A DNA stretch of 59,818 nucleotides from Deltaproteobacteria bacterium. Its GTDB lineage: Bacteria > Desulfobacterota > BSN033 > UBA1163. The stretch covers positions 1-59,818 of the forward strand of contig JAGXTA010000192.1 in assembly GCA_018333535.1 (NCBI GenBank). Reading direction: 5' to 3'. The notes beneath the pieces are model-generated. The model saw nothing but the letters and a program-made list of their open reading frames with translations, did not search any database and was not told the DNA's origin. Within the stretch, counting starts at the first letter, position 1. Each line of letters opens with the position of its first letter. This document shows, in pieces, positions 1 through 59,818 of the stretch. Made by a program: the position numbers and the translations under genes.

Positions 1-353
1 ATCAGGAGGATAAGGCCGATGACTCCGAAGGCGCCGATTCGACTGTCTCTCATCACCTCGAGGATTTTTTCCCTCGATCCACCGGAGGCCAGACCATCTA
101 TGGTATCTGCAAATCCATCTAAGTGGAGACCCCTTGTTAAAAAAACAAGAAATCCGATGGTGAGCCAGAGGACGATAGCTTTTGGCAAAAGAAACGAGAG
201 GAGATAATATCCCAAGGCCAAAAGCAACCCGATCACCAAACCCACCAGAGGGAAGAAGGCCATTGACCGAGCCAATTCTTTCTCACCAAAGGATAAACTT
301 TTCCCAACAGGTAGAATGGTCAAAAATGAAATGGCTCGAAGAAAGTCTTTCAT
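1..353 (-). CDS. cobS: Adenosylcobinamide-GDP ribazoletransferase (CobS), N-terminal part; runs off the window
   Basis: CobS is the membrane enzyme that joins alpha-ribazole to adenosylcobinamide-GDP in the last part of nucleotide-loop assembly. Reading the minus strand from 353 gives about 117 residues beginning MKDFLRAISFLTILPVG, with hydrophobic segments and the family signature HLDGFADTIDGL near residue 77. The start ATG overlaps the cobU stop as ATGA, which fixes the start and implies translational coupling. The 3' part lies beyond position 1, so completeness cannot be judged. Identification is firm from the motif and from cobU next to it. Confidence 0.93.
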   Translation of the reverse strand, partial: MKDFLRAISFLTILPVGKSLSFGEKELARSMAFFPLVGLVIGLLLALGYYLLSFLLPKAIVLWLTIGFLVFLTRGLHLDGFADTIDGLASGGSREKILEVMRDSRIGAFGVIGLILL

Positions 354-880
354 CTGGCACCTTTTAAAAATAAAGGGATTCCGGATACCATGAAGATCAC
401 CTGATCGGAGGCTTCGCCTATCTTCTGATTCGCTATGCCTGAAAGATCCCTGAATCGTCGGCTCAACGGGTCTGCCGGCACAATCCCCATTCCAACCTCA
501 TTGGATACGAGAATCATGGATGCTCCAATCTCTTTTATGGCGTTCCTTAATCTCTCAATTTCCTCTATGATCCTCGAATCGTCATCCCATTTCAGAAGGA
601 GATTGGAGATCCAGAGGGTGATGCAATCGAGCAGAATCACCTCCGCCTCCTTCCCATATCGCCTTATTTTATCAACAATTCCTATGGGTTCTTCCACCGT
701 TTCCCATTCAGCTCCTCTCATTCTCTTATGATCTTCGATGCGATTGGCCATTTCCTCGTCGAGAGGCTCGCAGGTGGCGAGATAGATTTTCTTTGAAAAA
801 TAACGGTTGGCATAGTCTAACGCAAAACGACTTTTACCACTTCGACATCCTCCGGTGATGAAGATCAACCTCTTTTCCAT
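350..880 (-). CDS. cobU: Bifunctional adenosylcobinamide kinase / guanylyltransferase (CobU)
   Basis: CobU phosphorylates adenosylcobinamide and then transfers GMP to it, giving adenosylcobinamide-GDP, the substrate of the CobS encoded just downstream. The 176-residue length is normal. A P-loop GGCRSGKS spans residues 10-17, and His51 lies in the context RIEDHKRMRGAEW, matching the guanylylated histidine region of the family (established from Salmonella CobU). A strong GGAGGAGAG ribosome site precedes the ATG. The gene overlaps the cbiR end by 16 nt and the cobS start by 4 nt, so it is part of the continuous operon. Confidence 0.95.
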   Translation of the reverse strand: MEKRLIFITGGCRSGKSRFALDYANRYFSKKIYLATCEPLDEEMANRIEDHKRMRGAEWETVEEPIGIVDKIRRYGKEAEVILLDCITLWISNLLLKWDDDSRIIEEIERLRNAIKEIGASMILVSNEVGMGIVPADPLSRRFRDLSGIANQKIGEASDQVIFMVSGIPLFLKGAR

Positions 881-1680
881 CTCTCCTCCAATACGGTGAG
901 CGATCTTTGAAGATCCTCGAGCGAAAAGACCTCGATGGAAACAATGCCTTTGTAATCGTTTAAATGGAAAAAGATCATTTCCAGAACCGAATCGGGCAGT
1001 CGTTCGATTCCCAGATGGTCAATTCCATTCTGAAAACCATGGAGGTGGACGATCGAGGTTTTTATGAGATATTTTTTCATATAGTATTCCAAATCCTGTC
1101 CGTAAAAGAGGATGTGGCCGATGTCGAGGCAGATGGAAAAGCCAAATTGATTGACAAGACCCTCCACATATTCAAAAGGGTATGTCAGGGTTTCAATGGA
1201 AATTCGGTTTGGTTCGATGGGATATTCCAATATCTCTTCAACACTTCGGATGATCCGTCTCCGCCATGTTTTAATATCGGCATGGTCTTGCCCATTTTTA
1301 TCTCTCAGGTCGAGATGAAGTGTATAGAGCGAGGGGTTGAGGCAGAGGGTTCGTTCGATTATCTTTTTTACCATTGAAATCCCCCTCAACCGCACCTCCT
1401 TTTTTTCGTCTCCGAGGAAGATATCAATGGGAAGATGGATATTAAAGCAAACTTTCTCATGGAGAGATAGCTCTCTCATCCGGTTCACCTGATCCATACC
1501 GGGGAGATTATCCTCTCCCCCGCTCTCAAACAGGACCAGTTCGATCTCATCAAAAAATGGAGCCAGCCTTGCCACATTCGGAAGAATATGATCGGGGAAA
1601 ATATAGGAGGTGGTTCCCAATTTAAATGGAAATTTCCTTTTATAACTTTTCAGAAAGGGTTGATCCATTTCCTCTCCCAT
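865..1680 (-). CDS. cbiR: CbiR-type cobamide-remodelling phosphodiesterase (TIM-barrel, AP-endonuclease-2 superfamily)
   Basis: The 271-residue protein looks like a xylose-isomerase-type TIM barrel. Its opening FKLGTTSYIFPDHILPNV followed by FFDEIELVLFE is what I recall for CbiR, the enzyme that removes the lower ligand from salvaged cobamides so they can be rebuilt with another base (described in Akkermansia). Later acidic and His motifs (CLDIGHILFYG, IVHLHGFQNGIDHLG, SIEVF) fit a metal site. It sits between cobA and cobU, which supports a cobamide role. Met5 (1668) is an alternative start. If not CbiR, it is an uncharacterised sugar-isomerase-like barrel. Confidence 0.8.
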   Translation of the reverse strand: MGEEMDQPFLKSYKRKFPFKLGTTSYIFPDHILPNVARLAPFFDEIELVLFESGGEDNLPGMDQVNRMRELSLHEKVCFNIHLPIDIFLGDEKKEVRLRGISMVKKIIERTLCLNPSLYTLHLDLRDKNGQDHADIKTWRRRIIRSVEEILEYPIEPNRISIETLTYPFEYVEGLVNQFGFSICLDIGHILFYGQDLEYYMKKYLIKTSIVHLHGFQNGIDHLGIERLPDSVLEMIFFHLNDYKGIVSIEVFSLEDLQRSLTVLEERWKRG

Positions 1681-2473
1681 GAGAAGGGAAATCTGCTTCG
1701 AATTTGCAATGGATATCGGGTGTGGTTCGAATCAGCGAATCTCTAAGATTTACAACCTCTCCGACGACCAGAACCGCTGGGGGTTTCACCTCTTCCTTTT
1801 TTGAGGCATGTAGAATATTTCCCAGATTCCCCTGGACAACCTTCTGGTCGGGGAAGGTTCCCCTTGTAATTAATATACAGGGCGTCTCCGGACCTTTGCC
1901 CTCTTCTAATAGTTTTTTTATGATCCTCTCCAAGTTGGCAACAGCCATTAAAAACACAAGGGTGTCGGCATTGACGAACTTGACTTCGCCATCCTCTCTT
2001 CGATGGCCTGTAATAATCGCCACAGAGGAGGCATAATCGCGATGCGTCAGTGGTATACCCGCCGAGGCGGGAACAGCGATAGCGGAACTGACGCCGGAAA
2101 CTACCTCGCAGGGAATGTCCTGTTCTGATAGGTAGATGGCCTCCTCCCCGCCACGGCCAAAAATGAAAGGGTCACCGTTTTTCAAACGGACCACCATCTT
2201 ATATTCATTGGATTTTTCGACAAGTAACTTGTTGATATCCTCCTGCTTCATCGTGTGGTGTGAAGGAGATTTTCCTACACAGATGAGTTCGGCATCCTTC
2301 TTTGCAAAAGAGAGCAGTTGCTGATCGATCAGAAAGTCATAAATGATCACATCCGCTTTTTGAATCAGTTTCAGCCCCTTAACGGTAATCAGTTCAGGGT
2401 CACCGGGTCCCGCACCCACAAGGTATACACTACCCTTTGTTTTGCTTTTCATCGCCTTATCCCTCTTAATCAT
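1640..2473 (-). CDS. cobA: Uroporphyrinogen-III C-methyltransferase (SUMT)
   Basis: Adds two methyl groups from SAM to uroporphyrinogen III, giving precorrin-2, the entry to cobamide, siroheme and heme d1 pathways. The 277-residue protein carries the tetrapyrrole methylase P-loop GAGPGDPE near residue 20, RLKNGDPFIFGRGGEE near residue 90 and the GVSSAIAVPASAGIPLTHR segment typical of CobA/CysG. No HemD domain is fused. Two starts are possible: ATG at 2473, or ATG at 2452, which has its own AGAGGG ribosome site. The last 40 nt overlap the start of cbiR. Confidence 0.95.
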   Translation of the reverse strand: MIKRDKAMKSKTKGSVYLVGAGPGDPELITVKGLKLIQKADVIIYDFLIDQQLLSFAKKDAELICVGKSPSHHTMKQEDINKLLVEKSNEYKMVVRLKNGDPFIFGRGGEEAIYLSEQDIPCEVVSGVSSAIAVPASAGIPLTHRDYASSVAIITGHRREDGEVKFVNADTLVFLMAVANLERIIKKLLEEGKGPETPCILITRGTFPDQKVVQGNLGNILHASKKEEVKPPAVLVVGEVVNLRDSLIRTTPDIHCKFEADFPSHGRGNGSTLSEKL

Positions 2474-2482
2474 AGGTAAATC

Positions 2483-2953
2483 CTATTTTCCATTTGGGAG
2501 GATTCCCGCCTCGATGAACTTTCTCAGCCTGTCCCTGATGCGGACCGATTTTTTGGGGAAGCGTCCGTCTGTAGAGACACTGAGAGTGATGCCTTTCTTC
2601 CTCAGTACTGCTGGTAGGATAAAAGTCGACTCCTCAGCCGAATCGCATACATTCACCAGGATACTCAACCTTTCGGCTTCTCTGGCTATTTGAGCATTGA
2701 CTTTCCGATTTGATGTGGCGGCATATACGAGAAATGCCCCCTTACACATACCCGGACGATATTCGGCCTGAATATAATCGATCTTTCCTCGTCTCACCCT
2801 TTTCATTAATAGACCGGTCAATTCAGGACTGATCACTTTTACTTTCCCTCCACAGAGGAGGATATTTCTTATTTTTCGTTCAGCCACCCTCCCTCCGCCA
2901 ATCACAACGCAAACCTTTCCTTTTATATTCAGGTTAACGGGATAGTGTCTCAT
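2483..2953 (-). CDS. Precorrin-2 dehydrogenase (Met8/CysG-N type)
   Basis: Oxidises precorrin-2 to sirohydrochlorin with NAD+, the step before cobalt insertion in the early-cobalt route. The 156-residue protein has the Rossmann motif VVIGGGRVAERKI at residues 16-28 and the family segment VNVCDSAEESTFILPAV. It is shorter than typical Met8/CysG-N proteins (about 200 residues or more) and ends soon after the dimerisation region, so a chelatase function in this polypeptide is unlikely. Metal insertion would fall to CbiX upstream. The ATG lies inside the end of cbiH, with a 20 nt overlap. Confidence 0.88.
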   Translation of the reverse strand: MRHYPVNLNIKGKVCVVIGGGRVAERKIRNILLCGGKVKVISPELTGLLMKRVRRGKIDYIQAEYRPGMCKGAFLVYAATSNRKVNAQIAREAERLSILVNVCDSAEESTFILPAVLRKKGITLSVSTDGRFPKKSVRIRDRLRKFIEAGILPNGK

Positions 2954-3779
2954 TGTTTTCCGTTTTCAGTTCGTATCCCCGAGGGGTAATCATATATCTG
3001 CCTTTGACGTACGTCTTCGAATTGCCGACGATGATCGCCGTCCCCATATCGATCTGCTTGACTTCGAGCATATTCTCAAGGGTGGTAATCATCACCTCTT
3101 CGTTTTCTCTTCTCGCATTCCGTACGATCCCTGCGGGGGTCCGGGGCGATCGGTGTTTCATCAGAATCTGCCAGGCCATCTCAAGGGGTTTGATCCTCTT
3201 TTTACTTTTCGGATTGTAGAAGACGATCACAAAATCGCCCTGGCAAGCCGACTCGACCCTCCTCTCGATGATCCTGCGATCCGTGAGAAGATCGCTCAAA
3301 GAGATCACTGCAAAATCGTTCATCAAGGGCGCCCCCAAGAGACTGGCGCAGCTCGAGGCCGCCGTAATTCCGGGAATGATCTCTATTCTGACCTTTCTCG
3401 TCTCTTCTTTTTTTAAAAGCTCCAGGATGACCCCGGCCATGCCATAGATACCCGGATCGCCACTTGAAATGAGACAGACATCGTTGCCCGCCAGTGCTTT
3501 TTCGATTGCCTCTTCAGCCCTTCTGACCTCCTGTGTCATACCAGAGGAGATGATCTCTTTTCCGGCCAACAGACCTTTGAGAAGTTGCAGGTAGGCCTTG
3601 TAGCCCACGACGATCCGGCAATCCCGGATGGCCTTGCAAGCCCTTGGACTCAAGGAATCCCTGTCTCCAGGGCCGATTCCGACGATATTCAGTCTTCCAT
3701 AGCGATGGCCACGCAGACCCTGCCCCGTTTGACCCTGGGTACGATTAGCTTTGTCCTTCTTCCTGCCAGAAGCGCACAA
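2934..3779 (-). CDS. cbiH: Cobalt-precorrin-3 (C17) methyltransferase CbiH
   Basis: SAM-dependent ring-contracting methylase acting at C17 of cobalt-precorrin-3. The methylase fold motifs GIGPGDRDSLSPRA and SSGDPGIYGMAG are clear, as is the PGITAASSCASLLGAPLMNDF segment of CobJ/CbiH. The start is uncertain. The only upstream start-like codon is a TTG at 3779, which gives a 30-residue hydrophilic leader unlike the family. The conserved part begins at about 3692, where a CTG overlaps the cbiG stop in the same way other genes here overlap with ATGA. The functional call does not depend on this. Confidence 0.92.
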   Translation of the reverse strand: MCASGRKKDKANRTQGQTGQGLRGHRYGRLNIVGIGPGDRDSLSPRACKAIRDCRIVVGYKAYLQLLKGLLAGKEIISSGMTQEVRRAEEAIEKALAGNDVCLISSGDPGIYGMAGVILELLKKEETRKVRIEIIPGITAASSCASLLGAPLMNDFAVISLSDLLTDRRIIERRVESACQGDFVIVFYNPKSKKRIKPLEMAWQILMKHRSPRTPAGIVRNARRENEEVMITTLENMLEVKQIDMGTAIIVGNSKTYVKGRYMITPRGYELKTENNETLSR

Positions 3780-4429
3780 GGTTCGCTCACCCCCTCGACT
3801 CCGATTTTCTCTTTAACCAAGGCGGACCTCTGATAAGGTCCGTTAAATCTTTCAATGAGATCAAAGGGCACCGTTCTTAAAGGGATACCCAGGGCGAGGC
3901 AGGCCTCTTTCAGACCGGGCTCGTTTCCTTTTAAATCGATGGTGGCGACACATCTGACACCATCTATCGAGCATTCTCCCTCTTTCAGGGCCTGACCGAT
4001 CGCTTTGAGGATTTCTTCCTGGGTCGTCCCTTTCCGGCAGCCCACCCCGATGATCAGCCTCTTCTTTGTCTCGGAGGCGGTTGTGACCACCGGTTCGGCA
4101 CCCAGGATGGAAGCCACCTGGGCGGCTAATCGATTGGCTCCCCCTTCGTGTCCAGAGAGAGCGCTGATCGCATACCGTCTGATTTCGTCCACCACCACCA
4201 CTGCAGGGTCGACATACTTATTTTTAAGATAGGGCGCGATGACTCGGATGACGATCCCAAGGGCCATAATAAAGATGATCCCATCATAACGATTGAAAAT
4301 TTTTTTCACCATGCCTTTGAGGGAATGGCGTCGGGAAAGGAAATGGACCCTGCTTCCCTTCAGGGAGCGCGCAAGCTCCTGGGCGACCTTTTTCCCTTCC
4401 TCGGTAATGGCAATCATGGCTACCTTCAT
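3689..4429 (-). CDS. cbiG: Cobalt-precorrin-5A hydrolase CbiG
   Basis: Opens the delta-lactone of cobalt-precorrin-5A with loss of acetaldehyde, a step unique to the anaerobic route. At 246 residues it is shorter than the classical ~350-residue CbiG. The N-terminal domain is present (ALGIVIRVIAPYLKNKYVDPAV, then ALSGHEGGANRLA) and the C-terminal domain is present (LIIGVGCRKGTTQEEI), but little lies between them, so the middle linker domain appears to be missing. The start ATG overlaps the cbiF stop as ATGA. Confidence 0.92.
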   Translation of the reverse strand: MKVAMIAITEEGKKVAQELARSLKGSRVHFLSRRHSLKGMVKKIFNRYDGIIFIMALGIVIRVIAPYLKNKYVDPAVVVVDEIRRYAISALSGHEGGANRLAAQVASILGAEPVVTTASETKKRLIIGVGCRKGTTQEEILKAIGQALKEGECSIDGVRCVATIDLKGNEPGLKEACLALGIPLRTVPFDLIERFNGPYQRSALVKEKIGVEGVSEPCALLAGRRTKLIVPRVKRGRVCVAIAMED

Positions 4430-5184
4430 GAGCCCTTCTTCTTTCGAAAACCATGCTCAAAATTGGCATCATAGAGTTTCGATTTTTGGTAAGTCTTCCC
4501 GAGGACATCTCCCACGATAATCAGTGCCTGACGTTTGATCCCCGCTTCCTTTACCTTTTCAGCAATACTTCCCAATGTTCCGATGATCTTTCGTTCCTCC
4601 GACCAGGAGGCTTTTTCAACGACGGCAACCGGAGTGTCCTCTCCGTAGCCCTTTGCCAGTTGGTCCACCACTCTCTCGATTTCGTGAGTGCTTAAGAAGA
4701 TGACCATCGTCGCTTTCGTCCTGGCTAAATCTTCCAGGCCTTCCCTCGCGGGGACTTCGGTCCTGCCCGAAATCCTGGTCAGGATCAGGGTCTGGCTAAC
4801 ACCCGGAAGGGTGAGTTCCCGTTTGAGACTTGCCGCCGCAGCCTGGAAGGAACTGATACCGGGAATAATCTCGGAATCGATTCCCTCTTTATCACACCAG
4901 TCCAGTTGTTCCTGCAGAGCGCTGTAGATGGAAAGATCGCCGGTGTGAATTCTGGCCACGGTTCTTCCGGCCTTTTTCGCCTCCTTGTAAATTTCCAGAA
5001 TCTCTCCCAGCTCCATCGTTGAAGAATCATGAAGTGCCGCATTTCTTCTTGTGAATTTCAGGATGTCCATGTTGATCAAAGAGCCTGCATAGATGACAAT
5101 ATCCGACTCCTCAAGGATTCTTTTTGCCTTTAAAGTCAATAGTTCTGGATCACCGGGTCCTGCTCCGATAAAATAGACTTTCAT
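4426..5184 (-). CDS. cbiF: Cobalt-precorrin-4 (C11) methyltransferase CbiF
   Basis: Methylates C11 of cobalt-precorrin-4. The 252 residues start MKVYFIGAGPGDPELLTLKA, the methylase SAM loop. RIHTGDLSIYSALQEQLDW near residue 80 and PGISSFQAAAASLKRELTLPGVSQT near residue 110 are diagnostic of CbiF/CobM. The ATG overlaps the cbiL stop as ATGA, and its own stop overlaps the cbiG start the same way. Confidence 0.95.
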   Translation of the reverse strand: MKVYFIGAGPGDPELLTLKAKRILEESDIVIYAGSLINMDILKFTRRNAALHDSSTMELGEILEIYKEAKKAGRTVARIHTGDLSIYSALQEQLDWCDKEGIDSEIIPGISSFQAAAASLKRELTLPGVSQTLILTRISGRTEVPAREGLEDLARTKATMVIFLSTHEIERVVDQLAKGYGEDTPVAVVEKASWSEERKIIGTLGSIAEKVKEAGIKRQALIIVGDVLGKTYQKSKLYDANFEHGFRKKKGS

Positions 5185-5918
5185 GATAGGGTTCCCCTCT
5201 TTGGGTTCTTCACGATGATCACGGAGAGATATCCCTCTCTCTTAAATTGATTTAAGGACGAAAGGTCATGGATCATTCTCTCTCCGGGCTGTCCAAGGCG
5301 ACTCACAAGAACCGAATGTTTCAGAAGATCCAATTCCGCGAGCAGGGCCATTACCTTATCCAGTTTCGATCCCACCTTCATTAATATGACCGTGTCGAAG
5401 GCTTCGAATGTTTCTCTCAAACCTCTTAGATCCTTTGTCACAGGGAGAATGGCCAATCTCTCGTCTCCTTGCACAAGGGGAACCTGCGCTCTCGCTGCCG
5501 CGGCATTGAAAGCACTGATTCCCGGGATCGTCTCCACTTCTATATTGGGAAAGTCCTGACGGAGCGTTCTTAAAAGATAGATGTACGTGCTGTAAATGAA
5601 CGGATCTCCCAGCGTGATGAAAGCCCCCTGTTTTCCCTTTGCGACCTCTTCGGCGATCCTTTTGGCAGCCTTTTGCCAGTAGACCTTTAATACCTTTTTA
5701 TTTCGGGTCATCGGAAAGGGAAGTTCTACAAACTCCTTCGGAACTGAAGTCGTTGCCTCGATGATCGAGCGGGCCAAGGAGGTTTTGTCTTCATCTCCTT
5801 TCGGAGAGAAGATGATATCGACCTGGTCGATGATCTCCTTTGCCTTCAAGGTCAGAAGCTTCGGATCTCCCGGTCCGATTCCGATTCCGTAAAGCTTACC
5901 GCATTTCCTCCGCTTCAT
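5181..5918 (-). CDS. cbiL: Cobalt-factor II (C20) methyltransferase CbiL
   Basis: Adds the C20 methyl group to cobalt-factor II, the first step after cobalt insertion. Motifs are GIGPGDPKLLTLKA near the N-terminus, TLGDPFIYSTYIYLL near residue 95 and PGISAFNAAAARAQVPLVQG near residue 130. I chose the ATG at 5918 because it overlaps the cbiE stop as ATGA. A longer reading frame back to 5948 adds ten basic residues that the family lacks. Confidence 0.93.
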   Translation of the reverse strand: MKRRKCGKLYGIGIGPGDPKLLTLKAKEIIDQVDIIFSPKGDEDKTSLARSIIEATTSVPKEFVELPFPMTRNKKVLKVYWQKAAKRIAEEVAKGKQGAFITLGDPFIYSTYIYLLRTLRQDFPNIEVETIPGISAFNAAAARAQVPLVQGDERLAILPVTKDLRGLRETFEAFDTVILMKVGSKLDKVMALLAELDLLKHSVLVSRLGQPGERMIHDLSSLNQFKREGYLSVIIVKNPKRGTLS

Positions 5919-6544
5919 TCTCTTTCCTTTTTTATGATCATCACGCACAGCCCAAATCCTTCCATCCCTCTGAGATGGTTCAGATCGGTGGCCAGGATTC
6001 TCTCATTCGGATAGGTCAGGTTTTCCATAACAACGGCCCTTCTATTTTCCACCCCCCTTTCCAGGAGGTGCACAGCAATTCTCTCGGGTGGAAAATTTTG
6101 ATCGGTGAAGAGGAAGATCTTTGACGATGCGCTGACCCTCTCAGCCAGATCGTCCATCTTCCGGCCGTGGAGGCTGATAATGGTAGCATCTTCCCACCCC
6201 TCTCCGATCTTGGCGAAGGCGATCTGGACGGCGCTGATGCCGGGAATAACCACGTATTCCTCCCTTTTTAAAAAACGGGAGATGGTGCCCAGGAAGCTGC
6301 AGAGGCCCGGGTCTCCCGAAACAAGGAGGGTGATCTTTTTCCTTTCCCTCCCCTTCAACAGATAGGGGATGACCTTCTCAAAATTCCCTTCCAGAAGGAC
6401 CTCCTCCTTATGGAGATGATGAAACAGGCGAAGGGCCCGCTTTCCTCCAATCAAGCAGTCAGAGGCCTCTATCTCCCTTTGGGCAATGGGTAGCAGACAG
6501 TCCGCCGTGCCAGGACCAATGCCGATGACGTAGACTTTATTCAT
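5915..6544 (-). CDS. cbiE: Cobalt-precorrin-7 (C5) methyltransferase CbiE
   Basis: Methylates C5 late in corrin-ring construction. From the ATG at 6544 the protein begins MNKVYVIGIGPGTADCLLPIA. It has the SGDPGLCSFLG and PGISAVQIAFAKIGEGWEDA motifs of CbiE and ends after about 209 residues, so there is no fused CbiT (C15 methylase/decarboxylase) domain. The open frame continues upstream to 6598, but that stretch is part of a palindromic repeat (6541-6651), so the internal ATG, which overlaps the cbiD stop by 8 nt, is preferred. Confidence 0.92.
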   Translation of the reverse strand: MNKVYVIGIGPGTADCLLPIAQREIEASDCLIGGKRALRLFHHLHKEEVLLEGNFEKVIPYLLKGRERKKITLLVSGDPGLCSFLGTISRFLKREEYVVIPGISAVQIAFAKIGEGWEDATIISLHGRKMDDLAERVSASSKIFLFTDQNFPPERIAVHLLERGVENRRAVVMENLTYPNERILATDLNHLRGMEGFGLCVMIIKKERE

Positions 6545-7700
6545 CCCGCACCTTCCCAAAATGCCCCGCAGCTTGCTGCGGGGATGAATGGGTATCATCT
6601 AAATTCTTCCTGCGAGGTCTAATATCCCGCAGGAAGGTGCGGGATTCATCATGGCTTCCTAAAACTTCGCCCTCCAGGGATAGAAGGATGCAGCGGATCC
6701 TGAGTTTTTCTCCTACAAGATTCCTTGCGCTCAAGACCACTTCCCTGGCAATATCGTCAAAGACCTTCATCAAGCCATTTTCCCTCAATATAGCGATTGT
6801 GGCCTCCGCAGTCGTTTCCCTCAGTATCACTTCGATTATCTCCCGGCCAGCCCCGTAACGCAGGCAGTAATGAGCGATGGTCTCTATCCGGCGGTCCCCG
6901 AACCGGTTGTGGGTGTTGAACTGGCCGCTGGCCACCTTCACCAGCTTCCCGATATGTCCGATGAGAAGGACCTCCTCGATTCCCTTTTCGACACATTGCT
7001 CCAACATAAATCCCACATGATCACCTATCTTGATAATGGAATCATCGGGAAGGCCGAGGACCTTTTTGCAAAATCTCTCTCCCACATAGCCCAATACAAG
7101 GGTTGCCTTTCCGTGTCCTGTTGCCTTGAGCACATCCAATTGGAGAGACAGAGAAGCCTTGTAGGCATCGACGGATTTGGGTTCAACGATCCCTGTTGTG
7201 CCAATAATGGAGATACCTCCCCGTATGCCCAGCCGGGGATTGAAGGTCCGTTTTGCCAATTCCTGGCCATTTGGGACAGAAATGATCACTTCCAATCCCT
7301 GGCCTTCCGGCAGAAATTGGGATACCTCTTTCAGGATCATCTCCCTCGGTGTCGGGTTAATCGCATATTCCCCGACAGGAACAGCCAGGCCCGGTCTGGT
7401 CGCAATCCCCACACCCTCTCCGCCCTTGATGGTCACTCCTGGCCTGCTTGAAAACCTTACCTTCGCATAAATCTTTATGCCGTGGGTGATATCAGGGTCG
7501 TCTCCGGAATCCTTTATCACTCCGCATTTCGCATAATGATCCCCGATCTCAGGATCGATGATTGGAAGAAAGAGTGTCACCCCAGAAGGAGTTTCCACCT
7601 CCACCCCATCGACGGGCTTTCCGGTCACAAGCATCATGGCCGAAGCCTTTGCGGCTCCCTGTGCACAGCTACCAGTGGTATATCCCTTTCTTAAGTTCAT
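6537..7700 (-). CDS. cbiD: Cobalt-precorrin-5B (C1) methyltransferase CbiD
   Basis: Methylates C1 of cobalt-precorrin-5B in the anaerobic pathway. The hallmark N-terminus LRKGYTTGSCAQGAAKAS is present, followed by PKSVDAYKASLSLQLDVLKATGH and LIGHIGKLVKVASGQFNTHNRFGDRR, the conserved CbiD core. The protein is 387 residues. The last ~35 residues after GEVLGSHDE are arginine-, histidine- and serine-rich and are encoded by a palindromic repeat, so the native C-terminus was probably around residue 350. The ATG overlaps the cbiO stop as ATGA. Confidence 0.94.
   Translation of the reverse strand: MNLRKGYTTGSCAQGAAKASAMMLVTGKPVDGVEVETPSGVTLFLPIIDPEIGDHYAKCGVIKDSGDDPDITHGIKIYAKVRFSSRPGVTIKGGEGVGIATRPGLAVPVGEYAINPTPREMILKEVSQFLPEGQGLEVIISVPNGQELAKRTFNPRLGIRGGISIIGTTGIVEPKSVDAYKASLSLQLDVLKATGHGKATLVLGYVGERFCKKVLGLPDDSIIKIGDHVGFMLEQCVEKGIEEVLLIGHIGKLVKVASGQFNTHNRFGDRRIETIAHYCLRYGAGREIIEVILRETTAEATIAILRENGLMKVFDDIAREVVLSARNLVGEKLRIRCILLSLEGEVLGSHDESRTFLRDIRPRRKNLDDTHSSPQQAAGHFGKVRDE
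6541..6651. repeat. Palindromic repeat element at the cbiD/cbiE junction
   Basis: Outer arms of at least 14 bp (ATCCCGCACCTTCC and its complement) bound a ~110 bp stretch. It contains a tight hairpin of the form CCCCGCAGC-AA-GCTGCGGGG and a second nested TGCGGGAT/ATCCCGCA pair. On the minus strand it is read through by the last ~35 codons of cbiD and supplies the cbiE start codon. It looks like a REP-like or MITE-like insertion that was accommodated in frame. Confidence 0.7.
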
Positions 7701-8536
7701 CGCACTAATCTAATGATCTCTTTTCTTGCCTCCCCGATCGTGAGGGGAATCTTGTCAAAGGGGAGTTTATCCTCGTGCTTGAGTCTGTAAATCAGCTCAG
7801 CAATCTGTGGTAATCTCAGTTTAACATTTGACATGTCCTCAGGTGCAGTGAAAACATCTTCTGGAATGCCGCCTCTGACAACATGACCTTTGCTCAGTAT
7901 ATAAAGCCTGTCAAGAAAGAGCGGAACAAGGTCAACACTGTGTGTCGCCATGACAACGGTTACGCCATTCTCCCTGTTCAGCTTCATGAGGAGGTTCATC
8001 ATCTTATACTCCCCCATCGGGTCCAAGCCAGCAGTCGGCTCATCAAGTAATAAAATCTCATGCCCCATTGCTAAAAGCCCTGCGATGCATGCCCTTTTCT
8101 TCTGCCCAAAACTCAGGTTGTGAATGGACTTTCTTGCGTATCCATCCATCTCCACATCTTTAAGGGCGCTCTCTACACGCCTAGTGACCTCTTTTTCGTC
8201 AAACCCCATATTTATTGGCCCAAATGCCACATCCTCAAAAACAGTAGGTGCAAAAAGCTGATCATCGGGATTCTGAAATACAAGGCCGACTTTCTTATAA
8301 ATCTCTTTGGGAGAAAGTTTTGTAATGTCTGCTCCATCAAGCAGCGCAGCGCCTTGAAAATTTTTCAGCAGTCCATCAATCACTTTTAGAAAAGTTGTCT
8401 TACCTGAACCATTGGCACCTAATAACCCGACAAATTCTCCTTTTCTTATATCAAGCTTTAAATTAGAAAGGGCCTGATATCCATCCGGATACTTAAAACT
8501 CTCAATATTTACTGATAATCTGACTAAATCCTCCAT
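7697..8536 (-). CDS. cbiO: Cobalt ECF/ABC transporter ATP-binding protein CbiO
   Basis: ATPase of the CbiMNQO cobalt uptake system. Walker A GANGSGKTTFLK is near residue 39, the Q-loop region is VFQNPDDQLFAPTVFEDVAFGP, the ABC signature is LSFGQKKRACIAGLLAM and Walker B is LLLDEPTAGLDPMGE, followed by the switch His in ATHSVDLVP. Length 279 is normal. It overlaps cbiQ upstream and cbiD downstream. Cobalt supply is therefore co-expressed with corrin synthesis. Confidence 0.95.
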   Translation of the reverse strand: MEDLVRLSVNIESFKYPDGYQALSNLKLDIRKGEFVGLLGANGSGKTTFLKVIDGLLKNFQGAALLDGADITKLSPKEIYKKVGLVFQNPDDQLFAPTVFEDVAFGPINMGFDEKEVTRRVESALKDVEMDGYARKSIHNLSFGQKKRACIAGLLAMGHEILLLDEPTAGLDPMGEYKMMNLLMKLNRENGVTVVMATHSVDLVPLFLDRLYILSKGHVVRGGIPEDVFTAPEDMSNVKLRLPQIAELIYRLKHEDKLPFDKIPLTIGEARKEIIRLVR

Positions 8537-9276
8537 AAAAATCCCATAGTAGTTACAAATAGCGTGGAAAAGAGGAGCTCTGAGCGCTTAAAAGGCTTAT
8601 GCTTTAATATTGGCATATTACCGTCATAACCCCTTTGAGCCATTGCCACTGTAGTGTTCTGGCTCTGTTCAAATGCCTTGAGTATTAAAGAACCTGTTAA
8701 GACACCAAAAGAATTTAATCCACGCCTGACAGAAGAATAGCCGAGACGATTTTTCTGGGCATTGTAAATAACCATTGCATCCTCAAGAAGCACAAATATA
8801 TATCGATAGGCAAACATCAATATCTCTATAAATCCTTTCGGAATTCGAAACCATGAAAGTCCGGCCATGAACTCAGTAAAAGGAGTTGAAAACCCCAACA
8901 GAGCAATGATCGATACTGCCCCCAAGATTCTGGCTGCAATCATCAACCCTTCCATAAGTCCGTCAGTGTGTCCTGCCAATCTTATGCCGGCTATTTCAAT
9001 GGAAAATAGGGTATCTTTCCCTCCGGTGAGAAACTTAAGAATCAACACAACAGATGCCACAACGAGTGGCTCAGAAAACCTTAAAAAAAGGACCCTTAGA
9101 GGGATCTTCATCCTTATACACAGAATTATGCCAAGACAGAGAATGAGCAGAGGAAAGACAATTCCTCTATAACTTAAGACCATTATGAGAAGAATGAGAC
9201 TCACGATGAGCTTTATCCGTGCATCTACCCTTGAGAGGAGATTGCTTTTTTTAAAGTATTCTGAAAAAAGTTGCAT
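8524..9276 (-). CDS. cbiQ: Cobalt ECF transporter transmembrane protein CbiQ
   Basis: Transmembrane coupling component of the cobalt transporter. The protein is strongly hydrophobic, with about five to six membrane segments from residue 25 onward (LIVSLILLIMVLSYRGIVFPLL and others). Its cytoplasmic segments end in the conserved RGYDGNMPIL region that contacts CbiO. I take ATG 9276 (MQLFSEYFKKSNLLSRVDAR), preceded by GGGAAG. The open frame extends to a TTG at 9312. The nearest upstream gene is the ThiC-family gene, not cbiN, because of an apparent insertion. Confidence 0.92.
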   Translation of the reverse strand: MQLFSEYFKKSNLLSRVDARIKLIVSLILLIMVLSYRGIVFPLLILCLGIILCIRMKIPLRVLFLRFSEPLVVASVVLILKFLTGGKDTLFSIEIAGIRLAGHTDGLMEGLMIAARILGAVSIIALLGFSTPFTEFMAGLSWFRIPKGFIEILMFAYRYIFVLLEDAMVIYNAQKNRLGYSSVRRGLNSFGVLTGSLILKAFEQSQNTTVAMAQRGYDGNMPILKHKPFKRSELLFSTLFVTTMGFLWRI

Positions 9277-9349
9277 CTGATTCTTCCCAGTAATATTTGG
9301 ATGTGCAGGCAATCATTAGGCAGCCTGCACATCCATAAGAAGTTTAATT

Positions 9350-9458
9350 ATTACAAACGCAAATGCGTTTTTTACATGCAGTTCAAACCCCCTCACCCCC
9401 TACTGGGGAGAGGGAGGGGTGAGGGGCAAATATCAAACATCTTAATGCGTTTGTATTA
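9350..9458. repeat. MITE-like element, copy 1 (downstream of the ThiC-family gene)
   Basis: About 109 bp bounded by the inverted repeat TACAAACGCA / TGCGTTTGTA, with an internal C-rich/G-rich hairpin around CCCCCTACTGGGGAG. It is nearly identical, in the same orientation, to the copy at 10833-10947, so the gene at 9499-10785 is flanked by direct copies. A further short AGTTCGGAGT...AACTCCGAACT hairpin follows up to about 9500. Confidence 0.85.
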
Positions 9459-9498
9459 GTTCGGAGTTTTTCATTTGCAGTCTCTGAACTCCGAACTG

Positions 9499-10785
9499 TT
9501 AACTATTTTGAAAGAAGTCCTTTACTCTTTTGATGACGCAAAATTCTCCACACATGGTGCAGACATCCCCTTCACGAGACCTTCCCTCTTCGTGGTATCG
9601 CCTCGCCTTCACTGGATCGATTGAAAGTTCGATCTGTCTTTCCCAATCGAATTTCTTTCGGGCCTTCGACATCTCGATGTCCCTCTGAACGGCTTTCTGA
9701 TTTCCCCGAGCAATATCAGCAGCATGGCCAGCAATCCTTGTGGCAATCACCCCTTCCCTGACATCTTCGGCAGAGGGCAATTTCAGATGTTCTGAAGGTG
9801 TCACATAGCACAGAAAATCTGCTCCTGCCTTTCCTGCAATGGCGCCGCCGATGGCACAGGTGATGTGATCATATCCTGGAGAGATATCAGTCACCAATGG
9901 TCCCAATACATAGAAGGGAGCGCCTTTACACAATTTCTTTTCCAAAAGGACGTTCGCTTCAATCTGATCAAGGGGCATATGGCCAGGTCCCTCAATCATC
10001 ACTTGAACTCCCTCAGCCCATGCCCTCTCTGTCAATTCTCCGAGAATAATTGTCTCCTCCACCTGTGGTCTATCGGTCGCATCTGCCAAGCAACCAGGTC
10101 TCAATCCATCTCCCAGGCTCAGCGTTACATCATACTTCTTGGCAATCTCTAAGAGTCGGTCAAAATGTTCGTAGAATGGATTTTCTTGATCATTATAAAT
10201 CATCCATTCGATGAGGAAGGAACCACCTCTGCTGACCACTCCCATGAGCCGACGATCTCGCCTTAGTCGCTCCACAGAATTTCGAGTTACTCCGCAATGA
10301 ACTGTCATGAAGTCAACGCTCTCTACTGCCTGACGCTCAATGACCTCGAAAATATCTTCCACCGTCATCTTAGCCAAAGCCTTCCTACGCCTTACGGCCT
10401 CGATAGCTGCCTCATAAATAGGAACGGTTCCTACAGGGATGGGAGAATGGCAAATGATCTCCTTACGGATGGCATCGATATCTCCACCCGTGCTCAAATC
10501 CATCACCGTATCCGTCCCAGCCTGGATCGAAACTTCAAGTTTTTTCAATTCCTCTTCTAAATCGATGTGGTCAGAGGAAGTCCCGATATTTGTATTCACC
10601 TTGATCCGCAGCCCCTCTCCAATCCCTACGGGTTTAACCCCTTGATGGTTTCGATTGACAGGGATGATGATTCGACCAGAGGCAATCTTTTCTCGAAGCC
10701 ATCCGGAGGAGACTCCTTCTTCTCTTGCGACTACTTCCATCTCTTTCGTAATAATTCCCTTCTGAGCCTCAATCTTTTGAGTCAT
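9499..10785 (-). CDS. ThiC-family radical SAM enzyme: phosphomethylpyrimidine synthase or 5-hydroxybenzimidazole synthase (BzaF)
   Basis: ThiC-family enzymes rearrange aminoimidazole ribotide; ThiC makes the thiamine pyrimidine, while the paralogue BzaF makes 5-hydroxybenzimidazole, a B12 lower-ligand precursor. The 428-residue protein has the core GTDTVMDLSTGGDIDAIRKE, SPIPVGTVPIYEA, MIEGPGHMPLDQIEAN and a C-terminal CTMCGEFC cluster motif. It is the short form common in anaerobes. It lies inside the cbiMNQO cluster, and I see no TPP riboswitch upstream. Both points make BzaF plausible, but the motifs visible by eye do not separate the two. Two MITE copies flank it. Confidence 0.85.
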   Translation of the reverse strand: MTQKIEAQKGIITKEMEVVAREEGVSSGWLREKIASGRIIIPVNRNHQGVKPVGIGEGLRIKVNTNIGTSSDHIDLEEELKKLEVSIQAGTDTVMDLSTGGDIDAIRKEIICHSPIPVGTVPIYEAAIEAVRRRKALAKMTVEDIFEVIERQAVESVDFMTVHCGVTRNSVERLRRDRRLMGVVSRGGSFLIEWMIYNDQENPFYEHFDRLLEIAKKYDVTLSLGDGLRPGCLADATDRPQVEETIILGELTERAWAEGVQVMIEGPGHMPLDQIEANVLLEKKLCKGAPFYVLGPLVTDISPGYDHITCAIGGAIAGKAGADFLCYVTPSEHLKLPSAEDVREGVIATRIAGHAADIARGNQKAVQRDIEMSKARKKFDWERQIELSIDPVKARRYHEEGRSREGDVCTMCGEFCVIKRVKDFFQNS

Positions 10786-10832
10786 ATTATCCCCTTCTTC
10801 CCTACAAATTCAAAATTATAGTTCGGAGTATT

Positions 10833-10947
10833 TAATACAAACGCAAATGCGTTTTTTACGTGCAGTTCAAACCCCCTCCCTCTCCCCCTACTGGGGAGAG
10901 GGAGGGGGTGAGGGGCAAATGTCAAACATCTTAATGCGTTTGTATTA
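10833..10947. repeat. MITE-like element, copy 2 (upstream of the ThiC-family gene)
   Basis: A 115 bp element with perfect 13 bp terminal inverted repeats TAATACAAACGCA / TGCGTTTGTATTA and an internal hairpin built on C-rich and G-rich arms around CCCCCTACTGGGGAG. It matches the copy at 9350-9458 over nearly its whole length. Its right terminus provides the TAA stop of the cbiN-like gene (10945-10947), so that gene's last codons were set by the insertion. Confidence 0.88.
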
Positions 10948-11322
10948 GCTTATTATTTTTTGTTTCTCTCCATTAATCTTTAATGGTCCTTCGGTCAAAA
11001 GTCTCCTCCAATAATATCCAGCCACAAATCCTCCTACTGCACCTGCAACCAAAAACACAAAGAGGAGGAGGTCTCCCTGATCTGTGTTAATAAATGGCTC
11101 TCTCGCCTCCCTGCCATGCTCTTTTGCATACTTTTCGACTACCGACTCATCCACCCCAGGCCATTTCTCGCTGCCGAAGGCGAATGAGAGAAGACTGGGG
11201 AGGAATACTATCGCAACAATGATACAGAAGTACAATTTTGTGTGTTTAGTTTTAAATCCTCTAAACTCCGAACTCCCTGCCTGCCGAAGCCTCGGCGCAG
11301 GCAGGCGAACTCCGAACTTCAT
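10945..11322 (-). CDS. CbiN-like small membrane component of the cobalt transporter
   Basis: A 125-residue protein with two membrane segments (LYFCIIVAIVFLPSLLSFAFG and DLLLFVFLVAGAVGGFVAGYYW) on either side of an extracytoplasmic KWPGVDESVVEKYAKEHGREAREP stretch. This is the CbiN layout. It lies directly after cbiM with an ATGA overlap. The first ~24 residues before the first membrane segment are encoded by a GC-rich palindrome and look foreign. Family membership is inferred from size, topology and position. Confidence 0.7.
   Translation of the reverse strand: MKFGVRLPAPRLRQAGSSEFRGFKTKHTKLYFCIIVAIVFLPSLLSFAFGSEKWPGVDESVVEKYAKEHGREAREPFINTDQGDLLLFVFLVAGAVGGFVAGYYWRRLLTEGPLKINGEKQKIIS
11276..11305. 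repeat. GC-rich palindrome inside the 5' end of the cbiN-like gene
   Basis: Arms CCTGCCTGC and GCAGGCAGG with a GAAGC/CTCGGC core form a hairpin. It is flanked on both sides by copies of the short motif AACTCCGAAC. A related palindrome with GCAGGC arms lies in the btuB leader (about 21580-21640). This is a dispersed short repeat here read as coding sequence. Confidence 0.6.
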
Positions 11323-12077
11323 ACTGTCACCTCCTCTGGTTTTAATACTTTCATTTTTACGAGCAAATCAGGCCTCTTTTTATAAAGGAGGACAACCATA
11401 CCTGCGGTCATTGCCCCTTCAAGTATTCCCAGTGGCACTTGTGTTGGAATAAAGGCAACCAGAATTTTCCAGAACAGTGGCAAAAATGGAGAGTCTCCCC
11501 TTATGCCTGATGCAAGCACAACAGATGTTGTAAAATAGGTCGCCCAGTCAGCCAATAACCCTGCCATGAATCCAGAAACGGCTATATTGATTTTCATTGA
11601 GCGTAATGTCTTAAAGGTTAAAAACCCTGCAAAGGAGCCCATGACCCCCATCGATAAGATATCCGCTCCCCATGTGCTCAGACCTCCATGGGCGAGAAAG
11701 AGGGCCTGAATTAGTAGAGCGATTGCTGCAACCAGTATGCTAATAGCAGGACCAACGAGTATCCCTGATATTCCTGTTCCGCAGGGATGAGAGCATGTGC
11801 CCGCCGTGGGTACGGGGATGGGCATGCATGAGATTATAAAGACTACCGCTGCCATAAGCCCCACAAGTGGTTTAAATGATGGGTCGAGACTCGAAAGTTT
11901 CTTTAATCTATACAATCCATAGCCTACAAATGGTATTGCTAACACAAACCAGAGTGCTGCCCAGTTAAATGGTAAAATCCCTTCAGAGATGTGCATCGCA
12001 TGGACGTTATTGGCAAAAAATAAACAGCAAAGCATTATGAGAGCTGAAAAAAGGTTTCTTATTTTTGAATATTTCAT
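11319..12077 (-). CDS. cbiM: Cobalt transporter substrate-capture protein CbiM
   Basis: S-component of the cobalt ECF transporter. A signal sequence (about 26 residues, ending NNVHA) precedes MHISEGILP, whose N-terminal Met-His after cleavage forms part of the metal site in the CbiM/NikM family. Several membrane helices follow, with the conserved GTCSHPCGTGISGILVGP and ALFLAHGGLSTWGADILSMGVMG segments. I start at ATG 12077 because a strong AGGAGGAG site precedes it; a further ATG at 12095 lies upstream of that site. Upstream is cbiX, with about 20 nt between the genes. Confidence 0.95.
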   Translation of the reverse strand: MKYSKIRNLFSALIMLCCLFFANNVHAMHISEGILPFNWAALWFVLAIPFVGYGLYRLKKLSSLDPSFKPLVGLMAAVVFIISCMPIPVPTAGTCSHPCGTGISGILVGPAISILVAAIALLIQALFLAHGGLSTWGADILSMGVMGSFAGFLTFKTLRSMKINIAVSGFMAGLLADWATYFTTSVVLASGIRGDSPFLPLFWKILVAFIPTQVPLGILEGAMTAGMVVLLYKKRPDLLVKMKVLKPEEVTV

Positions 12078-12100
12078 TTCTCCTCCTGAAGCCATGGATG

Positions 12101-12631
12101 TTATCTTCGATATCTGACCGCCTCATCCGGAGGCATTTGGACAAATTCGTATTGTCCTGGCGGAATGGGATATTCGTCTCGTCCCGGTAGGACAATATCC
12201 CTCACGTCGCAGAGGTCTTTTGATTCCTCAATGCGTCGTTCTACAAGCTCTACCAGCGCTTCATCGAATCCGAAACTTTTTCCCAGAATCAATTTCACAT
12301 GTGGAAATTTTTTTGCTTCCTTCTGCATCATCTCAGGGATATCCAGGAGGAGATGCAGCCCTTCGTGGAGGAAGTAAGGAATGACCAAGACCCTATTGGC
12401 CCCCTGGTTTACGCATTTCTCGAAGACCTCATGGAAATGGGGTCCCAGTCTCGAAACGAAGCATATCTCCACCCGAAGGTATCCATATTTTTGTTTTAAC
12501 CGCTTGGCCACTTCTTCCATATCCTTCCCGGCTCCTGGCACACGACTTCCGTGTCCCATGAGAATAATGGCTTCATCGGGTTTACGATCAATCTCCGGTA
12601 TGGAATGACTTGTCATGATGCTCCTCTTCAT
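12101..12631 (-). CDS. cbiX: Sirohydrochlorin cobaltochelatase CbiX
   Basis: Inserts Co2+ into sirohydrochlorin. From the ATG at 12631, which overlaps the upstream radical SAM stop as ATGA, the protein has 176 residues. It has the chelatase histidines in ILMGHGSRVPGAGKDMEE and VIPYFLHEGLHLLLDIPEMM. It is a single-domain protein a little longer than archaeal CbiX-S, with a C-terminal tail rich in Pro, Asp and Arg (DEYPIPPGQYEF) that I do not recognise. It lies between the peptide-maturation pair and the cobalt importer. Confidence 0.92.
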   Translation of the reverse strand: MKRSIMTSHSIPEIDRKPDEAIILMGHGSRVPGAGKDMEEVAKRLKQKYGYLRVEICFVSRLGPHFHEVFEKCVNQGANRVLVIPYFLHEGLHLLLDIPEMMQKEAKKFPHVKLILGKSFGFDEALVELVERRIEESKDLCDVRDIVLPGRDEYPIPPGQYEFVQMPPDEAVRYRR

Positions 12632-14061
12632 AGGGAAGTTATCTCCATCACTGTTGATGTGCCAGCATCCCAGTTGTCCCACAAAAATGCCTCTTCCTTG
12701 CCGTCAGCGATTTGTCTGAAGGCATACCGGATTTGCTCCTCATAGAATTCGCAAAACGAACCTCTACTATTCATTCTGCCATTTATGGTGTAAGCCTCAG
12801 CAGGACATGGGGACCCGCAGAAGTGCCGTATTGCGCACCTGGAGCAGGGCTCAATGTCTTCAACCTTTCGGCCCGTTACTTTCTTAAACCCAGGGCTGCT
12901 AAGAGCCTGCTCAATCTTGCCGTTGAAGAGATTGCCTCCGCAAAACTCCGGAAGCCCTATGAACTCGCTGCATGGGAAGAGATCTCCCGTGGCCGAGATG
13001 GCAAAAAAACATCGCCCTCCGCCGCAGGGAGAGATATCGCACATGAGCCGACGGGCAGTTGGCCCCACAATCCCAACAAGCACATTAGCAAAATTAGCCA
13101 CTACCAGCTTGCGGCCGGTCTTTTCATACAACTCATAGGCGCGATCAAGGGCCATGAGATAGTTTCTGGCCAATTCACGGTCATGCGGCTTGATCTCGCG
13201 GGCTCCCTGAAGCGTGCAGCGGACAGGATTGAGCATGCAAATCGGAACCTCCATGTGATGGAAGAAGTCTACGATTGCAGGGAGTGACCGCATATTTTTG
13301 CGCGTGACGGTACAGATCACATTATAACCAGGGTATCCTTTTAACCGTTCCAGAGTGTCAATCACCTTCTTAAAAATACCATCGCCCGCCCAGGTTTTCC
13401 TCGTGCGATCTGCGATTTTCCCGATATGGCCATCGAGGGAGAGTCCGATGCCGACTCCGTGAGAAGCAAAGAATTCGATCGCCTCAGCATCGATCAAAAT
13501 GCCATTGGTTTGGACACCAAAGCGAAAATCATTCTTATACCTCTCTATCCCAGCGAAAACCGCATCCCGGTTGAGCATCGGTTCTGCTCCGTGAAAGACG
13601 ATCTGGGGAAAGGCTCCTTTGGGCAAGGTTTTCCCGAAAAAGGTCTTCAAAATCTCCAATCCTTCGATGAGTTTCCGCTCCGACATCTGCACGCCGTTCC
13701 TTCGCATCGTCTCCGGAATATAACAATAGTCACAATTAAGGTTGCACCGGTCGGTAGGGTTGAAGTACACGGCCGAAGGCTTCAGCTCAAACCGAAGGGT
13801 CTTCATCTCAGAGGATAAATCTGCCTGTTTCGACTGGTACTGCCTAAGAAGAGAACTGTTGGTGAGCGCATCCGCCAGTCTCTTTTTTTTCACAAGAGAC
13901 CAGAAGGCTGTATCAGGTTCGATCAGAGCCATATAGTTGGGATGCTCAATGTCGATCAGTTGAATGGTAGGGCCGTTTCCTGAGTTGAGGTAATGTCCGA
14001 GCGATGAAGCTATGGTATCTTTCCCCAAATCTTCCATACTATGTTTCTCCATGAGTTCCAT
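12628..14061 (-). CDS. cbpB: Radical SAM/SPASM peptide-modifying enzyme, CbpB type
   Basis: About 477 residues. An N-terminal leader-binding-like region (~95 residues) is followed by the radical SAM motif CNLNCDYC (Cys106, 110, 113) in NPTDRCNLNCDYCYIPE. The C-terminal SPASM region has many cysteines (MCDISPCGGGRC, DLFPCSE, CSRCAIRHFCGSPCPAE, FCEFYEEQ) for auxiliary Fe-S clusters. This architecture is that of RiPP maturases. I recall a TIGRFAM/NCBIfam pair, CbpB with precursor CbpA, named for its position beside cobalt/cobamide genes; the product is unknown. The start ATG 14061 lies 62 nt after the cbpA stop; ATG 14052 or 14037 are alternatives. Confidence 0.85.
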   Translation of the reverse strand: MELMEKHSMEDLGKDTIASSLGHYLNSGNGPTIQLIDIEHPNYMALIEPDTAFWSLVKKKRLADALTNSSLLRQYQSKQADLSSEMKTLRFELKPSAVYFNPTDRCNLNCDYCYIPETMRRNGVQMSERKLIEGLEILKTFFGKTLPKGAFPQIVFHGAEPMLNRDAVFAGIERYKNDFRFGVQTNGILIDAEAIEFFASHGVGIGLSLDGHIGKIADRTRKTWAGDGIFKKVIDTLERLKGYPGYNVICTVTRKNMRSLPAIVDFFHHMEVPICMLNPVRCTLQGAREIKPHDRELARNYLMALDRAYELYEKTGRKLVVANFANVLVGIVGPTARRLMCDISPCGGGRCFFAISATGDLFPCSEFIGLPEFCGGNLFNGKIEQALSSPGFKKVTGRKVEDIEPCSRCAIRHFCGSPCPAEAYTINGRMNSRGSFCEFYEEQIRYAFRQIADGKEEAFLWDNWDAGTSTVMEITSL

Positions 14062-14123
14062 GGTTAACGGTCCCCGGGGCACCCCGCCCACGTTTGGCCG
14101 GGTGCAAAGGGGGAACCCTGGTC

Positions 14124-14231
14124 CTATTTGGTTTTCTTGTTTAACAGAATGTAGTGAGCCAGGCCGGTGCCATTCGCCTTGCACGCTTTCCGATAAGCAA
14201 TCACATCCTTTCCTTTCTTCCTATTCTTCAT
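14124..14231 (-). CDS. cbpA: CbpA-type RiPP precursor peptide (35 aa)
   Basis: A short gene with an almost perfect ribosome site (AAAGGAGGTGAAGAAG before ATG). The peptide is 35 residues: a lysine-rich start MKNRKKGKD, then VIAYRKACKANGTG and LAHYILLNKKTK. It has one cysteine (Cys17), a GTG turn and an aromatic/hydrophobic tail with His and Tyr, which are candidate targets of the radical SAM enzyme encoded just downstream. Size, basic composition, strong ribosome site and pairing with cbpB fit the CbpA precursor family as I remember it. The modified residues are unknown. Confidence 0.82.
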   Translation of the reverse strand: MKNRKKGKDVIAYRKACKANGTGLAHYILLNKKTK

Positions 14232-14249
14232 CTTCTTCACCTCCTTTCG

Positions 14250-14960
14250 CTAAGGATTCCCTTTCCGTCCCTTTAAAACAGCGACCGAACAGAGGGCATG
14301 GATCACGCTGACGGCCAGGGGACTCCCTCCCCGCCGCCCATTCACGGCGATAAAAGGAACACCTAATGACATCAGTTCCTCTTTACTTTCAATGACATGA
14401 ACGAAACCGACAGGCATGGCGATCACCAGGGCCGGCCTGATATTTTCTTCCAGAAGGAGACGATTAAGTTCGAGAAGGGCGATCGGTGAGTTTCCAAAAA
14501 CGGCCAGGCCTCCGTCCAGGATAGGTTTTGCCTTTTGAATGGCGAAGAGGGATCGCGGGAACCCCATCTGGTGCGCCTTCTCAACCACCTCCTCATCATT
14601 CACATGACAAACGATGCTGGAAGCGTTGTAACCTGCATGGACTGATCGAAGCCTCGGAAGGGAAAGTCCGGACTGGATCATTCTGGAGTCGACATAGATT
14701 GTACTTCCACTGCGTAATGCCTCCGTTCCAATGGCAATGGCATCTGGCGAGAACCTGACAACATCGATAAGGCTGAAATCTCCGGTGGTGTGGATCATAC
14801 GCCGGACCACCTGCCATTCATCCGGGCCAAAGGGGTGGGAAGACACCTCCTTCTCAATCATCTCCATGGATCGGGCCTCAATCTCCTCTCCGCTCAAAGG
14901 GGAGGCATAGAATCGATAAATAAGGGGAGTATGTTTAGGGAACCGATTCCTTAGATTCAT
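14250..14960 (-). CDS. cbiC: Cobalt-precorrin-8 methylmutase CbiC
   Basis: Moves the C11 methyl to C12, giving cobyrinic acid. The 236-residue protein has MIHTTGDFSLIDVVRFSP (the conserved His in RRMIHTTGD) and VIAMPVGFVHVIESKEEL near the C-terminus, plus IAVNGRRGGSPLAVSVIHAL; all are CbiC/CobH signatures. The ATG overlaps the cbiA stop as ATGA. The peptide gene cbpA starts 18 nt after its stop, so the RiPP pair is embedded in the operon. Confidence 0.95.
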   Translation of the reverse strand: MNLRNRFPKHTPLIYRFYASPLSGEEIEARSMEMIEKEVSSHPFGPDEWQVVRRMIHTTGDFSLIDVVRFSPDAIAIGTEALRSGSTIYVDSRMIQSGLSLPRLRSVHAGYNASSIVCHVNDEEVVEKAHQMGFPRSLFAIQKAKPILDGGLAVFGNSPIALLELNRLLLEENIRPALVIAMPVGFVHVIESKEELMSLGVPFIAVNGRRGGSPLAVSVIHALCSVAVLKGRKGNP

Positions 14961-16345
14961 GACCTTGCCTCACATTGGGTGATGAAGTTTTCCATGGCCT
15001 CAGGCTGAGAGGCCCAGTGGAGGTGCACATAGCTCGCCGAAATCTTGCCTCGCTGAAAGCCTTCGAAGCTTATCGCTTTCGAACGGCTACGTTTGACCCT
15101 ATAAACCGACTTCCAGAGTTCATCCTTCGGGTCCGCGGTCAATTCGGAGTAGTGGAATTCATGGCCTCTTAACACGGCTCCGCACGCTCCCCAGAGGGAG
15201 TTTGCTGCCAGGGTAATTTCCACGTATCCGAGGGATTTTAAGCGGTCGAGCATTCTGGACCAGACCGGCAGGAGGCCAACCATAGGATACCGTTTTTCAC
15301 CGGTGATCTCAATGCCCCGGGTCAGATACATCAACCCGCCGCACTCCGCATAGATGGGCAGGCCCCTTGAGGCAAATTGTCGAATAGCTTCTCTCATCTC
15401 CCTGTTATCCGACAAGCCTTCGGCATGTTCTTCTGGATATCCTCCTCCCAGGTAGAGGCCGTCTAAACCTTCCGGCAGCCCTTTGTCTTCAAGGGGGGAA
15501 AACCGGATCAGATCGCATCCCCGCAATGTCAGTTCATCCAGGTTATCGGAGTAATAAAAGTGAAAAGCTCTGTCGTAAGCCACACCGATAGAAACCCGTT
15601 TGCGGACGGGATTTCTTTCCGAAAAAGACCCGGGCAGGTTGAGAGGAGGTGCATCTCTCGCCAGTTGAAGGAAGGCGTCCAGGGATGCATGCTTTTCTAG
15701 GACGTCCGCCAATTGATGAAGAATCTTCGGCGAGAGATTTTGAGGATCTGCGGTCACCAGCCCCAGATGGCGACTGGGGAGGGTGGGGAAGGCCCCTCTT
15801 GGAATGGCACCCAATACGGGCGGAAGGGAAGCGCTTCCCAGGGATTGGGTGAGCCATTCTTTGTGGTGATCCGAACCGCTATGATTGGCTACGATGCCAG
15901 CAATTCTTAAATCCCGATCGAATTCGACACAACCTTTTACAATGGCGGCAAGACTACGGGCCATGCCATGGACATTCACGACCAATAATACCGGAGCATC
16001 CAGCCAGCGGGCCATCTCCGCTGTGCTTCCCTCAGAGGTTGCCGGGTCGGCTCCGTCAAAAAGCCCCATCACCCCTTCGATCACAGCCATATCCACATCC
16101 TTTGTGGTTCGATGGAAAAGCTCCAGGACATATTCCCTCCTGGTCATCCAGCCATCGAGGTTATAGCAGGGCCTTCCCGAGGCGACAGTCAAATAAGAGG
16201 GGTCAAGAAAATCCGGTCCGACTTTGAAGGTTTGAACCTGAAGCCCTCTCCGTTTGAGGGAGGCGACCAGAGCCAGGGCCAGAGAGGTCTTTCCCGTTCC
16301 GCTCTGGGTTCCTGCAATAACGATCCTCGGCAACGATCGACTCAA
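14957..16345 (-). CDS. cbiA: Cobyrinate a,c-diamide synthase CbiA
   Basis: ATP- and glutamine-dependent amidation of the a and c side chains of cobyrinate. The N-terminal P-loop domain has AGTQSGTGKTSLALAL; the C-terminal glutaminase domain has the nucleophile in YAECGGLMYLTRGI and the later His in RGHEFHYSEL. Length 462 is normal. The start is a TTG that overlaps the cobO stop as TTGA, a less usual start chosen because no ATG is available near the conserved N-terminus. Confidence 0.94.
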   Translation of the reverse strand: MSRSLPRIVIAGTQSGTGKTSLALALVASLKRRGLQVQTFKVGPDFLDPSYLTVASGRPCYNLDGWMTRREYVLELFHRTTKDVDMAVIEGVMGLFDGADPATSEGSTAEMARWLDAPVLLVVNVHGMARSLAAIVKGCVEFDRDLRIAGIVANHSGSDHHKEWLTQSLGSASLPPVLGAIPRGAFPTLPSRHLGLVTADPQNLSPKILHQLADVLEKHASLDAFLQLARDAPPLNLPGSFSERNPVRKRVSIGVAYDRAFHFYYSDNLDELTLRGCDLIRFSPLEDKGLPEGLDGLYLGGGYPEEHAEGLSDNREMREAIRQFASRGLPIYAECGGLMYLTRGIEITGEKRYPMVGLLPVWSRMLDRLKSLGYVEITLAANSLWGACGAVLRGHEFHYSELTADPKDELWKSVYRVKRSRSKAISFEGFQRGKISASYVHLHWASQPEAMENFITQCEARS

Positions 16346-16869
16346 TATTCAACTCCTTTCTGGGCAGGCCAGCCCTCTTGCAACCCATGCTTGAGGCAAC
16401 ACATCTTTGTGACAGTATCGGCCATTGAAATCAGTCGATCCGTGGCCCCTCTGCCAGTCAATACGATGCAGGAATTCTCATTCCCCTGATTGATGAATTC
16501 AAGCACCTGATCCTCATCGAGTAATCTCTTGTCAACGGCTGTACATATTTCGTCGAGGATGATCAGGTCATATCTCTTTGACTGGAGGGCTTTTAGAGCT
16601 GTCTGTAAAGCATCCTGTGCGGACTTGCGGTGTTCAGAGAAGGCCGGGTCTTTGGCCGGGGGTGTAAATCCACGGCCCATCTGGATAATTTCAACTCCCG
16701 GGAGATGTTGAAGAGCGATTAATTCGCCGGTCGATGGATTCGCTTTTATGAATTGGAGTATTAGTGTTCGCAAACCATGGCCGGTTGCACGAAGGGCCAT
16801 GCCGAGAGCTGCGGTTGTTTTCCCCTTCCCGTCTCCCGTAAAAATTAAGACACGACTTTTTTCTCTCAT
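16342..16869 (-). CDS. cobO: Corrinoid adenosyltransferase CobO/BtuR
   Basis: Transfers the adenosyl group of ATP to Co(I) corrinoids. The P-loop GDGKGKTTAALGMALRATGHG lies close to the N-terminus, followed by MGRGFTPPAKD and LIILDEICTAVDKRLL, all CobO/BtuR family motifs. The start is unsettled: ATG 16869 has AAAGGA close upstream, ATG 16884 is possible, and the frame continues to a TTG at 16893. It lies after the cobD-cobQ fusion with a short gap. Confidence 0.93.
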   Translation of the reverse strand: MREKSRVLIFTGDGKGKTTAALGMALRATGHGLRTLILQFIKANPSTGELIALQHLPGVEIIQMGRGFTPPAKDPAFSEHRKSAQDALQTALKALQSKRYDLIILDEICTAVDKRLLDEDQVLEFINQGNENSCIVLTGRGATDRLISMADTVTKMCCLKHGLQEGWPAQKGVEY

Positions 16870-16921
16870 GGTCCTTTCTCTCATCGAATCCAATGGGCAA
16901 TCATCCAGTCCCCACCTATGC

Positions 16922-19495
16922 TCACCTCAGTCCCATTAATCTGTAGATTTCTTTGATCTTCAAACTCCTCCGGACCACCTCTGCCAGTCTTTCTAAAGCG
17001 AGTTCCAGATCGTATACTGCGCAGACCTTCCGAATAGCGGGAAGATTGTGTCGAATCCGCAAACGGTCAATAAACCATCGTCGAAACTCATCCGTATCGA
17101 AGATTCCGTGGAGGTAAGTCCCCCAGATTTGGTGGTCTTTTATTCCTCCACCAATAACCTCTCCATCTTCCCGGAGAACGAGAGGAATCAGAGACCCTCC
17201 ATCTGTCTGGCCATGATGGATTTCATATCCTCGGATCTTTAAGCCTGAAGTTAGATGAGTCCCTTCCGCCCGGACAAGCGTCTTTTGACGATCCATCATG
17301 GTGGTGATAGGTAACAGACCAAGTCCTTGAATAGCCGGTTTGTGGGATTCAATCCCATGAGGATCGTCGATCCTTTGACCCAACATCTGGAAGCCGCCAC
17401 AAATGCCCACCACCTCTGTCCTGCCCTCCACCGCCAGACCAATAATTTTTTCCTCCAGTCCGTTTCGACGCAAATACTCCAGATCACCTATGACGTTTTT
17501 GCTCCCCGGGAGGATGAGGGTGTCCGGATGATCGAGGTCCTTCGGCGATCGCACAATTCGAAGATGAACATCCGGTTCGATTCTGAAGGGGTCGAAATCT
17601 GTAAAATTCGATATGTGCGGAAGATCAATGACCGCAATCTCGATGCTGTTTGCCTGGGGAGGAGCATCCAACGCGCCGCTCTTGAACTCGACGGAATCTT
17701 CCTCCGGTAACCCCGGATCATGGAGATATGGGACTAATCCATAGAAGGGAAGACCTGTATGGTTTTGTGTGTATTGGATGGCCGGGTCGAGGAGGGTTTC
17801 GTCTCCCCGAAAACGGTTAATGATAAAACCGGCTAACCGTTTCCGTTCCCAATCGGTCAATACCTCCCAGGTGCCTATGAAAGAGGCAAAAACTCCCCCC
17901 CGGTCGATATCACCGATCAAGAGAACCGGAGCTCCTGCATAGTCTGCCATCTTCATGTTCACAATATCGTGGGACTTCAAGTTGACCTCTGCGGGACTGC
18001 CAGCCCCCTCGAGGACGATCACATCGAATTCCCTGGCGAGAGAATCGTAAGCTTCCTTTACGGTCTCGAAGGCCTTTGTCTTGTATTCTATATACTTCTC
18101 GACCCCCATGTTTCCGAGCGGCTTTCCCAAAAGGATGACCTGTGAACCTGTATCGCTGCTGGGTTTGAGAAGGATTGGATTCATGCGCACGTCAGGATCG
18201 AGACGACAAGCCTGGGCTTGAACGACCTGAGCCCGGCCCATTTCTCCCCCCTCCCGGGTTACAAAAGAATTCAAGGACATGTTCTGGGACTTAAAAGGGG
18301 CTACCCTGTATCCGTCCTGCAGAAGAATGCGGCACATGGCTGCCGTCAATATGCTCTTGCCGGCATTGGAGCTTGTTCCTTGGAACATGATCGCCTGTCT
18401 CTTTTTACGAGCCGGGGCAGATTTAAAGGGAATCCTCAACGCTTTCTTTAGAAGATCGATGAGTTTTAAGTTCTCATCCCTTATTCTGACCGCAACACGA
18501 AAAAACCTCTTATCCAGACCGTCGAAATTAGCACATACCCGGATGGCGATGCCAGAAGAAATCATCTGCTTTGCCAGAGCCGGAGCGTCCATATCTTTGC
18601 GATCAATACGGACCAACAAGAAATTGGCCTTTCCGGGGTAGACCGTTAGCCCCGAGAGAAATTTCAGTTCATTAAAAAGGAATTCTCTTTCTTCTCGGAT
18701 GAAGGTCCTGGTCCGTGCGGCATAGGCATCGTCCTGGATTGCGTTCTCTCCTACCGCCTGAGCAAGGGCATTCACTGACCAGGGAGGTGTTATTTTCCTT
18801 ATTTTCTGGATCACGTCATGTTCGGCAATGGCGAAACCCAATCTCAATCCCGGGATGGCATAGAGCTTGGTAAAAGAACGAAGGATGATGACATTGGGGG
18901 GCCTTTTCTGGATCAAACTTTCCATTCCTTCGACGAAATCCAGGAAGGCTTCGTCGATGACAAAGATGGTGGAAAGATGCTTTAAGGCCAGGGTTCGCAG
19001 GGCGAAAGGATCGACCAGCAGACCAGTTGGGTTGTTGGGCTGCCCGATAAAAACCAATTGGTCACCGCAGATTTTCGAATCAAGAAGAGATAGATTGAGT
19101 TGAAAAGCTTCTTCCTCTTTGAGAAAGATCTTTTCCACAGGTTTTCCTGCGAGGGCTACAGCCTTCCCATAATCGGCGTAGGAAGGAACAGGGATGAGGG
19201 CCCGAGCGATGGGCAATGACCGGGGCAGTAAGTAGATGATCTCGCTGGACCCATTTCCCACCAGAACCTCTTCTTCTCTCGACCCATAGCATGTGGCAAT
19301 GGACGCTTTGAGTAAGGAACAATCTGGATCAGGATAGTGGACGATGGAACTCAACTGAGAACTGATCAAGGAGCGAAGCCATTCCGGAGGGCCTAAGGGG
19401 TTAATGCTCGCTGAGAAGTCCAGAAGGTCCTTTGCAGGTCGACCCGAAGCCTTGGCCAACTTTCTTATATTTCCACCATGCTCATCATCTGTCAT
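16922..19495 (-). CDS. Fusion of L-threonine-phosphate decarboxylase (CobD) and cobyric acid synthase (CobQ)
   Basis: 857 residues in two clear parts. Residues 1 to about 355 are a PLP aminotransferase-fold CobD (FSASINPLGPPEW; pyridoxal lysine in RSFTKLYAIPGLRLGFA), which makes (R)-1-amino-2-propanol phosphate. After a basic linker (APARKKRQ), residues ~366-857 are CobQ: MFQGTSSNAGKSILTAA P-loop domain, PFKSQNMSLNSFVT, and a glutaminase domain with the nucleophile in GICGGFQMLGQ and the later His in GYEIHHGQTDG. CobQ makes adenosylcobyric acid. Both products are the two substrates of CbiB, not seen here. No frame break is visible between the parts. Confidence 0.92.
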   Translation of the reverse strand: MTDDEHGGNIRKLAKASGRPAKDLLDFSASINPLGPPEWLRSLISSQLSSIVHYPDPDCSLLKASIATCYGSREEEVLVGNGSSEIIYLLPRSLPIARALIPVPSYADYGKAVALAGKPVEKIFLKEEEAFQLNLSLLDSKICGDQLVFIGQPNNPTGLLVDPFALRTLALKHLSTIFVIDEAFLDFVEGMESLIQKRPPNVIILRSFTKLYAIPGLRLGFAIAEHDVIQKIRKITPPWSVNALAQAVGENAIQDDAYAARTRTFIREEREFLFNELKFLSGLTVYPGKANFLLVRIDRKDMDAPALAKQMISSGIAIRVCANFDGLDKRFFRVAVRIRDENLKLIDLLKKALRIPFKSAPARKKRQAIMFQGTSSNAGKSILTAAMCRILLQDGYRVAPFKSQNMSLNSFVTREGGEMGRAQVVQAQACRLDPDVRMNPILLKPSSDTGSQVILLGKPLGNMGVEKYIEYKTKAFETVKEAYDSLAREFDVIVLEGAGSPAEVNLKSHDIVNMKMADYAGAPVLLIGDIDRGGVFASFIGTWEVLTDWERKRLAGFIINRFRGDETLLDPAIQYTQNHTGLPFYGLVPYLHDPGLPEEDSVEFKSGALDAPPQANSIEIAVIDLPHISNFTDFDPFRIEPDVHLRIVRSPKDLDHPDTLILPGSKNVIGDLEYLRRNGLEEKIIGLAVEGRTEVVGICGGFQMLGQRIDDPHGIESHKPAIQGLGLLPITTMMDRQKTLVRAEGTHLTSGLKIRGYEIHHGQTDGGSLIPLVLREDGEVIGGGIKDHQIWGTYLHGIFDTDEFRRWFIDRLRIRHNLPAIRKVCAVYDLELALERLAEVVRRSLKIKEIYRLMGLR

Positions 19496-19599
19496 TGCCT
19501 ATAACCTTTTCTCACAGTTTGAGTGCCCCCAAAAGATCACAAAAAGGGATCCATTTCTTTAATTCTAAGGCTATGTCTTTCCCTCTATCGAAAACCAAT

Positions 19600-21531
19600 T
19601 TAAAAACTCAGTTTGATTCCCCCAAAGAAGGAAATCCCCGGAGTTCCATAACCTTTTACTTCTTCGTACTCTTTGTCGAAAAGGTTTTCGACACGACCAA
19701 AGATCTGGAAATTTTTGGTCAGCTCATAGGATGTGGCCAGATTCACCAGGGTGTATCCGTCAAGCTTGACTCTCCGGGTGAAAGTGGATGGGTCCATATC
19801 ATCCCTTTTCCCCACATAGGTTACTCCTAGGTTTATGTTTCCTTTTTTGAGAAAAGAGTAGTCCAGATCGAGGCCGAATTTATTTTTCGGTCTCCTGAGA
19901 AGATCCCGATCCGTCCTTTTGTCCTCTGTGTCGGTATAAGTGTAGTTGAGTCGGAGGGTTAACTCCTCAATAGGTTTTGCTGCAACAAAAAGCTCAGCGC
20001 CTTCGGTTTTGGCCTTGGCAATATTGATATATCCCTTTGTGAAATCAAACTGGATGAGGTCTTCAATATCGTTTTTGAAGTAAGTTGCACCAAGAACCAA
20101 TCTGTTTTTGAAGAAGTTCTGTTCAATTCCAAAATCCCATCCTTTGCTCTTCTCAGGTTTGAGATTCTTATTGCCAATTGGACCCCACAAGGTGGCAGGG
20201 GCAAATAATTGATAGAGAGAGGGAGCCTTAAAGCCGGTGCCAAAGGTTCCCTTGAGTTTGGTATCCGTCTTTCTAACCAGATAAGCAGGAGCAATCCGGT
20301 AAGTGGTCTCTGTGCCGAAGCGGCTATGGTCATCAATGCGGATCCCAACAGTTCCAAAGAATTGGTCCCACAGGTTAAACTGGTCCTGGAGGTAATAGCC
20401 TTTCATATTTGCCTTCTTCTCCGGAAAGAGGCTCTGGTCAGGTCCCCATATGCTTTCCGAATAATATTTCGACTTTCCTTCTTCCCTCTCATATTCAAAA
20501 CCAAAGATGAGCTTATTGGTTTTGTGAAGTTCGAACTGATGCTGCCAGTCCAATTTTAATAATTGACCCTTGTAGTTTCCCCGTTCGAAGTCGAAGGGGT
20601 GCTGAGGATCTTTTTTGTTTTTATAATTTCTCTCATGGTCATTCACAGCGAGGCCCAATCGTTGATGCCAGAACTTATCGAAAAGAGATAGTTCTGCCTG
20701 GGTCTTTAAAAAGAACTGTTTTGAATGCTGAACATAGTTCGGGTCGTCCGCAATCCCGACTCCAAATACCCACGTATCAAGTTCAGATTTTGCGTTAATC
20801 GAACGGAGCATAAAATCAACGTTTAGATTCTCAAGAGGAGTGAAACCCAGCCTTGCCGAGAGAGAGGTGCTTTCATAACCATCCCTCTCATAATTCCCAT
20901 TCTTCTTACTTGCAGCAGAAATTCCATCCGTATCGAAGCGAGATACTCCAAGTGAGTAATTAACCCATTTATTTCCTCCACTGACTCCTGCTGTCTCTCT
21001 GAAAGTTGTATACGATCCCCCTTCAGCAGATAAAAAGAACTTTGGCTTCCCTTCACCTTTTTTGGTAATGATGTGGATCACACCACCAATGGCATCAGAG
21101 CCATACAAGGTGCTTTGTGGACCACGAAGGACTTCGATGCGCTCAATATTGTCGACGGTTAAATGGGCAAAATCATAAGAGCGTCCCGGGGAGATAGGGT
21201 CATTCACTTCTACCCCATCAATCATTACCAATGTATGTTCAGAATTGGCGCCTCTGATGAAGATGGATGCACTCATTCCCGCCCCCCCGGTTCGCACCAC
21301 ATCCAGGCCTGGGATGCCTCGGAGGACTTCTAAGACCGAAGCCTTCTGTTTTTTTATGATCTCTTCAGATGGAATGCTCGTGATTGAACTGGCAATCTCT
21401 TCAATCGGGGTTTCAACCCGGGTGGCAGTGACGACGACTTTTTCAAGGGTCACCTCCTTCTCCTGTGCCATAAGAGAAAAGGGAATTAAGATGAAAAGAA
21501 AAGAAGTGATGAAAAGAATGAAACGTTTCAT
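19600..21531 (-). CDS. btuB: TonB-dependent outer-membrane cobalamin receptor BtuB
   Basis: 643 residues. A signal peptide (~22 residues, ending MAQ) is followed by a TonB-box-like EKVVVTATRVETP. The plug domain has VLRGIPGLDVVRTGG, MIDGVEVNDPISPG and RIEVLRGPQSTLYGSDAIGGVIHI, and the long beta barrel ends in a terminal aromatic (GGIKLSF). It imports corrinoids with TonB energy. It is the first gene after the cobalamin riboswitch and the leading gene of the cobamide operon; the next gene starts about 105 nt downstream. Confidence 0.93.
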   Translation of the reverse strand: MKRFILFITSFLFILIPFSLMAQEKEVTLEKVVVTATRVETPIEEIASSITSIPSEEIIKKQKASVLEVLRGIPGLDVVRTGGAGMSASIFIRGANSEHTLVMIDGVEVNDPISPGRSYDFAHLTVDNIERIEVLRGPQSTLYGSDAIGGVIHIITKKGEGKPKFFLSAEGGSYTTFRETAGVSGGNKWVNYSLGVSRFDTDGISAASKKNGNYERDGYESTSLSARLGFTPLENLNVDFMLRSINAKSELDTWVFGVGIADDPNYVQHSKQFFLKTQAELSLFDKFWHQRLGLAVNDHERNYKNKKDPQHPFDFERGNYKGQLLKLDWQHQFELHKTNKLIFGFEYEREEGKSKYYSESIWGPDQSLFPEKKANMKGYYLQDQFNLWDQFFGTVGIRIDDHSRFGTETTYRIAPAYLVRKTDTKLKGTFGTGFKAPSLYQLFAPATLWGPIGNKNLKPEKSKGWDFGIEQNFFKNRLVLGATYFKNDIEDLIQFDFTKGYINIAKAKTEGAELFVAAKPIEELTLRLNYTYTDTEDKRTDRDLLRRPKNKFGLDLDYSFLKKGNINLGVTYVGKRDDMDPSTFTRRVKLDGYTLVNLATSYELTKNFQIFGRVENLFDKEYEEVKGYGTPGISFFGGIKLSF

Positions 21532-21647
21532 AGAAACCTCCCCGGCCCGCTAAGGGGGCCTAAAATAGAATTTGGCCGACCTGTCTGCCCGCAGGCCAGG
21601 CTTGCCCACCGAAGCGAATGCTTCGCGCAGGCGGGGGAGAAGGGTTC

Positions 21648-21688
21648 AAAAAAAAACCCCAGCCTTCGTTTTGAAGACTGGGGTTTTT
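21648..21688 (-). terminator. Rho-independent terminator of the cobalamin riboswitch
   Basis: On the minus strand, CCCCAGTCTTC-AAAAC-GAAGGCTGGGG is followed by nine T residues. It lies between the aptamer and btuB, where the expression platform is expected, so B12 binding would favour termination before btuB. Confidence 0.88.
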
Positions 21689-21742
21689 ACCCGCAAGGAC
21701 CCTTCACAGTCTTATCCTCGAAGACTTCTTCGTGAAGCATAT

Positions 21743-21945
21743 CCAGGCCAGGTTTTCTGACTCTCCCGACCTTAACTCGCCTTCCCATCCTGCCCCTTCG
21801 ATCCTTCGATAAGCTCAGGACTCAGGGCTTCGGATAGTGGCTTTTTTTGTTAAGGCACTTACCCCTAAAATATGGGGTCGGGAATACAGCGGCGGGTCCG
21901 TCCCCGACTTTGACGGGGTTCCCTTTTCCCGGATACCACTGATTC
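21743..21945 (-). promoter_or_regulatory. Cobalamin riboswitch upstream of btuB and the cob operon
   Basis: On the minus strand the conserved cobalamin-aptamer blocks appear in order: GGGAAAAGGGAACCCCGT, GGACCCGCCGCTGTAT, GCCACT, GGGAAGGCGAGTTAAGG, and a B12-box-like AGTCAGAAAACCTGGCC at 21746-21762. A terminator follows before btuB. A dispersed palindromic repeat of the CCTGAGCTTATCGAAGGATCG type is inserted in a peripheral arm between the GCCACT and GGGAAGG blocks. This is the only B12 riboswitch I see for the operon. Confidence 0.9.
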
Positions 21946-21956
21946 AATTGGTTTTC

Positions 21957-21985
21957 ATTTAACAGATTAAGAAAAGGTTTGTCAA
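21957..21985 (-). promoter_or_regulatory. Sigma70-type promoter of the cobalamin riboswitch transcript
   Basis: Minus strand TTGACA, 17 bp spacer, TTAAAT. The -35 box begins just after the stop codon of the PfkB kinase gene, and transcription would start about 10 nt before the first conserved aptamer block. Confidence 0.65.
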
Positions 21986-21991
21986 GATTTA

Positions 21992-22918
21992 CTACCGGGA
22001 AAGAAATGTTTGGACTTCTTCTAATGCTGGAATTCCTTTTCTTCCGCCAATTTCGCGGCATTTGAGGCCGGCTGCGGTATTGGCAAATCTTAAAATCTCT
22101 TTCACCTCCCAATTCTGGAGGAGGCCATAGATGAATCCTGCGTGAAAGACATCGCCTGCTCCGGTAGTGTCAACCGCCTTTATCTTGAACCCTTCGACAT
22201 ATAAAATTTCTCCGTTGACTAAGGCCATAGCGCCTTCATGCCCCAACGTGGAGCAGAGAAATCCGGAAGTCAGTTTTTGAAGTTCGAAAAGAGCCTTCTC
22301 GCGATCCGGACTTCCTGTCATCAAAGCTGGAAATCGGGACGAGGTGATGACAAAGTCGATCTCCCTGATCAATTCTCCGGTGAGGGGTTCGACCTTATCG
22401 ATGTCGATGACGGTCGGGATTCCTTCCTGCCTTGCCCATCGGGCGCACCGGATAGCCGCGCCGATATCATGTCCATCCAGGTGAAGGATTTTGCCGGAGC
22501 AAACCTCTTCCTTCCGAAGTTCTCCCTCGCGATACATCAGTCGTTCATCGCGGTCCCAGAGGATTGTCCGTTCGCTTGATATGCCGTCCACAAGGATGAT
22601 GGCGAATTGATTGGTAGCTTCGGGTTCGACCGTAACAGACGAGACATCGACCCCCTCCTCCTGAATAGAATGAAGAGAGAATTGACCGAGTTCATCACTG
22701 CCCACTTTTCCGATATATTTCGTTTTCGCTCCCCATCGGGTCAGGGCCACCATCGCGGTTGCTACCTGGCCTCCACCCTGTTTGAAGAATTGACGGATCC
22801 TCATCTTCGAATTGAGCGCCGGAAATTCAGGGACGACGGTAAGAAAGTCCACCGAGTTGAGGCCCATCCCCACCACATCAAAAGGTCTGTCTTTCGGAAA
22901 GGAGAGATTGAATCGCAT
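21992..22918 (-). CDS. PfkB-family carbohydrate kinase
   Basis: 308 residues of the ribokinase fold. It has MGLNSVDFLTVVPEFPALNSKMRI at the N-terminus, a GGGQVATAMVALTRWG substrate loop and the catalytic/anion-hole motif DTTGAGDVFHAGF near residue 250. The substrate cannot be read from the sequence. The gene is last in a minus-strand run with glmM and a nagB-like gene, so an amino sugar or a nucleoside/sugar is likely. The ribosome site before its ATG is weak. The cobalamin riboswitch promoter begins immediately after its stop. Confidence 0.85.
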   Translation of the reverse strand: MRFNLSFPKDRPFDVVGMGLNSVDFLTVVPEFPALNSKMRIRQFFKQGGGQVATAMVALTRWGAKTKYIGKVGSDELGQFSLHSIQEEGVDVSSVTVEPEATNQFAIILVDGISSERTILWDRDERLMYREGELRKEEVCSGKILHLDGHDIGAAIRCARWARQEGIPTVIDIDKVEPLTGELIREIDFVITSSRFPALMTGSPDREKALFELQKLTSGFLCSTLGHEGAMALVNGEILYVEGFKIKAVDTTGAGDVFHAGFIYGLLQNWEVKEILRFANTAAGLKCREIGGRKGIPALEEVQTFLSR

Positions 22919-23008
22919 GTTTTCTTTTATTCAATGTGGATAACGCAACACATCAGCCACATGGCGTTTTCGTGTCGGCTGCCTTTGCCTTCTCAGAGGT
23001 GTCATCGC

Positions 23009-23911
23009 TTATTCGAACTCCTCTGATTCCTCTGCAGGATAGAAGAAATAGAGGTCTTCCCGGTTGATTATGCTTGCATCGCTTTGTATTAGAAATTCTT
23101 CTTCTTGCTTCCGGAATACGATTGCCGCCTCTTGCAACCGATTCAGCTTCTCGATGGCTCCATTGTCCTGTAATAACTTAATCACTTCTTGATAAAGTTT
23201 CTCACTCCCTCCGATGAGCTTGCCTTCCTGCAGAATTTTGCACGCCACCATGTTTTTGAACGTATCAAAACAGACCTGCTCTCGAACCCGCTCCATTTTT
23301 TTGACCACGTAATCAATCTCTTCATTGATAGCGGGTGATTTGAGGAACTTATATTTCTCCTGATAGATGGCACTATCCAGTTTCGTGATAAAATCGTCGG
23401 GCACGTTGTCCTTCAGAATCACGACAAGATCGATATCGGATCCCCGGACCATCCTTCCTGTGCTTCGTTCCGGTCGGGGGACATCATGGGCCATATCGTA
23501 TACAATGTCACCGGCCAAGATGAAACAGATTTGCTCATGGGGCCAGGTATTTCCGAACGGTGCTTTCACGACCTCTACAAGGTTACGAGCGAGCTCCATT
23601 TTCGATCGACTCACTTGTACGATATGAGAAGATATTTCCTCGCCCCTTTTTTCAACGAGGATGGGTTTTTCCGCCAATCCTACCACGGAGTAAGTGAGGA
23701 ATTCCCTGAGGATAGATGGAGAAAGACGTGCAAAGCCGTTCACCTGCCGATCGAACCTGAGATATCTAACTCCTACGGACTTAACCCGCAGATTGTTCGA
23801 GGTTTTGCATGTTTGCCACAGAAGAAGGTTGTCGCCACTTATGAATTTTTTTATCTCTGATCCTGTGAGGGGCCCGCGGGTGTTGAGGAGGTTAATAATC
23901 TCTTCTTCCAT
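23009..23911 (-). CDS. Nucleotidyltransferase-like protein of unknown function
   Basis: From ATG 23911 there are 300 residues. An N-terminal region resembling a winged helix (EEEIINLLNTRGPLTGSEIKKFI) precedes a polymerase-beta-type nucleotidyltransferase core with RGSDIDLVVILKDNVPDDF, where the GSDID motif carries the metal-binding aspartates, and a downstream INEEIDYVVKK that could supply the third acidic residue. The C-terminal third is helical and charged. I do not recognise a named family. It sits between nagB-like and PfkB-kinase genes. Confidence 0.7.
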   Translation of the reverse strand: MEEEIINLLNTRGPLTGSEIKKFISGDNLLLWQTCKTSNNLRVKSVGVRYLRFDRQVNGFARLSPSILREFLTYSVVGLAEKPILVEKRGEEISSHIVQVSRSKMELARNLVEVVKAPFGNTWPHEQICFILAGDIVYDMAHDVPRPERSTGRMVRGSDIDLVVILKDNVPDDFITKLDSAIYQEKYKFLKSPAINEEIDYVVKKMERVREQVCFDTFKNMVACKILQEGKLIGGSEKLYQEVIKLLQDNGAIEKLNRLQEAAIVFRKQEEEFLIQSDASIINREDLYFFYPAEESEEFE

Positions 23912-23951
23912 AAAACCTTTGAATCGAAAAGAGATCCACAAACCCTTTCGA

Positions 23952-24908
23952 TTACACGATTCTGATGTCAATCTTTTTTTCTTTGAGGATCTCTTTGGAC
24001 GTTAACAGTTCCCTTGCGGCGATTTTATCTAATACGTAGACAAGATGACCGCCCCTTTTGGCATACACCTGTCCGTATGAGATGGGGATATCCGGAGTGA
24101 CCTCCCCCAGGAGGGATTCAGCAACGGGTCTGACTTTTCTCTCACCGTTTGCCAGCAATATCACGGTTTTCGCCTGGTACACAAGCTCTGCCCCCATGCT
24201 CACCGCATAATGGGGAGACTCTTTTTTTGACGTGAAATGACCATCGGCAACGGCATTTGCGATCGTGTTATCATCAAGTTTTACGAGCAGCACCTGGCCA
24301 TTTTTGAAGGGAATGCCCGATTCGTGAAATGCCACATGGCCTCTTCCACCAACACCGATAATCTGAAGATCAATTCCCCCGGCTCTCCTGATCTTGCGCC
24401 TGTAACCATCCAATATAGCCGTTTTTATCCAGGCGAGGTACATGGAAGCCGGTTTAGCCTTAATAACGACTGATTTTCCGGCCTCCCTGCCCAGTTCCTC
24501 CCAGTCCTCAGGATAAGTTTTCAGTTCCTTTATCAACTGCTTCTGATCTATCAGGGATCCGTAAGGCAGACTTGTTTCGATAAACTTCTTTTTGAGAAGG
24601 CCGAAAAATTCTTGAATCATAAAGTAACAGTAGCTTTCCGGATGCATCACCCGCTGTTGTATGTTTTCTCCTGGGAGGCCAACATATTCATCGAGATTGA
24701 AACTCCTGATCCGTCCACTGTCAAACGCTCCCTCGTTTGTCGCCTTTGCCAGGCGCTTATAGAGACCGGTTGGTGAGTTACCTGTGGCCAGCCCCAGAAC
24801 AAATTCCTTCTTTTGTCGAATTGTCCGGATAATATTTTTTTTGACAACATCCGTAGCCACCTCACTCATATGCTCGAAATCAGAAGTGATCCATACAGTA
24901 ATTGGCAT
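23952..24908 (-). CDS. Glucosamine-6-phosphate deaminase/isomerase-like protein (NagB family)
   Basis: NagB-fold protein with LATGNSPTGLYKRL (phosphate-binding loop), SFNLDEYVGLPGENIQQRVMHPESY and VGGRGHVAFHESGIPF, which aligns with the family's GIGxDGHIAFNEP segment. It is about 318 residues from ATG 24908 (GGGAG upstream), longer than the usual ~266, with an insertion between residues 100 and 150. The glycine-rich motif has GGRGHVAF rather than DGHIAF, so the catalytic Asp position should be checked before calling it a true deaminase. It is encoded right after glmM. Confidence 0.8.
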   Translation of the reverse strand: MPITVWITSDFEHMSEVATDVVKKNIIRTIRQKKEFVLGLATGNSPTGLYKRLAKATNEGAFDSGRIRSFNLDEYVGLPGENIQQRVMHPESYCYFMIQEFFGLLKKKFIETSLPYGSLIDQKQLIKELKTYPEDWEELGREAGKSVVIKAKPASMYLAWIKTAILDGYRRKIRRAGGIDLQIIGVGGRGHVAFHESGIPFKNGQVLLVKLDDNTIANAVADGHFTSKKESPHYAVSMGAELVYQAKTVILLANGERKVRPVAESLLGEVTPDIPISYGQVYAKRGGHLVYVLDKIAARELLTSKEILKEKKIDIRIV

Positions 24909-24928
24909 AAGCTTGCTCCCTGGTTCTA

Positions 24929-26278
24929 TCAACCGATGGTATTCTTTACGACCTCAGCAATCTGCTGGCAGTATTTCTCCGTAAGTTCGTGGGTTGGTCC
25001 CTCTACCATGACGCGACACATATTTTGAGTGCCCGAATATCGCACAAGAATCCGGCCATCGTCACCGAGTTCAGACTCTACCCGTTTAATCACCTCCATG
25101 ACTTTTGGCAACGAGGAAATTTCAGGTTTGCTCTTTACATCTACATTGATCAGCTTCTGCGGGTAGATCTCCATCATCTTCGAAAGTTCCGACAAAGGTT
25201 TGCCGGCCTCAACCATAGCCGCAATCAGTTGTATAGCGGTAATGATCCCATCACCTGTGGTGTGGTGTTCGAGGAAAATCATGTGGCCGGCCTCCTCTCC
25301 ACCAATGATCCCTCCCAAACGGACCATATCTTCCAACACATAACGGTCTCCCACTACCGAGGCATGGTGTTGAATGCCAACCTTCTTGCAAGCCACCTTA
25401 AGCCCAAGGTTGCTCATCACGGTGCTGACCAGCAGATCGTTCTTGAGCTTTCCTTTTTCCTTGAGATTCCGGGCACAGATGATCAGAATCTGATCCCCGG
25501 AAATTTCCTGTCCTTTCTCATCCACCGCAATCAGCCTGTCACCGTCGCCATCAAAGGCGAGTCCAATATCGGCTCTTGCCTCCAGCACCTGTTTCCTGAG
25601 ATCCTGAGTATGCTGAGATCCGCAATGGTCATTGATGTTGAGACCATTGGGGGTATTGTGGATGACCTCCACGTTGGCGCCAAGCTCAAAGAATGTGGCT
25701 GGAGCAACTTTGTAGGTGGCCCCATTTGCCGTGTCGATGACAATCTTTATCCCTTCCATCGTTAAATTTCGGGGGAAAGTATTCTTCAGGAACACAATAT
25801 AACGCCCATGCACATCTTCCAACCGGAAAGCCTGTCCCATCTCTCTGGCAGGTGGGACCCTCTCCGGCAATTTATTTTCCAGTATGAGCTCTTCAATCTT
25901 TTCTTCTTCATCATCAGAGAGTTTCGCCCCGTTGCTGGAAAAAATCTTGATTCCATTATCCTGATATGGGTTGTGGGAGGCAGAGATCACGATGCCGGCA
26001 TCCGCTCGCATGCTCTGCGTTACGAAGGCGATGCCTGGCGTTGGAAGCACCCCTACAAGGTAGGGGTGTCCTCCCATCGAAGTAATACCGGATTCCAGGG
26101 CGCCTTCAAGCATATAGCCTGATATGCGGGTATCCTTTCCGATAATGATCCTCGTCCTATGATTCGGTTTTTTCAACAGGTAAGTCATCGCTTGACCCAC
26201 AGAAAAAGCGATCCGAGCATCCATAGGATATCGATTTGCCTCTCCCCTTATCCCATCTGTTCCGAACAGCTTCCCCAT
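24929..26278 (-). CDS. glmM: Phosphoglucosamine mutase GlmM
   Basis: Interconverts GlcN-6-P and GlcN-1-P. The 449 residues start MGKLFGTDGIRGEANRYPM. The phosphoserine loop is VISASHNPYQDNGIKIF (Ser near 100), the metal-binding loop is FDGDGDRLIAVDEKG, the sugar-binding loop is GGEEAGHMIF and the phosphate loop is VRYSGTQNMCRVMVEG. AGGAGGAAAAGG precedes the ATG. It links GlmS (29064-30893) to GlmU on the opposite strand. Confidence 0.94.
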   Translation of the reverse strand: MGKLFGTDGIRGEANRYPMDARIAFSVGQAMTYLLKKPNHRTRIIIGKDTRISGYMLEGALESGITSMGGHPYLVGVLPTPGIAFVTQSMRADAGIVISASHNPYQDNGIKIFSSNGAKLSDDEEEKIEELILENKLPERVPPAREMGQAFRLEDVHGRYIVFLKNTFPRNLTMEGIKIVIDTANGATYKVAPATFFELGANVEVIHNTPNGLNINDHCGSQHTQDLRKQVLEARADIGLAFDGDGDRLIAVDEKGQEISGDQILIICARNLKEKGKLKNDLLVSTVMSNLGLKVACKKVGIQHHASVVGDRYVLEDMVRLGGIIGGEEAGHMIFLEHHTTGDGIITAIQLIAAMVEAGKPLSELSKMMEIYPQKLINVDVKSKPEISSLPKVMEVIKRVESELGDDGRILVRYSGTQNMCRVMVEGPTHELTEKYCQQIAEVVKNTIG

Positions 26279-26290
26279 ACCTTTTCCTCC

Positions 26291-27562
26291 TCAGGTCGGA
26301 TTTGAACGATATTTTTTAAACATATTCAATGCAGGCAAAGCTTTTCCTGCTTGCTCACAGATAAGATTTACGATGGCATCGAGCCATTTTGTACCGCCCG
26401 CAGAAACATGGGGGGGTAAACCTTGGATGACCTCGACATAGTTGTCGCCATGTTCCTTTTTATGTTTTACTAATGCGTTGAGGAATGAGTCCCGTTTTTC
26501 CTCACCGGCAGTGTTACTGACATCACTGGTCAACAGTTCTTCAAGCCATTTACCTTTTTCAGAAAACGCCTGTTTGGCTCTTATGATTTCAGGGGCGCCT
26601 TTTTCTTTATCAGAGGATACGGACGTCTTGGCGGCCATATCCTTGAGGCGCTTCATCCTCTCCTCTCTGGCTATCTGAAGATTTTCAAGTATGGCTGCCA
26701 AAATCAGATGACCAAATTCCTGATGTTCAAAGAACATTCTTCGTACATGAAGATACCACTGCTCTAAAGCTATCAAATTTGCAATATAAAGGATGTTGTT
26801 TTCCACCACGCGAGAAAGATTTGGATAGGCCCTGGGAGTGAGGCCAACAATCTTGGCAGAGGGACTCTTACCAACAATCAGTTGTTTCTCCATGTCCACA
26901 TCCTCACGGAGGATTGATCCGGCAGCAACAACGTCGCCGTAACCGATTCGAAGAGGCCCGACCATACCCCCCTGTCCCCCGAGGAAAATCGGCGGTTTGT
27001 TGAGCATGACGCCACGAGGGACATCACCGATTAAGGATGCAGTGGTCTTGTCTCCTTCCGGGGTAAAGTTGAAGTGAATATAGGAGCTTCCCACTTCGCT
27101 ATGGTCCTTGCGGCTCGTGCCTCCTGCCATGAGGCAGTCACAAAAATTGATAAGACTCCCAAGAGTAACGAAAGGGAAGAGAATGGTATGTTTCAAACCA
27201 ACGCAGTGTGCGCCGTTGGCCTGTTCTTCAAGCAAGCACGCTTCACGAACATGTCCACCGAGTCCCATGTTCGCCTTTTCAAGAAAAACCGATTTTTTAA
27301 AAAACCCCCCCTTCAATTCTACCTTAGGCCCAAGCTGACAGTTATCCACTGTTACAGGGGCTTCGTAACCAAGCTGGACCCCTGAAGAGATGACTGTCTT
27401 TTCTCCATAAATCCGGCAACCGGGGTAGATCTTGACACCCTTGCCCGAGATTTGATCGATATTGACTTCGTCGCCCACATCGATGGTGAGTGGGGTGGGA
27501 ATATTCACCCCTTTTCTGATGAGCTGTTCAATTTTGTTATAAGATATGGGTTTTAGGTCCAC
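26291..27562 (-). CDS. Left-handed beta-helix (hexapeptide repeat) protein, possible GlcN-1-P acetyltransferase
   Basis: 423 residues. Residues ~20-240 have the spaced Ile/Val/Leu-Gly pattern of a left-handed beta helix (GDEVNIDQISGKGVKIYPGCRIYGEKTVISSGVQLG, then GGQGGMVGPLRIGYGDVVAAGSILREDV). HCVGLKHTILFPFVTLGSLINFCDCLMAGGTSRKDHSEVGSSY resembles the UDP-GlcNAc pyrophosphorylase/acetyltransferase helix. The C-terminal ~180 residues are helical. There is no nucleotidyltransferase domain. GTG start with GGAGAG. It heads the glmM operon and faces glmU, whose own acetyltransferase region is deleted, so acetyl transfer is a reasonable inference only. Confidence 0.65.
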   Translation of the reverse strand: MDLKPISYNKIEQLIRKGVNIPTPLTIDVGDEVNIDQISGKGVKIYPGCRIYGEKTVISSGVQLGYEAPVTVDNCQLGPKVELKGGFFKKSVFLEKANMGLGGHVREACLLEEQANGAHCVGLKHTILFPFVTLGSLINFCDCLMAGGTSRKDHSEVGSSYIHFNFTPEGDKTTASLIGDVPRGVMLNKPPIFLGGQGGMVGPLRIGYGDVVAAGSILREDVDMEKQLIVGKSPSAKIVGLTPRAYPNLSRVVENNILYIANLIALEQWYLHVRRMFFEHQEFGHLILAAILENLQIAREERMKRLKDMAAKTSVSSDKEKGAPEIIRAKQAFSEKGKWLEELLTSDVSNTAGEEKRDSFLNALVKHKKEHGDNYVEVIQGLPPHVSAGGTKWLDAIVNLICEQAGKALPALNMFKKYRSNPT

Positions 27563-27591
27563 CTTTTTCTCTCCAACATTCCGAAAAGGAT

Positions 27592-27620
27592 TTTATACAT
27601 AGATTCCATATGTAAACCAA
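27592..27620 (-). promoter_or_regulatory. Candidate promoter of the beta-helix/glmM operon
   Basis: Minus strand TTGGTT, 17 bp, TATAAA, about 30 nt before the GTG start with its GGAGAG ribosome site. It is divergent from the glmU promoter about 235 bp away. Confidence 0.5.
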
Positions 27621-27853
27621 TATCGATATTTTTTCAACAAGTTATTACACTTTAAGTTGAGCGATTTTTAATCAAGAGTTCCAAGTAGTGAGTCATTGCG
27701 AGCCCCCTAAGGGTATGCGGTAATCTTAAAAAATCATGAGATTACTTCAGCTTCCCCTTGCCTGCCTACCGCAAGAAGGCGAGTCAAGCAATGAACCGCT
27801 CAGCTTAGGGTGGTGACAACAATTTGCTAACCACAACCAGGAAAAATTGAAGG
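27621..27853. other. Intergenic spacer with a degenerate dispersed repeat
   Basis: Between the two divergent promoters lies AGTCATTGCGAGCC at about 27691 with a partly complementary CAAGCAATGA near 27786. The pattern resembles the common ATTGCGAG...GCAATGA short mobile repeat. No gene or conserved RNA structure is visible. Confidence 0.4.
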
Positions 27854-27882
27854 TTGACTAAAAAAATGTGTCATTGTATAAA
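27854..27882 (+). promoter_or_regulatory. Sigma70-type promoter of glmU-glmS
   Basis: TTGACT, 17 bp spacer, TATAAA, ending about 27 nt before the glmU TTG start. The ribosome site AAAGGAGAT begins at about 27896. Spacing and boxes are close to consensus. Confidence 0.7.
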
Positions 27883-27908
27883 AAGATAGATTTAAAAGGA
27901 GATACAAA

Positions 27909-29060
27909 TTGGAAGGTATTGCCTCCGTTATTCTTGCGGCAGGGAAAGGAACCCGGATGAAGTCGGACCTGGTGAAGGTCCTCCACCCCATTCTGGGACG
28001 TCCCATGCTCTCCTATACGGTTGATCTTTCCCTCCATCACATCAAAGCTGAGAAAACCATTGTGGTCATCGGTCACCAGGCAGATCAGATTGAGGAGCGG
28101 TTTGGGGATTCTCGAATCGAATTTGTCCATCAAGATGAACAATTGGGCACGGGTCATGCGGTCTTGCAGGTTCTTCCCTTTCTGCGTGGATTTACGGGGA
28201 TAGCGCTCATCCTTTGCGGAGATGTTCCATTGGTGAAAGCGGAGACTCTCCGGTCTTTTATTGACACCTTTTTGGAGAATCATTCGACCATTGCGGTGCT
28301 GACCGCCGTGGTGAAAAACCCCTATGGATATGGCCGGATCATAAGGGGTGAGGAGGGCTGGCTGGAAAGGATTGTGGAGGAGAAGGATGCTTCGAATGAG
28401 GAGAGACTGATCCGGGAGATCAATACGGGAATCTACTGTGTGAGATCTGCCTTTTTGATGGAAGGCCTGAAGGAGATCGGAAAAGAGAATGTCCAGGGCG
28501 AATACTATCTGACCGATCTGGTCGAGGTGGCAAGGAAAAGAGATTTGAGATGTTCCGCTCACATGGTCGCTGATCCGGTGGAAGTGATGGGAATCAATAC
28601 CCGGGTGGACCTGGCCACCGCCACAGAAGTGCTCAGGCAGGAAAAAGTTCAAGAGCTGATGCTGTCGGGAGTGACCATTGTTGATCCAAGAACGACCTAT
28701 GTGGATCGAACCGTGGAAATAGGTAAGGATACAACCCTCTATCCGAATTGTACACTTCAGGGAAGAACACGGATCGGAGAGCGATGCGTTATTGAACCGA
28801 ACTCAAAGATTTCAGATACCGAAATCGGCAATGGGGTAACGATCCGTTCCTACTCGGTGATCACGGAAAGCAGGATCGAAGAGGGGGCCGTCATCGGGCC
28901 CTTTGCCCATCTGAAACCACTGAACGAAGTGAAGACCAACGTGACGAAGGATGTTCCAGAAGGAGCGCCTGCCATCAGCCGTGTCAAGCAGAAGAACATC
29001 AGAGGGTGGAGCAAGAAGATCGAGCTTCACCATAAGAAGGGCAGAAAGAAAAAGGTTTAA
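27909..29060 (+). CDS. glmU: UDP-GlcNAc pyrophosphorylase GlmU lacking the acetyltransferase active-site segment
   Basis: 383 residues; E. coli GlmU has 456. The uridylyltransferase domain is complete (VILAAGKGTRMKSDLVKVLHPILGRPML, LCGDVPLV, NPYGYGRIIR, EINTGIYC). The beta helix starts normally (GVTIVDPRTTYVDRTVEIGKDTTLYPN) up to GPFAHLKP. It then jumps to NVTKDVPEGAPAISRVKQKNIRGW, skipping the ~65 residues that in other GlmU proteins hold the acetyl-CoA and GlcN-1-P residues, including the catalytic His. It should therefore make UDP-GlcNAc from GlcNAc-1-P but not acetylate. TTG start with AAAGGAG. glmS follows 3 nt after the stop. Confidence 0.92.
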   Translation: MEGIASVILAAGKGTRMKSDLVKVLHPILGRPMLSYTVDLSLHHIKAEKTIVVIGHQADQIEERFGDSRIEFVHQDEQLGTGHAVLQVLPFLRGFTGIALILCGDVPLVKAETLRSFIDTFLENHSTIAVLTAVVKNPYGYGRIIRGEEGWLERIVEEKDASNEERLIREINTGIYCVRSAFLMEGLKEIGKENVQGEYYLTDLVEVARKRDLRCSAHMVADPVEVMGINTRVDLATATEVLRQEKVQELMLSGVTIVDPRTTYVDRTVEIGKDTTLYPNCTLQGRTRIGERCVIEPNSKISDTEIGNGVTIRSYSVITESRIEEGAVIGPFAHLKPLNEVKTNVTKDVPEGAPAISRVKQKNIRGWSKKIELHHKKGRKKKV

Positions 29061-29063
29061 ACC

Positions 29064-30893
29064 ATGTGCGGTATTGTCGGATATGTGGGTTCGAGGAAGA
29101 CCGCTGATGTCCTCATGGATGGATTGAAAAGGCTGGAGTACCGCGGGTATGACTCCTCGGGCATTGCGGTCTTTCATCGGGGGAAGATAGAGATCCGACG
29201 AAATGAGGGTAAGTTAAAAAAGTTAGAAGACCTGATCAAAGGGGAAGGCTTTGATGGAAAAATCGGGATCGGACATACCCGATGGGCAACACATGGAAGG
29301 CCCTCTGATGAGAACGCCCATCCCCATAAAGCAGGCAGGGTGGCCGTGGTTCATAATGGAATCATCGAAAACTATCTTTCCCTGAAAGAATTCCTCAAAG
29401 GAAAGGGACGTCACTTTACCTCTGAAACGGATACCGAGGTTATTTCACATCTGATCGATGAGTTTATTGAAGCAGGTTCTTCTTTCCAGGATGCCGTGAG
29501 AATGACCCTGGATAAGATTCGAGGCTCTTATGCTTTAGGAATTCTTTTTGAAGGGGATGAGAAGCGTTTGATTGCAGCCCGGAAGGAAAGCCCTCTGGTG
29601 ATCGGTCTTGGAAAAGGAGAATATTTTATCGCTTCAGATATTCCTCCGCTCCTTCCCTATACCAGAGACGTCATCTTTATGGAGGATGGGGAGTTTGCCA
29701 TTCTCTCTCAAGAAGGAGTGAAGGTCTACGATCGAAAGGGCGAAGAGATTCTGAAAGAACCGAAGCGCATCAACTGGACGCCGCTCATGGCTGAAAAGGG
29801 TGGATATAAGCATTTCATGCTCAAAGAGATCTTTGAACAGCCCAGGGCTGTCATTGATAGCATACGGGGCTATCTCTCCGAAGAAATGGGCGATGCGATT
29901 TTCGAGGGAATCCATCTGGATTCGACATCCCTGAAAGAGATCCGGCGAATCTGCCTCATTGCCTGCGGCACTTCTTTTCATGCCGCCCTGGTGGGAAAGT
30001 TTCTCATCGAGGGGTTTTGCCGCATTCCTGTGGAAGCGGACATCGGCTCAGAGTTTCGTTACCGGAACCCGATCCTGGGAAAGGACACCCTTCTTATGGC
30101 CATCTCTCAATCCGGTGAGACCGCTGATACCCTTGCCGCAATGAGGGAGGGAAAGAGGCGAGGAGCAGTGACCCTGGCCATCTGTAATGCCGTGGAATCG
30201 TCCCTGGCAAGGGATGCGGACCATGTCATCTACACTCACGCCGGGCCTGAGATCGGAGTGGCTTCTACCAAAACCTTTATCACCCAACTGGTCGTCCTCT
30301 TTCTTCTGGCCCTTCGTATCGGAAGAGAACTGGGCCACCTCTCTCTTGATGAAGGAAAAGCACTGATTGAGGCCCTGATCAAAATCCCCCATCAGATGGA
30401 GGAGATGCTCAAAGCCTCGAAAGAAGTTTTGGAGATCGCCAAGAAATACCTCTACGCCAGAGATTTTCTTTATATCGGAAGGGGGATCAACTATCCCATC
30501 GCCCTGGAGGGGGCATTGAAGTTGAAGGAGATCTCCTACGTCCATGCCGAGGGCTATCCGGCCGGCGAGATGAAACATGGTCCCATTGCATTGATTGACC
30601 GGGAGATGCCGGTCGTTGTGCTTGCTACCCGCAACGAGGTCTACAATAAGATGGTTTCCAATGTCGAAGAGGTAAAGGCGAGAGAAGGAAGGGTGATTGC
30701 CCTTGCCTCCCGGTCCGATCAGGAAATTGTAAAAAAGGCGGACGATATGATCTCTATTCCTGAAACACACCCCTCTCTTGCCCCGATTCTGCTCACCATA
30801 CCCCTTCAGCTCCTGGCTTACTACATGGCTGATTTAAAAGGCACGGATGTGGATCAGCCAAGAAACCTGGCCAAAAGCGTAACGGTCGAATAA
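29064..30893 (+). CDS. glmS: Glutamine-fructose-6-phosphate aminotransferase (isomerising) GlmS
   Basis: Makes GlcN-6-P from fructose-6-P and glutamine. 609 residues. MCGIVGYVG gives the N-terminal nucleophile Cys, and [19 protein letters not shown] is the glutaminase loop. Two SIS domains follow, with [13 protein letters not shown] and [23 protein letters not shown], and the C-terminus ends [15 protein letters not shown] as in the family. Its product feeds GlmM and GlmU. No glmS ribozyme is seen in front of it; the gene follows glmU directly. Confidence 0.97.
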
Positions 30894-30968
30894 TTTAAAA
30901 AATCATTGCAAAATATAAAATGCAAAGTTAGCATTGAAAATTGTTAATTTTGCAATTTACAATTTAAA

Positions 30969-33248
30969 ATGATTTCTTTATTTAACGATCTCAATCCAGT
31001 TCAGGAGAAGGCGGTTCTTGAAACCGAGGGGCCCCTGCTCGTTTTTGCTGGCGCGGGTAGCGGAAAGACCCGAGTCCTCACCTACCGCATCGCCCACCTC
31101 ATTCGAGAAAAGGAAATTTCGCCCAGGAATATTTTTGCCGTCACCTTTACCAACAAGGCCGCGGATGAGATGCGGGAGAGAGTAGAGCATCTCCTGGGAG
31201 GGTCGGCGAAAGGGGCCTGGATATCCACCTTTCACTCCGCCTGCGCCCGCATCCTGAGACAGCATATCGACCGTTTAGGGTTTGGAAGAAACTTTGTCAT
31301 CTATGATGAGGAGGACCAGGAACGGCACCTCAAGGTCGTCATGAAAGAACTGGACCTTGACTTCAAGATGTTTCACCCCAGGGCCATGCAGTCCAGGATC
31401 GACCGGCTGAAGAACGAAGGAATCACGCCGGATCAATATCATCCCTCGCAGTTCAACATCTTCGAGAAGAGATTGGCTCTCGTCTATCAACGGTATCAGG
31501 AGGATCTGCGTCGAAATAATGGAGTCGATTTTGGGGATCTCCTCCTCTTTGTGACTCTTCTCTTCAGAAAATTTCCAGACGTCCTCAGGTTTTATCAACA
31601 TCTTTGCCGCTATGTGATGGTGGATGAGTTTCAGGATACGAACCTCATCCAGTATCAACTGATCAGGCGGCTGGCGGAGGGGCATCGGAATGTCTGTGTC
31701 GTCGGGGATGATGACCAATCGATCTACCGGTGGAGAGGGGCGGAGGTTGGAAATATCCTGAATTTCGAGAGAGACTTCCCCGGGACAAAAGTGGTTACCC
31801 TGGAGCAGAACTACCGCTCCACTCAGCATATCCTCCGGGCGGCCAATCATGTGGTTAAGGAAAACCGTTTGAGAAAAGAGAAGGCCCTCTGGACGGAAAA
31901 TCCGGAAGGAGAACTTCTCACCCTCTATGTATCCGAGGATGAAGCGGATGAGGCGCGTTTCGTCGTTCGAAAGATTTCAGAGCATGTCCAGCGCTCTTTT
32001 CCCGAAAACCCGGGAAGCGCGGGCAGGCCTTATCGCGATATCGCCGTCTTCTACCGAATCAATGCCCAGTCCCGTGCCATCGAAGAGGAACTGGTCAAGC
32101 ATCAGATCCCTTATACGATCGTGGGAGGGATGAAGTTTTACGAGCGGAAAGAGATCAAAGACATCCTGGCTTACCTGAAGCTCATTGTCAACCCATCGGA
32201 TGGGATCAGTCTGAAACGGATCATCAATCATCCCCCCAGAGGGATCGGAGAGAAGACCATGGAAAGAATCACTGTCTTCTCAAGAGAGAATGGCCTTCCT
32301 CTCTATGAGGGAATGAAAGAGGCCCTGAAAGAGGATTGGCTTCCTCCCGGGGTCCGGGAAAAGATCGGAGGATTTATCCAACTGATGGAAGAGCTTCGTC
32401 AGGAAGCCGAGACCCTCTCTCCCAGCCAGTTGACTTTGGACCTCCTTGCCAGGACCGGATACCTCGAACGGTTGAAGGAAGAAGGGACGGACAGTGCCCT
32501 TTCGAGGATTGAGAATATCGACGAACTGGTTAATGTGTTGACCGAGCTTGAACGGGGGGATGAAGTCGACCAGACCCGACCACGGGAGGTTTCTCTGGAA
32601 AGTTTTTTGGATAAGGTCTCTCTGGTCTCGGATGTGGATCTCTATGAAGACCGGGAGAATCGGGTCTCCCTGATGACCCTGCATTGCGCCAAGGGGTTGG
32701 AATTCCCCGTCGTCCTCATGGTCGGAATGGAAGAGGGCCTCCTCCCGCACTACCGGAGGGGCGAAGAAATGGAGGATCTTGAGGAGGAAAGGAGGCTCTG
32801 CTATGTGGGGATCACACGTGCAAAGGAAAAACTCTATCTCTCGCGAGCGGAAAAACGTTCCACTTTTGGAGTGGGCAGGGCCAATCTTGCCTCCCGATTT
32901 CTTGACGAACTTCCCTTTGAGCTGATTCAGGTCGAAGAGAGGGAAAGAAGAAGGGAAAGTCTATTCTCACAGGAGGCCTCGTGGTTTGATGATTTCAGCC
33001 GTTCCGGAGAGGAGACGGATTTCCCGTCGCAGGAGAATGGTTTCTCAAGCAAGGAAGGTGTGGTATTGAGCCCTGATGGATTCTATCCCCTCCGGACAGG
33101 GATGAGGGTGAGACATCCCAAATTCGGCGACGGAAGGGTGAAGTCGATCGAAGGGATGAATGAGGATCAGAAGGTCACCATCTTTTTTCAATCAATAGGC
33201 CCTAAACGTCTGAAAACCCGATATGCGAATCTGGAAATCCTTGAATAA
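30969..33248 (+). CDS. ATP-dependent DNA helicase PcrA/UvrD
   Basis: Superfamily 1 3'-5' helicase of repair and replication. 759 residues starting LNPVQEKAVLETEGPLLVFAGAGSGKTRVL (motifs Q and I). Also present are TFTNKAADEMRER (Ia), YVMVDEFQDTN (II), VVGDDDQSIYRWRGA (III), VTLEQNYRSTQHI (IV), LMTLHCAKGLEFPVV (V) and EERRLCYVGITRAKEKLYL (VI). The C-terminal MRVRHPKFGDGRVKSIEG module is that of PcrA/UvrD rather than Rep. A 75 nt AT-rich, self-complementary repeat separates it from glmS. Confidence 0.95.
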   Translation: MISLFNDLNPVQEKAVLETEGPLLVFAGAGSGKTRVLTYRIAHLIREKEISPRNIFAVTFTNKAADEMRERVEHLLGGSAKGAWISTFHSACARILRQHIDRLGFGRNFVIYDEEDQERHLKVVMKELDLDFKMFHPRAMQSRIDRLKNEGITPDQYHPSQFNIFEKRLALVYQRYQEDLRRNNGVDFGDLLLFVTLLFRKFPDVLRFYQHLCRYVMVDEFQDTNLIQYQLIRRLAEGHRNVCVVGDDDQSIYRWRGAEVGNILNFERDFPGTKVVTLEQNYRSTQHILRAANHVVKENRLRKEKALWTENPEGELLTLYVSEDEADEARFVVRKISEHVQRSFPENPGSAGRPYRDIAVFYRINAQSRAIEEELVKHQIPYTIVGGMKFYERKEIKDILAYLKLIVNPSDGISLKRIINHPPRGIGEKTMERITVFSRENGLPLYEGMKEALKEDWLPPGVREKIGGFIQLMEELRQEAETLSPSQLTLDLLARTGYLERLKEEGTDSALSRIENIDELVNVLTELERGDEVDQTRPREVSLESFLDKVSLVSDVDLYEDRENRVSLMTLHCAKGLEFPVVLMVGMEEGLLPHYRRGEEMEDLEEERRLCYVGITRAKEKLYLSRAEKRSTFGVGRANLASRFLDELPFELIQVEERERRRESLFSQEASWFDDFSRSGEETDFPSQENGFSSKEGVVLSPDGFYPLRTGMRVRHPKFGDGRVKSIEGMNEDQKVTIFFQSIGPKRLKTRYANLEILE

Positions 33249-33317
33249 GAAGAGATAGGGAGAAACATCTTTGTCCCCCTACCTCCCCACCACCCCATCT
33301 CCCTACCGTTGGAGGTA

Positions 33318-33860
33318 ATGATGAAGACTTATTTCATTCTGTCGGCAATCGGGAAGGACCGGCCGGGGATTGTGGCCGATGTTTCTGAGGTCATCTACGG
33401 ATGCGGAGGAAATATTGAAGATTCCAGCATGAGTCTCCTCCGGAATCATTTTGCACTTCTTCTCCTCTTTTCAACCGACAGTGAGGCGGTGAATCAGAAG
33501 CTTTCGTCTGGCTTGAAGCGTCTTGAATGGGAGAAGAACTTGACCGTCTTCTACTCTCCGGTCACTTTTGAGGAGGCTTATCCCAAAGCCGGGGAGCAGA
33601 CCGACCGGTATAAAATCACCACGTCCGGAGTAGACCATGCGGGTATTGTCTTCAAGGTCTGCCGCCTCTTGGCCGATCGTAAAGTCAACATCATCGATAT
33701 GAAAACCCATCGGGTGCTGTCTGCTGAGAGCGGAACTCCTCTTTTTGAAATGGATATTGATGTAGAGGTTCCTCACTCTGTCTCCGAACAAGGGTTTAGG
33801 GAAGATCTTCATCGCCTGGCCAACGAACTGATGATCGATCTGGTGTTGCGGAAGGCGTAA
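33318..33860 (+). CDS. GcvR-like protein with two ACT domains
   Basis: About 180 residues in two ACT domains: IGKDRPGIVADVSEVIYGCGGNIEDSSMS near the N-terminus and TSGVDHAGIVFKVCRLLADRKVNIIDMKTH near residue 105. In E. coli GcvR is a co-regulator of the glycine cleavage operon, and ACT domains bind amino acids. The glycine cleavage genes begin ~5 kb downstream, so a glycine-sensing role is possible, but no GcvA-like partner is visible. GGAGG precedes two adjacent ATG codons (33318, 33321); either could be used. Confidence 0.8.
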   Translation: MMKTYFILSAIGKDRPGIVADVSEVIYGCGGNIEDSSMSLLRNHFALLLLFSTDSEAVNQKLSSGLKRLEWEKNLTVFYSPVTFEEAYPKAGEQTDRYKITTSGVDHAGIVFKVCRLLADRKVNIIDMKTHRVLSAESGTPLFEMDIDVEVPHSVSEQGFREDLHRLANELMIDLVLRKA

Positions 33861-33928
33861 AAAGGTTTCTGAAAAACTACTTTTTACTCTCTGATTACAC
33901 AAATTTCAATCATTGATCGCACAGATTA

Positions 33929-35080
33929 TCATTTTTTAATGGTTTCAGCGTTGGCAAAAAAACTGGTTTGGAAGTACGAAAGCGGATCTGTTACCCGGAT
34001 ACGTCCCTGGCTGTAAGGTCTTCTCAAGTGGGCAGTAATTTGAGTGGCCTTATCGGGTTTCAAACGTTCAGTATAATAGAGAAGCGATTTTGAAATCTCA
34101 TCATCCGACCACTTAACTTCAATTAGTTCCTCAAGATGATTTTCCTTAAGAATGACAAAATCGATCTCCCGCCCTTCCTTGTCACGAAGATAACGGAGTT
34201 CATAGCGGTAACCATCACGGTCTTCCAAAAAGTGGAGTCGTTTTAGCAGGGAAGTTGCCACAAGATTCTCAAACCGTTCCCCTTCACCCGCAAGAACATC
34301 CGCATTGTCGAAGAAGTAGACTTTAGGGGGTTTAAGCACAGCCCTGGGCAGAGATTTTGTATACGGGCGAACTGTAAAAAGAAGATACATCCTTTCAAGA
34401 ACATCAAGCCAGACTTTGGCCGTCTTGGCTGAAATCTGGAGATCGGTTGCTATGTTCGAAAGGGTGACCAGCCCGCCCACTCGCTGACGCAACATATCCA
34501 GAAAAAGTCCGAGAAGTTGAATGTTTCGTATGGATTCCAAATCCCTTATATCTTCACGGAGAACGCGATCAAAGCGCTCCCTCCTCCATCGTCGAGCGTC
34601 CCGTTCATCCCCACGGATGAAAGGTTCTGGGAAACCACCAAGCGCCATTAATCTTTGAAATCCTTCTTTGGGAGAAATTCCATTTGGCAACTCATCGAGA
34701 GTAAAGGGATGGAGTCGCCAGGGATGATATCGCCCCATGAGCGAATCCCCTCCGCGCCGGTATATATCGAGACGTGCTGAGCCTGTTACAAGAAAGGCAT
34801 GTGATGGATGGGAAACATCGTAAACACCTTTGATCCATGTTTTCCATTTAGGAAATTTGTGCAGTTCATCGAAAACCAAAAGCCTGTCATCTCTGTCCCA
34901 TCTCTTTTTGAGGATATCCTGACGATCTTCATCCAGATCCCAGTCCAGGTATCTGCCTGAGGGAAAGTCGCTTGAGAGAATCCTTTTGGCGAGAGTGGTT
35001 TTTCCCACCTGGCGGGGGCCGCTTATGAAAACCATTTTTGATCGAAGATCATCGAGGATATAAGGGGTAATGTATCGCAT
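33929..35080 (-). CDS. AAA+ ATPase with DUF4143 C-terminal domain
   Basis: 383 residues. Walker A is FISGPRQVGKTTLAKRIL (residues ~18-35) and Walker B is RLLVFDELHKFPKWKTWIKGVYD, followed by the sensor-like VTGSARLDIYRRGGDSLMGRY. The C-terminal half is the DUF4143 region with a nuclease-like core (EIDFVILKENHLEELIEVKWSDD). The family is common in accessory regions and its role is unknown. It stands alone, with its own promoter and repeated operator-like motifs, between gcvR-like and a mobile-element-like patch. Confidence 0.85.
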   Translation of the reverse strand: MRYITPYILDDLRSKMVFISGPRQVGKTTLAKRILSSDFPSGRYLDWDLDEDRQDILKKRWDRDDRLLVFDELHKFPKWKTWIKGVYDVSHPSHAFLVTGSARLDIYRRGGDSLMGRYHPWRLHPFTLDELPNGISPKEGFQRLMALGGFPEPFIRGDERDARRWRRERFDRVLREDIRDLESIRNIQLLGLFLDMLRQRVGGLVTLSNIATDLQISAKTAKVWLDVLERMYLLFTVRPYTKSLPRAVLKPPKVYFFDNADVLAGEGERFENLVATSLLKRLHFLEDRDGYRYELRYLRDKEGREIDFVILKENHLEELIEVKWSDDEISKSLLYYTERLKPDKATQITAHLRRPYSQGRIRVTDPLSYFQTSFFANAETIKK

Positions 35081-35086
35081 AGGGCT

Positions 35087-35142
35087 ATAATAACCTAAAC
35101 TACAAAATAGTCAAGGCTATTTTGGCATAGACTACAAAATAG
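35087..35142 (-). promoter_or_regulatory. Promoter with repeated operator-like motifs for the DUF4143 ATPase
   Basis: Minus strand TTGACT (35114-35109), 16 bp, TATTAT (35092-35087), with the ATG only six bases after the -10 box, so the transcript would be nearly leaderless. The 12-mer CTATTTTGTAGT occurs twice (35142-35131 and 35110-35099), 32 bp apart, about three helical turns, with an inverted partial copy CCAAAATAG between them. The promoter-proximal copy overlaps the -35/spacer, as an operator would. Confidence 0.6.
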
Positions 35143-35739
35143 CCATACCCGCTAATTGTAAAAAAAATTGTGGAACCCGGAGTCACCCCTGATGAATACG
35201 TTTTATCAAAAAAGGTGCTACGACAAGGTAATCCTTCATGGAGAAGCGTCAATCTTAAACAATGGAAGTCATTTGCCTCCCTCATCACCCCCCTTTAGCA
35301 AAGGGGGCGTGAGGGGGATTTGGGACTTTATTTTCTGATCTTCCGTTCGTCCTGAGGTTCTCGAAGGATGAACGGAGAGTTTTACAGCAGAATCTGTTTT
35401 ATTCAATCTAATCAACAACATCCCAACGCCAGCGTCAGACGGATCCTTTCCGCCGATAAAGCCCCTTTTTAGGGTGGATATCGATATTTGGATTCTCCAC
35501 TCCCGATCGGAAGAGGGGGTGAGGAAGGATTTCCCAAATAATCGGAAAGAAAACCAAGGAACAGATTTTGTTATAATATCGAAGTCTTTTGCAAGGGCAC
35601 CATTTTGGCAGGAAACCCTCGGTTGGGGTGGGCCAAAACTACCCCCGGGTTGGCTCAGCGATTCCTGTAATGGTGAAGGTCAGAATGCACCCCGGCATTC
35701 CACATTTGAAGTGGAAATGTGCAATCCATGATGGATTGG
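35143..35739. other. Intergenic region with dispersed palindromes and probable gene debris
   Basis: It contains a hairpin of the CCCCCTTT-AGCA-AAGGGGG family (35289-35307) followed by GGGATTTGGGACTTTATTTTCTGA, closely similar to the copy at 46201-46250. It also has a CCGTTCGTCCTGAG...GATGAACGG palindrome near 35343-35377. Two overlapping short plus-strand frames (35474-35731 and 35589-35804) have low-complexity, non-family sequence and are probably debris. No intact gene is seen. Confidence 0.5.
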
Positions 35740-35930
35740 AGTGTAGTCGAACGTTGGAATTGAACTACCACCAGCTACAAGCTGGTGGATTCTCTACTGA
35801 CTGAAATCAGCTAAAGACAAAACAACCAGCACAGAAATCCTCACGAGGGAAAACCTGAAAAACCTGCACACAGTGTGCATACTAAAGTATTCGCCTAAAG
35901 GCGAGGGTTTTTCTCCCTGAGTGAGACAAT
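35740..35930 (+). mobile_element. Possible IS200/IS605-type (PATE-like) remnant
   Basis: A perfect 9 bp stem CCACCAGCT-ACA-AGCTGGTGG at 35768-35788 lies about 100 bp before a second compact hairpin, TCGCC-TAAA-GGCGA, followed by GGGTTTTTCTCCCT (35891-35918). Subterminal hairpins with no inverted termini, including this GGCGAGGGTTTTTCTCCCT type of end, are a pattern I associate with IS605/TnpB elements. No intact TnpA or TnpB is present. The second hairpin could equally be a simple terminator. Confidence 0.3.
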
Positions 35931-35948
35931 TACGGGCGGTTTCGGCGG

Positions 35949-36434
35949 CTATTTTTCGTTGGCCTTTTTCAAAATTTCCTTCCGGACCCTGATGCCCAAT
36001 CTGAAGTTCTTGCTTTCCAATTGATCGAGAAGCGGCTTAACAGCGGGGATAAACCCCAACTGTTTTGCCAGGTGTAAAATTCCCCCAAGCCCTATGATAT
36101 GAAACTCCGCCGATTGCGCACTGTTTCTTGCTCTTTCATCGTCCAGGATAAGCCAATCGGCATTCAGTTCTTTCCCAAGCACCAAGACCTCTGCCTCGCC
36201 ACGGCCCATCTCTGCAACAAGCATCTCAACGGTTCGATTATCCTTGACGGTTCTTTTCCGTATCCATCTGGCATCTTGCACCTCTTTTGTCCCGGGCCTT
36301 CCCTTGCCCCTATCAACAACCTCAACAAAAACAGCATTGGGGACGAAGATTTCTCCAAAGATCTTCTCAAACAGTTCAAGGTTGCCTATCTTGGCAAGAC
36401 CAATGAGGGCGGTTGAATCACAAACAATCTTCAA
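35949..36434 (-). CDS. PIN-domain (DUF3368) toxin of a toxin-antitoxin pair
   Basis: 161 residues. N-terminal VCDSTALIGLAKIGNLELF has the first PIN aspartate. A glutamate-rich MGRGEAEVLVLGKEL and ADWLILDDERARNSA supply the other acidic residues of a PIN-like ribonuclease. The family DUF3368 is regularly paired with UPF0175 proteins, as here, where the antitoxin gene lies 3 nt upstream. RNA cleavage is inferred from the fold. Confidence 0.82.
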   Translation of the reverse strand: MKIVCDSTALIGLAKIGNLELFEKIFGEIFVPNAVFVEVVDRGKGRPGTKEVQDARWIRKRTVKDNRTVEMLVAEMGRGEAEVLVLGKELNADWLILDDERARNSAQSAEFHIIGLGGILHLAKQLGFIPAVKPLLDQLESKNFRLGIRVRKEILKKANEK

Positions 36435-36437
36435 GAC

Positions 36438-36719
36438 TTATATCGCCTTTCTCAAGGCTTCCACACTTTCAAACTCGGCAGCCAACTGTTCTTCGCTAAA
36501 ATCTATGACCGGAACATTATTCTCACCCAGGAATTCAATGAAATCCCACATTGAAAGCCCCGATAGTTCGGCGGATTTGCCTAAAGAGAGTATCTTCTCC
36601 CTATAACATTTCAGGGCAAGCAGTTTCTTTGATTCCCTGGCTATGGCTGCTTTTGAAAGGCCATGAGAGGACAGGGTTTGGTATAACTCTTCTGATAAAT
36701 CTATTACTGCCTTCACCAT
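36438..36719 (-). CDS. UPF0175-family antitoxin
   Basis: 93 residues with the UPF0175 pattern: DLSEELYQTLSSHGLSKAAIARESKKLLALKCYREKILSLGKSAELSGLSMWDFIEFLGENNVPVIDFSEEQL, a short helical DNA-binding-like region and a C-terminal tail. A strong GGGGAGGAAAG site precedes the ATG. It is the first gene of the pair with the PIN-domain gene. It presumably neutralises the toxin and autoregulates. Confidence 0.82.
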   Translation of the reverse strand: MVKAVIDLSEELYQTLSSHGLSKAAIARESKKLLALKCYREKILSLGKSAELSGLSMWDFIEFLGENNVPVIDFSEEQLAAEFESVEALRKAI

Positions 36720-37420
36720 GTTGTCTTTCCTCCCCTTACTGAATTCAAATCTCTCGCCTGTCTCGGTTTCCCTGTAAATCGATCTGACAACGATTTAAAC
36801 ATACCATAACTTTCAGAAAAAATACAGTGTTGCTGCGATTTCAGGTTGACACTCTCAAAATCATACGCCCCCGTGCCGGTGATAGCAAAGTCATAGGAAA
36901 TTTTCGAAAGCAGCCTGTTCCCTCCTGATACTCTCAGAAATACATGTTTTTTGATCCCAAAATACAGGGTTTACCCAATTTACCTTTCAGCCTGCTTTGA
37001 ATATTCTGCAAGGCATGAAGGGGAAACTCCTTTCTTTGATGAAAGCGGCCTGTCTCCTTCTACTCCCTTTCCATCGCAAATGAACAATACTTAATCAGGA
37101 CTCGGATGGCGCATTAGGTAGGTGTACTCACTAACCGAAGGGAACGAAGCGAGGCTCCCTTTTGGGGGACTCGGTTTCTGCTATATATCCTCTGTTTCGG
37201 ATACTTCAAAAAAACCACGATCTGATTTTCATATATTCACTGTAATATAGTGTGTAAAGAGATTTCTGAAAAAGCTCAGAAATCTCTGATTACACCGATT
37301 AAGGGCCGATTGCACAGATTAAAGTACTCTGAAATTAAAGAAAAATCTGTGAAATCTGTTTTTGAAATCTGAGGAATCAGAGAGCGAAAATTAGTTTTTC
37401 AGAGCTCTCGTAAATTCTTC
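36720..37420. other. Intergenic region without a recognisable gene
   Basis: No frame over 60 codons of plausible composition is seen. Near 37256-37400 is a repeat-like stretch (GAGATTTCTGAAAAAGCTCAGAAATCTCTGATTACAC..., then GATTGCACAGATTA) that also appears in weaker form after the gcvR-like gene (33862-33930), so it is a dispersed repeat. The 37090-37180 stretch has two GGACTCGG copies around a GGGAACGAAGCGAGGCTCCC hairpin of unknown meaning. Confidence 0.4.
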
Positions 37421-37449
37421 TTGACATCCCTCTCCGTTTGGAACAAAAT
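37421..37449 (+). promoter_or_regulatory. Sigma70-type promoter of the glycine riboswitch transcript
   Basis: TTGACA, 17 bp spacer, CAAAAT. The expected transcription start, about 37456, coincides with the first base-paired position of aptamer 1. Confidence 0.7.
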
Positions 37450-37455
37450 TTTAAG

Positions 37456-37641
37456 TAGGTTACAGGAGAGACCCCAAGGGGGGCGCCGAAGGGGCAAGTT
37501 CCGCTGAAGGCGGGATGAAACTCTCAGGCAAAAGGACTGTAACTTAAGAGATTCCTGGAAAGACCGAGGTGACAAGCCTCGGCACCGAAGGGGACAAATT
37601 CCGCCTATGGGCGGAATAATCTCTCAGGTCAAAAGACAGGA
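37456..37641 (+). promoter_or_regulatory. Tandem glycine riboswitch
   Basis: Two glycine aptamers in a row. Aptamer 1 (about 37457-37543) has GGAGAGACCCC, GGCGCCGAAGGGGCAA and AAACTCTCAGGCAAAAGGAC, closed by TTACAG/CTGTAA. Aptamer 2 (about 37552-37641) has GGAAAGACC, GGCACCGAAGGGGACAA and AATCTCTCAGGTCAAAAGACAGG, closed by CCTG/CAGG. A terminator starts at the end of aptamer 2, so glycine is expected to relieve termination (an ON switch, as known for this class). Confidence 0.95.
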
Positions 37642-37684
37642 GGAAGGCGATGCGGATAAGATTGCCTTCCTCCTTTTTATTTTG
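37638..37684 (+). terminator. Riboswitch-controlled intrinsic terminator
   Basis: An 11 bp stem AGGAGGAAGGC / GCCTTCCTCCT with a 15 nt loop, followed by TTTTTATTTT. Its first bases overlap the closing CAGG of aptamer 2, so glycine-bound P1 would compete with the terminator stem. Confidence 0.9.
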
Positions 37685-37697
37685 ACAGGAGATGAGT

Positions 37698-38114
37698 ATG
37701 GTTGATATTGTTTTTATCAGAATCGAGGAGTTGAGAGAACATGAGGAGATCCGGCCCGATTATCTCGAGGAGTTGAAGAACGAGATCCTTTCGGATGGGA
37801 TGCTCAAAATGCCCATAGCCGTGGATAGGAGCACTTACATCATCCTGGATGGGCATCATCGGCTCCATGCCTTGAAAAAGATCGGCTGTAAAAAGATTCC
37901 AGTCATTCTGGTCGACTATCAATCGATGGAAATAGAGGTGATTCCCTGGAGGGAGGGTGAAAAGATTACGAAAGAGATGATTATCGATACGGCCCTGACG
38001 GGGAAAAGAATGCGGCCTAAAACATCCAGGCACATGATACTGGTCGAAGGACAATTGAAGCACATCTCCTGTATCGAGACCATCATCAATGTTCCATTGG
38101 ATGAGTTGAGGTAA
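37698..38114 (+). CDS. SerK-like ParB/Srx-fold protein (possible free-serine kinase)
   Basis: 138 residues from ATG 37698, which is set at the right distance from AGGAG; an ATG at 37692 overlaps that site. It matches the archaeal ADP-dependent serine kinase SerK/SbnI type of ParB domain. There is an N-terminal REHEEIRPDYLEELKNEILSDGML with the acidic pair used in catalysis in that family. The phosphate-binding ILDGHHRLHALKKIGCKKIPVILVDY is followed by a tail with GKRMRPKTSRHMIL, as in SerK. It is the first gene under the glycine riboswitch, before gcvH. Kinase activity is inferred; a regulatory ParB-like role remains possible. Confidence 0.75.
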   Translation: MVDIVFIRIEELREHEEIRPDYLEELKNEILSDGMLKMPIAVDRSTYIILDGHHRLHALKKIGCKKIPVILVDYQSMEIEVIPWREGEKITKEMIIDTALTGKRMRPKTSRHMILVEGQLKHISCIETIINVPLDELR

Positions 38115-38173
38115 AAATTGGTCAAGTTCTTAGGTATCGGTTAGGGTTACAAAAAAAGGTTTACGGTGACGAT

Positions 38174-38247
38174 GCTCGTATCGAAGCAGGAAGCTCAAAA
38201 CTTAAAGCTCGAGCATCCAGATTCTATTCACGAGCCTCGATACGAGC
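38174..38247. repeat. Inverted repeat between the SerK-like gene and gcvH
   Basis: GCTCGTATCGA (38174-38184) and TCGATACGAGC (38237-38247) bracket a 52 bp stretch with further GAGCATC/GCTCGAGC partial complementarity. It looks like a dispersed short palindromic repeat. Confidence 0.6.
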
Positions 38248-38300
38248 TTCGACAACGACAAACGTTATTTTCAATTTAACGATAATGACAGGAGGAACGA

Positions 38301-38687
38301 ATGGAATTTCCAGAAAATTTGCTCTATTCAGAAGACCACGAATGGGTGAGGGATGAGGGAAGCTTTGTAACCATTGGAATCACGGATTACGCCCAGAGCC
38401 AGTTGAAGGATATCGTCTATGTGGACCTTCCGGAGATCGGATCCGAGTATAAGAAAGGGGAGAGCATGGGAGTCGTTGAATCGGTGAAGACGGTTGCCGA
38501 CATCTTCTCTCCGGTCACCGGCAATGTCCTTGAAAAGAATCTGGAACTGAAGGACCATCCGGAATGGGTCAATACAGATCCCTATGGGAAAGGGTGGCTC
38601 CTCAGGATGGAATTGAATGAGAAGGAGGAGTTAAAGGGACTCCTCTCATCAAAAGCCTATCAGGGAACACTTTCAGAGGATTCGTAA
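38301..38687 (+). CDS. gcvH: Glycine cleavage system H protein
   Basis: Lipoyl carrier that shuttles the aminomethyl group between P-protein, T-protein and lipoamide dehydrogenase. 128 residues with HEWVRDEGSFVTIGITDYAQSQLKDIVYVDLPEIG and the lipoylation site Lys in VVESVKTVADIFSPVTG. AGGAGG precedes the ATG. The stop overlaps the gcvPA start by one base. Lipoylation enzymes are encoded downstream in the same run. Confidence 0.96.
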   Translation: MEFPENLLYSEDHEWVRDEGSFVTIGITDYAQSQLKDIVYVDLPEIGSEYKKGESMGVVESVKTVADIFSPVTGNVLEKNLELKDHPEWVNTDPYGKGWLLRMELNEKEELKGLLSSKAYQGTLSEDS

Positions 38688-40036
38688 TGGAAGACTACCT
38701 CCGCTACATCCCCCACACCCAAGAGGATGTCAGAGAGATGCTCGAAGCGGTTGGTGTGAGGAGTATTGAAGACCTCTTCGGAAGCATCCCTAAAGAACAA
38801 AGACTCTCAAAGCCCTTAGACCTTCCTGGTCCTCTCTCTGAGCCAGACCTTATCCGGCATGTGCAGGGTCTCGAGAGCCCAATCCTTACAAGTTTTATCG
38901 GCGGAGGAGCCTATCATCATTTTATCCCTGCTGTGGTTTCGCATCTGGCCTCCCGTTCCGAGTTCTATACCGCTTACACCCCTTATCAGCCGGAGATCAG
39001 CCAGGGAACGCTTCAAGCCATCTTTGAGTATCAGACCCTGATGTGCCAGTTAACCGGAATGGAGGTGTCAAATGCTTCGATGTATGACGGGGCATCGAGT
39101 TTGGCCGAAGCGGTGTTGATGGCTCACCGGATCACAGGGAGAAAGAAGATCCTGGTCTCGGAAGCAATCCACCCCGAATATCGTAAGGTCATCCAGACCT
39201 ATATCGACCCCGAAGAGCAGGAAGTTGTTCTGATCCCGTATCTGAAAAAAGAGGGGAGGACGAACGAGAAAGCTCTGGCCCAATTTCTTGACCAGGATGT
39301 GAGTGCGGTCATCATTCAGAGTCCGAATTTCTTCGGTGTGATTGAAGATCTTAAAAATATCGGTGAAGGAGTTCATAAAGCAGGAGGGTTGATGATCATC
39401 TGTTTCAGCGAAGCGATTGCCTACGGAATTCTGAAGCCACCCGGAGAAATGGGTGCCGATATCGTGGCGGGAGAAGGCCAGAGCCTTGGGATTCCCCTAT
39501 CCTTTGGCGGGCCTTATCTTGGCATCTTCACGACAAACGAGAAATTTATTCGAAATATGCCCGGACGGCTCGTGGGCGAGACCGTTGATCTGGAGGGGAA
39601 GAGAGGTTTTGTCCTCACGCTGGCGACCCGGGAACAACACATTCGCAGGGAGAAGGCGACCTCCAATATCTGCACGAATGAGGGGCTCTGCGCCCTGATG
39701 GCAACGGTCTATCTCTCCTGCCTCGGAAAGAAGGGATTGAGGGAATTAGCCCTGATGAACCTGAGCAAGGCGGAATATGCAAAGAAGGTAGCCTCGAGGA
39801 TTAAGGGTTGCAGGCTTACTTTCTCTTCTCCCACATTCAATGAGTTTGTCATGGAGATCGAAGGTGATCCTGAAAAGGTCTTGGAGAGATTGAGGAGAGA
39901 AGGAATTGTGGGCGGATTACCTTTAGCACGATTCTATCCTAAGCTTAACCGCCACCTCCTCGTCACGGTCACGGAGATGAATGCCCGGCAGGAAATCGAT
40001 CGGTGGGCTGAGGTGTTGGAGAAGGCGTTGAGATAA
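38687..40036 (+). CDS. gcvPA: Glycine dehydrogenase (decarboxylating) subunit 1
   Basis: N-terminal half of the split P-protein. 449 residues starting MEDYLRYIPHTQEDVREMLEAVG, with FIGGGAYHHFIPAVVSHL, YTPYQPEISQGTLQAIFEYQTLMCQLTGMEVSNASMYDGASSLAEA and TREQHIRREKATSNICTNEGLCALMATVYL, all typical of GcvPA. It works with GcvPB as a heterodimer. Confidence 0.96.
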   Translation: MEDYLRYIPHTQEDVREMLEAVGVRSIEDLFGSIPKEQRLSKPLDLPGPLSEPDLIRHVQGLESPILTSFIGGGAYHHFIPAVVSHLASRSEFYTAYTPYQPEISQGTLQAIFEYQTLMCQLTGMEVSNASMYDGASSLAEAVLMAHRITGRKKILVSEAIHPEYRKVIQTYIDPEEQEVVLIPYLKKEGRTNEKALAQFLDQDVSAVIIQSPNFFGVIEDLKNIGEGVHKAGGLMIICFSEAIAYGILKPPGEMGADIVAGEGQSLGIPLSFGGPYLGIFTTNEKFIRNMPGRLVGETVDLEGKRGFVLTLATREQHIRREKATSNICTNEGLCALMATVYLSCLGKKGLRELALMNLSKAEYAKKVASRIKGCRLTFSSPTFNEFVMEIEGDPEKVLERLRREGIVGGLPLARFYPKLNRHLLVTVTEMNARQEIDRWAEVLEKALR

Positions 40037-40155
40037 GAAAACAATGTCAAATGTCAAAGTTCAAAGTTCAAATGAAATTCAAATTTAAAATGTCAAATAT
40101 TTAGACATTGGTCATTTGTCATTCCTTTGGCATTTGGATTTTGACATTTGAACTT
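40037..40155. repeat. AT-rich self-complementary repeat before gcvPB
   Basis: Consists of AATGTCAAA, TTCAAATGA and their complements (ATTTGACA, TTTGACATTTGAAC), a family also seen in the 75 nt gap before the helicase gene at 30894-30968. No regulatory element is recognised. The repeat pushes the gcvPB open frame upstream of its real start. Confidence 0.55.
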
Positions 40156-41679
40156 ATGGAAGATTCCCCAAAGGCAGTTTGTCCGAGAGAGATTACAATG
40201 AGGAGCAAAAGAGATACCGGTTTGATTCAAAATGAACCTTTGATTTTTGAACAGGGTGGCAAAGGTAGAAGGGGATATTCTTTGCCCCGATGGGATGTTG
40301 AGGTGGTGGATGTCAATAATCTCATCCCATCTCATCTCTTAAGGAAGGAACTGGAAGGGTTTCCTCAACTGAGCGAGATGGATGTGGTTCGCCACTTCAC
40401 GCGGCTTTCCCAGTGGAACTATGGCGTCGATAGCGGGTTCTATCCATTGGGTTCCTGCACGATGAAATACAACCCTAAAATAAATGAAGAAGTGGCGGGG
40501 ATGAAGGGGTTCGCCCATATTCATCCCTATCAACCGGAGAGCCTCGTCCAGGGCATTCTTAAACTGATGGTTGAACTCGGAGGTTTTCTCTCCGAGATCA
40601 CGGGGATGGATCAGGCGACCCTTCAGCCGGCCGCAGGGGCTCATGGTGAGCTGACCGGGATGATGATGATCCGGGCGGTTCTCCAGGCCCGTGGCGAAAA
40701 GAGGAAGAGGGTGCTAGTGCCGGACACTGCCCACGGAACCAACTGCTCGACTTCAACCGTTGCTTCCTATCAGGTGGTGGAGATCAAATCGAATGAGAGG
40801 GGAGTCATCCCGCCCCGGAAGGTTGAAGAGTTGATGGACGAAGAGGTTGCCGGAATCATGGTGACCAATCCCAATACCCTCGGGTTCTTTGAAGAACATC
40901 TGGCAGAGATCGCTGAGATTGTTCACCGCAAAGGAGGGTTTGTCTATTGCGATGGAGCCAATCTCAATGCTTTAATGGGAATCGTAAAACTGGGTGATCT
41001 CGGAGTGGATATGGTTCACCTCAACCTTCACAAGACTTTCTCGACACCTCATGGCGGAGGAGGCCCTGGGGCCGGGCCTCTGGCGGTGAAAAGGGAGCTG
41101 GCTCCTTTTCTTCCTGTGCCGGTAATCGAAAAGGAGGGAGAGACCTACCGGCTCAATTACGATCGGTCTCAGAGTATCGGAAGAATGAAGGCCTTCTACG
41201 GGAACTTCGGAGTCATCCTCAAGGCTTATGCCTATATCCTCTCCATGGGAGCAGAGGGACTTAAGAGGGCGAGTGAGATGGCAGTGCTCAATGCCAACTA
41301 TCTGATGAAGGGACTGAAGGGCTCTTACCATCTTCCCTACGATCGACCCTGCATGCATGAATGTGTCTTCACCGACCGGTATCAAGAGAAGCATCATGTC
41401 TCAACGCTGGACATTGCGAAGAGGTTGATCGATTACGGATTTCATCCACCGACCATTTATTTTCCTTTGGTGGTCAAGGGTGCGCTGATGATGGAGCCCA
41501 CGGAAACAGAAGGCAAAGAGGAACTCGATCGATTTATTGAGACGATGATGGCGATCGCCAAAGAGGCGGAAGAGAATCCCGACTTGCTCCGGCAGGCCCC
41601 CACCAAGGTTAAGGTGAGACGGCTCGATGAGATCCTGGCGGCCAGAAAACCAAAGTTGAAATGGATCCCCAACAAATAA
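40156..41679 (+). CDS. gcvPB: Glycine dehydrogenase (decarboxylating) subunit 2
   Basis: C-terminal, PLP-binding half of the P-protein. The recognisable start is LIQNEPLIFEQGGKGRRGYSLPRWDVE; the PLP lysine lies in DMVHLNLHKTFSTPHGGGGPG, and GSCTMKYNPKINEEVA and MEPTETEGKEELDRFIE are family motifs. ATG 40156 is used here; ATG 40198 is equally possible, since neither has a clear ribosome site. The longer frame from 40108 is repeat sequence. Confidence 0.94.
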   Translation: MEDSPKAVCPREITMRSKRDTGLIQNEPLIFEQGGKGRRGYSLPRWDVEVVDVNNLIPSHLLRKELEGFPQLSEMDVVRHFTRLSQWNYGVDSGFYPLGSCTMKYNPKINEEVAGMKGFAHIHPYQPESLVQGILKLMVELGGFLSEITGMDQATLQPAAGAHGELTGMMMIRAVLQARGEKRKRVLVPDTAHGTNCSTSTVASYQVVEIKSNERGVIPPRKVEELMDEEVAGIMVTNPNTLGFFEEHLAEIAEIVHRKGGFVYCDGANLNALMGIVKLGDLGVDMVHLNLHKTFSTPHGGGGPGAGPLAVKRELAPFLPVPVIEKEGETYRLNYDRSQSIGRMKAFYGNFGVILKAYAYILSMGAEGLKRASEMAVLNANYLMKGLKGSYHLPYDRPCMHECVFTDRYQEKHHVSTLDIAKRLIDYGFHPPTIYFPLVVKGALMMEPTETEGKEELDRFIETMMAIAKEAEENPDLLRQAPTKVKVRRLDEILAARKPKLKWIPNK

Positions 41680-41690
41680 AATCCGAAGCA

Positions 41691-41827
41691 CGAAATCCGA
41701 AACTCGAAACAAATTCAAAATTCGAATTTCTAAATTTTCGAAACAATTTGGGTCATTTGAAATTTGGTCATTCGGATTTGTTTCGAATTGATCCCTTCGG
41801 GAAGCTTCGCCCGATATTCGGATTTCG
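41691..41827. repeat. Repeat element with CGAAATCCGAA inverted ends
   Basis: CGAAATCCGAA (41691-41701) and TTCGGATTTCG (41817-41827) bracket 137 bp made of CGAAA/TTTCG and AATTTGG/CCAAATT stretches. A partial copy of the same family lies at 59461-59525. It occupies the whole gap between gcvPB and lipB, leaving lipB without a clear ribosome site. Confidence 0.7.
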
Positions 41828-41843
41828 AAATTAAATTTTGCCT

Positions 41844-42518
41844 ATGGATGGAAACGGAGACATTGTAGACCTCGGAACAGTAGATTATGCTAAGGCGTTG
41901 GACCTTCAGCACCATTTCTGGTCGAGGCGAGTCGAAGAAGAGCTACCCGATCTTCTGCTTCTCCTTGAGCATCCTCATGTGATCACGCTCGGAAGGCGGG
42001 GAGAGCGATCCCACTTGCTCATTTCCCCGGATGTTCTGGAGGCCATGAAGATTCCCCTCTTCCATACGGAGCGGGGCGGTGATGTCACCTATCATGGCCC
42101 CGGCCAACTGGTCGTCTATCCCATTTTCAATTTAAAGGATTATGGATATCGCCTTATCCAGTATGTGAGCCAATTGGAAGAGGTGATCCTCTCCGTCTTG
42201 AGGGATTTTGGGATCGAAGGGAAAAGGGATTTATCCAATCGTGGGGTCTGGGCAGGGGGCGACAAGATTGCCTCCATTGGCGTGGCCATTAAACGATGGG
42301 TCTCTTTCCACGGGATTGCCTTAAACTACGCAACAGATTTAAAATATTTTGAACTGATCAATCCCTGCGGCCTCAAAGGGAAGAAGATGACCTCGATGGA
42401 GAAGATTCTGAGAAGAAATGTTCCCAGAGACAGATTGATTGAGAGGATCATTTTCCACTTTAAAGAAATTTTTAAAAGAAACTGGCTGGAAAAGGGGTTA
42501 AAGGAAATTGATAAATAG
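41844..42518 (+). CDS. lipB: Octanoyltransferase LipB
   Basis: Transfers octanoyl from ACP to lipoyl domains such as GcvH. 224 residues with the conserved TERGGDVTYHGPGQLVVYPIFNLK, the catalytic-lysine segment KIASIGVAIKRWVSFHGIALN and the catalytic-cysteine region INPCGLKGKKMTSM. ATG 41844 is used; the frame extends two codons to a TTG. It is followed by lpdA and lipA, giving a complete H-protein lipoylation set. Confidence 0.95.
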   Translation: MDGNGDIVDLGTVDYAKALDLQHHFWSRRVEEELPDLLLLLEHPHVITLGRRGERSHLLISPDVLEAMKIPLFHTERGGDVTYHGPGQLVVYPIFNLKDYGYRLIQYVSQLEEVILSVLRDFGIEGKRDLSNRGVWAGGDKIASIGVAIKRWVSFHGIALNYATDLKYFELINPCGLKGKKMTSMEKILRRNVPRDRLIERIIFHFKEIFKRNWLEKGLKEIDK

Positions 42519-42527
42519 ATTTGGTGG

Positions 42528-42546
42528 CACAGGCTTCCAGCCTGTG
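42528..42546. repeat. Dispersed hairpin CACAGGCT-TCC-AGCCTGTG
   Basis: A perfect 8 bp stem just after lipB, followed at about 42583-42630 by a C-rich/G-rich palindrome (CCCCTCCACACCTCCCC...GGGGAGGCTGGGTGGGG). Both belong to short palindromes scattered through this window. They could help terminate or stabilise transcripts, but there is no T-run. Confidence 0.55.
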
Positions 42547-42669
42547 ACCTATGGTTTTTTATGTGAGTGCTTTCCCTTTTAACCCCTCCACACCTCCCCT
42601 TAAAGTAAGGGGAGGCTGGGTGGGGTTATGATAGAGGAGGCAAAAGTAGTATTATTTAAAAAATAACCT

Positions 42670-44064
42670 ATGAACCCAAAGAGAATTGTAATTATCGGCG
42701 GAGGTCCTGGCGGTTATGTGGCTGCCATCCGGGCGGCTCAATTGGGAGCAAAACCCATCCTCATCGAGAAGGATAAGATCGGCGGAACCTGTCTCAATCG
42801 TGGGTGTATTCCCACAAAAGCCCTTCTGCACGATGCAAAATTACTTCACTCACTCAAAGGGTCCCCTGTCTTTCAGCTCCTTTCCTTCGACACTTCCGGA
42901 CTTCTAAACCCAATGATGGAGCGGAAGAAGAAGGTCGTTGAGGAGCTGGTAAAGGGCGTCGAGATATTGCTCGAATCGCATCGGGTGACCATTAAGCATG
43001 GTCAGGCTGACCTTTTGAATCCCAATCAAGTGGTTCTGTTGAATGGAGAGAAAGAGATCATTGATGCTGATACAATCATTTTGGCTCCCGGTTCGAAATC
43101 GAAGGGACTTCCAAACATCACTCCAGACAGTAACATGATCATCACCAGTGATGAAGCGCTGGAGATAACACAAATCCCCCGGGAAATGGTCATCATCGGT
43201 GGAGGATACATCGGCGTTGAGTTTGCCACGCTCTTCAATACACTCGGTTCAAGAGTGACGGTTGTAGAGATTCTAGAGAATATTCTTCCTGGACTTGAGG
43301 GAGAATTAGTCCGGAATCTTCGGAGGTTTCTGGAAAGGGATGGGGTCAAGATTTTAACTCAATCCTCTGTCGAAGAGATTCAGTATGGGGAGAATGGGTT
43401 AAGGCTTACGGTTAAAACCCCCCAGGGGATCCAGGAGATCATTGCTGAAAAATTACTTATGGCTGTGGGAAGAGGCCCCAGCTTAGAACTAAGTTTTTCA
43501 AAGGCAGGTATTGAGATTTCCCCTAAAGGGATTAAGGTCAACCGTCGAATGGAAACAACTGCTCCGGGTATCTATGCGATCGGGGATGCCATTGAAGGAA
43601 TCATGCTTGCCCATGTGGCAATGGAGCAGGGAATGGTGGCAGCGGAGAATGCAATGGGTCTCCATCGGAAATGGGAATCCCCTTTGATTCCTCTCTGCAT
43701 CTTCTCCCATCCTGAAGTGGCTTCCATTGGCCTCACTGAAAAAGAGGCGAAGGCAAAAGGGGAGATAAAGATTGGCCGTTTCCCGTTCCGGTCCAATCCG
43801 AAGGCCGTAATCTCAGGAGAGACCGATGGTCTGATCAAAGTGATTGCGAGTCGCGAGAACGACACCCTCTTAGGTGTCCATATCATTGGGTCTGAGGCAA
43901 GCGTTCTCATCTCCATTGCATCAACAATGATAGGGGGCAAACTGAAAGAATTCGCGAGCTTGATTCAAGCCCATCCCACCATTCCGGAAGCGTTGAAGGA
44001 GGCATGCCTCGATGTGGATGGATTGGCGATTCATCTCCCGAAACCGCTCCGACCGGGCAAATAA
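42670..44064 (+). CDS. lpdA: Dihydrolipoamide dehydrogenase (L protein)
   Basis: Flavoprotein that reoxidises dihydrolipoyl-GcvH with NAD+. 464 residues. FAD motif IIGGGPGGYVAAIRAAQLGA; redox disulfide GGTCLNRGCIPTK; NAD motif VIIGGGYIGVEFATLFNTLGSRVTVVE; YAIGDAIEGIMLAHVAMEQG; C-terminal active-site His in IQAHPTIPEALKEA. It is placed between lipB and lipA. Confidence 0.96.
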   Translation: MNPKRIVIIGGGPGGYVAAIRAAQLGAKPILIEKDKIGGTCLNRGCIPTKALLHDAKLLHSLKGSPVFQLLSFDTSGLLNPMMERKKKVVEELVKGVEILLESHRVTIKHGQADLLNPNQVVLLNGEKEIIDADTIILAPGSKSKGLPNITPDSNMIITSDEALEITQIPREMVIIGGGYIGVEFATLFNTLGSRVTVVEILENILPGLEGELVRNLRRFLERDGVKILTQSSVEEIQYGENGLRLTVKTPQGIQEIIAEKLLMAVGRGPSLELSFSKAGIEISPKGIKVNRRMETTAPGIYAIGDAIEGIMLAHVAMEQGMVAAENAMGLHRKWESPLIPLCIFSHPEVASIGLTEKEAKAKGEIKIGRFPFRSNPKAVISGETDGLIKVIASRENDTLLGVHIIGSEASVLISIASTMIGGKLKEFASLIQAHPTIPEALKEACLDVDGLAIHLPKPLRPGK

Positions 44065-44081
44065 GAAATGGGAAATAGGAA

Positions 44082-44945
44082 ATGGGAATTGAAAAAAAAC
44101 CTCCATGGCTGAAAAAACGGATTCCGCCTTATCAGGATCTTCTTAAAGTGAAGACCCTCCTGGAAGAATCAGGCCTTCACACCGTTTGCGAGGAGGCGCA
44201 TTGCCCGAACCTCGGGGAGTGTTTTTCGCAAGGGACCGCAACCTTTCTAATCCTGGGTAATGTCTGCACAAGAAATTGCGGGTTCTGTGCTGTCCAGCAC
44301 GGAATTCCTGCCCCTCCTGCCGCAGATGAACCCAGCAGGATAGGTAGGGCAGTTTTGGGGATGGGCATCTGCTATGCAGTCATTACCTCTGTCACACGGG
44401 ATGATTTGCCCGATGGCGGAGCCTCTTTTTTTGCGAGAACGATCGAAACGATTCGAGAACAGGATCAAGGAATAAAAATTGAGGTACTAGTTCCAGATTT
44501 CAGGGGAGACCTCTCTTCTCTCGAGACAATCCTTCGTGCGTCTCCGGATGTCCTTAATCACAATGTCGAAACAATTGCCCGGCTTTATCCTCAAGTCCGA
44601 CCTCAAGCTGATTATAAGAGATCGCTTGGCCTGTTGAAAAAAGCGAAAGAGCTTTATCCCCATATTCATACGAAGTCCGGTTTTATGCTTGGGCTCGGAG
44701 AGACTCAAGAAGAAGTCTTGGAACTGCTTCGAGATTTGAGAAACACAGGATGCGATTTTTTAACGATCGGTCAATATCTTCAACCCCGTCAGGATCGTTT
44801 GCCGGTGGTCCGATATGTTCCTCCCGAGGAGTTCGATATGTATAAGAGAATAGGTCTTGAGATGGGCTTAAAAGCGGTTGCCTCCGGCCCCTTTGTCCGA
44901 AGCTCCTTACATGCCTCGGAGATGTACATCCTTACCTTAATTTAA
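44082..44945 (+). CDS. lipA: Lipoyl synthase LipA
   Basis: Radical SAM enzyme inserting two sulfurs into octanoyl-H protein. 287 residues. The auxiliary cluster cysteines are in CEEAHCPNLGEC, the radical SAM cluster in CTRNCGFCAVQHG, and the terminal RSSLHASEM motif is the conserved RSS(Y/L)HA end. It starts 17 nt after lpdA. With lipB it gives the endogenous lipoate route. Confidence 0.96.
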   Translation: MGIEKKPPWLKKRIPPYQDLLKVKTLLEESGLHTVCEEAHCPNLGECFSQGTATFLILGNVCTRNCGFCAVQHGIPAPPAADEPSRIGRAVLGMGICYAVITSVTRDDLPDGGASFFARTIETIREQDQGIKIEVLVPDFRGDLSSLETILRASPDVLNHNVETIARLYPQVRPQADYKRSLGLLKKAKELYPHIHTKSGFMLGLGETQEEVLELLRDLRNTGCDFLTIGQYLQPRQDRLPVVRYVPPEEFDMYKRIGLEMGLKAVASGPFVRSSLHASEMYILTLI

Positions 44946-45038
44946 TAACCTTTCGGTCAAAACCTTGATGGCTCTCTTTGATAAAAGATGAAATAGTGGT
45001 ATATTTGCCGATAGGGATTCTGTTTAAAGGAAAGCGCA

Positions 45039-45203
45039 ATGGCTAAAATTTCCTCTCATGTTTACAAAAAGTTTCTGCAGAAGCAGCTCATTAATGAGTC
45101 AACCCTTGTGGCGGATGATTCGATGGAGATTTCAGGAGAATTTGAAGAAATGGAAGAGGATTTATTGATGGATGCTTTTAGCATAAAGGAAAAAGGAGAG
45201 TGA
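45039..45203 (+). CDS. Small acidic protein of unknown function (54 aa)
   Basis: An ATG with AAAGG upstream opens a 54-codon gene: a basic, aromatic N-terminus (MAKISSHVYKKFLQKQL) and a strongly acidic C-terminal half (SMEISGEFEEMEEDLLMDAF). Its stop lies 3 nt before the patatin-like gene, whose AGGAG site is inside this gene's last codons, so the two are probably co-translated. I know no family for it. Confidence 0.6.
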   Translation: MAKISSHVYKKFLQKQLINESTLVADDSMEISGEFEEMEEDLLMDAFSIKEKGE

Positions 45204-45206
45204 ACA

Positions 45207-46130
45207 ATGGAAAAAATGAAGATATGTTTCTTCCAGATCTTCATTATTCCTGTTTTGTTGTTTTCAATCATAACCTCTTGTACCATCAAAGAGGTCCAGC
45301 CTCCTCCGGTAGCACCGCCTCTTGTTCAACCTCCTCCTAAACCGGCGAAGATTGCGCTGGTGCTTGGGGCAGGAGCTTCCAAGGGGTTTGCTCATATTGG
45401 CGTGCTTAAAATACTTGAGACGAACAAAATCCCGGTTCATATGATCGTCGGGACGAGCGTGGGCAGTGTGATAGGCAGCTTCTATGCCTACGGGCTCAAT
45501 GCTTTTGAGCTTCAGAAATTATCCTTCTCCATCGAACAGAAGGATATTGTGGACCTCACCATTCCGGAAAACGGGTTTATCAAAGGGGAGAAACTTGAAG
45601 AATTCGTGAACAGGACATTGAAAAATACTCCAATGGAAAAACTGAAGATCCCTTTTTATGCTATTGCCATAGAGATTCAGAATGGCCAGGAGACTGTTTT
45701 CGGCAGAGGAAATACAGGCCAGGCCGTGAGGGCAAGTTGCTCCATTCCGGGTGTTTTCAGACCCGTTAAAATTGGAGATAAGGTCTATGTCGATGGGGGC
45801 GTGGTCAGCCCTGTGGCGGTGGATGCGGCAAAGCGATTGGGGGCGGATGTTGTGTTGGCCGTGGATATTTCCGCAAGTGCGGAACGAACTCCTCCCAGAA
45901 ATACGATTGAGACCCTTCTCCAGTCGATTGACATCATGTATTCGAAACTGGCCGCCACTCAGCTCGCTCAGGCCGATGTGGTGATCAGGCCGAAGGTCGG
46001 CTATATTGGTTCAAGCGATTTTTCAAAGAAGCACGAGGCGGTTTTAGAGGGTGAGAAGGCGACCATCGAAGTCATGCCCAGAATCCTGGAGATCATCACC
46101 CATCTCCGATTAGAGGGAAGGTTGGAGTGA
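45207..46130 (+). CDS. Patatin-like phospholipase, lipoprotein
   Basis: 307 residues. The signal peptide ends in a lipobox (SIITSC, Cys about 25), then comes a proline-rich linker and a patatin domain. The oxyanion loop is VLGAGASKGFAHIGVL, the nucleophile elbow is GTSVGSVIG (GxSxG) and the catalytic Asp is in YVDGGVVSPVAV. This is the RssA-like serine hydrolase group. It is probably anchored to the membrane facing the periplasm. The substrate is unknown. Confidence 0.88.
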   Translation: MEKMKICFFQIFIIPVLLFSIITSCTIKEVQPPPVAPPLVQPPPKPAKIALVLGAGASKGFAHIGVLKILETNKIPVHMIVGTSVGSVIGSFYAYGLNAFELQKLSFSIEQKDIVDLTIPENGFIKGEKLEEFVNRTLKNTPMEKLKIPFYAIAIEIQNGQETVFGRGNTGQAVRASCSIPGVFRPVKIGDKVYVDGGVVSPVAVDAAKRLGADVVLAVDISASAERTPPRNTIETLLQSIDIMYSKLAATQLAQADVVIRPKVGYIGSSDFSKKHEAVLEGEKATIEVMPRILEIITHLRLEGRLE

Positions 46131-46188
46131 GAATAAATGGGAAATCTTTCATGGCGGGTTCGTCACCCCTGAACCATGAAAAATCGAT

Positions 46189-46250
46189 AACCCCCACTTA
46201 CCCCCCTTTAGCAAAGGGGGGATGGGGGGATTTGGAAGTTATTTTCTGAG
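46189..46250. repeat. Dispersed CCCCCCTTT-AGC-AAAGGGGGG repeat
   Basis: A 9 bp perfect stem at 46201-46221 followed by GATGGGGGGATTTGGAAGTTATTTTCTGAG, closely matching the copy at 35288-35338. Related hairpins occur near 52266-52345 and 56750. This is a non-coding repeat family. Confidence 0.7.
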
Positions 46251-46273
46251 CAGTTGGAAATGAGGAGAAGACA

Positions 46274-46687
46274 CTGAATCAGGATCAGGAGCATCTTCGG
46301 TTGTTATCGATTTTCCATTACATTGTGGGAGGGATTGCCGCTCTGTTCTCTTTCTTACCAGTCATTCATCTTGCCCTGGGAATCCTCTTCCTTGTTGCTC
46401 CTCACCGAATGGGAGGAAGCCCTCCTCCCCAATTTTTAGGATGGATTTTTATCATTATGGGGGGAGGCCTTATGCTCGTAGGCTGGGCATTTGCGGTTTG
46501 CGTGATCCTGACCGGGCGATTTATTGTCAGGCATAAACACTACATCTTCTGTCTTGTCATAGCCAGTCTGAACTGTCTTTTTATGCCCTTCGGGACGGTT
46601 CTGGGCGTGTTTACCATCGTCGTTTTGGTGCGACCCTCAGTGAAAGCAATGTTTATCCCCAGTGAGAATTTAGAGCTTACGGTTTAA
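46274..46687 (+). CDS. Small membrane protein of unknown function, probable CTG start
   Basis: About 138 residues with three to four membrane helices ([81 protein letters not shown]). The usual family start is a short polar [15 protein letters not shown] segment. Here it is preserved only if translation starts at the CTG at 46274, which has GAGGAG six bases upstream. The first conventional alternative, TTG 46301, would remove that segment and has no ribosome site. Confidence 0.7.
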
Positions 46688-46715
46688 TGGATTCACATCT
46701 GCAAGGAAGAATGTG

Positions 46716-47132
46716 ATGAAGAGTTACCGGAAAGAACTGTGGTTTGAAGTGCCTGCCCGGAGGGCTTTTGTCAATATTACCCCCAAGGTTGAAGAATGCC
46801 TAAGAAAAAGCGGCGTCAAAGAGGGGTTGGTGCTTGTCAATGCCATGCATATCACTGCCTCTGTCTTTATCAATGATGATGAGTCTGGTCTTCACCATGA
46901 TTTCGAGGCCTGGCTCGAGAAACTTGCTCCCCATCAGCCGGTTTCTCAATATCGTCACAATGTAGGTGAGGACAACGCTGACGCCCATTTAAAAAGGCAG
47001 TTGATGGGGAGGGAAGTCGTCGTGGCGGTCACAGAGGGAAAGCTCGACTTTGGCCCATGGGAACAGATTTTTTATGGAGAGTTTGACGGCAGGCGGAGAA
47101 AGAGGGTTCTGGTCAAGATCATCGGGGAATAA
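46716..47132 (+). CDS. YjbQ/UPF0047 family protein
   Basis: 138 residues with the UPF0047 pattern: [63 protein letters not shown], then [55 protein letters not shown]. The conserved His and Asp residues are all present. E. coli YjbQ has weak thiamine-phosphate synthase activity; the true role is unclear. It marks the last core gene before the cassette array. Confidence 0.9.
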
Positions 47133-47513
47133 ACAGGAATTAATTTTCGCTTCTCAAAAAACCTAAAAAGGGGTATATTAGAAACCAATCTTTCACAATT
47201 GATGACCCTGATCCTAAGGGTGTTCAATTTCTTCAACTATTATATTGCTGAGGTATAATATTGCTCTGAGCAACGTTATACTGAAAAAATGGCGATTATC
47301 AGGCTATTTTGGACTCAAAAAAGCCTTTTAAACGAATGAAAGGTTCGTTTTTTAGGAGAAAAATTGTAGCAGCATAAAAAACAATGTGCCAAAAAACGAA
47401 AAAGCAAAATAACTATTTCAGTAATACAAGCTCCTATGATTAATGGGAGAATAATATAAATTGTTATTTGATATATTGTCATAATTTTACCTTATAAATT
47501 AAGGAGATTATTT
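47133..47513. other. AT-rich spacer at the left edge of the cassette array
   Basis: No gene is seen; base composition drops sharply here. An imperfect palindrome GTATAATATTGCT-CTG-AGCAACGTTATAC (47253-47281) ends in a GTTATAC that resembles an integron core site. The array's left boundary is not resolved. A weak promoter-like TTGATA/TATAAA pair with 19 bp spacing lies at 47468-47498, and TAAGGAG precedes the first cassette gene. Confidence 0.45.
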
Positions 47514-47930
47514 ATGAATGAAGTCCCTTACTGGGTTCCCCTTGTAAGTGCAGTAGCCGGAGGCGCCCTTGTCGGTATTTTCAATTTATTCAAGGATTGG
47601 CAAAACAGAAAATCAGAAGAAAAAAGGCATCTCCAAGAACTTATGTTTAAATCAGCGGTTGAAGAATGGAAACAACATTCTATATTTGCCATTGAAGTAA
47701 TGAAGATGAAAACCGGAAAGAAAATAGCAATTTCACCTCTTGTCACATACCTTGTCCATCTCTTGAAACTTTCAGAGGTATTGTTTGACCAAAAAATAAC
47801 AAAAGAAAATCTTTCACAAAAATTCTCCGAAATTGACGAAGTGATGAATGAACTCAAAAAATTCACAGTCCCTCCCAATAAAAATAATGAAAACATTGCA
47901 CAACAAATCACTCAAGCCGACACGGAATAG
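47514..47930 (+). CDS. Cassette gene 1: membrane-anchored protein of unknown function
   Basis: 138 residues: one N-terminal membrane segment (VPLVSAVAGGALVGIFNLF) followed by a lysine- and glutamate-rich helical region. TAAGGAG precedes the ATG. The end of the gene lies inside an attC-like site, and the base composition is AT-rich compared with the cobamide and glycine genes. I do not recognise the family; such small membrane-anchored proteins are common in integron cassettes. Confidence 0.75.
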   Translation: MNEVPYWVPLVSAVAGGALVGIFNLFKDWQNRKSEEKRHLQELMFKSAVEEWKQHSIFAIEVMKMKTGKKIAISPLVTYLVHLLKLSEVLFDQKITKENLSQKFSEIDEVMNELKKFTVPPNKNNENIAQQITQADTE

Positions 47931-47984
47931 CTCCGTGCTTTTGGCGAAGGCCGATGGCCGAGCGGCTTACTTCACCCGTTAGGT
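47899..47984 (+). other. attC-like site 1
   Basis: Left core GCACAAC (consensus RYYYAAC, one mismatch) and right core GTTAGGT (consensus GTTRRRY). Inside, TCAAGCCGAC pairs imperfectly with GCGGCTTACTTC as the L''/L' boxes, and two inner hairpins (CACGGA...TCCGTG and GGCCGATGGCC) fill the centre. Length 86 bp. This is the usual attC layout at the 3' end of a cassette gene. Confidence 0.8.
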
Positions 47985-48002
47985 CTTAATATAAAAAGCA
48001 TT

Positions 48003-48224
48003 ATGGATACTTTACAAGTGGTAGGAAGGTTGGGACTTGCTCTAAATATTTTTGGGACAATAATGATCGCATTATCATTCGGTAAAAATCTCGCTGACGC
48101 ACACCAATTGGATGAGAAGGGGAGAAAAGTGTACCTTGCGTCCTTTCTTCATCCGAGGCTGTTCATGTGGGGCCTGGTCATCATCGTTGTTGGATTTATA
48201 TTACAGTTTATAGCGTTAGTCTAG
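48003..48224 (+). CDS. Cassette gene 2a: small two-helix membrane protein
   Basis: 73 residues with membrane segments LGLALNIFGTIMIALSFG and LFMWGLVIIVVGFILQFIAL around a polar KNLADAHQLDEKGRKVYLASFLHP loop. It starts 18 nt after attC-like site 1. Its last codons read AGCGTTAGTC, itself resembling an attC right core. The next gene starts 5 nt after its stop. Function unknown. Confidence 0.7.
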   Translation: MDTLQVVGRLGLALNIFGTIMIALSFGKNLADAHQLDEKGRKVYLASFLHPRLFMWGLVIIVVGFILQFIALV

Positions 48225-48229
48225 GAAAT

Positions 48230-48568
48230 ATGAAAAAAGTATGTGGAACTTGTAATTTTGGAGTTGACCACAAAGCAGGAAATTCATGTATTGAAGTGCT
48301 ATGTACCTTTGATAATGAATGGCGTCTTGATCGTATTGAAGGCTGCACTAAATGGAAAGAGCGAACTGAAGGATTATCAAAGAAAGATAGAATTGATTTA
48401 GCCAATAGATTGAAAGGGGAGGAAGCAACTGAACGAAGGCATCACGAATTAATAAAGGACTCTCAAGCAACCCGTAAAAACCAGCTCCTGTTGTTGATTC
48501 TGGGCGCACTGCTCGGCGTGATTGGAACATTGCTTTCACAGTATATATGGTCATTGTGGATGGAATGA
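48230..48568 (+). CDS. Cassette gene 2b: Cys-rich N-terminus with a C-terminal membrane anchor
   Basis: 112 residues. MKKVCGTCNFGVDHKAGNSCIEVLC with four closely spaced cysteines (a possible metal or disulfide site) and another in EGCTKWKERTEG; a charged helix; then LLLLILGALLGVIGTLLSQYIW as a C-terminal anchor. The ATG lies 5 nt after the preceding stop. Family not recognised. It ends 7 nt before the left core of attC-like site 2. Confidence 0.65.
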   Translation: MKKVCGTCNFGVDHKAGNSCIEVLCTFDNEWRLDRIEGCTKWKERTEGLSKKDRIDLANRLKGEEATERRHHELIKDSQATRKNQLLLLILGALLGVIGTLLSQYIWSLWME

Positions 48569-48574
48569 TTTGAT

Positions 48575-48635
48575 AACCAACCTCAAATCATTCCAGCGAA
48601 CGGCTGAAAACCTCCGCCGATTTGGGGCGTTAGTT
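48575..48635 (+). other. attC-like site 2
   Basis: Left core AACCAAC, right core GTTAGTT (one departure from GTTRRRY), 61 bp. CCTCAAATCATTCCAGCGAACGG pairs with CCGCCGATTTGGGGCG, the common attC arrangement with unpaired bases in the long arm. The left core also sits in the loop of a perfect 13 bp hairpin formed with the end of the upstream gene (48561-48595). Confidence 0.78.
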
Positions 48636-48643
48636 TTATTGCT

Positions 48644-49084
48644 ATGTTCAAGAAACTTTTTAAGAGAAAAGAGATTGTGGACCCTATCTTCCGGGAAGGG
48701 AGACTTGCGTTTTCAAACGGCGTCGCTGTATCCGATAACCCATACAAATCGACGAGCACGGAACGTGCACAGGTATGGGAATCAGGATGGCACGAAGCGC
48801 AAGCGTCTCGCCAAGAATTTGAAGTAAAGCAAAAATACGGGGAAAACTCTTCAAACTCTTCCTCCGGTGTATTCGGTATATTTGCGGTAGTTATCGGCGT
48901 AGTGACCTTTTTCGGCTGCTGGATTTACGCAATCGCCACTTATGGATTATTTCTCGGATTGGCTTTCGGGTGGATTCCAGCTTTAATCATTGCTATTATC
49001 ATCACTCTCCTGTCCCCTGTTATTGCGATTTTGTTATTGATTGCCGTGATCATCTTGTTGATTGTCTTGACAAAAAGAGTTTAA
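48644..49084 (+). CDS. Cassette gene 3: ribosome-modulation-factor-like N-terminus fused to membrane helices
   Basis: 146 residues. Residues ~18-52 (GRLAFSNGVAVSDNPYKS, then AQVWESGWHEAQ) follow the Rmf pattern of conserved Gly, Asn-Pro-Tyr and Trp-x-x-Gly-Trp residues. A serine-rich linker leads to three hydrophobic segments with almost no charge (IFAVVIGVVTFFGCWIYAI, LGLAFGWIPALIIAIIITLL, VIAILLLIAVIILLIVL). The ATG is only 8 nt after attC-like site 2. Rmf-type motifs here may be a structural resemblance; function unknown. Confidence 0.7.
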   Translation: MFKKLFKRKEIVDPIFREGRLAFSNGVAVSDNPYKSTSTERAQVWESGWHEAQASRQEFEVKQKYGENSSNSSSGVFGIFAVVIGVVTFFGCWIYAIATYGLFLGLAFGWIPALIIAIIITLLSPVIAILLLIAVIILLIVLTKRV

Positions 49085-49117
49085 GGCATGACTATCAATA
49101 ACATGGAAGACAACTCA

Positions 49118-49205
49118 ACCTAACAAGTCAATCAAGGCGACGGGTGATAGCCCTGTGCTTTTTCAAGGAAGTCGCTGCCCCCGCACCTTATTTTTATCGT
49201 TAGAC
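49118..49205 (+). other. attC-like site 3
   Basis: Left core ACCTAAC (full consensus) and right core GTTAGAC (full consensus), 88 bp. TCAATCAAGGCGACGGG pairs imperfectly with CCCCGCACCTTATTTTTATC; the centre holds GCCCTGTGC-type hairpins. The start of cassette gene 4 follows 26 nt later. Confidence 0.88.
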
Positions 49206-49231
49206 AATAAAATACAAGCGAAAGAGTTTTT

Positions 49232-49987
49232 ATGAAATTTTTAATTGCATGGATAACTATTGGAATAATAGTAGGTTATCTCAAACTTCGTCAATCGAAA
49301 CAACCCGGCTTCGAAAGAAGTGTCACTCTCGCTACATTGCCTTATATAATAATCGGTATCTTTTTGTGGCCTATTTTACTGTTTTATATTTTCAGTGAAA
49401 GGAAGATACATAGGGAAGCTTATTTTAGATCAAGAAAGATTCGCACTGAATTAGATGAAATAGAAAAGCAATTAAGCAAGCCGGAAAACGAAGATGAGCA
49501 AAATTTTGTGTTCACAAGAAACATAAAGTGTGGTGCCTGTGGCTACAAGGGAAAAGTCGAAGCTCATGATACTGTCAATGTATTTCCGGAATCTGAAATT
49601 TTCAAAAACCTCGGAAAAGATTCTTCTACAGGGTTTCTTCATTTTCGATGTCCTTCATGTAACGAAGATTTGGCAGTTGATCCTTTGAATGCTATCGCAG
49701 CAAAACAGATGGTTGGCTATCGTGAATCACTTATTACCTTAAAGAAAGTGCAACGATCAAATCGACATGTGCCCATAATTTGGGGAATTATATGTTTAAT
49801 TGCAGCAATATTTATTTTTGTCAAATTCCGTGGCTGGTGGACTTACTTAGTGGGGGGACTCTTGTTAATGCTGGCATGGGTATCACTTAAAACTGGCATC
49901 TTCGCTTCCAAAAAGGAAATAAAAGAACTGACAGAACCTGGCCCCTTGCCTGAGGACACAAAAAGAAAATTCCAAGATAGATTGTAA
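49232..49987 (+). CDS. Cassette gene 4: membrane protein with a zinc-ribbon-like domain
   Basis: 251 residues. Two N-terminal membrane segments (LIAWITIGIIVGYLKL and LPYIIIGIFLWPILLFYIF), a cytoplasmic-type region with paired cysteines CGACGYKGKVEAHD ... FRCPSCNEDL that look like a zinc ribbon, then two C-terminal membrane segments (IIWGIICLIAAIFIFVKF, YLVGGLLLMLAWVSL). Family not recognised. An attC-like site follows it. Confidence 0.72.
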   Translation: MKFLIAWITIGIIVGYLKLRQSKQPGFERSVTLATLPYIIIGIFLWPILLFYIFSERKIHREAYFRSRKIRTELDEIEKQLSKPENEDEQNFVFTRNIKCGACGYKGKVEAHDTVNVFPESEIFKNLGKDSSTGFLHFRCPSCNEDLAVDPLNAIAAKQMVGYRESLITLKKVQRSNRHVPIIWGIICLIAAIFIFVKFRGWWTYLVGGLLLMLAWVSLKTGIFASKKEIKELTEPGPLPEDTKRKFQDRL

Positions 49988-50015
49988 TCAAAATAATGAA
50001 AGGGAAAGTTTGGGC

Positions 50016-50076
50016 ATCTAATAAGTGATTACTGCAGCGTAAGGCTGATAGCCGCCACTGATTTTGCACGTTAGCC
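50016..50076 (+). other. attC-like site 4 (degenerate)
   Basis: Left core ATCTAAT and right core GTTAGCC each depart by one base from consensus. The arms are AGTGATTACTGCAGCG and CGCCACTGATTTTGCAC, and the size (61 bp) fits. Position between two cassette genes supports the call despite the weaker cores. Confidence 0.65.
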
Positions 50077-50107
50077 ATATGATTAATTCCAAGGAAGGAT
50101 AATTGTC

Positions 50108-50710
50108 ATGCCTACATTCGATAGAGACATCGACAACATTGCAATGGACATTATTTCCGGGAGCATGTATTCATTAAATTTTTTGAGAAATATATCGGTA
50201 GCTATCTTCGATCAAAGAATAAAGGATATGACGGTTCGAGAATTCTATACAGAATGGCTAAAGAAGAGTAAATATACAGAACATTCGGTTCCATATTGTC
50301 TCGGGTCAATATTTGGGTATCTTTATTGTGGCATACTTCTTAGTAAAGAACGGTGGTATGATCTGCTTCCTGAAGATTGTATAAAAGATGCTCCTGCTGA
50401 ATGGGGACTTGTCGGTGTTAACTACAATTCGCCAAAGAAACCCGATCCTTCGATAAAATACACAATACGTAGAATGAGAAATGCGCTGGGGCATGGCAAC
50501 ATTTCAATAAACGTACCCCACGGTCTTGATTATCGGAAAGACGAATTTGAGTTTGAGAAAAGAACCACTGTTAAGTTCTATGACAAAGACCAAAGAAATA
50601 GTTCTGATGTTTTTGAGATTGAGATATCTATTGAGGGGTTATCAATTTTGGTTAAGAAGTTTCATGGTATTGCGTATCTGGAAATTATGAAAGATATAAA
50701 ACGTGTCTAA
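50108..50710 (+). CDS. Cassette gene 5: HEPN-like protein
   Basis: 200 residues, helical, with RRMRNALGHGNIS near residue 128; the R-N-x-x-x-H arrangement is the active-site motif of HEPN ribonucleases, and the context resembles the pEK499_p136-type HEPN group. No cognate nucleotidyltransferase partner lies next to it. AAGGAAGG precedes the ATG. The TAA stop is part of the left core of attC-like site 5. RNase or defence function is inferred from the fold only. Confidence 0.72.
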   Translation: MPTFDRDIDNIAMDIISGSMYSLNFLRNISVAIFDQRIKDMTVREFYTEWLKKSKYTEHSVPYCLGSIFGYLYCGILLSKERWYDLLPEDCIKDAPAEWGLVGVNYNSPKKPDPSIKYTIRRMRNALGHGNISINVPHGLDYRKDEFEFEKRTTVKFYDKDQRNSSDVFEIEISIEGLSILVKKFHGIAYLEIMKDIKRV

Positions 50711-50761
50711 CAAAACAATCCAGCCGATTGCTTACAGCACCGGCTGATTTTGGCGTTAGGT
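50705..50761 (+). other. attC-like site 5 (best consensus match)
   Basis: 57 bp with left core GTCTAAC and right core GTTAGGT, both full consensus, and arms AATCCAGCCGATTGC / GCACCGGCTGATTTTGGC. This is the textbook short attC form, and it overlaps the stop codon of the HEPN-like gene. Confidence 0.92.
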
Positions 50762-50769
50762 GACTATAT

Positions 50770-51186
50770 ATGTTTAATATTCTCAGGAAAAAGAGAACAG
50801 AGAAATTCTTACTTAGTCAAATTGCTACAATTGCAGGTAAAATTATTGTCAATTCGCTAAAATGTGCGAGTTCTTTAGACACTAATTTTCAAGGTGTTAC
50901 AAGTCATCCATTAACTCCACTGACGTTTAGCCAAATCACTGTCGAATATTTGATGTTATTTATTCATTTGACAGATAGAGTTTTATTTCAACTCTTTGGG
51001 CCTAAAGACAGAACTCAGTATATAGATATGTTAGTTGCTCTAATATCCGAGACCTTAAAAGGTGATTCTTTTTCAGAATCTTTCCCCAAATTCAGAAAAA
51101 CTCTTAATGTTAAAGAAAAGGTCCGTATAAGTCCAACAATGAGAAACAAGGCCGACGATTATATTATTGCGGATGTTTCAACCTGA
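50770..51186 (+). CDS. Cassette gene 6: protein of unknown function
   Basis: 138 residues, starting 8 nt after attC-like site 5 with no good ribosome site. N-terminal basic MFNILRKKRTEKFLL, then a helical hydrophobic middle (ITVEYLMLFIHLTDRVLFQLFG) and a polar C-terminus. No family recognised. No attC-like site follows directly; a large perfect hairpin and another short frame come before the next left core, so the cassette may have been disrupted or two may have merged. Confidence 0.6.
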   Translation: MFNILRKKRTEKFLLSQIATIAGKIIVNSLKCASSLDTNFQGVTSHPLTPLTFSQITVEYLMLFIHLTDRVLFQLFGPKDRTQYIDMLVALISETLKGDSFSESFPKFRKTLNVKEKVRISPTMRNKADDYIIADVST

Positions 51187-51285
51187 ATCTTGCGTGAAAA
51201 CTATAATGTTAACGATGGAACCAAGTAGCTTTCAACCCTGTAAATAAGGGTCGGAAATGAAATATCTCATTTATATTACTCTCTT

Positions 51286-51336
51286 TTAGGCCATAATCTT
51301 AACCTACCTTTTAGGTAGGTTAAGATTATGGCCTAA
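51286..51336. repeat. Perfect 24 bp inverted repeat with a 3 bp loop
   Basis: Arms 51286-51309 (TTAGGCCATAATCTTAACC...) and 51313-51336 are exact complements around TTT. The stem is far longer than a usual terminator, and the T content after it is modest. No terminal duplication or transposase is associated. It may be a bidirectional terminator, a minimal mobile hairpin or a structured RNA. Confidence 0.85.
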
Positions 51337-51402
51337 GAACGGGTTTTATAAACCTTAAATTGCAATCAGTGCCGGTTCCACAGCACCATGTAATAGGAAT
51401 AT

Positions 51403-51693
51403 GTGGGAACCCAATGCATAGTTATCACGCAGTTTTCAGGTTCAATATTCATGGATACCTTCTTTATTGATGAATTGAATATGTGTACCATAGAATATAC
51501 GAAGTATAAAAATATAATTCCAAGTGGGGATAATTTACCTCAGGGTACCTTATTATGGGAGTTTGGTAAAAATATTTCATTTGTAATCTATGACCATCAA
51601 AATGATACTGATACTATAAAGTTATCTTCAGAGTTAGCAGCCCAATACTATGCAAATATTGACGTGAGAACATTACTTACAAAGGCCACCTAA
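51403..51693 (+). CDS. Cassette gene 7: short protein, possibly an N-terminally truncated frame
   Basis: 96 residues from a GTG at 51403, or 80 from ATG 51451 (MDTFFIDELNMCTIEYTKYKN). Soluble-looking, no family recognised. Its TAA stop overlaps the ACCTAAC left core of a sixth attC-like site. Lack of a ribosome site leaves open whether this is a complete gene. Confidence 0.45.
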   Translation: MGTQCIVITQFSGSIFMDTFFIDELNMCTIEYTKYKNIIPSGDNLPQGTLLWEFGKNISFVIYDHQNDTDTIKLSSELAAQYYANIDVRTLLTKAT

Positions 51694-51694
51694 C
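51688..51694 (+). other. Left core of a truncated attC-like site 6
   Basis: ACCTAAC overlaps the preceding stop codon, as in site 5, but no complementary arm or GTTRRRY follows within 150 bp. Sequence right of it reads directly as the C-terminus of another gene, so the array was cut here by a later rearrangement. Confidence 0.6.
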
Positions 51695-51917
51695 AATCGA
51701 AACCGAAGTGGAAGGAGTTCGGACGTGGGTGATGACTGCTGAACATCTGGCCGCCATCGCGCTCAAGACGGGCCGTCCAAAAGATTATGCTCGCCTTCTG
51801 CAATTCATCGAAAGCGGCATCCTTGACACAAACAGGCTCGACTCGATCCTTTCTCAACATGGGTTGCTTGCGAAATGGGAGCAATTCGGGCAAAGAATTT
51901 TTGGTGATGACAAATGA
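51695..51917 (+). pseudogene. C-terminal fragment of a nucleotidyltransferase-like protein
   Basis: The frame reads ETEVEGVRTWVMTAEHLAAIALKTGRPKDYARLLQFIES...QHGLLAKWEQFGQRIFGDDK. This is the end of the AbiEii-like/DUF6036-type nucleotidyltransferases as I recall them. The catalytic N-terminal two thirds are missing; the sequence begins abruptly at the truncated attC core. Its stop overlaps the start of the next small gene (ATGA). GC content is clearly higher than in the cassettes. Confidence 0.65.
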
Positions 51918-52078
51918 GCGAGTGGATGCGCAAAGTTTTGGAAAGCAAACGGCAGATGCGAAAGCAGATCGCCGCACCTCCTTTTTCCGAGAAGATCAAG
52001 ATTCTGGAAAAACTTCGCGATCGCAGTCTGGCGATTGCGTCAAATCCTCTGCGGCGGCGGTCGTTTCACCGAGGTTGA
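51914..52078 (+). CDS. Small partner protein of the truncated nucleotidyltransferase (54 aa), probably truncated
   Basis: Begins MSEWMRKVLESKRQMRKQIA, then PPFSEKIKILEKLRDRSLAI. This is the short helical partner usually encoded after such nucleotidyltransferases. After ASNPLRRRSFHRG the reading frame runs into the next fragment and stops, so the native C-terminus seems lost. With its partner decapitated, it is unlikely to be functional. Confidence 0.55.
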   Translation: MSEWMRKVLESKRQMRKQIAAPPFSEKIKILEKLRDRSLAIASNPLRRRSFHRG

Positions 52079-52199
52079 CCGCATCCTCGCCGCCAAGGAG
52101 CGCGATCCCAAGGCGGACACGACGGCGTGGGAGCGGGAGATTGATCGGTTGGTCTATGAGTTGTATGGCCTGACGGAAGAAGGAATTAAGCTGGTGTGA
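52053..52199 (+). pseudogene. C-terminal fragment of a DNA methyltransferase-type protein
   Basis: Reads GGRFTEVDRILAAKERDPKADTTAWEREIDRLVYELYGLTEEGIKLV then stop. The EREIDRLVYELYGLTEEE ending is typical of Eco57I-like and related restriction-modification methylases. Only about 48 residues remain, fused out of frame to the preceding small gene. It is debris of a lost restriction-modification or BREX-type gene. Confidence 0.6.
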
Positions 52200-52543
52200 G
52201 AGAGGACCGAGTGCGGACTTCTGTATTTCTTTATCCTTATCAATTTAGTTGTTTGAAATCGTCTTGTAAAATCCCTCCCCACCTCCCTTTTTCAAAGGGA
52301 GGAGAAACATTTCCCCCTTTTGACAAAGGGGGATGAAGGGGGATTAGATCAGTTTTTTCAAAGCACTAAAGTGTTACCTTTATCCTTTTATAATCTTCTT
52401 CTTTTATCCCGTTTAAGATCGGACGAACAAGCTTAATCAATTGGGTAGAGAGAGACAATAACCATCATTTCCCTATCCACATCTTATGTAAAATGTGTTA
52501 AAAGGTTAAACATACTGATTGAGGAAATGAAGGGAGTTGAAGA
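52200..52543. other. Intergenic region with C-rich palindromes before gcvT-glyA
   Basis: Two tandem hairpins of the dispersed CCTCCC.../...GGGAGG and CCCCCTTTTGACAAAGGGGG families lie at 52266-52345. A TATAAT at 52389-52394 could be a -10 box but has no good -35 at the right distance. No second glycine riboswitch is seen here. Confidence 0.45.
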
Positions 52544-55258
52544 ATGTCAACGGACTTAAAACAGACGCCATTGTATTCCTGGCATCAGGAACATGGGGCG
52601 CAGATGGTGGAGTTTGCCGGCTGGGAGATGCCTGTTTCTTATAAGCCGGGCATCCTTGAAGAGCATCTGGCCACAAGGAAATTCGGAGGTCTCTTTGACA
52701 TCTCCCATATGGGAAGGTTTCTCATCTATGGGGAAGAAGCCATTCCCTTTTTACAGCAAGTCCTGACGAATAATGTCTTTGCCCTGGAGCACGGCATGGC
52801 CCAATACACCCTGATCCAGAATGAATGGGGCGAAGCCATTGATGATGCTTATCTTTATCGGCTGGATATAGGAAACCTTCCTTCAGAATCGAGATACCTT
52901 CTTGTGGTCAATGCCGCCAATAAAGTGAGAGACTGGAATTGGTTGATTGAGCATAAGAGACGGTTCAGGGGCCTCATCCTCGAAGATAAGAGCGACGAGA
53001 TGGGAATGATTGCCCTCCAGGGCCCCGTGACCAAAAGGGTGTTGGAGAAGATCGTCATCGAAAGCCATTCAAAACTCCCTGATCCCTGGAGGAATCGCTT
53101 GAGGGTTTGCGAGATCGAAGGGACCAGAGTCGCTGTGACCATCTCAAGAACCGGATATACGGGAGAACCTATCTGCTTCGAGCTCTTTTCTGAGAGAGAG
53201 AAAATGCGGATGATCTGGGAAGCGATCCTCGCCGTTGGAGAAAAAGAAGGGATTGTCCCTGTGGGTTTGGGGGCAAGGGACACCCTGAGGATAGAGGCAG
53301 GTCTTCCCCTGTATGGCCATGAATTGGGGCTCGATCAAGAGGGAAAAGAGATACCCATCTTTGCGGTTTATTCAGCCGGATTGGCAGTCAGTTTTTCTCC
53401 TTTGAAAGGGGATTTTATAGGCAGGGAGGCCCTGCGGAGACAGTTTGAAGAATTGAAAGCAAGGACGGATGGAACTCCTCTGCCACCCAGAGAGAAACAG
53501 ACCATTCCCAGAAGGGTTGTACCCATTGCGATGATCGGAAGTCAGGGTGGACAGGCGATCGCCAGGCAAGGGTATGAAGTGTTTGTGGACGGGAGGAAGG
53601 TCGGATATGTGACCAGTGGGACGATGATTCCCTACTGGAATTTCTCCGATGAAGGGATCCTGTCCAAACCGATTGAAGAAAAGGGGATGAGGGCCATTGC
53701 CTTGGCCTATATCGATTCCGATTTTGAAGATGGACAGAAGATTGAGATTCAACAGAGGGGAAAGACGATTGAAGGAATCATCGTAGAAAAGCATTTATCT
53801 GGTGAGGCGCCTCCCTATGCCCGGCCCATTCTGTTTCAGGAGAAGATATTAAAAAGGCGTGAGCCTGTCAGGGATTTGAAAGATGCGGCAAAAAAGCTGG
53901 TCGAGCGGGCGATCCGGAATACCTACTGGAGGCAGAGAGAGACGATTAACCTTATTCCTTCGGAACAGACGCCGTCCCCGTTGGTAAGACTCCTCACGAT
54001 CATGGATCCATCGCACCGGTATGCGGAGCACCGTGTCGTCAAGGCCCTTGGAGAGAGGGATGTTTTCTATTATCAGGGGACGAAGTTGATCGAAGAGGTG
54101 GAAGTCCTCCTTGCGGATGAGATGCGAAGCTATTTAGGGTGCTCCGAGGTTGAGGCGAGGGTGATCAGCGGGCAGATGGCCAACACGGTTGTCTTCAGCG
54201 GCTTGATGGATTATCTCAACCGGCTCGACCGGAAGAGCGATCCTCGAAGGATCAGGAAGGTGATGAATCATCATCTCGGAAGGGGGGGCCATCTCAGCGC
54301 ACAACCCATGGGTGCTCTGAGAGATTTTATAGCCATCGATCCTCTGACGGAGAGGCCTTCCGTGGTTCCGTTCCCGGTGCTGAAGGAGGATCTCTATCAG
54401 ATCGATCTCTCCAAAACAGAAGAACTTCTGGGAATACATAAACCTGAGTTGATCATTCTTGGCAAGAGCATGATCCTTTATAGGGAACCTCTCAAAGAGG
54501 TTGCGCGGATGGCATCCAATATCAAACCCAGGCCGATCATTCTTTATGACATGGCCCATGTATTGGGATTGATCGGACCCTATTTTCAGGAACCCTTTCA
54601 GGAGGGAGCGGATATCGTCACCGGTTCCACTCATAAAACCTTTTTCGGTCCCCAGAGGGGGATCATTGGGAGCAATATGTCAGAAGGGACGTCGTACGAG
54701 GACCTCTGGGAAGCCATTGTCCGGAGGGTTTTCCCCGGAAGTGTGAGCAACCATCATCTCGGAACGCTTTTAGGACTGCTCATGGCGGCCTATGAGATGA
54801 ATCTCTATAAATCAGACTATCAGAAGGCAGTGATCTCCAATGCCAAAGCCTTTGCCCGTTCTTTGAAAGAGAAAGGATTAACCATGGAGGGAGACTCGCG
54901 GCTTGGATATACGGAAACCCATCAGGTGATCGTCAGAGTGGGTTATGGAAAGGGACCGGTCGTGGCCGAACGGCTTGAGGAGAACAATATCATCGTCAAC
55001 TATCAGGCCGCTCCGGATGATGAGGCTTTCACTGCGGCGAGTTGCTTGAGGATGGGAGTCCAGGAGATGACCCGCTTCGGAATGAAGGAGGAGGACTTCG
55101 GACAATTAGCAGAATACATAGGCGAGATTATTCTCCATGGCCGATCCGTGGCAAAGGGAATTGTTCAGTTCAGAAAGAGATTCACGGAGATGAAATACTG
55201 TTTGCCGGAGGAAGAGGCTGAATCCCTGGTCAATGGACTCATTGAAGCGATCCGATGA
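52544..55258 (+). CDS. Fusion of aminomethyltransferase (GcvT) and serine hydroxymethyltransferase (GlyA-like)
   Basis: 904 residues. Residues 1 to about 430 are GcvT: QTPLYSWHQEHGAQMVEFAGWEMPVSY, FDISHMGRF, IPVGLGARDTLRIEAGLPLYGHEL-type motifs, and GTMIPYWNFSDEGI near the T-protein C-terminus. From ~445, AIRNTYWRQRETINLIPSEQTPSPLV begins an SHMT with HRYAEHR, SGQMANTVVF, LYDMAHVLGLIG and the PLP lysine in TGSTHKTFFGPQRGIIGSN. GcvT produces 5,10-methylene-THF and SHMT uses it with glycine to make serine, so the fusion could pass the one-carbon unit directly. No frame break is visible. Confidence 0.93.
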   Translation: MSTDLKQTPLYSWHQEHGAQMVEFAGWEMPVSYKPGILEEHLATRKFGGLFDISHMGRFLIYGEEAIPFLQQVLTNNVFALEHGMAQYTLIQNEWGEAIDDAYLYRLDIGNLPSESRYLLVVNAANKVRDWNWLIEHKRRFRGLILEDKSDEMGMIALQGPVTKRVLEKIVIESHSKLPDPWRNRLRVCEIEGTRVAVTISRTGYTGEPICFELFSEREKMRMIWEAILAVGEKEGIVPVGLGARDTLRIEAGLPLYGHELGLDQEGKEIPIFAVYSAGLAVSFSPLKGDFIGREALRRQFEELKARTDGTPLPPREKQTIPRRVVPIAMIGSQGGQAIARQGYEVFVDGRKVGYVTSGTMIPYWNFSDEGILSKPIEEKGMRAIALAYIDSDFEDGQKIEIQQRGKTIEGIIVEKHLSGEAPPYARPILFQEKILKRREPVRDLKDAAKKLVERAIRNTYWRQRETINLIPSEQTPSPLVRLLTIMDPSHRYAEHRVVKALGERDVFYYQGTKLIEEVEVLLADEMRSYLGCSEVEARVISGQMANTVVFSGLMDYLNRLDRKSDPRRIRKVMNHHLGRGGHLSAQPMGALRDFIAIDPLTERPSVVPFPVLKEDLYQIDLSKTEELLGIHKPELIILGKSMILYREPLKEVARMASNIKPRPIILYDMAHVLGLIGPYFQEPFQEGADIVTGSTHKTFFGPQRGIIGSNMSEGTSYEDLWEAIVRRVFPGSVSNHHLGTLLGLLMAAYEMNLYKSDYQKAVISNAKAFARSLKEKGLTMEGDSRLGYTETHQVIVRVGYGKGPVVAERLEENNIIVNYQAAPDDEAFTAASCLRMGVQEMTRFGMKEEDFGQLAEYIGEIILHGRSVAKGIVQFRKRFTEMKYCLPEEEAESLVNGLIEAIR

Positions 55259-55377
55259 TTGGTTTGACAAAAATATTGGTGGTGGTAGAATGTCAGCGGA
55301 TGACGAATAAGTCAGATTGCTGCTCTAAAGAATGCTCCGGTGGTTGAAAGAGAATAAAACATGAAGGGGGATGACAA

Positions 55378-55935
55378 ATGAATAGTTCAAAGGAGATGCA
55401 TTTTTGGAGTTTAATGGTACTGGTTTCTTTTTTGATTGTTTCGGGATGCTCCAATAATCCCAAAACACTCGATCGCTCCATTACCGGACCGCAGGTCATT
55501 GTAAACCCGGAATCGATTCGTCTCGGAGTCGCCAAATTGATGGACACCGTTATTGTTTTTGAGGGCTCCGGGTTTAAACCGGGGGATTCCATGTTTATCA
55601 CCCTCATCGGGCCCAATGAGACCAAGGCGATTGTGGCAGAGGGGCCCATTAAACCGGATGGAACTTTCAAGGTAGAATTGGGAAAGTCTTCGATAAACAA
55701 ATTGACCAAAGCCATGGAGATCTTAAAGGCTGATATTGTCTCCAATGAGAAATTTGAGCCTGTTGTTGTGATCAGTCAGACTCCCATCCCCAAGGGGGTT
55801 TACACGGTAAAGGTCACCAGCATGCTCTCCCCGCTGACCGCCGAGACAAAATTGACCGTCAAAGGACCTACGGTCATCGATAGCGTGATGGATTGGATCG
55901 GAGGACTAACCGGAAAGATCAAACACAAAAAATGA
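55378..55935 (+). CDS. Lipoprotein with an immunoglobulin-like/IPT-type domain
   Basis: 185 residues. Signal peptide with lipobox (LIVSGC, Cys about 24), then a beta-rich domain: VAKLMDTVIVFEGSGFKPGDSMFITLIGPNET ... GTFKVELG ... KGVYTVKVTSMLSPLTAETKLTVKG, in the style of extracellular beta-sandwich modules. No named family. It is probably anchored to the outer membrane. It stands alone after gcvT-glyA. Confidence 0.7.
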   Translation: MNSSKEMHFWSLMVLVSFLIVSGCSNNPKTLDRSITGPQVIVNPESIRLGVAKLMDTVIVFEGSGFKPGDSMFITLIGPNETKAIVAEGPIKPDGTFKVELGKSSINKLTKAMEILKADIVSNEKFEPVVVISQTPIPKGVYTVKVTSMLSPLTAETKLTVKGPTVIDSVMDWIGGLTGKIKHKK

Positions 55936-55948
55936 AAATAGAAAAATA

Positions 55949-55987
55949 GGAGGGACGCCTCCAATCAAAAGAGGGAAGCGTCCCTCA
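55949..55987. terminator. Hairpin between convergent genes
   Basis: GGAGGGACGC and GCGTCCCTC form a 9 bp stem with a 19 nt loop exactly between the lipoprotein gene and the convergent YhhN-family gene, whose stop lies against it. T-runs are poor on both strands, so it may act as a bidirectional terminator of low strength. Confidence 0.5.
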
Positions 55988-56641
55988 TCACTTCAAAAAG
56001 CCTACAGAAAACACCAGCATGAATTGACCGATGTAATAGAGTGGCAGGCCGAGGAAACGGTTTCGGTATTCCTCTTTGATGAATCTTTGTCGGGCGACAA
56101 AAATGTCTGAAACATAAAAAGAGAGAGCTCCAACCAGGATGAGCGTCCTTCCTTCAACCTGGAAGGAAGATTTCCAGAACACTGCCAACGCCCCAATTGC
56201 CATGAACGTAATTACCATGATGTAGAGCAACACGGGGATCAGCATGGCCTTTAAATGAGGACGAAGCCAGAGAAAGATAAGGGCGCTTATGACGACGATG
56301 ATAAACAACCCCGGTGAAAACCAATAGGAAACTGAGACGAGGGTTGAAAAGCTGAAGATGTAGAGAACATGCCCAAGTAAAAAAGCGACCAGCCCTACCA
56401 TAAACGCTTTTTTCTGCGGAAGAGCCAGACACACATCCCCCACGAGACAAAACACCAGACCGATCAAGAGATAATGGAAATAAACCGGAACCGGGCGAGG
56501 CTGGAACAGCGCGGTGATGACAAAGAGCAACGAAAGAATGGACTTCGTGATCAATAGAGGCTGTCTGTTCTTCTTTTTCTCATAATAAAGCACCCCAAAC
56601 AGTAAAATGGTCCCTAAAAGGATGATCAAACCATTCATCAT
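55988..56641 (-). CDS. YhhN/TMEM86-family integral membrane protein
   Basis: About 217 residues from ATG 56641 (GGGGGATGGAG upstream; ATG 56638 is also possible). Eight or so membrane segments, with GLVFCLVGDVCLALPQKKAFMVGLVAFLLGHVLYIFSF carrying the family's conserved acidic and His residues, and GALSFYVSDIFVARQRF near the end. TMEM86 members are lysoplasmalogenases in animals; the bacterial role is not established. The open frame upstream to 56920 is repeat sequence. Confidence 0.85.
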   Translation of the reverse strand: MMNGLIILLGTILLFGVLYYEKKKNRQPLLITKSILSLLFVITALFQPRPVPVYFHYLLIGLVFCLVGDVCLALPQKKAFMVGLVAFLLGHVLYIFSFSTLVSVSYWFSPGLFIIVVISALIFLWLRPHLKAMLIPVLLYIMVITFMAIGALAVFWKSSFQVEGRTLILVGALSFYVSDIFVARQRFIKEEYRNRFLGLPLYYIGQFMLVFSVGFLK

Positions 56642-56876
56642 GCTCCATCCCCCGCAAACGACTTTATATAAGAGGAGTCTATAAAACCTGTATTGAGGAG
56701 TCAATAGGCAACGGGACAGGCAGGCAAGAAGAGCACGGCATAATTTTAAAATCTCCCTCCATCCCCCTTTTGTCAAACTTAACATGTCCCATAAGTTGGG
56801 GGGCTGGACACAAGTAGGGATCGTACAATTAGTGTGATTGAGGCTTAGGATACCCCACCCCCACCCTCCCCCTGAA
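56642..56876. other. Intergenic region left of the MITE
   Basis: Contains a fragment of the CCCCCTTTTGTCAAA repeat at about 56763 and a C-rich arm (ACCCCACCCCCACCCTCCCCC) whose G-rich partner lies on the other side of the MITE. No gene is seen. Confidence 0.5.
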
Positions 56877-57008
56877 GAGACTGTGTCGTAATTCCGTTCA
56901 TGGTTCGAGAGCCTCACCACGAACGGAATACGATATGTTAAAAATCAATTAGTTAGCCGTTCGCCCTGAGCTTGTCGAAGGGCAAATTACTAATTACGAC
57001 ACAGTCTC
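56877..57008. mobile_element. 132 bp MITE with 17 bp terminal inverted repeats
   Basis: Perfect termini GAGACTGTGTCGTAATT and AATTACGACACAGTCTC, flanked on both sides by GAA (a likely 3 bp target duplication). Its interior carries a CCGTTC...GAACGG pair and a CCCTGAGCTTGTCGAAGGG palindrome of the dispersed family seen elsewhere in the window. It lies in the loop of another C-rich/G-rich palindrome (CCCTCCCC ... GGGGAGGG), so repeats are nested. It has no coding capacity. Confidence 0.85.
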
Positions 57009-57182
57009 GAAGGGGAGGGAAATCTTTATGGTCCTCCTTGAAGGAGGAGGTGAGGAGGGGGATGGGGTGTCGATCGGAGTGCCCCTTGTGTCCAGCGACT
57101 AAATTTATGGGTAAAGATGAGTTTGTCAAAGGGGGATAAAAAGAGCTATAAATGAAGGGTTACATGAAAACCTATTTAACTC

Positions 57183-57211
57183 TTGCAAAATTCATCCGTT
57201 CTATATATAAG
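57183..57211 (+). promoter_or_regulatory. Candidate promoter of the PEP carboxykinase gene
   Basis: TTGCAA, 17 bp spacer, TATAAG, about 57 nt before the ATG, with TGGAGGGAGAAGAGG as ribosome site. Confidence 0.45.
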
Positions 57212-57268
57212 AGAATTAGTCCTGTTTAAAGGCTTTCCAAAAAAAGAATATGGAGGGAGAAGAGGCTG

Positions 57269-59035
57269 ATGGCGACCCCCCTTGAAAACTGGGTTGAAGA
57301 ACAAGCGATGTTGACGGAACCGAAGCGCATCTGGTGGTGCGATGGCTCTGAAGAGGAGGCCCACCGGATTATCGAAATCGGAATGAATGAAGAAAAAATC
57401 GGAAACCACCCCATCTTTCACAAACTGAATCAAACCGCTTATCCCTTTGGTTATCTTCATCGGAGCCACCCGACCGACGTTGCCCGGACAGAGCATCTCA
57501 CCTATGTGTGCCATTCTGAGGGGACCCTTGCCGGGCCCAACAATAACTGGATGGACCCCGGAGAAGCCAAAGAGCTCCTCACCGGATTGACCAAAGGCTG
57601 CATGAAGGGGCGGACAATGTATGTCCTTCCCTATATGATGGGCCATCCTGATTCTCCTTATGCCAAGGCCTGTGTCCAGCTTACGGATGTCTCCTACGTT
57701 GCCATCAGTATGAGAATCATGACCCGCATGGGGAAGAAGGTCACTGAAAAGATAGGAAAAAGGGAGGATTTTTTTAAAGGGCTCCATTCGGTGGGAGAAT
57801 TTGACCCAAACCGCCGTTTCATCATGCATTTTCCGGGGGAACACTTCGTCTGGAGCATCGGGTCAGGCTATGGAGGGAATGCCCTTTTAGGGAAGAAATG
57901 TTTCTCCCTTAGGATCGCCTCCTGGCAGGGATTGAAGGAGGGGTGGCTTGCGGAACATATGGTCATTATCGGAATTGAAGACCCCGATGGGAACATCACC
58001 TATCTGGCGGCGGCCATGCCCTCGGCCTGTGGAAAGACGAATCTGGCCATGCTGGAATCCACCCTTCCCGGCTACAAGGTCTGGACTCTGGGAGACGATA
58101 TAGCTTGGTTGAACGTCGGGCCGGATGGCCGTCTCTGGGCCATCAATCCAGAGATTGGCCTTTTCGGTGTGGCTCCGGGAACCTCGATGAAGACCAATCC
58201 GAACATGATGAGGACGTTGAAAGCAGGGAAATTCTTTCCCGTTCTTTTTACCAATGCGGCTTTAAATCTTGATACGAATGAACCCTGGTGGGAAGGGATG
58301 GAAGGTGAAGTTCCTGGAAACCTTTCCGACTGGCAGGGCAATCCCTGGGAGAATTCGAATGGAAACAAAGCGGCCCATCCGAATTCACGTTTCACGGTCT
58401 CCATTGAACATGTTTCCACCCTCTCGAAAGAATTTAAAAACCCGAAGGGAGTGCCCATTTCAGCCATCCTGATCGGAGGACGAAGGAGTCAACTGATTCC
58501 TCTGGTGGTGGAGGGATTCAACTGGCAGCACGGGGTCTTCATCGGAGCAAGCAACGGTTCCGAGACAACGGCGGCCGCCCTCCATAAGATAGGGGTGTTA
58601 AGAAGAGACCCCATGGCCATGCTTCCTTTCTGCGGATACAATATGGGTCATTATTTCGGGCACTGGCTCAATATGGGGGAAAAACTGGCCAGCCCGCCGA
58701 GAATTTTTTCCGTCAATTGGTTCAGGATGGATGAGAACGGCGAGTTTATTTGGCCTGGCTTCGGTGAGAATATCCGGGCATTGAAATGGATCGTGGACAG
58801 AGTCCATGGCCGGGTGGGAGCGAGAGAGACGCCTGTTGGCCTTGTCCCTCACTTAAAGGATCTGGAACTGGACGGGATGAACCTTTCTGAAGAGAGGCTT
58901 GAGAAACTGTTTGAAATTCATCCGAGGGCCTGGGATGATGAGGTGTTAGGAATCGAAAAGTTTTTCGAACAATTCGGTCAGACCATGCCTGAAATGATGT
59001 GGGGAGCGTTGCGTACCCTGAAGGCCAACCTGTAA
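57269..59035 (+). CDS. pckG: Phosphoenolpyruvate carboxykinase (GTP)
   Basis: 588 residues, the usual size for GTP-type PEPCK. RTMYVLPYMMGHPDSPYAKACVQLTDVSYVA, the kinase-1a P-loop MPSACGKTNLAML and the metal/phosphate site TLGDDIAWLNVGPDGRLWAINPEIG and GVPISAILIGGRRSQLIPLVVEGFNWQHGVFIGAS are all present. It links oxaloacetate and PEP; in an autotrophic or syntrophic anaerobe it serves gluconeogenesis. It converges with atpC, whose stop is 3 nt from its own. Confidence 0.97.
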   Translation: MATPLENWVEEQAMLTEPKRIWWCDGSEEEAHRIIEIGMNEEKIGNHPIFHKLNQTAYPFGYLHRSHPTDVARTEHLTYVCHSEGTLAGPNNNWMDPGEAKELLTGLTKGCMKGRTMYVLPYMMGHPDSPYAKACVQLTDVSYVAISMRIMTRMGKKVTEKIGKREDFFKGLHSVGEFDPNRRFIMHFPGEHFVWSIGSGYGGNALLGKKCFSLRIASWQGLKEGWLAEHMVIIGIEDPDGNITYLAAAMPSACGKTNLAMLESTLPGYKVWTLGDDIAWLNVGPDGRLWAINPEIGLFGVAPGTSMKTNPNMMRTLKAGKFFPVLFTNAALNLDTNEPWWEGMEGEVPGNLSDWQGNPWENSNGNKAAHPNSRFTVSIEHVSTLSKEFKNPKGVPISAILIGGRRSQLIPLVVEGFNWQHGVFIGASNGSETTAAALHKIGVLRRDPMAMLPFCGYNMGHYFGHWLNMGEKLASPPRIFSVNWFRMDENGEFIWPGFGENIRALKWIVDRVHGRVGARETPVGLVPHLKDLELDGMNLSEERLEKLFEIHPRAWDDEVLGIEKFFEQFGQTMPEMMWGALRTLKANL

Positions 59036-59038
59036 AGA

Positions 59039-59446
59039 TCAACCTCTGGCGACTTTGAGGCGGGTGATGGCACGGAGGAGCGCAGTCCTTGCGCGGTCAA
59101 TATCAACATCCTGACCCTTTTCAGCCAACCTTTTCTCTGCTCTCTGTTTGGCAGCTTCAGCCCGTTTGACATCGATATCTTCGGGACGCTCAGCCGTCTC
59201 TGCGAGCAGAATTACCTTTTTCCCATCCGTCATCAGAAAACCGCCGCTTGTCGCAAGGGTAAAAGTCTCACCATTCGGTTTGGTGATCTTGGCTGTTCCG
59301 ATCTGAAGGCTCGATACAAATGGAGTGTGGCCGGCAAGGATGCCGAAATAGCCGACCGTGCCCGGTGCAACCACGGATTCGATCGGCTCACTGAAGACCA
59401 CCTTCTTTAAAGTTACGACATCAAGGATAAGGGATTGGGTTTCCAT
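59039..59446 (-). CDS. atpC: F1F0 ATP synthase epsilon subunit
   Basis: 135 residues: LDVVTLKKVVFSEPIESVVAPGTVGYFGILAGHTPFVSSLQIGTAKITKPNGETFTLATSGGFLMTDGKKVILLAETAE is the beta-sandwich domain, and the helical C-terminal part follows (DIDVKRAEAAKQRAEKRLA). It normally directly follows atpD. Here the upstream 370 bp contain repeats and the end of a probable transposase instead, and only a weak ribosome site precedes the ATG. Confidence 0.94.
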   Translation of the reverse strand: METQSLILDVVTLKKVVFSEPIESVVAPGTVGYFGILAGHTPFVSSLQIGTAKITKPNGETFTLATSGGFLMTDGKKVILLAETAERPEDIDVKRAEAAKQRAEKRLAEKGQDVDIDRARTALLRAITRLKVARG

Positions 59447-59460
59447 CTTAATAATTTATC

Positions 59461-59525
59461 TATAAATCCGAAATTCGAATATCGAAATCCGAAACAAATT
59501 CCAAATTCGAATAACCAAATTTCAA
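59461..59525. repeat. Partial copy of the CGAAATCCGAA repeat family
   Basis: AAATCCGAAATTCGAATATCGAAATCCGAAACAAATTCCAAATTCG shares long stretches with the element at 41691-41827. Just to the right, GAGACTGTGTC at 59543-59553 matches the first 11 bases of the MITE terminus at 56877, within a CACCCTCACCCC...GGGGAGGGCATGAGGGTTG palindrome. Apart from these repeats nothing is recognised between atpC and 59710. Confidence 0.6.
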
Positions 59526-59710
59526 AACACCCTCACCCCTATGAGACTGTGTCACAATGGGGAGGGCATGAGGGTTGATTAAGTCAAACTTGATCTAATC
59601 ACGATATAAAACGTTCTTTGAAAACTGAATAGAGATAGACGGTCGTAGCAGCCCCACTGACAAAGCTTTTTCTCTTCTTTTTCACCCAACACGGCTGCAT
59701 GTTCGGGATA

Positions 59711-59818
59711 TTATCCCAAGACGGGGGCTCTAAGAGTCATCAGTTTTTCGATTAACCCCGATACGCCAAGAATCGTGATCATCCGAGCCAGGTTGAAGCA
59801 CGTGGCAAGCAAGGAGGT
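59711..59818 (-). CDS. Probable transposase, C-terminal end only; runs off the window
   Basis: Minus strand frame entering from the right edge: TSLLATCFNLARMITILGVSGL, then IEKLMTLRAPVLG and stop. The N-L-x-R-x-x-x-I-L-G-V ending with a short tail resembles the C-terminus of DDE transposases of the IS4/IS1182 type, where a conserved tyrosine/cysteine-phenylalanine-asparagine-leucine helix closes the protein. Only 35 residues are available, so the family is a guess. Confidence 0.4.
   Translation of the reverse strand, partial: TSLLATCFNLARMITILGVSGLIEKLMTLRAPVLG

Follow-up and report, generated by a model that had tools for sequence, protein, structure and literature searches.

CbpA/CbpB: a probable B12-controlled modified-peptide pair concentrated in makers of the corrin ring

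Introduction

The closest described systems to the CbpA/CbpB pair are found on the enzyme side. CteB, the SCIFF maturase (PDB 5WGG and 5WHY), is a thioether-forming enzyme and the nearest solved structure to CbpB, both by sequence (4e-23) and by fold (Z 34.8). The two have the radical SAM core and the SPASM clusters in common, but their identity is only about 20%, CbpB scores 112.8 bits against the SCIFF maturase model (TIGR03974) where 425 are needed, and CbpA has a single cysteine compared with six in SCIFF. Cys341 of CbpB is a candidate fourth ligand of the AuxI cluster; the CteB row of the alignment has no matching cysteine, and CbpB may accordingly work by another mechanism than CteB. The PapB maturases of ranthipeptides (NF047865) are the second-best NCBIfam match of CbpB (135 bits, cut-off 340), but CbpA lacks the Cys/acid ladder of ranthipeptides. 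The anaerobic sulfatase-maturating enzyme anSMEcpe has eight SPASM cysteines, as CbpB does, and a similar fold (Z about 33; ChlB follows with Z 32). Against the anSME family model, however, CbpB reaches only 124 bits (cut-off 349), and its putative substrate is the product of a neighboring short gene, not a sulfatase. CobW-type cobalt chaperones and the CbiX/CbiK chelatases would share the place in the pathway that is proposed below, but these proteins are unrelated to CbpA.

The pair itself falls into the NCBIfam families TIGR04163 (CbpB) and TIGR04164 (CbpA), and the copy described here is alike in both members, each far above the curated cut-off. We know of no experimental product for either family, and a literature search, with most subscription papers beyond its reach, found no study of the pair. 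What was known, in short, is a named but undescribed family; what is new here are the stand-alone pairs, their own riboswitch, the link with ring-making genomes, the comparison of an 18-kb block with a congener and the motif of the peptide.

The pair and its operon

The DNA analyzed (the window) is a stretch of 59,818 nucleotides from a deltaproteobacterium, contig JAGXTA010000192.1. On its minus strand, cbpA (14231–14124) is a 35-codon gene that encodes MKNRKKGKDVIAYRKACKANGTGLAHYILLNKKTK, preceded by an AGGAGG ribosome-binding site (14240–14245) 8 nt 5' of its ATG. The gap from the stop of cbiC (14250) to cbpA is 18 nt. The first-pass annotation, made from the sequence alone, had proposed just such a short gene with a strong ribosome site behind cbiC and had assigned the two proteins to CbpA and CbpB; the coordinates, the ribosome-binding site and the profile searches bear this out, with 53.1 bits for CbpA against TIGR04164 (cut-off 35) and 703.5 bits for CbpB against TIGR04163 (cut-off 375). 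The next family for CbpB is PapB, which answers the concern that the enzyme might lie closer to an unrelated radical SAM family. In close pairs of relatives the cbpA core has a pN/pS of about 0.08, indicating purifying selection. As in RiPP systems, the gene for a short precursor adjoins that for its putative maturase.

The second gene, cbpB (12628–14061, minus strand), encodes a predicted radical SAM/SPASM peptide-modifying enzyme. The start could be at 14061, 14052 or 14037, and conservation begins near residue 18. Both the Radical_SAM and the SPASM families of Pfam are matched, and an AlphaFold2 model (mean pLDDT 86) gives the fold neighbors named above; with regard to a possible RRE-like domain for leader recognition, the whole-model alignment pairs CbpB from residue 31 onwards with CteB from CteB residue 1. 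Numbered from the start at 14061, the CX3CX2C motif consists of Cys106, Cys110 and Cys113. These three, already singled out in the first-pass annotation together with a Cys-rich C-terminus, are invariant in 45 relatives, as are the eight C-terminal SPASM cysteines. This pattern would suit three [4Fe-4S] clusters, one SAM-binding and two auxiliary, as expected for the family. No natural fusion of CbpA and CbpB was seen, and the two genes are in different frames in the window; the length of the long CbpB reading frames at loci L041, L051 and L092 appears to come from 5' ends that run on. The CbpB tree (in which the very long branch of the L102 reading frame was disregarded) intermixes phyla, which is in keeping with horizontal spread, a reading limited by genome bins and paralogues.

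The neighboring genes of the window, all on the minus strand, deal with cobalt and the corrin ring. Downstream, the ATG (12631) of a cbiX-like sirohydrochlorin chelatase gene (12101–12631; matches to the CfbA and PRK00923 chelatase models, below their cut-offs) overlaps the stop of cbpB as ATGA, and cbiM, the S component of a cobalt ECF transporter, follows at 11319–12095 (TIGR00123, 198.9 bits, cut-off 184.15). Upstream lie cbiC/cobH, for precorrin-8X methylmutase (14250–14960; PF02570, 222.6 bits), and cobB/cbiA, for cobyrinic acid a,c-diamide synthase (14957–16345; NF002204, 504.9 bits). Beyond the window, the host genome carries another cobB/cfbB homologue (G000:C121:2872-4218).

Genomic context in relatives

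Is a place inside a cobamide operon a general property of the pair? Relatives were gathered as some 70 loci from many phyla, with CbpB 55–69% identical to that of the window, and 20 more from the host phylum; together with the window these make up about 85 distinct loci and span about 16 bacterial phyla. A matching short reading frame lies directly 5' of cbpB at nearly all of the related loci that have upstream DNA, as the precursor assignment of the first-pass annotation had implied. Cobalamin genes, on the other hand, were found near the pair at just 16 of the roughly 85 loci (window and L029 counted; up to 8 kb on each side, with contig ends limiting the count). Only in the window is the pair flanked on either side by cob genes within a long cobalamin operon. 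At the other loci it is mostly free-standing, and most pairs are not beside cobalt genes. The earlier description of the pair as embedded in a cobamide operon, which is also what the family name implies, therefore holds for the window but is ruled out as a general rule.

No third gene recurs beside the pair across the loci, and none for a protease or peptidase, an exporter, a receptor or a partner regulator recurs at the related loci. The commonest cluster of short neighbors (C1, 14 loci) proved to be a spurious antisense reading frame over the riboswitch. At three loci (L016, L025 and L029) cobT lies directly 3' of cbpB. At L037, a TPP riboswitch (7697–7792) just 3' of cbpB precedes a ThiF-like gene.

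Control by cobalamin riboswitches

The first-pass annotation had also placed the pair under a cobalamin riboswitch. The only one in the window (21968–21732, minus strand; RF00174, 50.5 bits) is at the head of the operon, before btuB and 7.5 kb upstream of cbpA, so that this copy would be under B12 control only if a single long transcript runs from the riboswitch through cbpA. In relatives the arrangement is direct. A scan for the B12 box first pointed to riboswitches before the stand-alone pairs, and an Rfam search then confirmed RF00174 at 52 of the 62 testable loci, co-oriented with cbpA and 65–334 nt (median about 118) before it, with scores of 33–117 bits. As background, about 708 kb of scanned DNA held four other matches. 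Among the ten exceptions, the pair in L008 and L045 is downstream of co-oriented cob genes, the riboswitch of L071 is divergent and that of L075 lies 1.9 kb upstream; in L010, L035, L036, L059 and L069 none was found even with lax search settings. With riboswitches directly before cbpA in relatives, the case for B12 control is stronger than the first-pass annotation could know, and the riboswitch is a more general trait of cbpAB than the cobalamin-operon context.

The riboswitch regulons of twelve genomes are mostly small (2–5 riboswitches, up to 12 in G214). Where annotated, the other members are CbiM, CbiK, CbiX-CbiC, a corrin methylase, CobT, an adenosyltransferase and TonB receptors; for G340 and G302, cbpAB and a cob operon make up the whole regulon. 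A cobalamin riboswitch ahead of a very large secreted PQQ-like/SLH-type protein at L113 (genome G325) is unusual for a B12 regulon.

The conserved core of CbpA

From 78 aligned cores, and a divergent subclade read by hand, the core takes the form [IV]-[AS]-x-R-[KRY]-x-C-x(5-7)-G-L-[SAT]-H-[YF]-[ILV], or, in short, R-x2-C-x(5-7)-G-L-[SAT]-H-[YF]. The Arg, the Gly-Leu and the His are invariant across both sets; the Tyr is nearly so, being replaced by Phe in L062. Only in L053 is the Cys replaced, by Ser (an apparent Arg at this column in L106 is an alignment slip, since the L106 sequence does carry the Cys). This L053 core (7843–7971, Elusimicrobia; RKTS...GTGLTHY) has a riboswitch in front. In the window the corresponding residues are Cys17, G21-x-G23 and L24-A25-H26-Y27. 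The first-pass annotation had picked out Cys17, a GTG turn and a LAHYILL tail as the likely modified or ligand residues; Cys17, the G-x-G and the LxHY do belong to the conserved core, but the Ala of the tail is peculiar to the window, the position being Ser in 75 of the 78 cores and Thr in two.

The spacing from the Cys to the Gly-Leu varies by two residues. The long-loop precursors go with a single clade of CbpB (100/98 support), which fits a joint evolution of peptide and enzyme. Two tandem cores occur in each of three precursors from gammaproteobacteria (L049, 1124–1354; L060, 2078–2464; L063, 7504–7989), and the shortest precursor, in L095, has just 29 residues (35.5 bits), which implies that a leader is little needed or not at all. 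Ready substrates for locating the modified residue are offered by the motif, by the precursors with two cores or with 29 residues and by the Ser variant of L053.

Distribution of the pair and the 18-kb block

Which bacteria carry the pair? In the host phylum, 21 of 297 genomes have cbpA. CbiC is present in 20 of these 21, as against 118 of the 276 genomes lacking cbpA (Fisher p = 2e-6, uncorrected for relatedness), and the single exception is a genome 79% complete and in 530 contigs. Among 50 cbpAB-carrying genomes of other phyla, CbiC is found in 37 and CbiC or CobQ in 44; the six with neither are likely due to incomplete genomes. The converse does not hold, since 118 of the 138 ring-making genomes of the host phylum lack the pair. 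This makes cbpAB an accessory to corrin synthesis, and CbpA cannot be an obligatory chaperone. CbiM and CbiK showed no clear difference between ring-makers with and without cbpA.

A comparison with a congener (G192; locus L146, contig C199) separates the pair from the salvage genes. DNA alignment to the congener's contig, a true homologue of the window's, reveals that a block of 18 kb (1630–19599, minus strand) is missing from the congener at the same site, where about 55 nt separate the counterparts of window positions 1629 and 19600. The block contains cbiM, cbiQ and cbiO for cobalt uptake, genes for corrin-ring synthesis, cbiX, thiC and cbpAB, without cobT. The congener keeps the riboswitch, btuB, cbiR, cobU, cobS and cobT, with cobT among the salvage genes. 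CbiC was missing from every relative sampled, the five congeners and four members of the family, which makes gain of the block in this species a simpler reading than loss. Whichever it was, the genes that cbpAB moved with are those of cobalt uptake and ring synthesis and not the salvage genes. This is a single comparison, by which cobalt and ring assembly are inseparable. A mis-binned window contig was rejected as an explanation, GlmS being 77–86% identical to its counterparts in congeners.

Next to cobU and cobS, both species carry CbiR, a cobamide-remodelling phosphodiesterase (window 868–1680, L146 5742–6554). BtuB is 97% identical between the two (window 19600–21531, L146 6565–8496), compared with 86% for GlmS and 61–71% for CbiR and CobU; to judge from these identities, btuB was possibly exchanged recently.

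What does the pair do?

That cbpAB is a B12-controlled modified-peptide pair is very probable, and that it acts in the branch that makes cobalt available or builds the corrin is probable. On balance, the best overall reading is of a RiPP-like pair, repressed by B12, that serves the supply of cobalt or the assembly of the corrin and in which CbpB installs a radical modification. CbpA and CbpB would be precursor and maturase in a regulon turned on at cobamide shortage. Going by its family, CbpB would modify CbpA by way of a radical, generated with S-adenosylmethionine and three [4Fe-4S] clusters. The likely outcome would be a cross-link, a thioether or another, that joins the R-x2-C segment to the G-L-x-H-Y segment and closes a loop of variable length. 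Modification of Cys17 itself, suggested by the thioethers that CteB makes, is rather to be expected than not, although the Ser of L053 leaves no room for a Cys thioether in that core. With less assurance, the mature peptide may remain within the cell, given the lack of a recurrent protease or exporter gene at the loci, and may aid an early cobalt-dependent stage, such as the hand-over of Co2+ from uptake to chelatase, or buffering. The first-pass annotation had suggested a product that binds cobalt or a corrinoid, or that acts as a cobalt chaperone to CbiX or CbiM; a role specifically as a cobalt chaperone or buffer is plausible but less likely than not. More tentative still is a radical-modified metallo-peptide that would be an intracellular cobalt ligand or chaperone in about 16 phyla, made only at cobamide shortage; with the same reserve, CbpA would be the first RiPP dedicated to the B12 or cobalt economy.

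Could the product instead be a small molecule? CbpA would then be a scaffold, like PqqA or the mycofactocin precursor, from which CbpB and general proteases release a cofactor derived from the conserved His-Tyr, such as a redox carrier or a precursor of the cobamide lower ligand. The very short L095 precursor, the invariant His and near-invariant Tyr, and the three loci with cobT behind cbpB would suit such a scheme. Against it, the Tyr is Phe in L062, the conserved core of about 20 residues exceeds what a dipeptide source needs, no peptidase recurs beside the pair, and cobT is absent from the window block and keeps company with the salvage genes in the congener. We consider it improbable. A secreted scavenger, binding corrinoids or cobalt outside the cell and aiding uptake, is a shade more doubtful. 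Such a peptide would be repressed by B12, as btuB is, its cationic ends would fit, and the two-core precursors of Sedimenticola and Neptunomonas could raise the dose of product; but the association with ring synthesis is strong, no exporter or receptor recurs, and the congener has every salvage gene yet no cbpAB.

The first-pass annotation had also raised a signal of B12 state. A regulatory peptide, either sensing the cell's cobalt or cobamide state or reporting it to CbiX, CbiM or a regulator, would be small, strongly conserved and B12-controlled, all of which CbpA is, but no partner regulator recurs at the loci, and we regard this as highly doubtful. Least probable is a stand-in that takes over from a B12-dependent function in the absence of B12, like the B12-independent isozymes under B12 riboswitches: riboswitch control by itself cannot separate supply from replacement genes, but a replacement would be expected in non-makers no less often than in makers, whereas cbpA is concentrated in ring-makers and the window copy sits within a cobalt/corrin block.

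That the pair is mostly free-standing behind a riboswitch of its own, and moves with the cobalt/corrin block, turns a label of operon association into a testable and well-supported claim, that a B12-repressed modified peptide assists B12 makers. If the peptide does handle cobalt, cells would have a further, new means of supplying a cofactor pathway with metal, and radical SAM peptide chemistry would gain a new role.

Other features of the window

The cobalamin operon contains a ThiC-type gene (9499–10785) between cbiN and cbiQ, which scores 669.7 bits as ThiC and 615.7 bits, below the cut-off of 700, against BzaB, the paralogue for the B12 lower ligand. It is flanked by two near-identical repeats of about 130 nt (9345–9476 and 10829–10965; 85–97% over their parts), as if thiC were a later insertion. 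Tandem glycine riboswitch aptamers lie at 37453–37641.

What the first reader, a model, noticed from the sequence alone, without database searches (positions are those of the whole stretch)
37421..38114. Glycine riboswitch controls a SerK-like protein ahead of the glycine cleavage genes
Seen: promoter, tandem glycine aptamers and a terminator, then a 138-aa ParB/Srx-fold protein with HEE, ILDGHHRLHALKKIGC and PKTSRH, then gcvH-gcvPA-gcvPB. Known: archaeal SerK and staphylococcal SbnI, of this fold, phosphorylate free L-serine using ADP or ATP. Inference: when glycine is abundant the cell would make the cleavage system plus a kinase turning serine (from glycine via SHMT) into O-phosphoserine, entering central metabolism through phosphoserine aminotransferase/3-phosphoglycerate in reverse, or feeding cysteine synthesis.
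Basis: partly seen in the sequence, partly recalled or inferred. Interest (0 to 1): 0.75.

Follow-up and report, generated by a model that had tools for sequence, protein, structure and literature searches.

The report
Glycine-switched minimal serine kinase operon
In a family of uncultured bacteria, an RNA switch that senses the amino acid glycine sits in front of a very small protein that looks like the core of a known enzyme that phosphorylates free serine, followed by the genes that break glycine down, suggesting (but not yet proving) a coupled route that turns surplus glycine into serine phosphate and central metabolites.

Summary
A conserved promoter, two glycine aptamers (Rfam RF00504) and an intrinsic terminator precede a 138-aa ORF, followed by gcvH-gcvPA-gcvPB-lipB-lpd-lipA. 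All ten genomes with sequence upstream of the gene keep the riboswitch there; wherever the contig continues, gcvH-gcvPA-gcvPB follows. The terminator's 5' arm overlaps the P1 strand of aptamer 2, so the switch should be ON with glycine.

The protein is the SerK/SbnI core. The predicted model (pLDDT 94.8) superposes 129 of 138 residues on archaeal SerK (Z 18.9); ParB proteins score only about 8. Catalytic Glu (SerK E30/SbnI E20), Asp (SbnI D58), DGHHR and KTSRH are kept, but about 95 residues of SerK are missing and there is no HTH. Equally short homologues on rhizobial plasmids occupy SbnI's place in siderophore operons with SbnA-like enzymes, supporting kinase function of the short form. The only glyA found is a GcvT-SHMT fusion 11 kb away; serC-serA and serB are present.

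Best reading: a minimal free-serine kinase co-induced with glycine cleavage, phosphorylating serine made from two glycines. Serine kinase activity and the fate of phosphoserine remain inference. New variant of known kinds.

The parts
37421..37449 (+). sigma-70-type promoter, TTGACA-17-CAAAAT
   Evidence: conserved in 11 other leaders
37453..37549 (+). glycine riboswitch aptamer 1
   Evidence: RF00504, 71.9 bits
37553..37641 (+). glycine riboswitch aptamer 2; P1 37553-37557 pairs with 37637-37641
   Evidence: RF00504, 44.4 bits
37638..37684 (+). intrinsic terminator; 5' arm shares 37638-37641 with P1 of aptamer 2 (ON-switch layout)
   Evidence: conserved in 12 leaders
37698..38114 (+). 138-aa SerK/SbnI-core protein (mini-SerK); E16, D51, DGHHR 51-55, KTSRH 108-112
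38301..38687 (+). gcvH
   Evidence: Pfam/NCBIfam
38687..40036 (+). gcvPA
40108..41679 (+). gcvPB (start codon may be further downstream)
41838..42518 (+). lipB, lipoyl transferase
42670..44064 (+). lpd, dihydrolipoamide dehydrogenase
44082..44945 (+). lipA, lipoyl synthase
52544..55258 (+). GcvT-SHMT (GlyA) fusion, 904 aa; the only SHMT-domain protein found in this genome
   Evidence: downstream of the operon in relatives
33309..33860 (+). double-ACT protein, resembles the glycine cleavage repressor GcvR; upstream of the leader in relatives

Best explanation
A tandem glycine riboswitch acts as a transcriptional ON switch for one operon that makes a minimal SerK/SbnI-type free L-serine kinase together with the glycine cleavage H, PA and PB proteins and their lipoylation and Lpd partners. 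When glycine is abundant, aptamer 2 keeps its P1 helix, the terminator cannot form and the operon is read. Glycine cleavage plus the GcvT-SHMT fusion turn two glycines into one serine, and the small protein phosphorylates serine to O-phosphoserine, with Glu16 as catalytic base and a nucleotide bound by DGHHR and KTSRH. Most likely fate: SerC and SerA run in reverse to 3-phosphoglycerate, as reported for Thermococcus SerK; the NADH used by SerA would balance that made by glycine cleavage. Shown here: RNA elements, operon, conservation, predicted fold, active-site residues, genes for the route. Inferred: switch direction, kinase activity, roles of the motifs, donor, fate.
For: Riboswitch, promoter and terminator with overlapping P1. 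The gene is found in 11 genomes of one family (window included); the 10 with upstream sequence all have the riboswitch, and gcvH-gcvPA-gcvPB follows where the contig continues. Model pLDDT 94.8; 129/138 residues on SerK structures, Z 15.0-18.9, rmsd 1.4-1.9 A, SbnI Z 13.2-16.3, ParB/Noc about 8. Deposited SerK mutants E30Q/E30A fall on the column of E16. SbnI kinase needs Glu20 and Asp58 (PMC9641203); both columns are kept, and E16, D51, H54, R55, K108, H112 are invariant in 12 diverse short homologues. Short homologues next to SbnA-like genes in 11 of 16 plasmid loci, 2 more in other IucA/IucC siderophore operons. GcvT-SHMT fusion; serA next to a SerC-like aminotransferase; serB. dN/dS about 0.1. 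Thermococcus precedent: PMC5120207.
Against: No activity data were found for any insertion-less SerK. SerK residues about 108-202 are absent and may contribute to serine binding. NCBIfam SerK score 73.6 against a cut-off of 380. SerK of T. kodakarensis uses ADP, and another SerK-like protein bound CTP (PMC12704722), so donor and even catalysis may vary. serB would undo the reaction unless controlled. Several genomes of the class carry gcv genes without this gene, so it is not needed for glycine cleavage. The terminator's pair counts exceed most slid controls but not clearly the shuffles.
Confidence: 0.58

Rival explanations
1. It is a free-serine kinase, but its O-phosphoserine feeds biosynthesis (cysteine through an O-phosphoserine-using cysteine synthase, or a diaminopropionate-type compound) rather than central metabolism.
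For: Short homologues on rhizobial plasmids lie beside SbnA-like genes; SerK makes a cysteine precursor in Thermococcus.
Against: No SbnA, SbnB or siderophore gene in the operon here; the neighbours are catabolic and lie behind a glycine riboswitch. Cysteine genes of this genome were not searched.
Confidence: 0.2
2. It is a nucleotide-binding regulator or switch of the glycine cleavage genes or proteins, not an enzyme.
For: The ParB fold is often a nucleotide switch (PMC12704722); SbnI and EdeB, both of about 255 aa, are also reported to act in transcription (PMC9641203).
Against: No HTH or dimer domain: 129 of 138 residues belong to the SerK core. The two residues that SbnI needs for kinase activity are invariant.
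Confidence: 0.15
3. It is a kinase for another small hydroxyl substrate of this pathway or a related amino alcohol.
For: The SerK region missing here could change specificity; distant short homologues lie in polysaccharide and NRPS clusters.
Against: The SbnI-like gene context of other short homologues points to serine; serine is the direct product of the pathway it is encoded with.
Confidence: 0.12

Closest known systems
SerK, ADP-dependent free serine kinase (Thermococcus kodakarensis TK0378; PDB 5x0b; P. furiosus 1vk1)
   Same: Core fold, catalytic Glu30, DGHHR and KTTRH motifs; link to serine, glycine and 3-phosphoglycerate metabolism
   Different: 138 aa against 242; lacks SerK residues about 108-202; bacterial, in a glycine cleavage operon under a glycine riboswitch; donor unknown
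SbnI, serine kinase/regulator of staphyloferrin B synthesis (PDB 5uje, 6nr6)
   Same: Core fold, Glu20 and Asp58 columns
   Different: SbnI has about 254 aa and a siderophore context; no siderophore genes here
Short 'ParB N-terminal domain' proteins of rhizobial siderophore plasmids
   Same: 131-153 aa, roughly 31-40% identity, same motifs, no insertion
   Different: Next to SbnA/SbnB-like genes; lack the extra C-terminal hairpin of the window protein
Tandem glycine riboswitch (RF00504) ahead of gcv operons
   Same: Two aptamers, terminator expression platform, gcv genes
   Different: First gene is a SerK-core protein; no paper found in the searched library links the two
ParB/Noc and sulfiredoxin
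   Same: ParB/Srx fold, Z about 8
   Different: No HTH or clamp domains here; kinase residues instead

Membership tests
SerK (NCBIfam NF053625) | Score above the curated cut-off | tested here: not met
   73.6 bits against 380; only profile positions 13-101 of 244 match
SerK/SbnI structural family | ParB/Srx core fold of SerK, C-terminal part included | tested here: met
   129/138 residues, Z up to 18.9, chain range 15-242 (predicted model)
SerK/SbnI structural family | Catalytic Glu (E30/E20) | tested here: met
   E16, invariant
SerK/SbnI structural family | Asp of the DG.HR motif (D58 of SbnI) | tested here: met
   D51, invariant
SerK/SbnI structural family | KTTRH C-terminal motif of SerK | tested here: met
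   K108-H112 aligned to SerK 221-225
SerK/SbnI structural family | Middle segment, SerK about 108-202 | tested here: not met
   absent; alignment jumps from SerK 107 to 203
SerK/SbnI structural family | Phosphorylation of free L-serine | not testable with these tools
   needs an enzyme assay
ParB DNA-partition proteins | HTH and C-terminal dimer domains after ParB_N | tested here: not met
   138 aa nearly fully used by the SerK core; Pfam finds ParB_N only above its cut-off
Glycine riboswitch RF00504 | Both aptamers above gathering score | tested here: met
   71.9 and 44.4 bits against 32
Glycine riboswitch RF00504 | Glycine binding and regulation | not testable with these tools
   in-line probing or transcription assay needed

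The most novel reading that the evidence does not exclude
A glycine-induced, redox-neutral assimilation route in bacteria: two glycines to serine (glycine cleavage plus a GcvT-SHMT fusion), serine to O-phosphoserine by a 138-aa SerK core acting as a free amino acid kinase, then to 3-phosphoglycerate by SerC and SerA in reverse.
Probability: 0.3. Interest if true: 0.75.

Novelty: new variant of a known kind. Interest (0 to 1): 0.57.

Why it matters
Makino et al. (PMC5120207) found clear SerK homologues only in a few archaea. A half-length version, locked to a glycine riboswitch and glycine cleavage in bacteria and at SbnI's place in rhizobial siderophore operons, would show that a ~140-residue ParB/Srx core suffices for a metabolic kinase. 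It would also define a bacterial route from glycine to central metabolism, and it warns that proteins annotated 'ParB N-terminal domain' may be serine kinases. One enzyme assay can test it.

Tried and rejected
DNA-binding ParB regulator: no room for an HTH; ParB structures score about 8 against about 18 for SerK. Idea that the protein replaces serB: rejected, serB is present over its cut-off. Idea that gcvT is missing from the genome: it is fused to SHMT at 52544-55258. Covariation of the terminator helix: not decisive against shuffles. Viral contigs: no relative found. Wider search of the phylum with the family profile: outside this family one full-length distant relative, otherwise only longer frames matching the N-terminal domain. 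Literature: no paper in the library joins glycine riboswitch and free serine kinase; the SerK and SbnI structure papers are not held, so ligand contacts could not be checked.

Full report
The leader. cmscan finds two glycine aptamers at 37453-37549 and 37553-37641, 71.9 and 44.4 bits against a gathering score of 32. A TTGACA-17-CAAAAT promoter starts 32 bases before aptamer 1 and is conserved in eleven other leaders. After aptamer 2 comes a 14-pair hairpin, 37638-37674, -24.2 kcal/mol, followed by TTTTATTTT. Its 5' arm starts with AGGA, the same bases 37638-37641 that close P1 of aptamer 2 with 37553-37556, so the glycine-bound aptamer and the terminator exclude each other. A hairpin with a T tail at the corresponding place is found in all twelve family leaders and in three leaders of related families. 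Direction (ON with glycine) is inferred from this layout, not measured. Pair counts on the terminator gave 88.7% standard pairs, more than any slid control, but covariation was not clearly above shuffles.

The protein. ORF 37692-38114; the second ATG, 37698, sits at a normal distance from AGGAG and gives 138 aa. Pfam sees ParB_N above its cut-off and nothing else. NCBIfam's best hit is archaeal SerK, E 1e-20, but at 73.6 bits of a 380-bit cut-off and over profile positions 13-101 of 244. Against solved structures the best hit is free serine kinase 5x0b, E 1e-13 alone and 2e-18 with the family profile; residues 3-91 match SerK 15-107 and the PKTSRH region matches SerK 203-227 with PKTTRH. The predicted model (pLDDT 94.8) aligns 129 of 138 residues with SerK 15-242 at 1.4-1.9 A, Z 15.0-18.9, SbnI at Z 13.2-16.3, sulfiredoxin 8.6 and ParB about 8. 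So the protein is the whole SerK core with SerK's residues of about 108-202 left out.

Active site. The deposited SerK mutants E30Q and E30A replace the very residue that aligns to E16. A paper on EdeB states, citing the SbnI work, that Glu20 and Asp58 were required for SbnI kinase activity (PMC9641203); by the alignment these are E16 and D51 here. E16, D51, G52, H54, R55, K108 and H112 are invariant in twelve diverse short homologues.

Family and operon. The gene occurs in 11 of 23 genomes of the class, the window's own included, all in one family and three genera, and elsewhere in the sampled phylum only as one distant full-length relative. In the ten cases with upstream sequence the glycine riboswitch is directly before it; the eleventh, G355, starts at a contig edge. 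gcvH-gcvPA-gcvPB follows wherever the contig continues. G081 and G237 keep the gcv genes but gave no SerK-like gene and no riboswitch match, though G237's contig ends inside gcvH; three genomes of other families in the class (G258, G393, G399) have the riboswitch and gcv genes without it. In G192 the riboswitch instead precedes an aminotransferase and a glyoxylate/hydroxypyruvate reductase-like enzyme, and no gcvPA was found in that assembly. The gene is under purifying selection, dN/dS about 0.1 where dS can be estimated.

Pathway genes. The only SHMT-domain protein found in this genome is fused to GcvT: 904 aa, 52544-55258, GCV_T, GCV_T_C and SHMT domains. In relatives it lies downstream of the same operon. 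SerA is present with a class V aminotransferase directly before it, presumably SerC, and serB is present. In Thermococcus, SerK with SerA is proposed, on genetic evidence, to carry serine carbon to 3-phosphoglycerate (PMC5120207). From established biochemistry, glycine cleavage makes one NADH per serine formed and reverse SerA uses one, so the route would be redox neutral; this is inference.

Short homologues elsewhere. tblastn finds 95 plasmid records, mostly rhizobial. Of 16 plasmid loci read, 11 encode an SbnA-like cysteine synthase family protein nearby, two more lie in IucA/IucC operons with a citrate-lyase-like and a type III PLP enzyme, and three in NRPS-type clusters. NCBIfam's SbnA and SbnB models match the neighbours tested at about E 1e-70 and 3e-28, below their cut-offs. 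SbnA uses O-phosphoserine made by SbnI (known from the staphyloferrin B pathway; own knowledge), so the short form occupies SbnI's place. This is the best evidence that the insertion is dispensable, but it is indirect and the identity is only about 31-40%.

Verdict. Observation confirmed and extended; the SerK reading survives its main tests; catalysis and the metabolic fate are untested. A new variant of the SerK/SbnI kind in a new regulatory and metabolic setting.

Noticed in passing
window 52544-55258: GcvT-SHMT fusion protein of 904 aa; each genome of the family has a single SHMT-domain hit, in most of them in this fusion. In G258 and G337 the order is reversed, SHMT before GCV_T, in one open frame, suggesting independent fusions.
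   Followed up: partly
window 37475-38075: Mosaic: the leader and most of the kinase gene are closest to G279 (L024), while the rest of the operon is up to about 98% identical to G395 (L025), with a break near 38075. Recombination between relatives or an assembly chimera.
   Followed up: partly
L066 5055-7726: In G192 the same riboswitch precedes an aminotransferase and a glyoxylate/hydroxypyruvate reductase-like enzyme instead of the kinase and gcv genes.
   Followed up: partly
L034 8346-8759: Distant 137-aa SerK-core protein between two nucleotidyltransferase-like genes and near a DegT-type aminotransferase in a polysaccharide-type cluster.
   Followed up: no
L133 3365-3817: Vibrio phage Va2 encodes a short SerK-core homologue with the Glu, DGHHR and KYTRH motifs.
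   Followed up: no
window 21732-21968 (-): Cobalamin riboswitch, 50.5 bits.
   Followed up: no
window 33309-33860: Double-ACT protein weakly matching the glycine cleavage repressor GcvR, kept upstream of the riboswitch in relatives.
   Followed up: partly

Follow-up and report, generated by a model that had tools for sequence, protein, structure and literature searches.

Within a 59,818-nucleotide contig of the Deltaproteobacteria bacterium genome GCA_018333535.1 (analysed whole, hereafter the window), an array of gene cassettes sits head to tail between yjbQ and a gcvT–glyA fusion gene. All its genes and attC sites lie on the plus strand, the sites separating short genes, and its GC content is 33–46% against ~46–52% in most of the flanks, in line with the AT-richness recorded in the first-pass annotation. 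That annotation had placed the array between lipA and gcvT; the gcvT side holds, but the upstream neighbour is yjbQ, with the lipA-like gene (44082–44945) ~1.8 kb before it. Chromosomal genes in genus gene order bound the array on both sides of the same contig, which tells against a complete integron interrupted by contig ends. Between yjbQ and the array is an AT-rich dispersed repeat (47143–47388), parts of which recur at 67–79% identity in unrelated places in four other genomes (G003, G004, G013 and G014). As this repeat is chromosomal left flank, the array starts within ~47388–47513. A hairpin at 47253–47281, considered as an attI, attC or attG site, was ruled out because it lies inside the repeat.

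The array has seven genes in six cassettes. About eight had been counted at first, as separate genes, but the open reading frames at 50770–51186 and 51403–51693 make up the two halves of a single gene, which congener G007 has intact. The cassette 1 gene (47514–47930, 138 aa, no confident family) has a distant relative in G030, where an attC-like site lies ~190 bp upstream. Cassette 2 holds two genes: a 73-aa product (48003–48224), by eye a small membrane protein, with a 65% identical relative adjoining an attC site in congener G002, and a 112-aa product of no family (48230–48568) with several cysteines close to its N terminus and one hydrophobic stretch. The cassette 3 gene (48644–49084, 146 aa) encodes an Rmf-like domain with a hydrophobic region after it (Pfam RMF, E 1.2e-7, 32.1 bits, cut-off 27.9); its relative in G038 is flanked on both sides by weak attC matches. 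The cassette 4 gene (49232–49987, 251 aa) encodes a membrane protein with CxxC pairs, and the cassette 5 gene (50108–50710, 200 aa) a member of the HEPN family pEK499_p136 (Pfam PF18736, E 2.1e-15, 57.2 bits, cut-off 26.6) in which the R-x4-H motif RNALGH can be read. The Rmf-like and HEPN labels given earlier thus stand, whereas the zinc ribbon proposed for cassette 4 is weak (Pfam CpXC, 20.4 bits, below the cut-off of 25.4). Any activity of these genes is a prediction. In G030, G002, G038 and G007, genes related to those of cassettes 1, 2, 3 and 6 have attC sites as neighbours, at unrelated loci; near distant relatives of some cassette genes in G217, G073, G167 and G265, no attC was detected. 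Searches returned no plasmid homologues of the cassette proteins and no viral homologues of the Rmf-like protein, and PADLOC and PHROGs gave nothing convincing.

Each cassette closes with an attC site, the bottom strand of which would form the hairpin on which integron integrases act. A covariance model, R1, built from 23 attC sites of other genomes and none from this one, matched sites 1, 2, 3 and 5 only across the window at E values up to 10, all on the plus strand. Sites 1 (47898–47984; 51.2 bits, E 2.2e-9), 3 (49118–49205; 51.9 bits, E 1.5e-9) and 5 (50705–50761; 48.9 bits, E 7.3e-9) score 49–52 bits, with E ~1e-9 to 1e-8, and keep most of the model pairs, so that their R''/R' and L''/L' boxes could pair as the IntI substrate; the shorter site 2 (48575–48635) is weaker at 22.4 bits (E 0.007 over the window, 0.0006 in a local unfiltered scan). 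The independent model thus places four sites within 2.9 kb, a fifth being weak. This last, site 4 (50016–50076, plus strand), reaches only 7.9 bits (E 1.1), and the model does not support it as a full attC; it is rightly positioned between two cassette genes and has a good R' box (GTTAGCC), its R'' reads ATCTAAT (ending AAT, not AAC), and it matches an attC on contig C91 of the same genome at 91% identity over 32 bp. It is best called a degenerate attC on these features. Site 3 likewise resembles an attC on contig C51 of this genome, with 82% identity across 93 bp. A simpler attC rule finds three strong sites in the interval, against a mean of 0.06 and a maximum of 1 in 300 dinucleotide shuffles. 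Hairpin energy is no better than in shuffles for sites 1–4 and significant for site 5 only (DNA fold z −3.0), so the case for attC rests on sequence and structure together. The check set in the first-pass annotation, a covariance match at sites 3 and 5, gave ~50 bits for both. The overlap of sites with stop codons was also correctly seen: those of ORFs c1, c6 and c8 (cassette 1, cassette 5 and the 3' half of cassette 6) fall inside attC 1, attC 5 and the left core of attC 6.

A MITE-like insertion of 259 bp (51182–51440), absent from the G007 copy, interrupts the cassette 6 gene. The 5' half of the gene (50770–51186, the listed frame running a few bases into the insertion) and its 3' half (51441–51693, the listed frame starting inside the insertion at 51403) match a single unbroken gene of 219 aa on contig C50 of G007, with 92.5% and 92.8% DNA identity. 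The insertion has terminal inverted repeats pairing at 19 of 26 bases, a 5-bp duplication (TTCAA, 51177–51181 and 51441–51445), an internal inverted repeat (51270–51352) and partial relatives in G001, G009 and G010; a hairpin within the internal repeat was rejected as an attC, being part of the insertion. Of attC 6, only the left core (51687–51695) remains, as comparison with G007 reveals: the congener retains the full 57-bp site (L137:6002–6058, minus strand, 36.1 bits), and here it is cut at ~51695, the sequence passing into another gene at ~51693–51696. The truncated sixth left core noticed at the outset is therefore real. That other gene, not a cassette, is the 3' part of a nucleotidyltransferase-like gene (51696–51917, plus strand) with 86% DNA identity to G009:C46 from 51696 onward; G009 carries it intact (173 aa). 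A 54-aa gene follows (51914–52078, plus strand), found also in G009 and on contig C95 of the same genome. The right end of the array is a deletion junction into the nucleotidyltransferase-like gene and, with attC 4 mutated, attC 6 cut by that deletion and the last gene split by the insertion, the array is now in decay.

In line with the first-pass statement that no tyrosine recombinase is in the window, it holds neither an integron integrase nor a piece of one: the contig has no TIGR02249 match, and 11 IntI proteins gave no significant tblastn fragment. No attI was found at the locus. Elsewhere in the genome, the search proposed earlier for intI found a remnant on contig C161 only (residues ~186–315, frameshifted), with an attC scoring 42 bits ~35 bp away. 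The assembly is a draft of 192 contigs, 97% complete with 3.3% contamination, so an intact intI may be missing from it. About 26 further attC-like matches lie on a dozen of its contigs, several inside long chromosomal ones. With the attC-bearing contigs retrieved for comparison, the array shares only attC sites (73–91% identity) and no cassette gene; the same comparison gave one further match, outside the array at 52.3 kb.

Among relatives the array is lineage-specific. The yjbQ–gcvT interval is nearly empty (67–279 bp) in congeners G003, G005 and G008 and occupied by other genes in G002, G004, G009 and G012; no relative examined has an attC there, so the gene order is not conserved, and the fixed inheritance that would have spoken against cassette exchange was not seen. 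An intact intI is present in six of nine congeners, G002 and G007 having one adjoining arrays of the same kind, and attC sites are alike within genome and genus. Across the 99 genomes of the relatives search, 38 encode an integron integrase above the curated cut-off, and an attC model specific to Deltaproteobacteria has been published (PMC8352920); the suggestion that such arrays are little described in anaerobic deltaproteobacteria was overstated. Judging from the context of the locus, related species may exchange cassettes of this sort. Cassette 6 has a dS to G007 of 0.21–0.26, against 0.70 for gcvT–glyA, which is only suggestive of transfer and no proof of it because the flanking PEPCK gene also has a low dS (0.115).

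The interval almost certainly holds a CALIN, a cluster of attC sites lacking an integrase, of six cassettes and now decaying, in agreement with the first-pass reading. That the repeats arose by chance, or are REP-like inverted repeats between ordinary small genes, has next to no probability and is already contradicted: four of the five sites do not stand out by hairpin energy alone and the interval also contains inverted repeats that have nothing to do with attC, but R1 demands conserved R and L boxes at the right spacing, matches at E ~1e-9 on the coding strand only and nowhere else in the window, and relatives of the genes are attC-flanked in other genomes. We also consider it very improbable that array DNA belonging to an integron at another place, or to a different binned organism, was misjoined to the yjbQ and gcvT flanks. 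The many contigs and the contamination of the draft would allow this, as would the reported overestimation of CALINs in drafts and the trouble that similar attC sites cause in assembly (PMC9024848); however, the array lies inside one 59.8-kb contig, with ~47 kb of it on one side and 8 kb on the other, its flanks follow genus gene order, its attC sites resemble others in the genome, and its right junction interrupts a type of gene that also occurs in a congener and on contig C95, which is what a biological deletion would do.

How the array came to the locus is less firmly answered. Arrival from elsewhere is the probable course, in preference to decay in place of a complete integron. The cassettes would have entered the interval after the lineage diverged from the relatives sampled; the likeliest routes are recombination by an integrase at a secondary (non-attI) site or the moving of part of an array, because the locus yielded no intI, whole or fragmentary, and no attI. 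They would now be mobile only with an integrase supplied in trans, given that the sole intI in the assembly is broken. Tentatively, the lineage may scatter cassettes over its chromosome, the array being one of many secondary-site insertions and the integrase since lost or acting from elsewhere. Less likely than arrival from elsewhere is a remnant, also a CALIN, of a complete chromosomal integron that lost intI and attI at this very place. A proposal in the literature is that CALINs are integrons that have degraded (PMC9024848), and the deletion junction implies that something was removed at the right end, but no intI fragment survives in the window, the only remnant is on another contig, the intervals of the relatives examined are free of attC and the repeat on the left flank is of an ordinary dispersed, chromosomal kind.

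Genetic leftovers of this kind are already known. CALINs are common, and like them the array combines two or more attC sites with cassette genes that all point the same way, and has no intI close by; structurally nothing sets it apart, the differences being its uncultivated deltaproteobacterial genus and the gene split by a MITE-like insertion. Its four to five sites are near the reported CALIN mean of almost six (PMC9024848). With sedentary chromosomal integrons it shares cassettes mostly of unknown function and attC sites alike within genome and genus, but these have more than ~10 attC sites and a functional intI with attI beside the array, whereas here there are five sites and a truncated sixth, with neither element at the locus; it could at most be a dispersed fragment of one. 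The general picture of integrons is unchanged. The array, which would have come into an unremarkable stretch of chromosome and decayed there, in a genus most of whose sampled members have integrons, offers a concrete case for how integrase-less arrays arise, with a near-empty neighbour interval, a congener-shared cassette, a MITE-like insertion and a cut attC. Cassette insertion at genomic sites other than attI, termed attG, is described by Loot et al. 2024 (cited in PMC12901181). Such an insertion would be marked by a G|TT junction in host sequence that is otherwise unbroken. As with attG insertions, cassettes here occupy a stretch of chromosome that is almost empty in relatives and has no integrase, but several stand in a row rather than one, and the attG junction is a candidate only: a GTT at 47463, the candidate G|TT junction within 47388–47513, the right end having been destroyed by the deletion.

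The cassette array between yjbQ and gcvT is a true CALIN (cluster of attC sites lacking an integrase) of an already known kind: IntegronFinder 2.0 defines CALINs as at least two clustered attC sites without an integrase and finds them about as numerous as complete integrons, with almost six attC each (PMC9024848), and a model of Deltaproteobacterial attC sites was published in 2021 (PMC8352920). This assignment, already made in the first-pass annotation, which named lipA and gcvT as the neighbours, is confirmed by attC sites that match an independent covariance model (R1) and by the window's lack of IntI, of which profile search and tblastn recovered not even a fragment. R1 was built only from other genomes' attC, taken from arrays that adjoin an intact intI (congeners G002 and G007, genomes G013 and G059), from two class 1 integrons on plasmids and from a single cyanobacterial plasmid; 23 sites aligned well and were used, with strong covariation of the R''/R' and L''/L' stems. 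Four plus-strand sites match R1: attC 1 (47898–47984, 51.2 bits), attC 2 (48575–48635, 22.4 bits), attC 3 (49118–49205, 51.9 bits) and attC 5 (50705–50761, 48.9 bits), with no further match up to E 10 in the 59.8-kb window. The remaining one of five sites originally proposed, attC 4 (50016–50076), is degenerate, scoring 7.9 bits in an unfiltered scan; it has the position expected of an attC, a good right core and a 32-bp stretch with 91% identity to an attC of another contig of the source genome (C91), but its left core reads ATCTAAT. A simpler rule finds 3 strong sites versus a shuffle mean of 0.06 (maximum one; 300 shuffles), and hairpin energy alone gives significance for site 5 only.

Cassette 1 carries one gene (47514–47930) ahead of attC 1, cassette 2 two (48003–48224 and 48230–48568) ahead of attC 2, and cassette 3 an Rmf-like gene (48644–49084, Pfam 32.1 bits) ahead of attC 3. 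Cassette 4 pairs a gene at 49232–49987 with the degenerate attC 4, and cassette 5 a HEPN pEK499_p136 gene (50108–50710, 57.2 bits, motif RNALGH) with attC 5. Cassette 6 holds a single gene in two pieces and a truncated attC 6. The earlier count of eight small genes falls accordingly, as its last two ORFs are pieces of one gene whose counterpart in G007 (contig C50) is an intact 219-aa gene (DNA identity ~93%) followed by a full attC. The interruption is a 259-bp insertion (51182–51440) that, judged by sequence, has the anatomy of a MITE: its ends are inverted (19/26 bases), TTCAA is duplicated (5 bp), and an inverted repeat of 83 bp lies inside it. This anatomy explains the striking hairpin here. 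Partial relatives of it occur in G001, G009 and G010, often close to contig ends.

IntegronFinder 2.0 warns that draft genomes overestimate CALINs (PMC9024848); here the array sits in the interior of a long contig and its flanks are typical of the genus, so it is not explained by contig breaks. Most likely, it entered the interval without its integrase and is now decaying. No relative examined has an attC in the yjbQ–gcvT interval, which measures 279 bp in congener G003, 200 bp in G005 and 67 bp in G008 and is occupied by other genes in G002, G004, G009 and G012. (In congener G004 it contains a partial second yjbQ 3' end; L110, contig C26, ~3100–3250.) Relatives of the cassette genes adjoin attC in unrelated places: that of the cassette 6 gene in G007, of the first cassette 2 gene in G002, of the Rmf-like cassette 3 gene in G038 (weak sites) and, distantly, of the cassette 1 gene in G030. 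Rightward, cassette 6 matches G007 as far as the attC 6 left core, bearing out the truncated sixth site, and from 51696 the sequence aligns at 86% identity with the 3' portion of a 173-aa gene (nucleotidyltransferase-like, as read from sequence) that is intact in congener G009; the right end is therefore a deletion junction. Leftward, 47143–47388 is an AT-rich intergenic repeat with relatives (67–79% identical) in unrelated places in G003, G004, G013 and G014, so the array starts within 47388–47513, with the GTT at 47463 a candidate left junction. The dS to G007 is 0.21–0.26 for the cassette 6 gene versus 0.70 for gcvT–glyA, which is only suggestive of transfer because nearby PEPCK (57269–59035) has a dS of 0.115 (its neighbours, ~0.7), a value that may reflect a recent recombinational exchange or else strong codon bias. 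The closest named host records are MAGs (Deltaproteobacteria bacterium, Syntrophaceae bacterium and Thermodesulfobacteriota bacterium).

Elsewhere in the source genome, contig C161 (L009, 6569–7084) bears a truncated and frameshifted intI remnant (residues ~186–315) ~35 bp from an attC scoring 42 bits; cassette-like genes lead away from it on the opposite strand. The genome's remaining matches to the integrase profile TIGR02249 are weak or lack stretch 182–237, which is specific to integron integrases, and sub-threshold matches of the same kind occur in 14/14 control genomes. IntI above the curated cut-off is present in 6/9 congeners and in 38 of the 99 genomes of the relatives search. With matches up to E 0.03 counted, R1 hits the source genome ~26 more times, across a dozen other contigs and mostly on C136 and C167; the array shares only attC sites with the attC-bearing contigs fetched. 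Clusters lie on C136 (eight sites, L096), C167 (five, L097), C51 (L101), C66 (L100), C144 (L098) and C124 (L106).

Beside the array, a single 904-aa ORF (52544–55258) spans gcvT and glyA, with a similarly long open frame in 9/9 congeners and three other family members. Tandem glycine riboswitch aptamers (37453–37641) lie upstream of glycine cleavage genes, and a cobalamin riboswitch occupies 21732–21968 on the minus strand.
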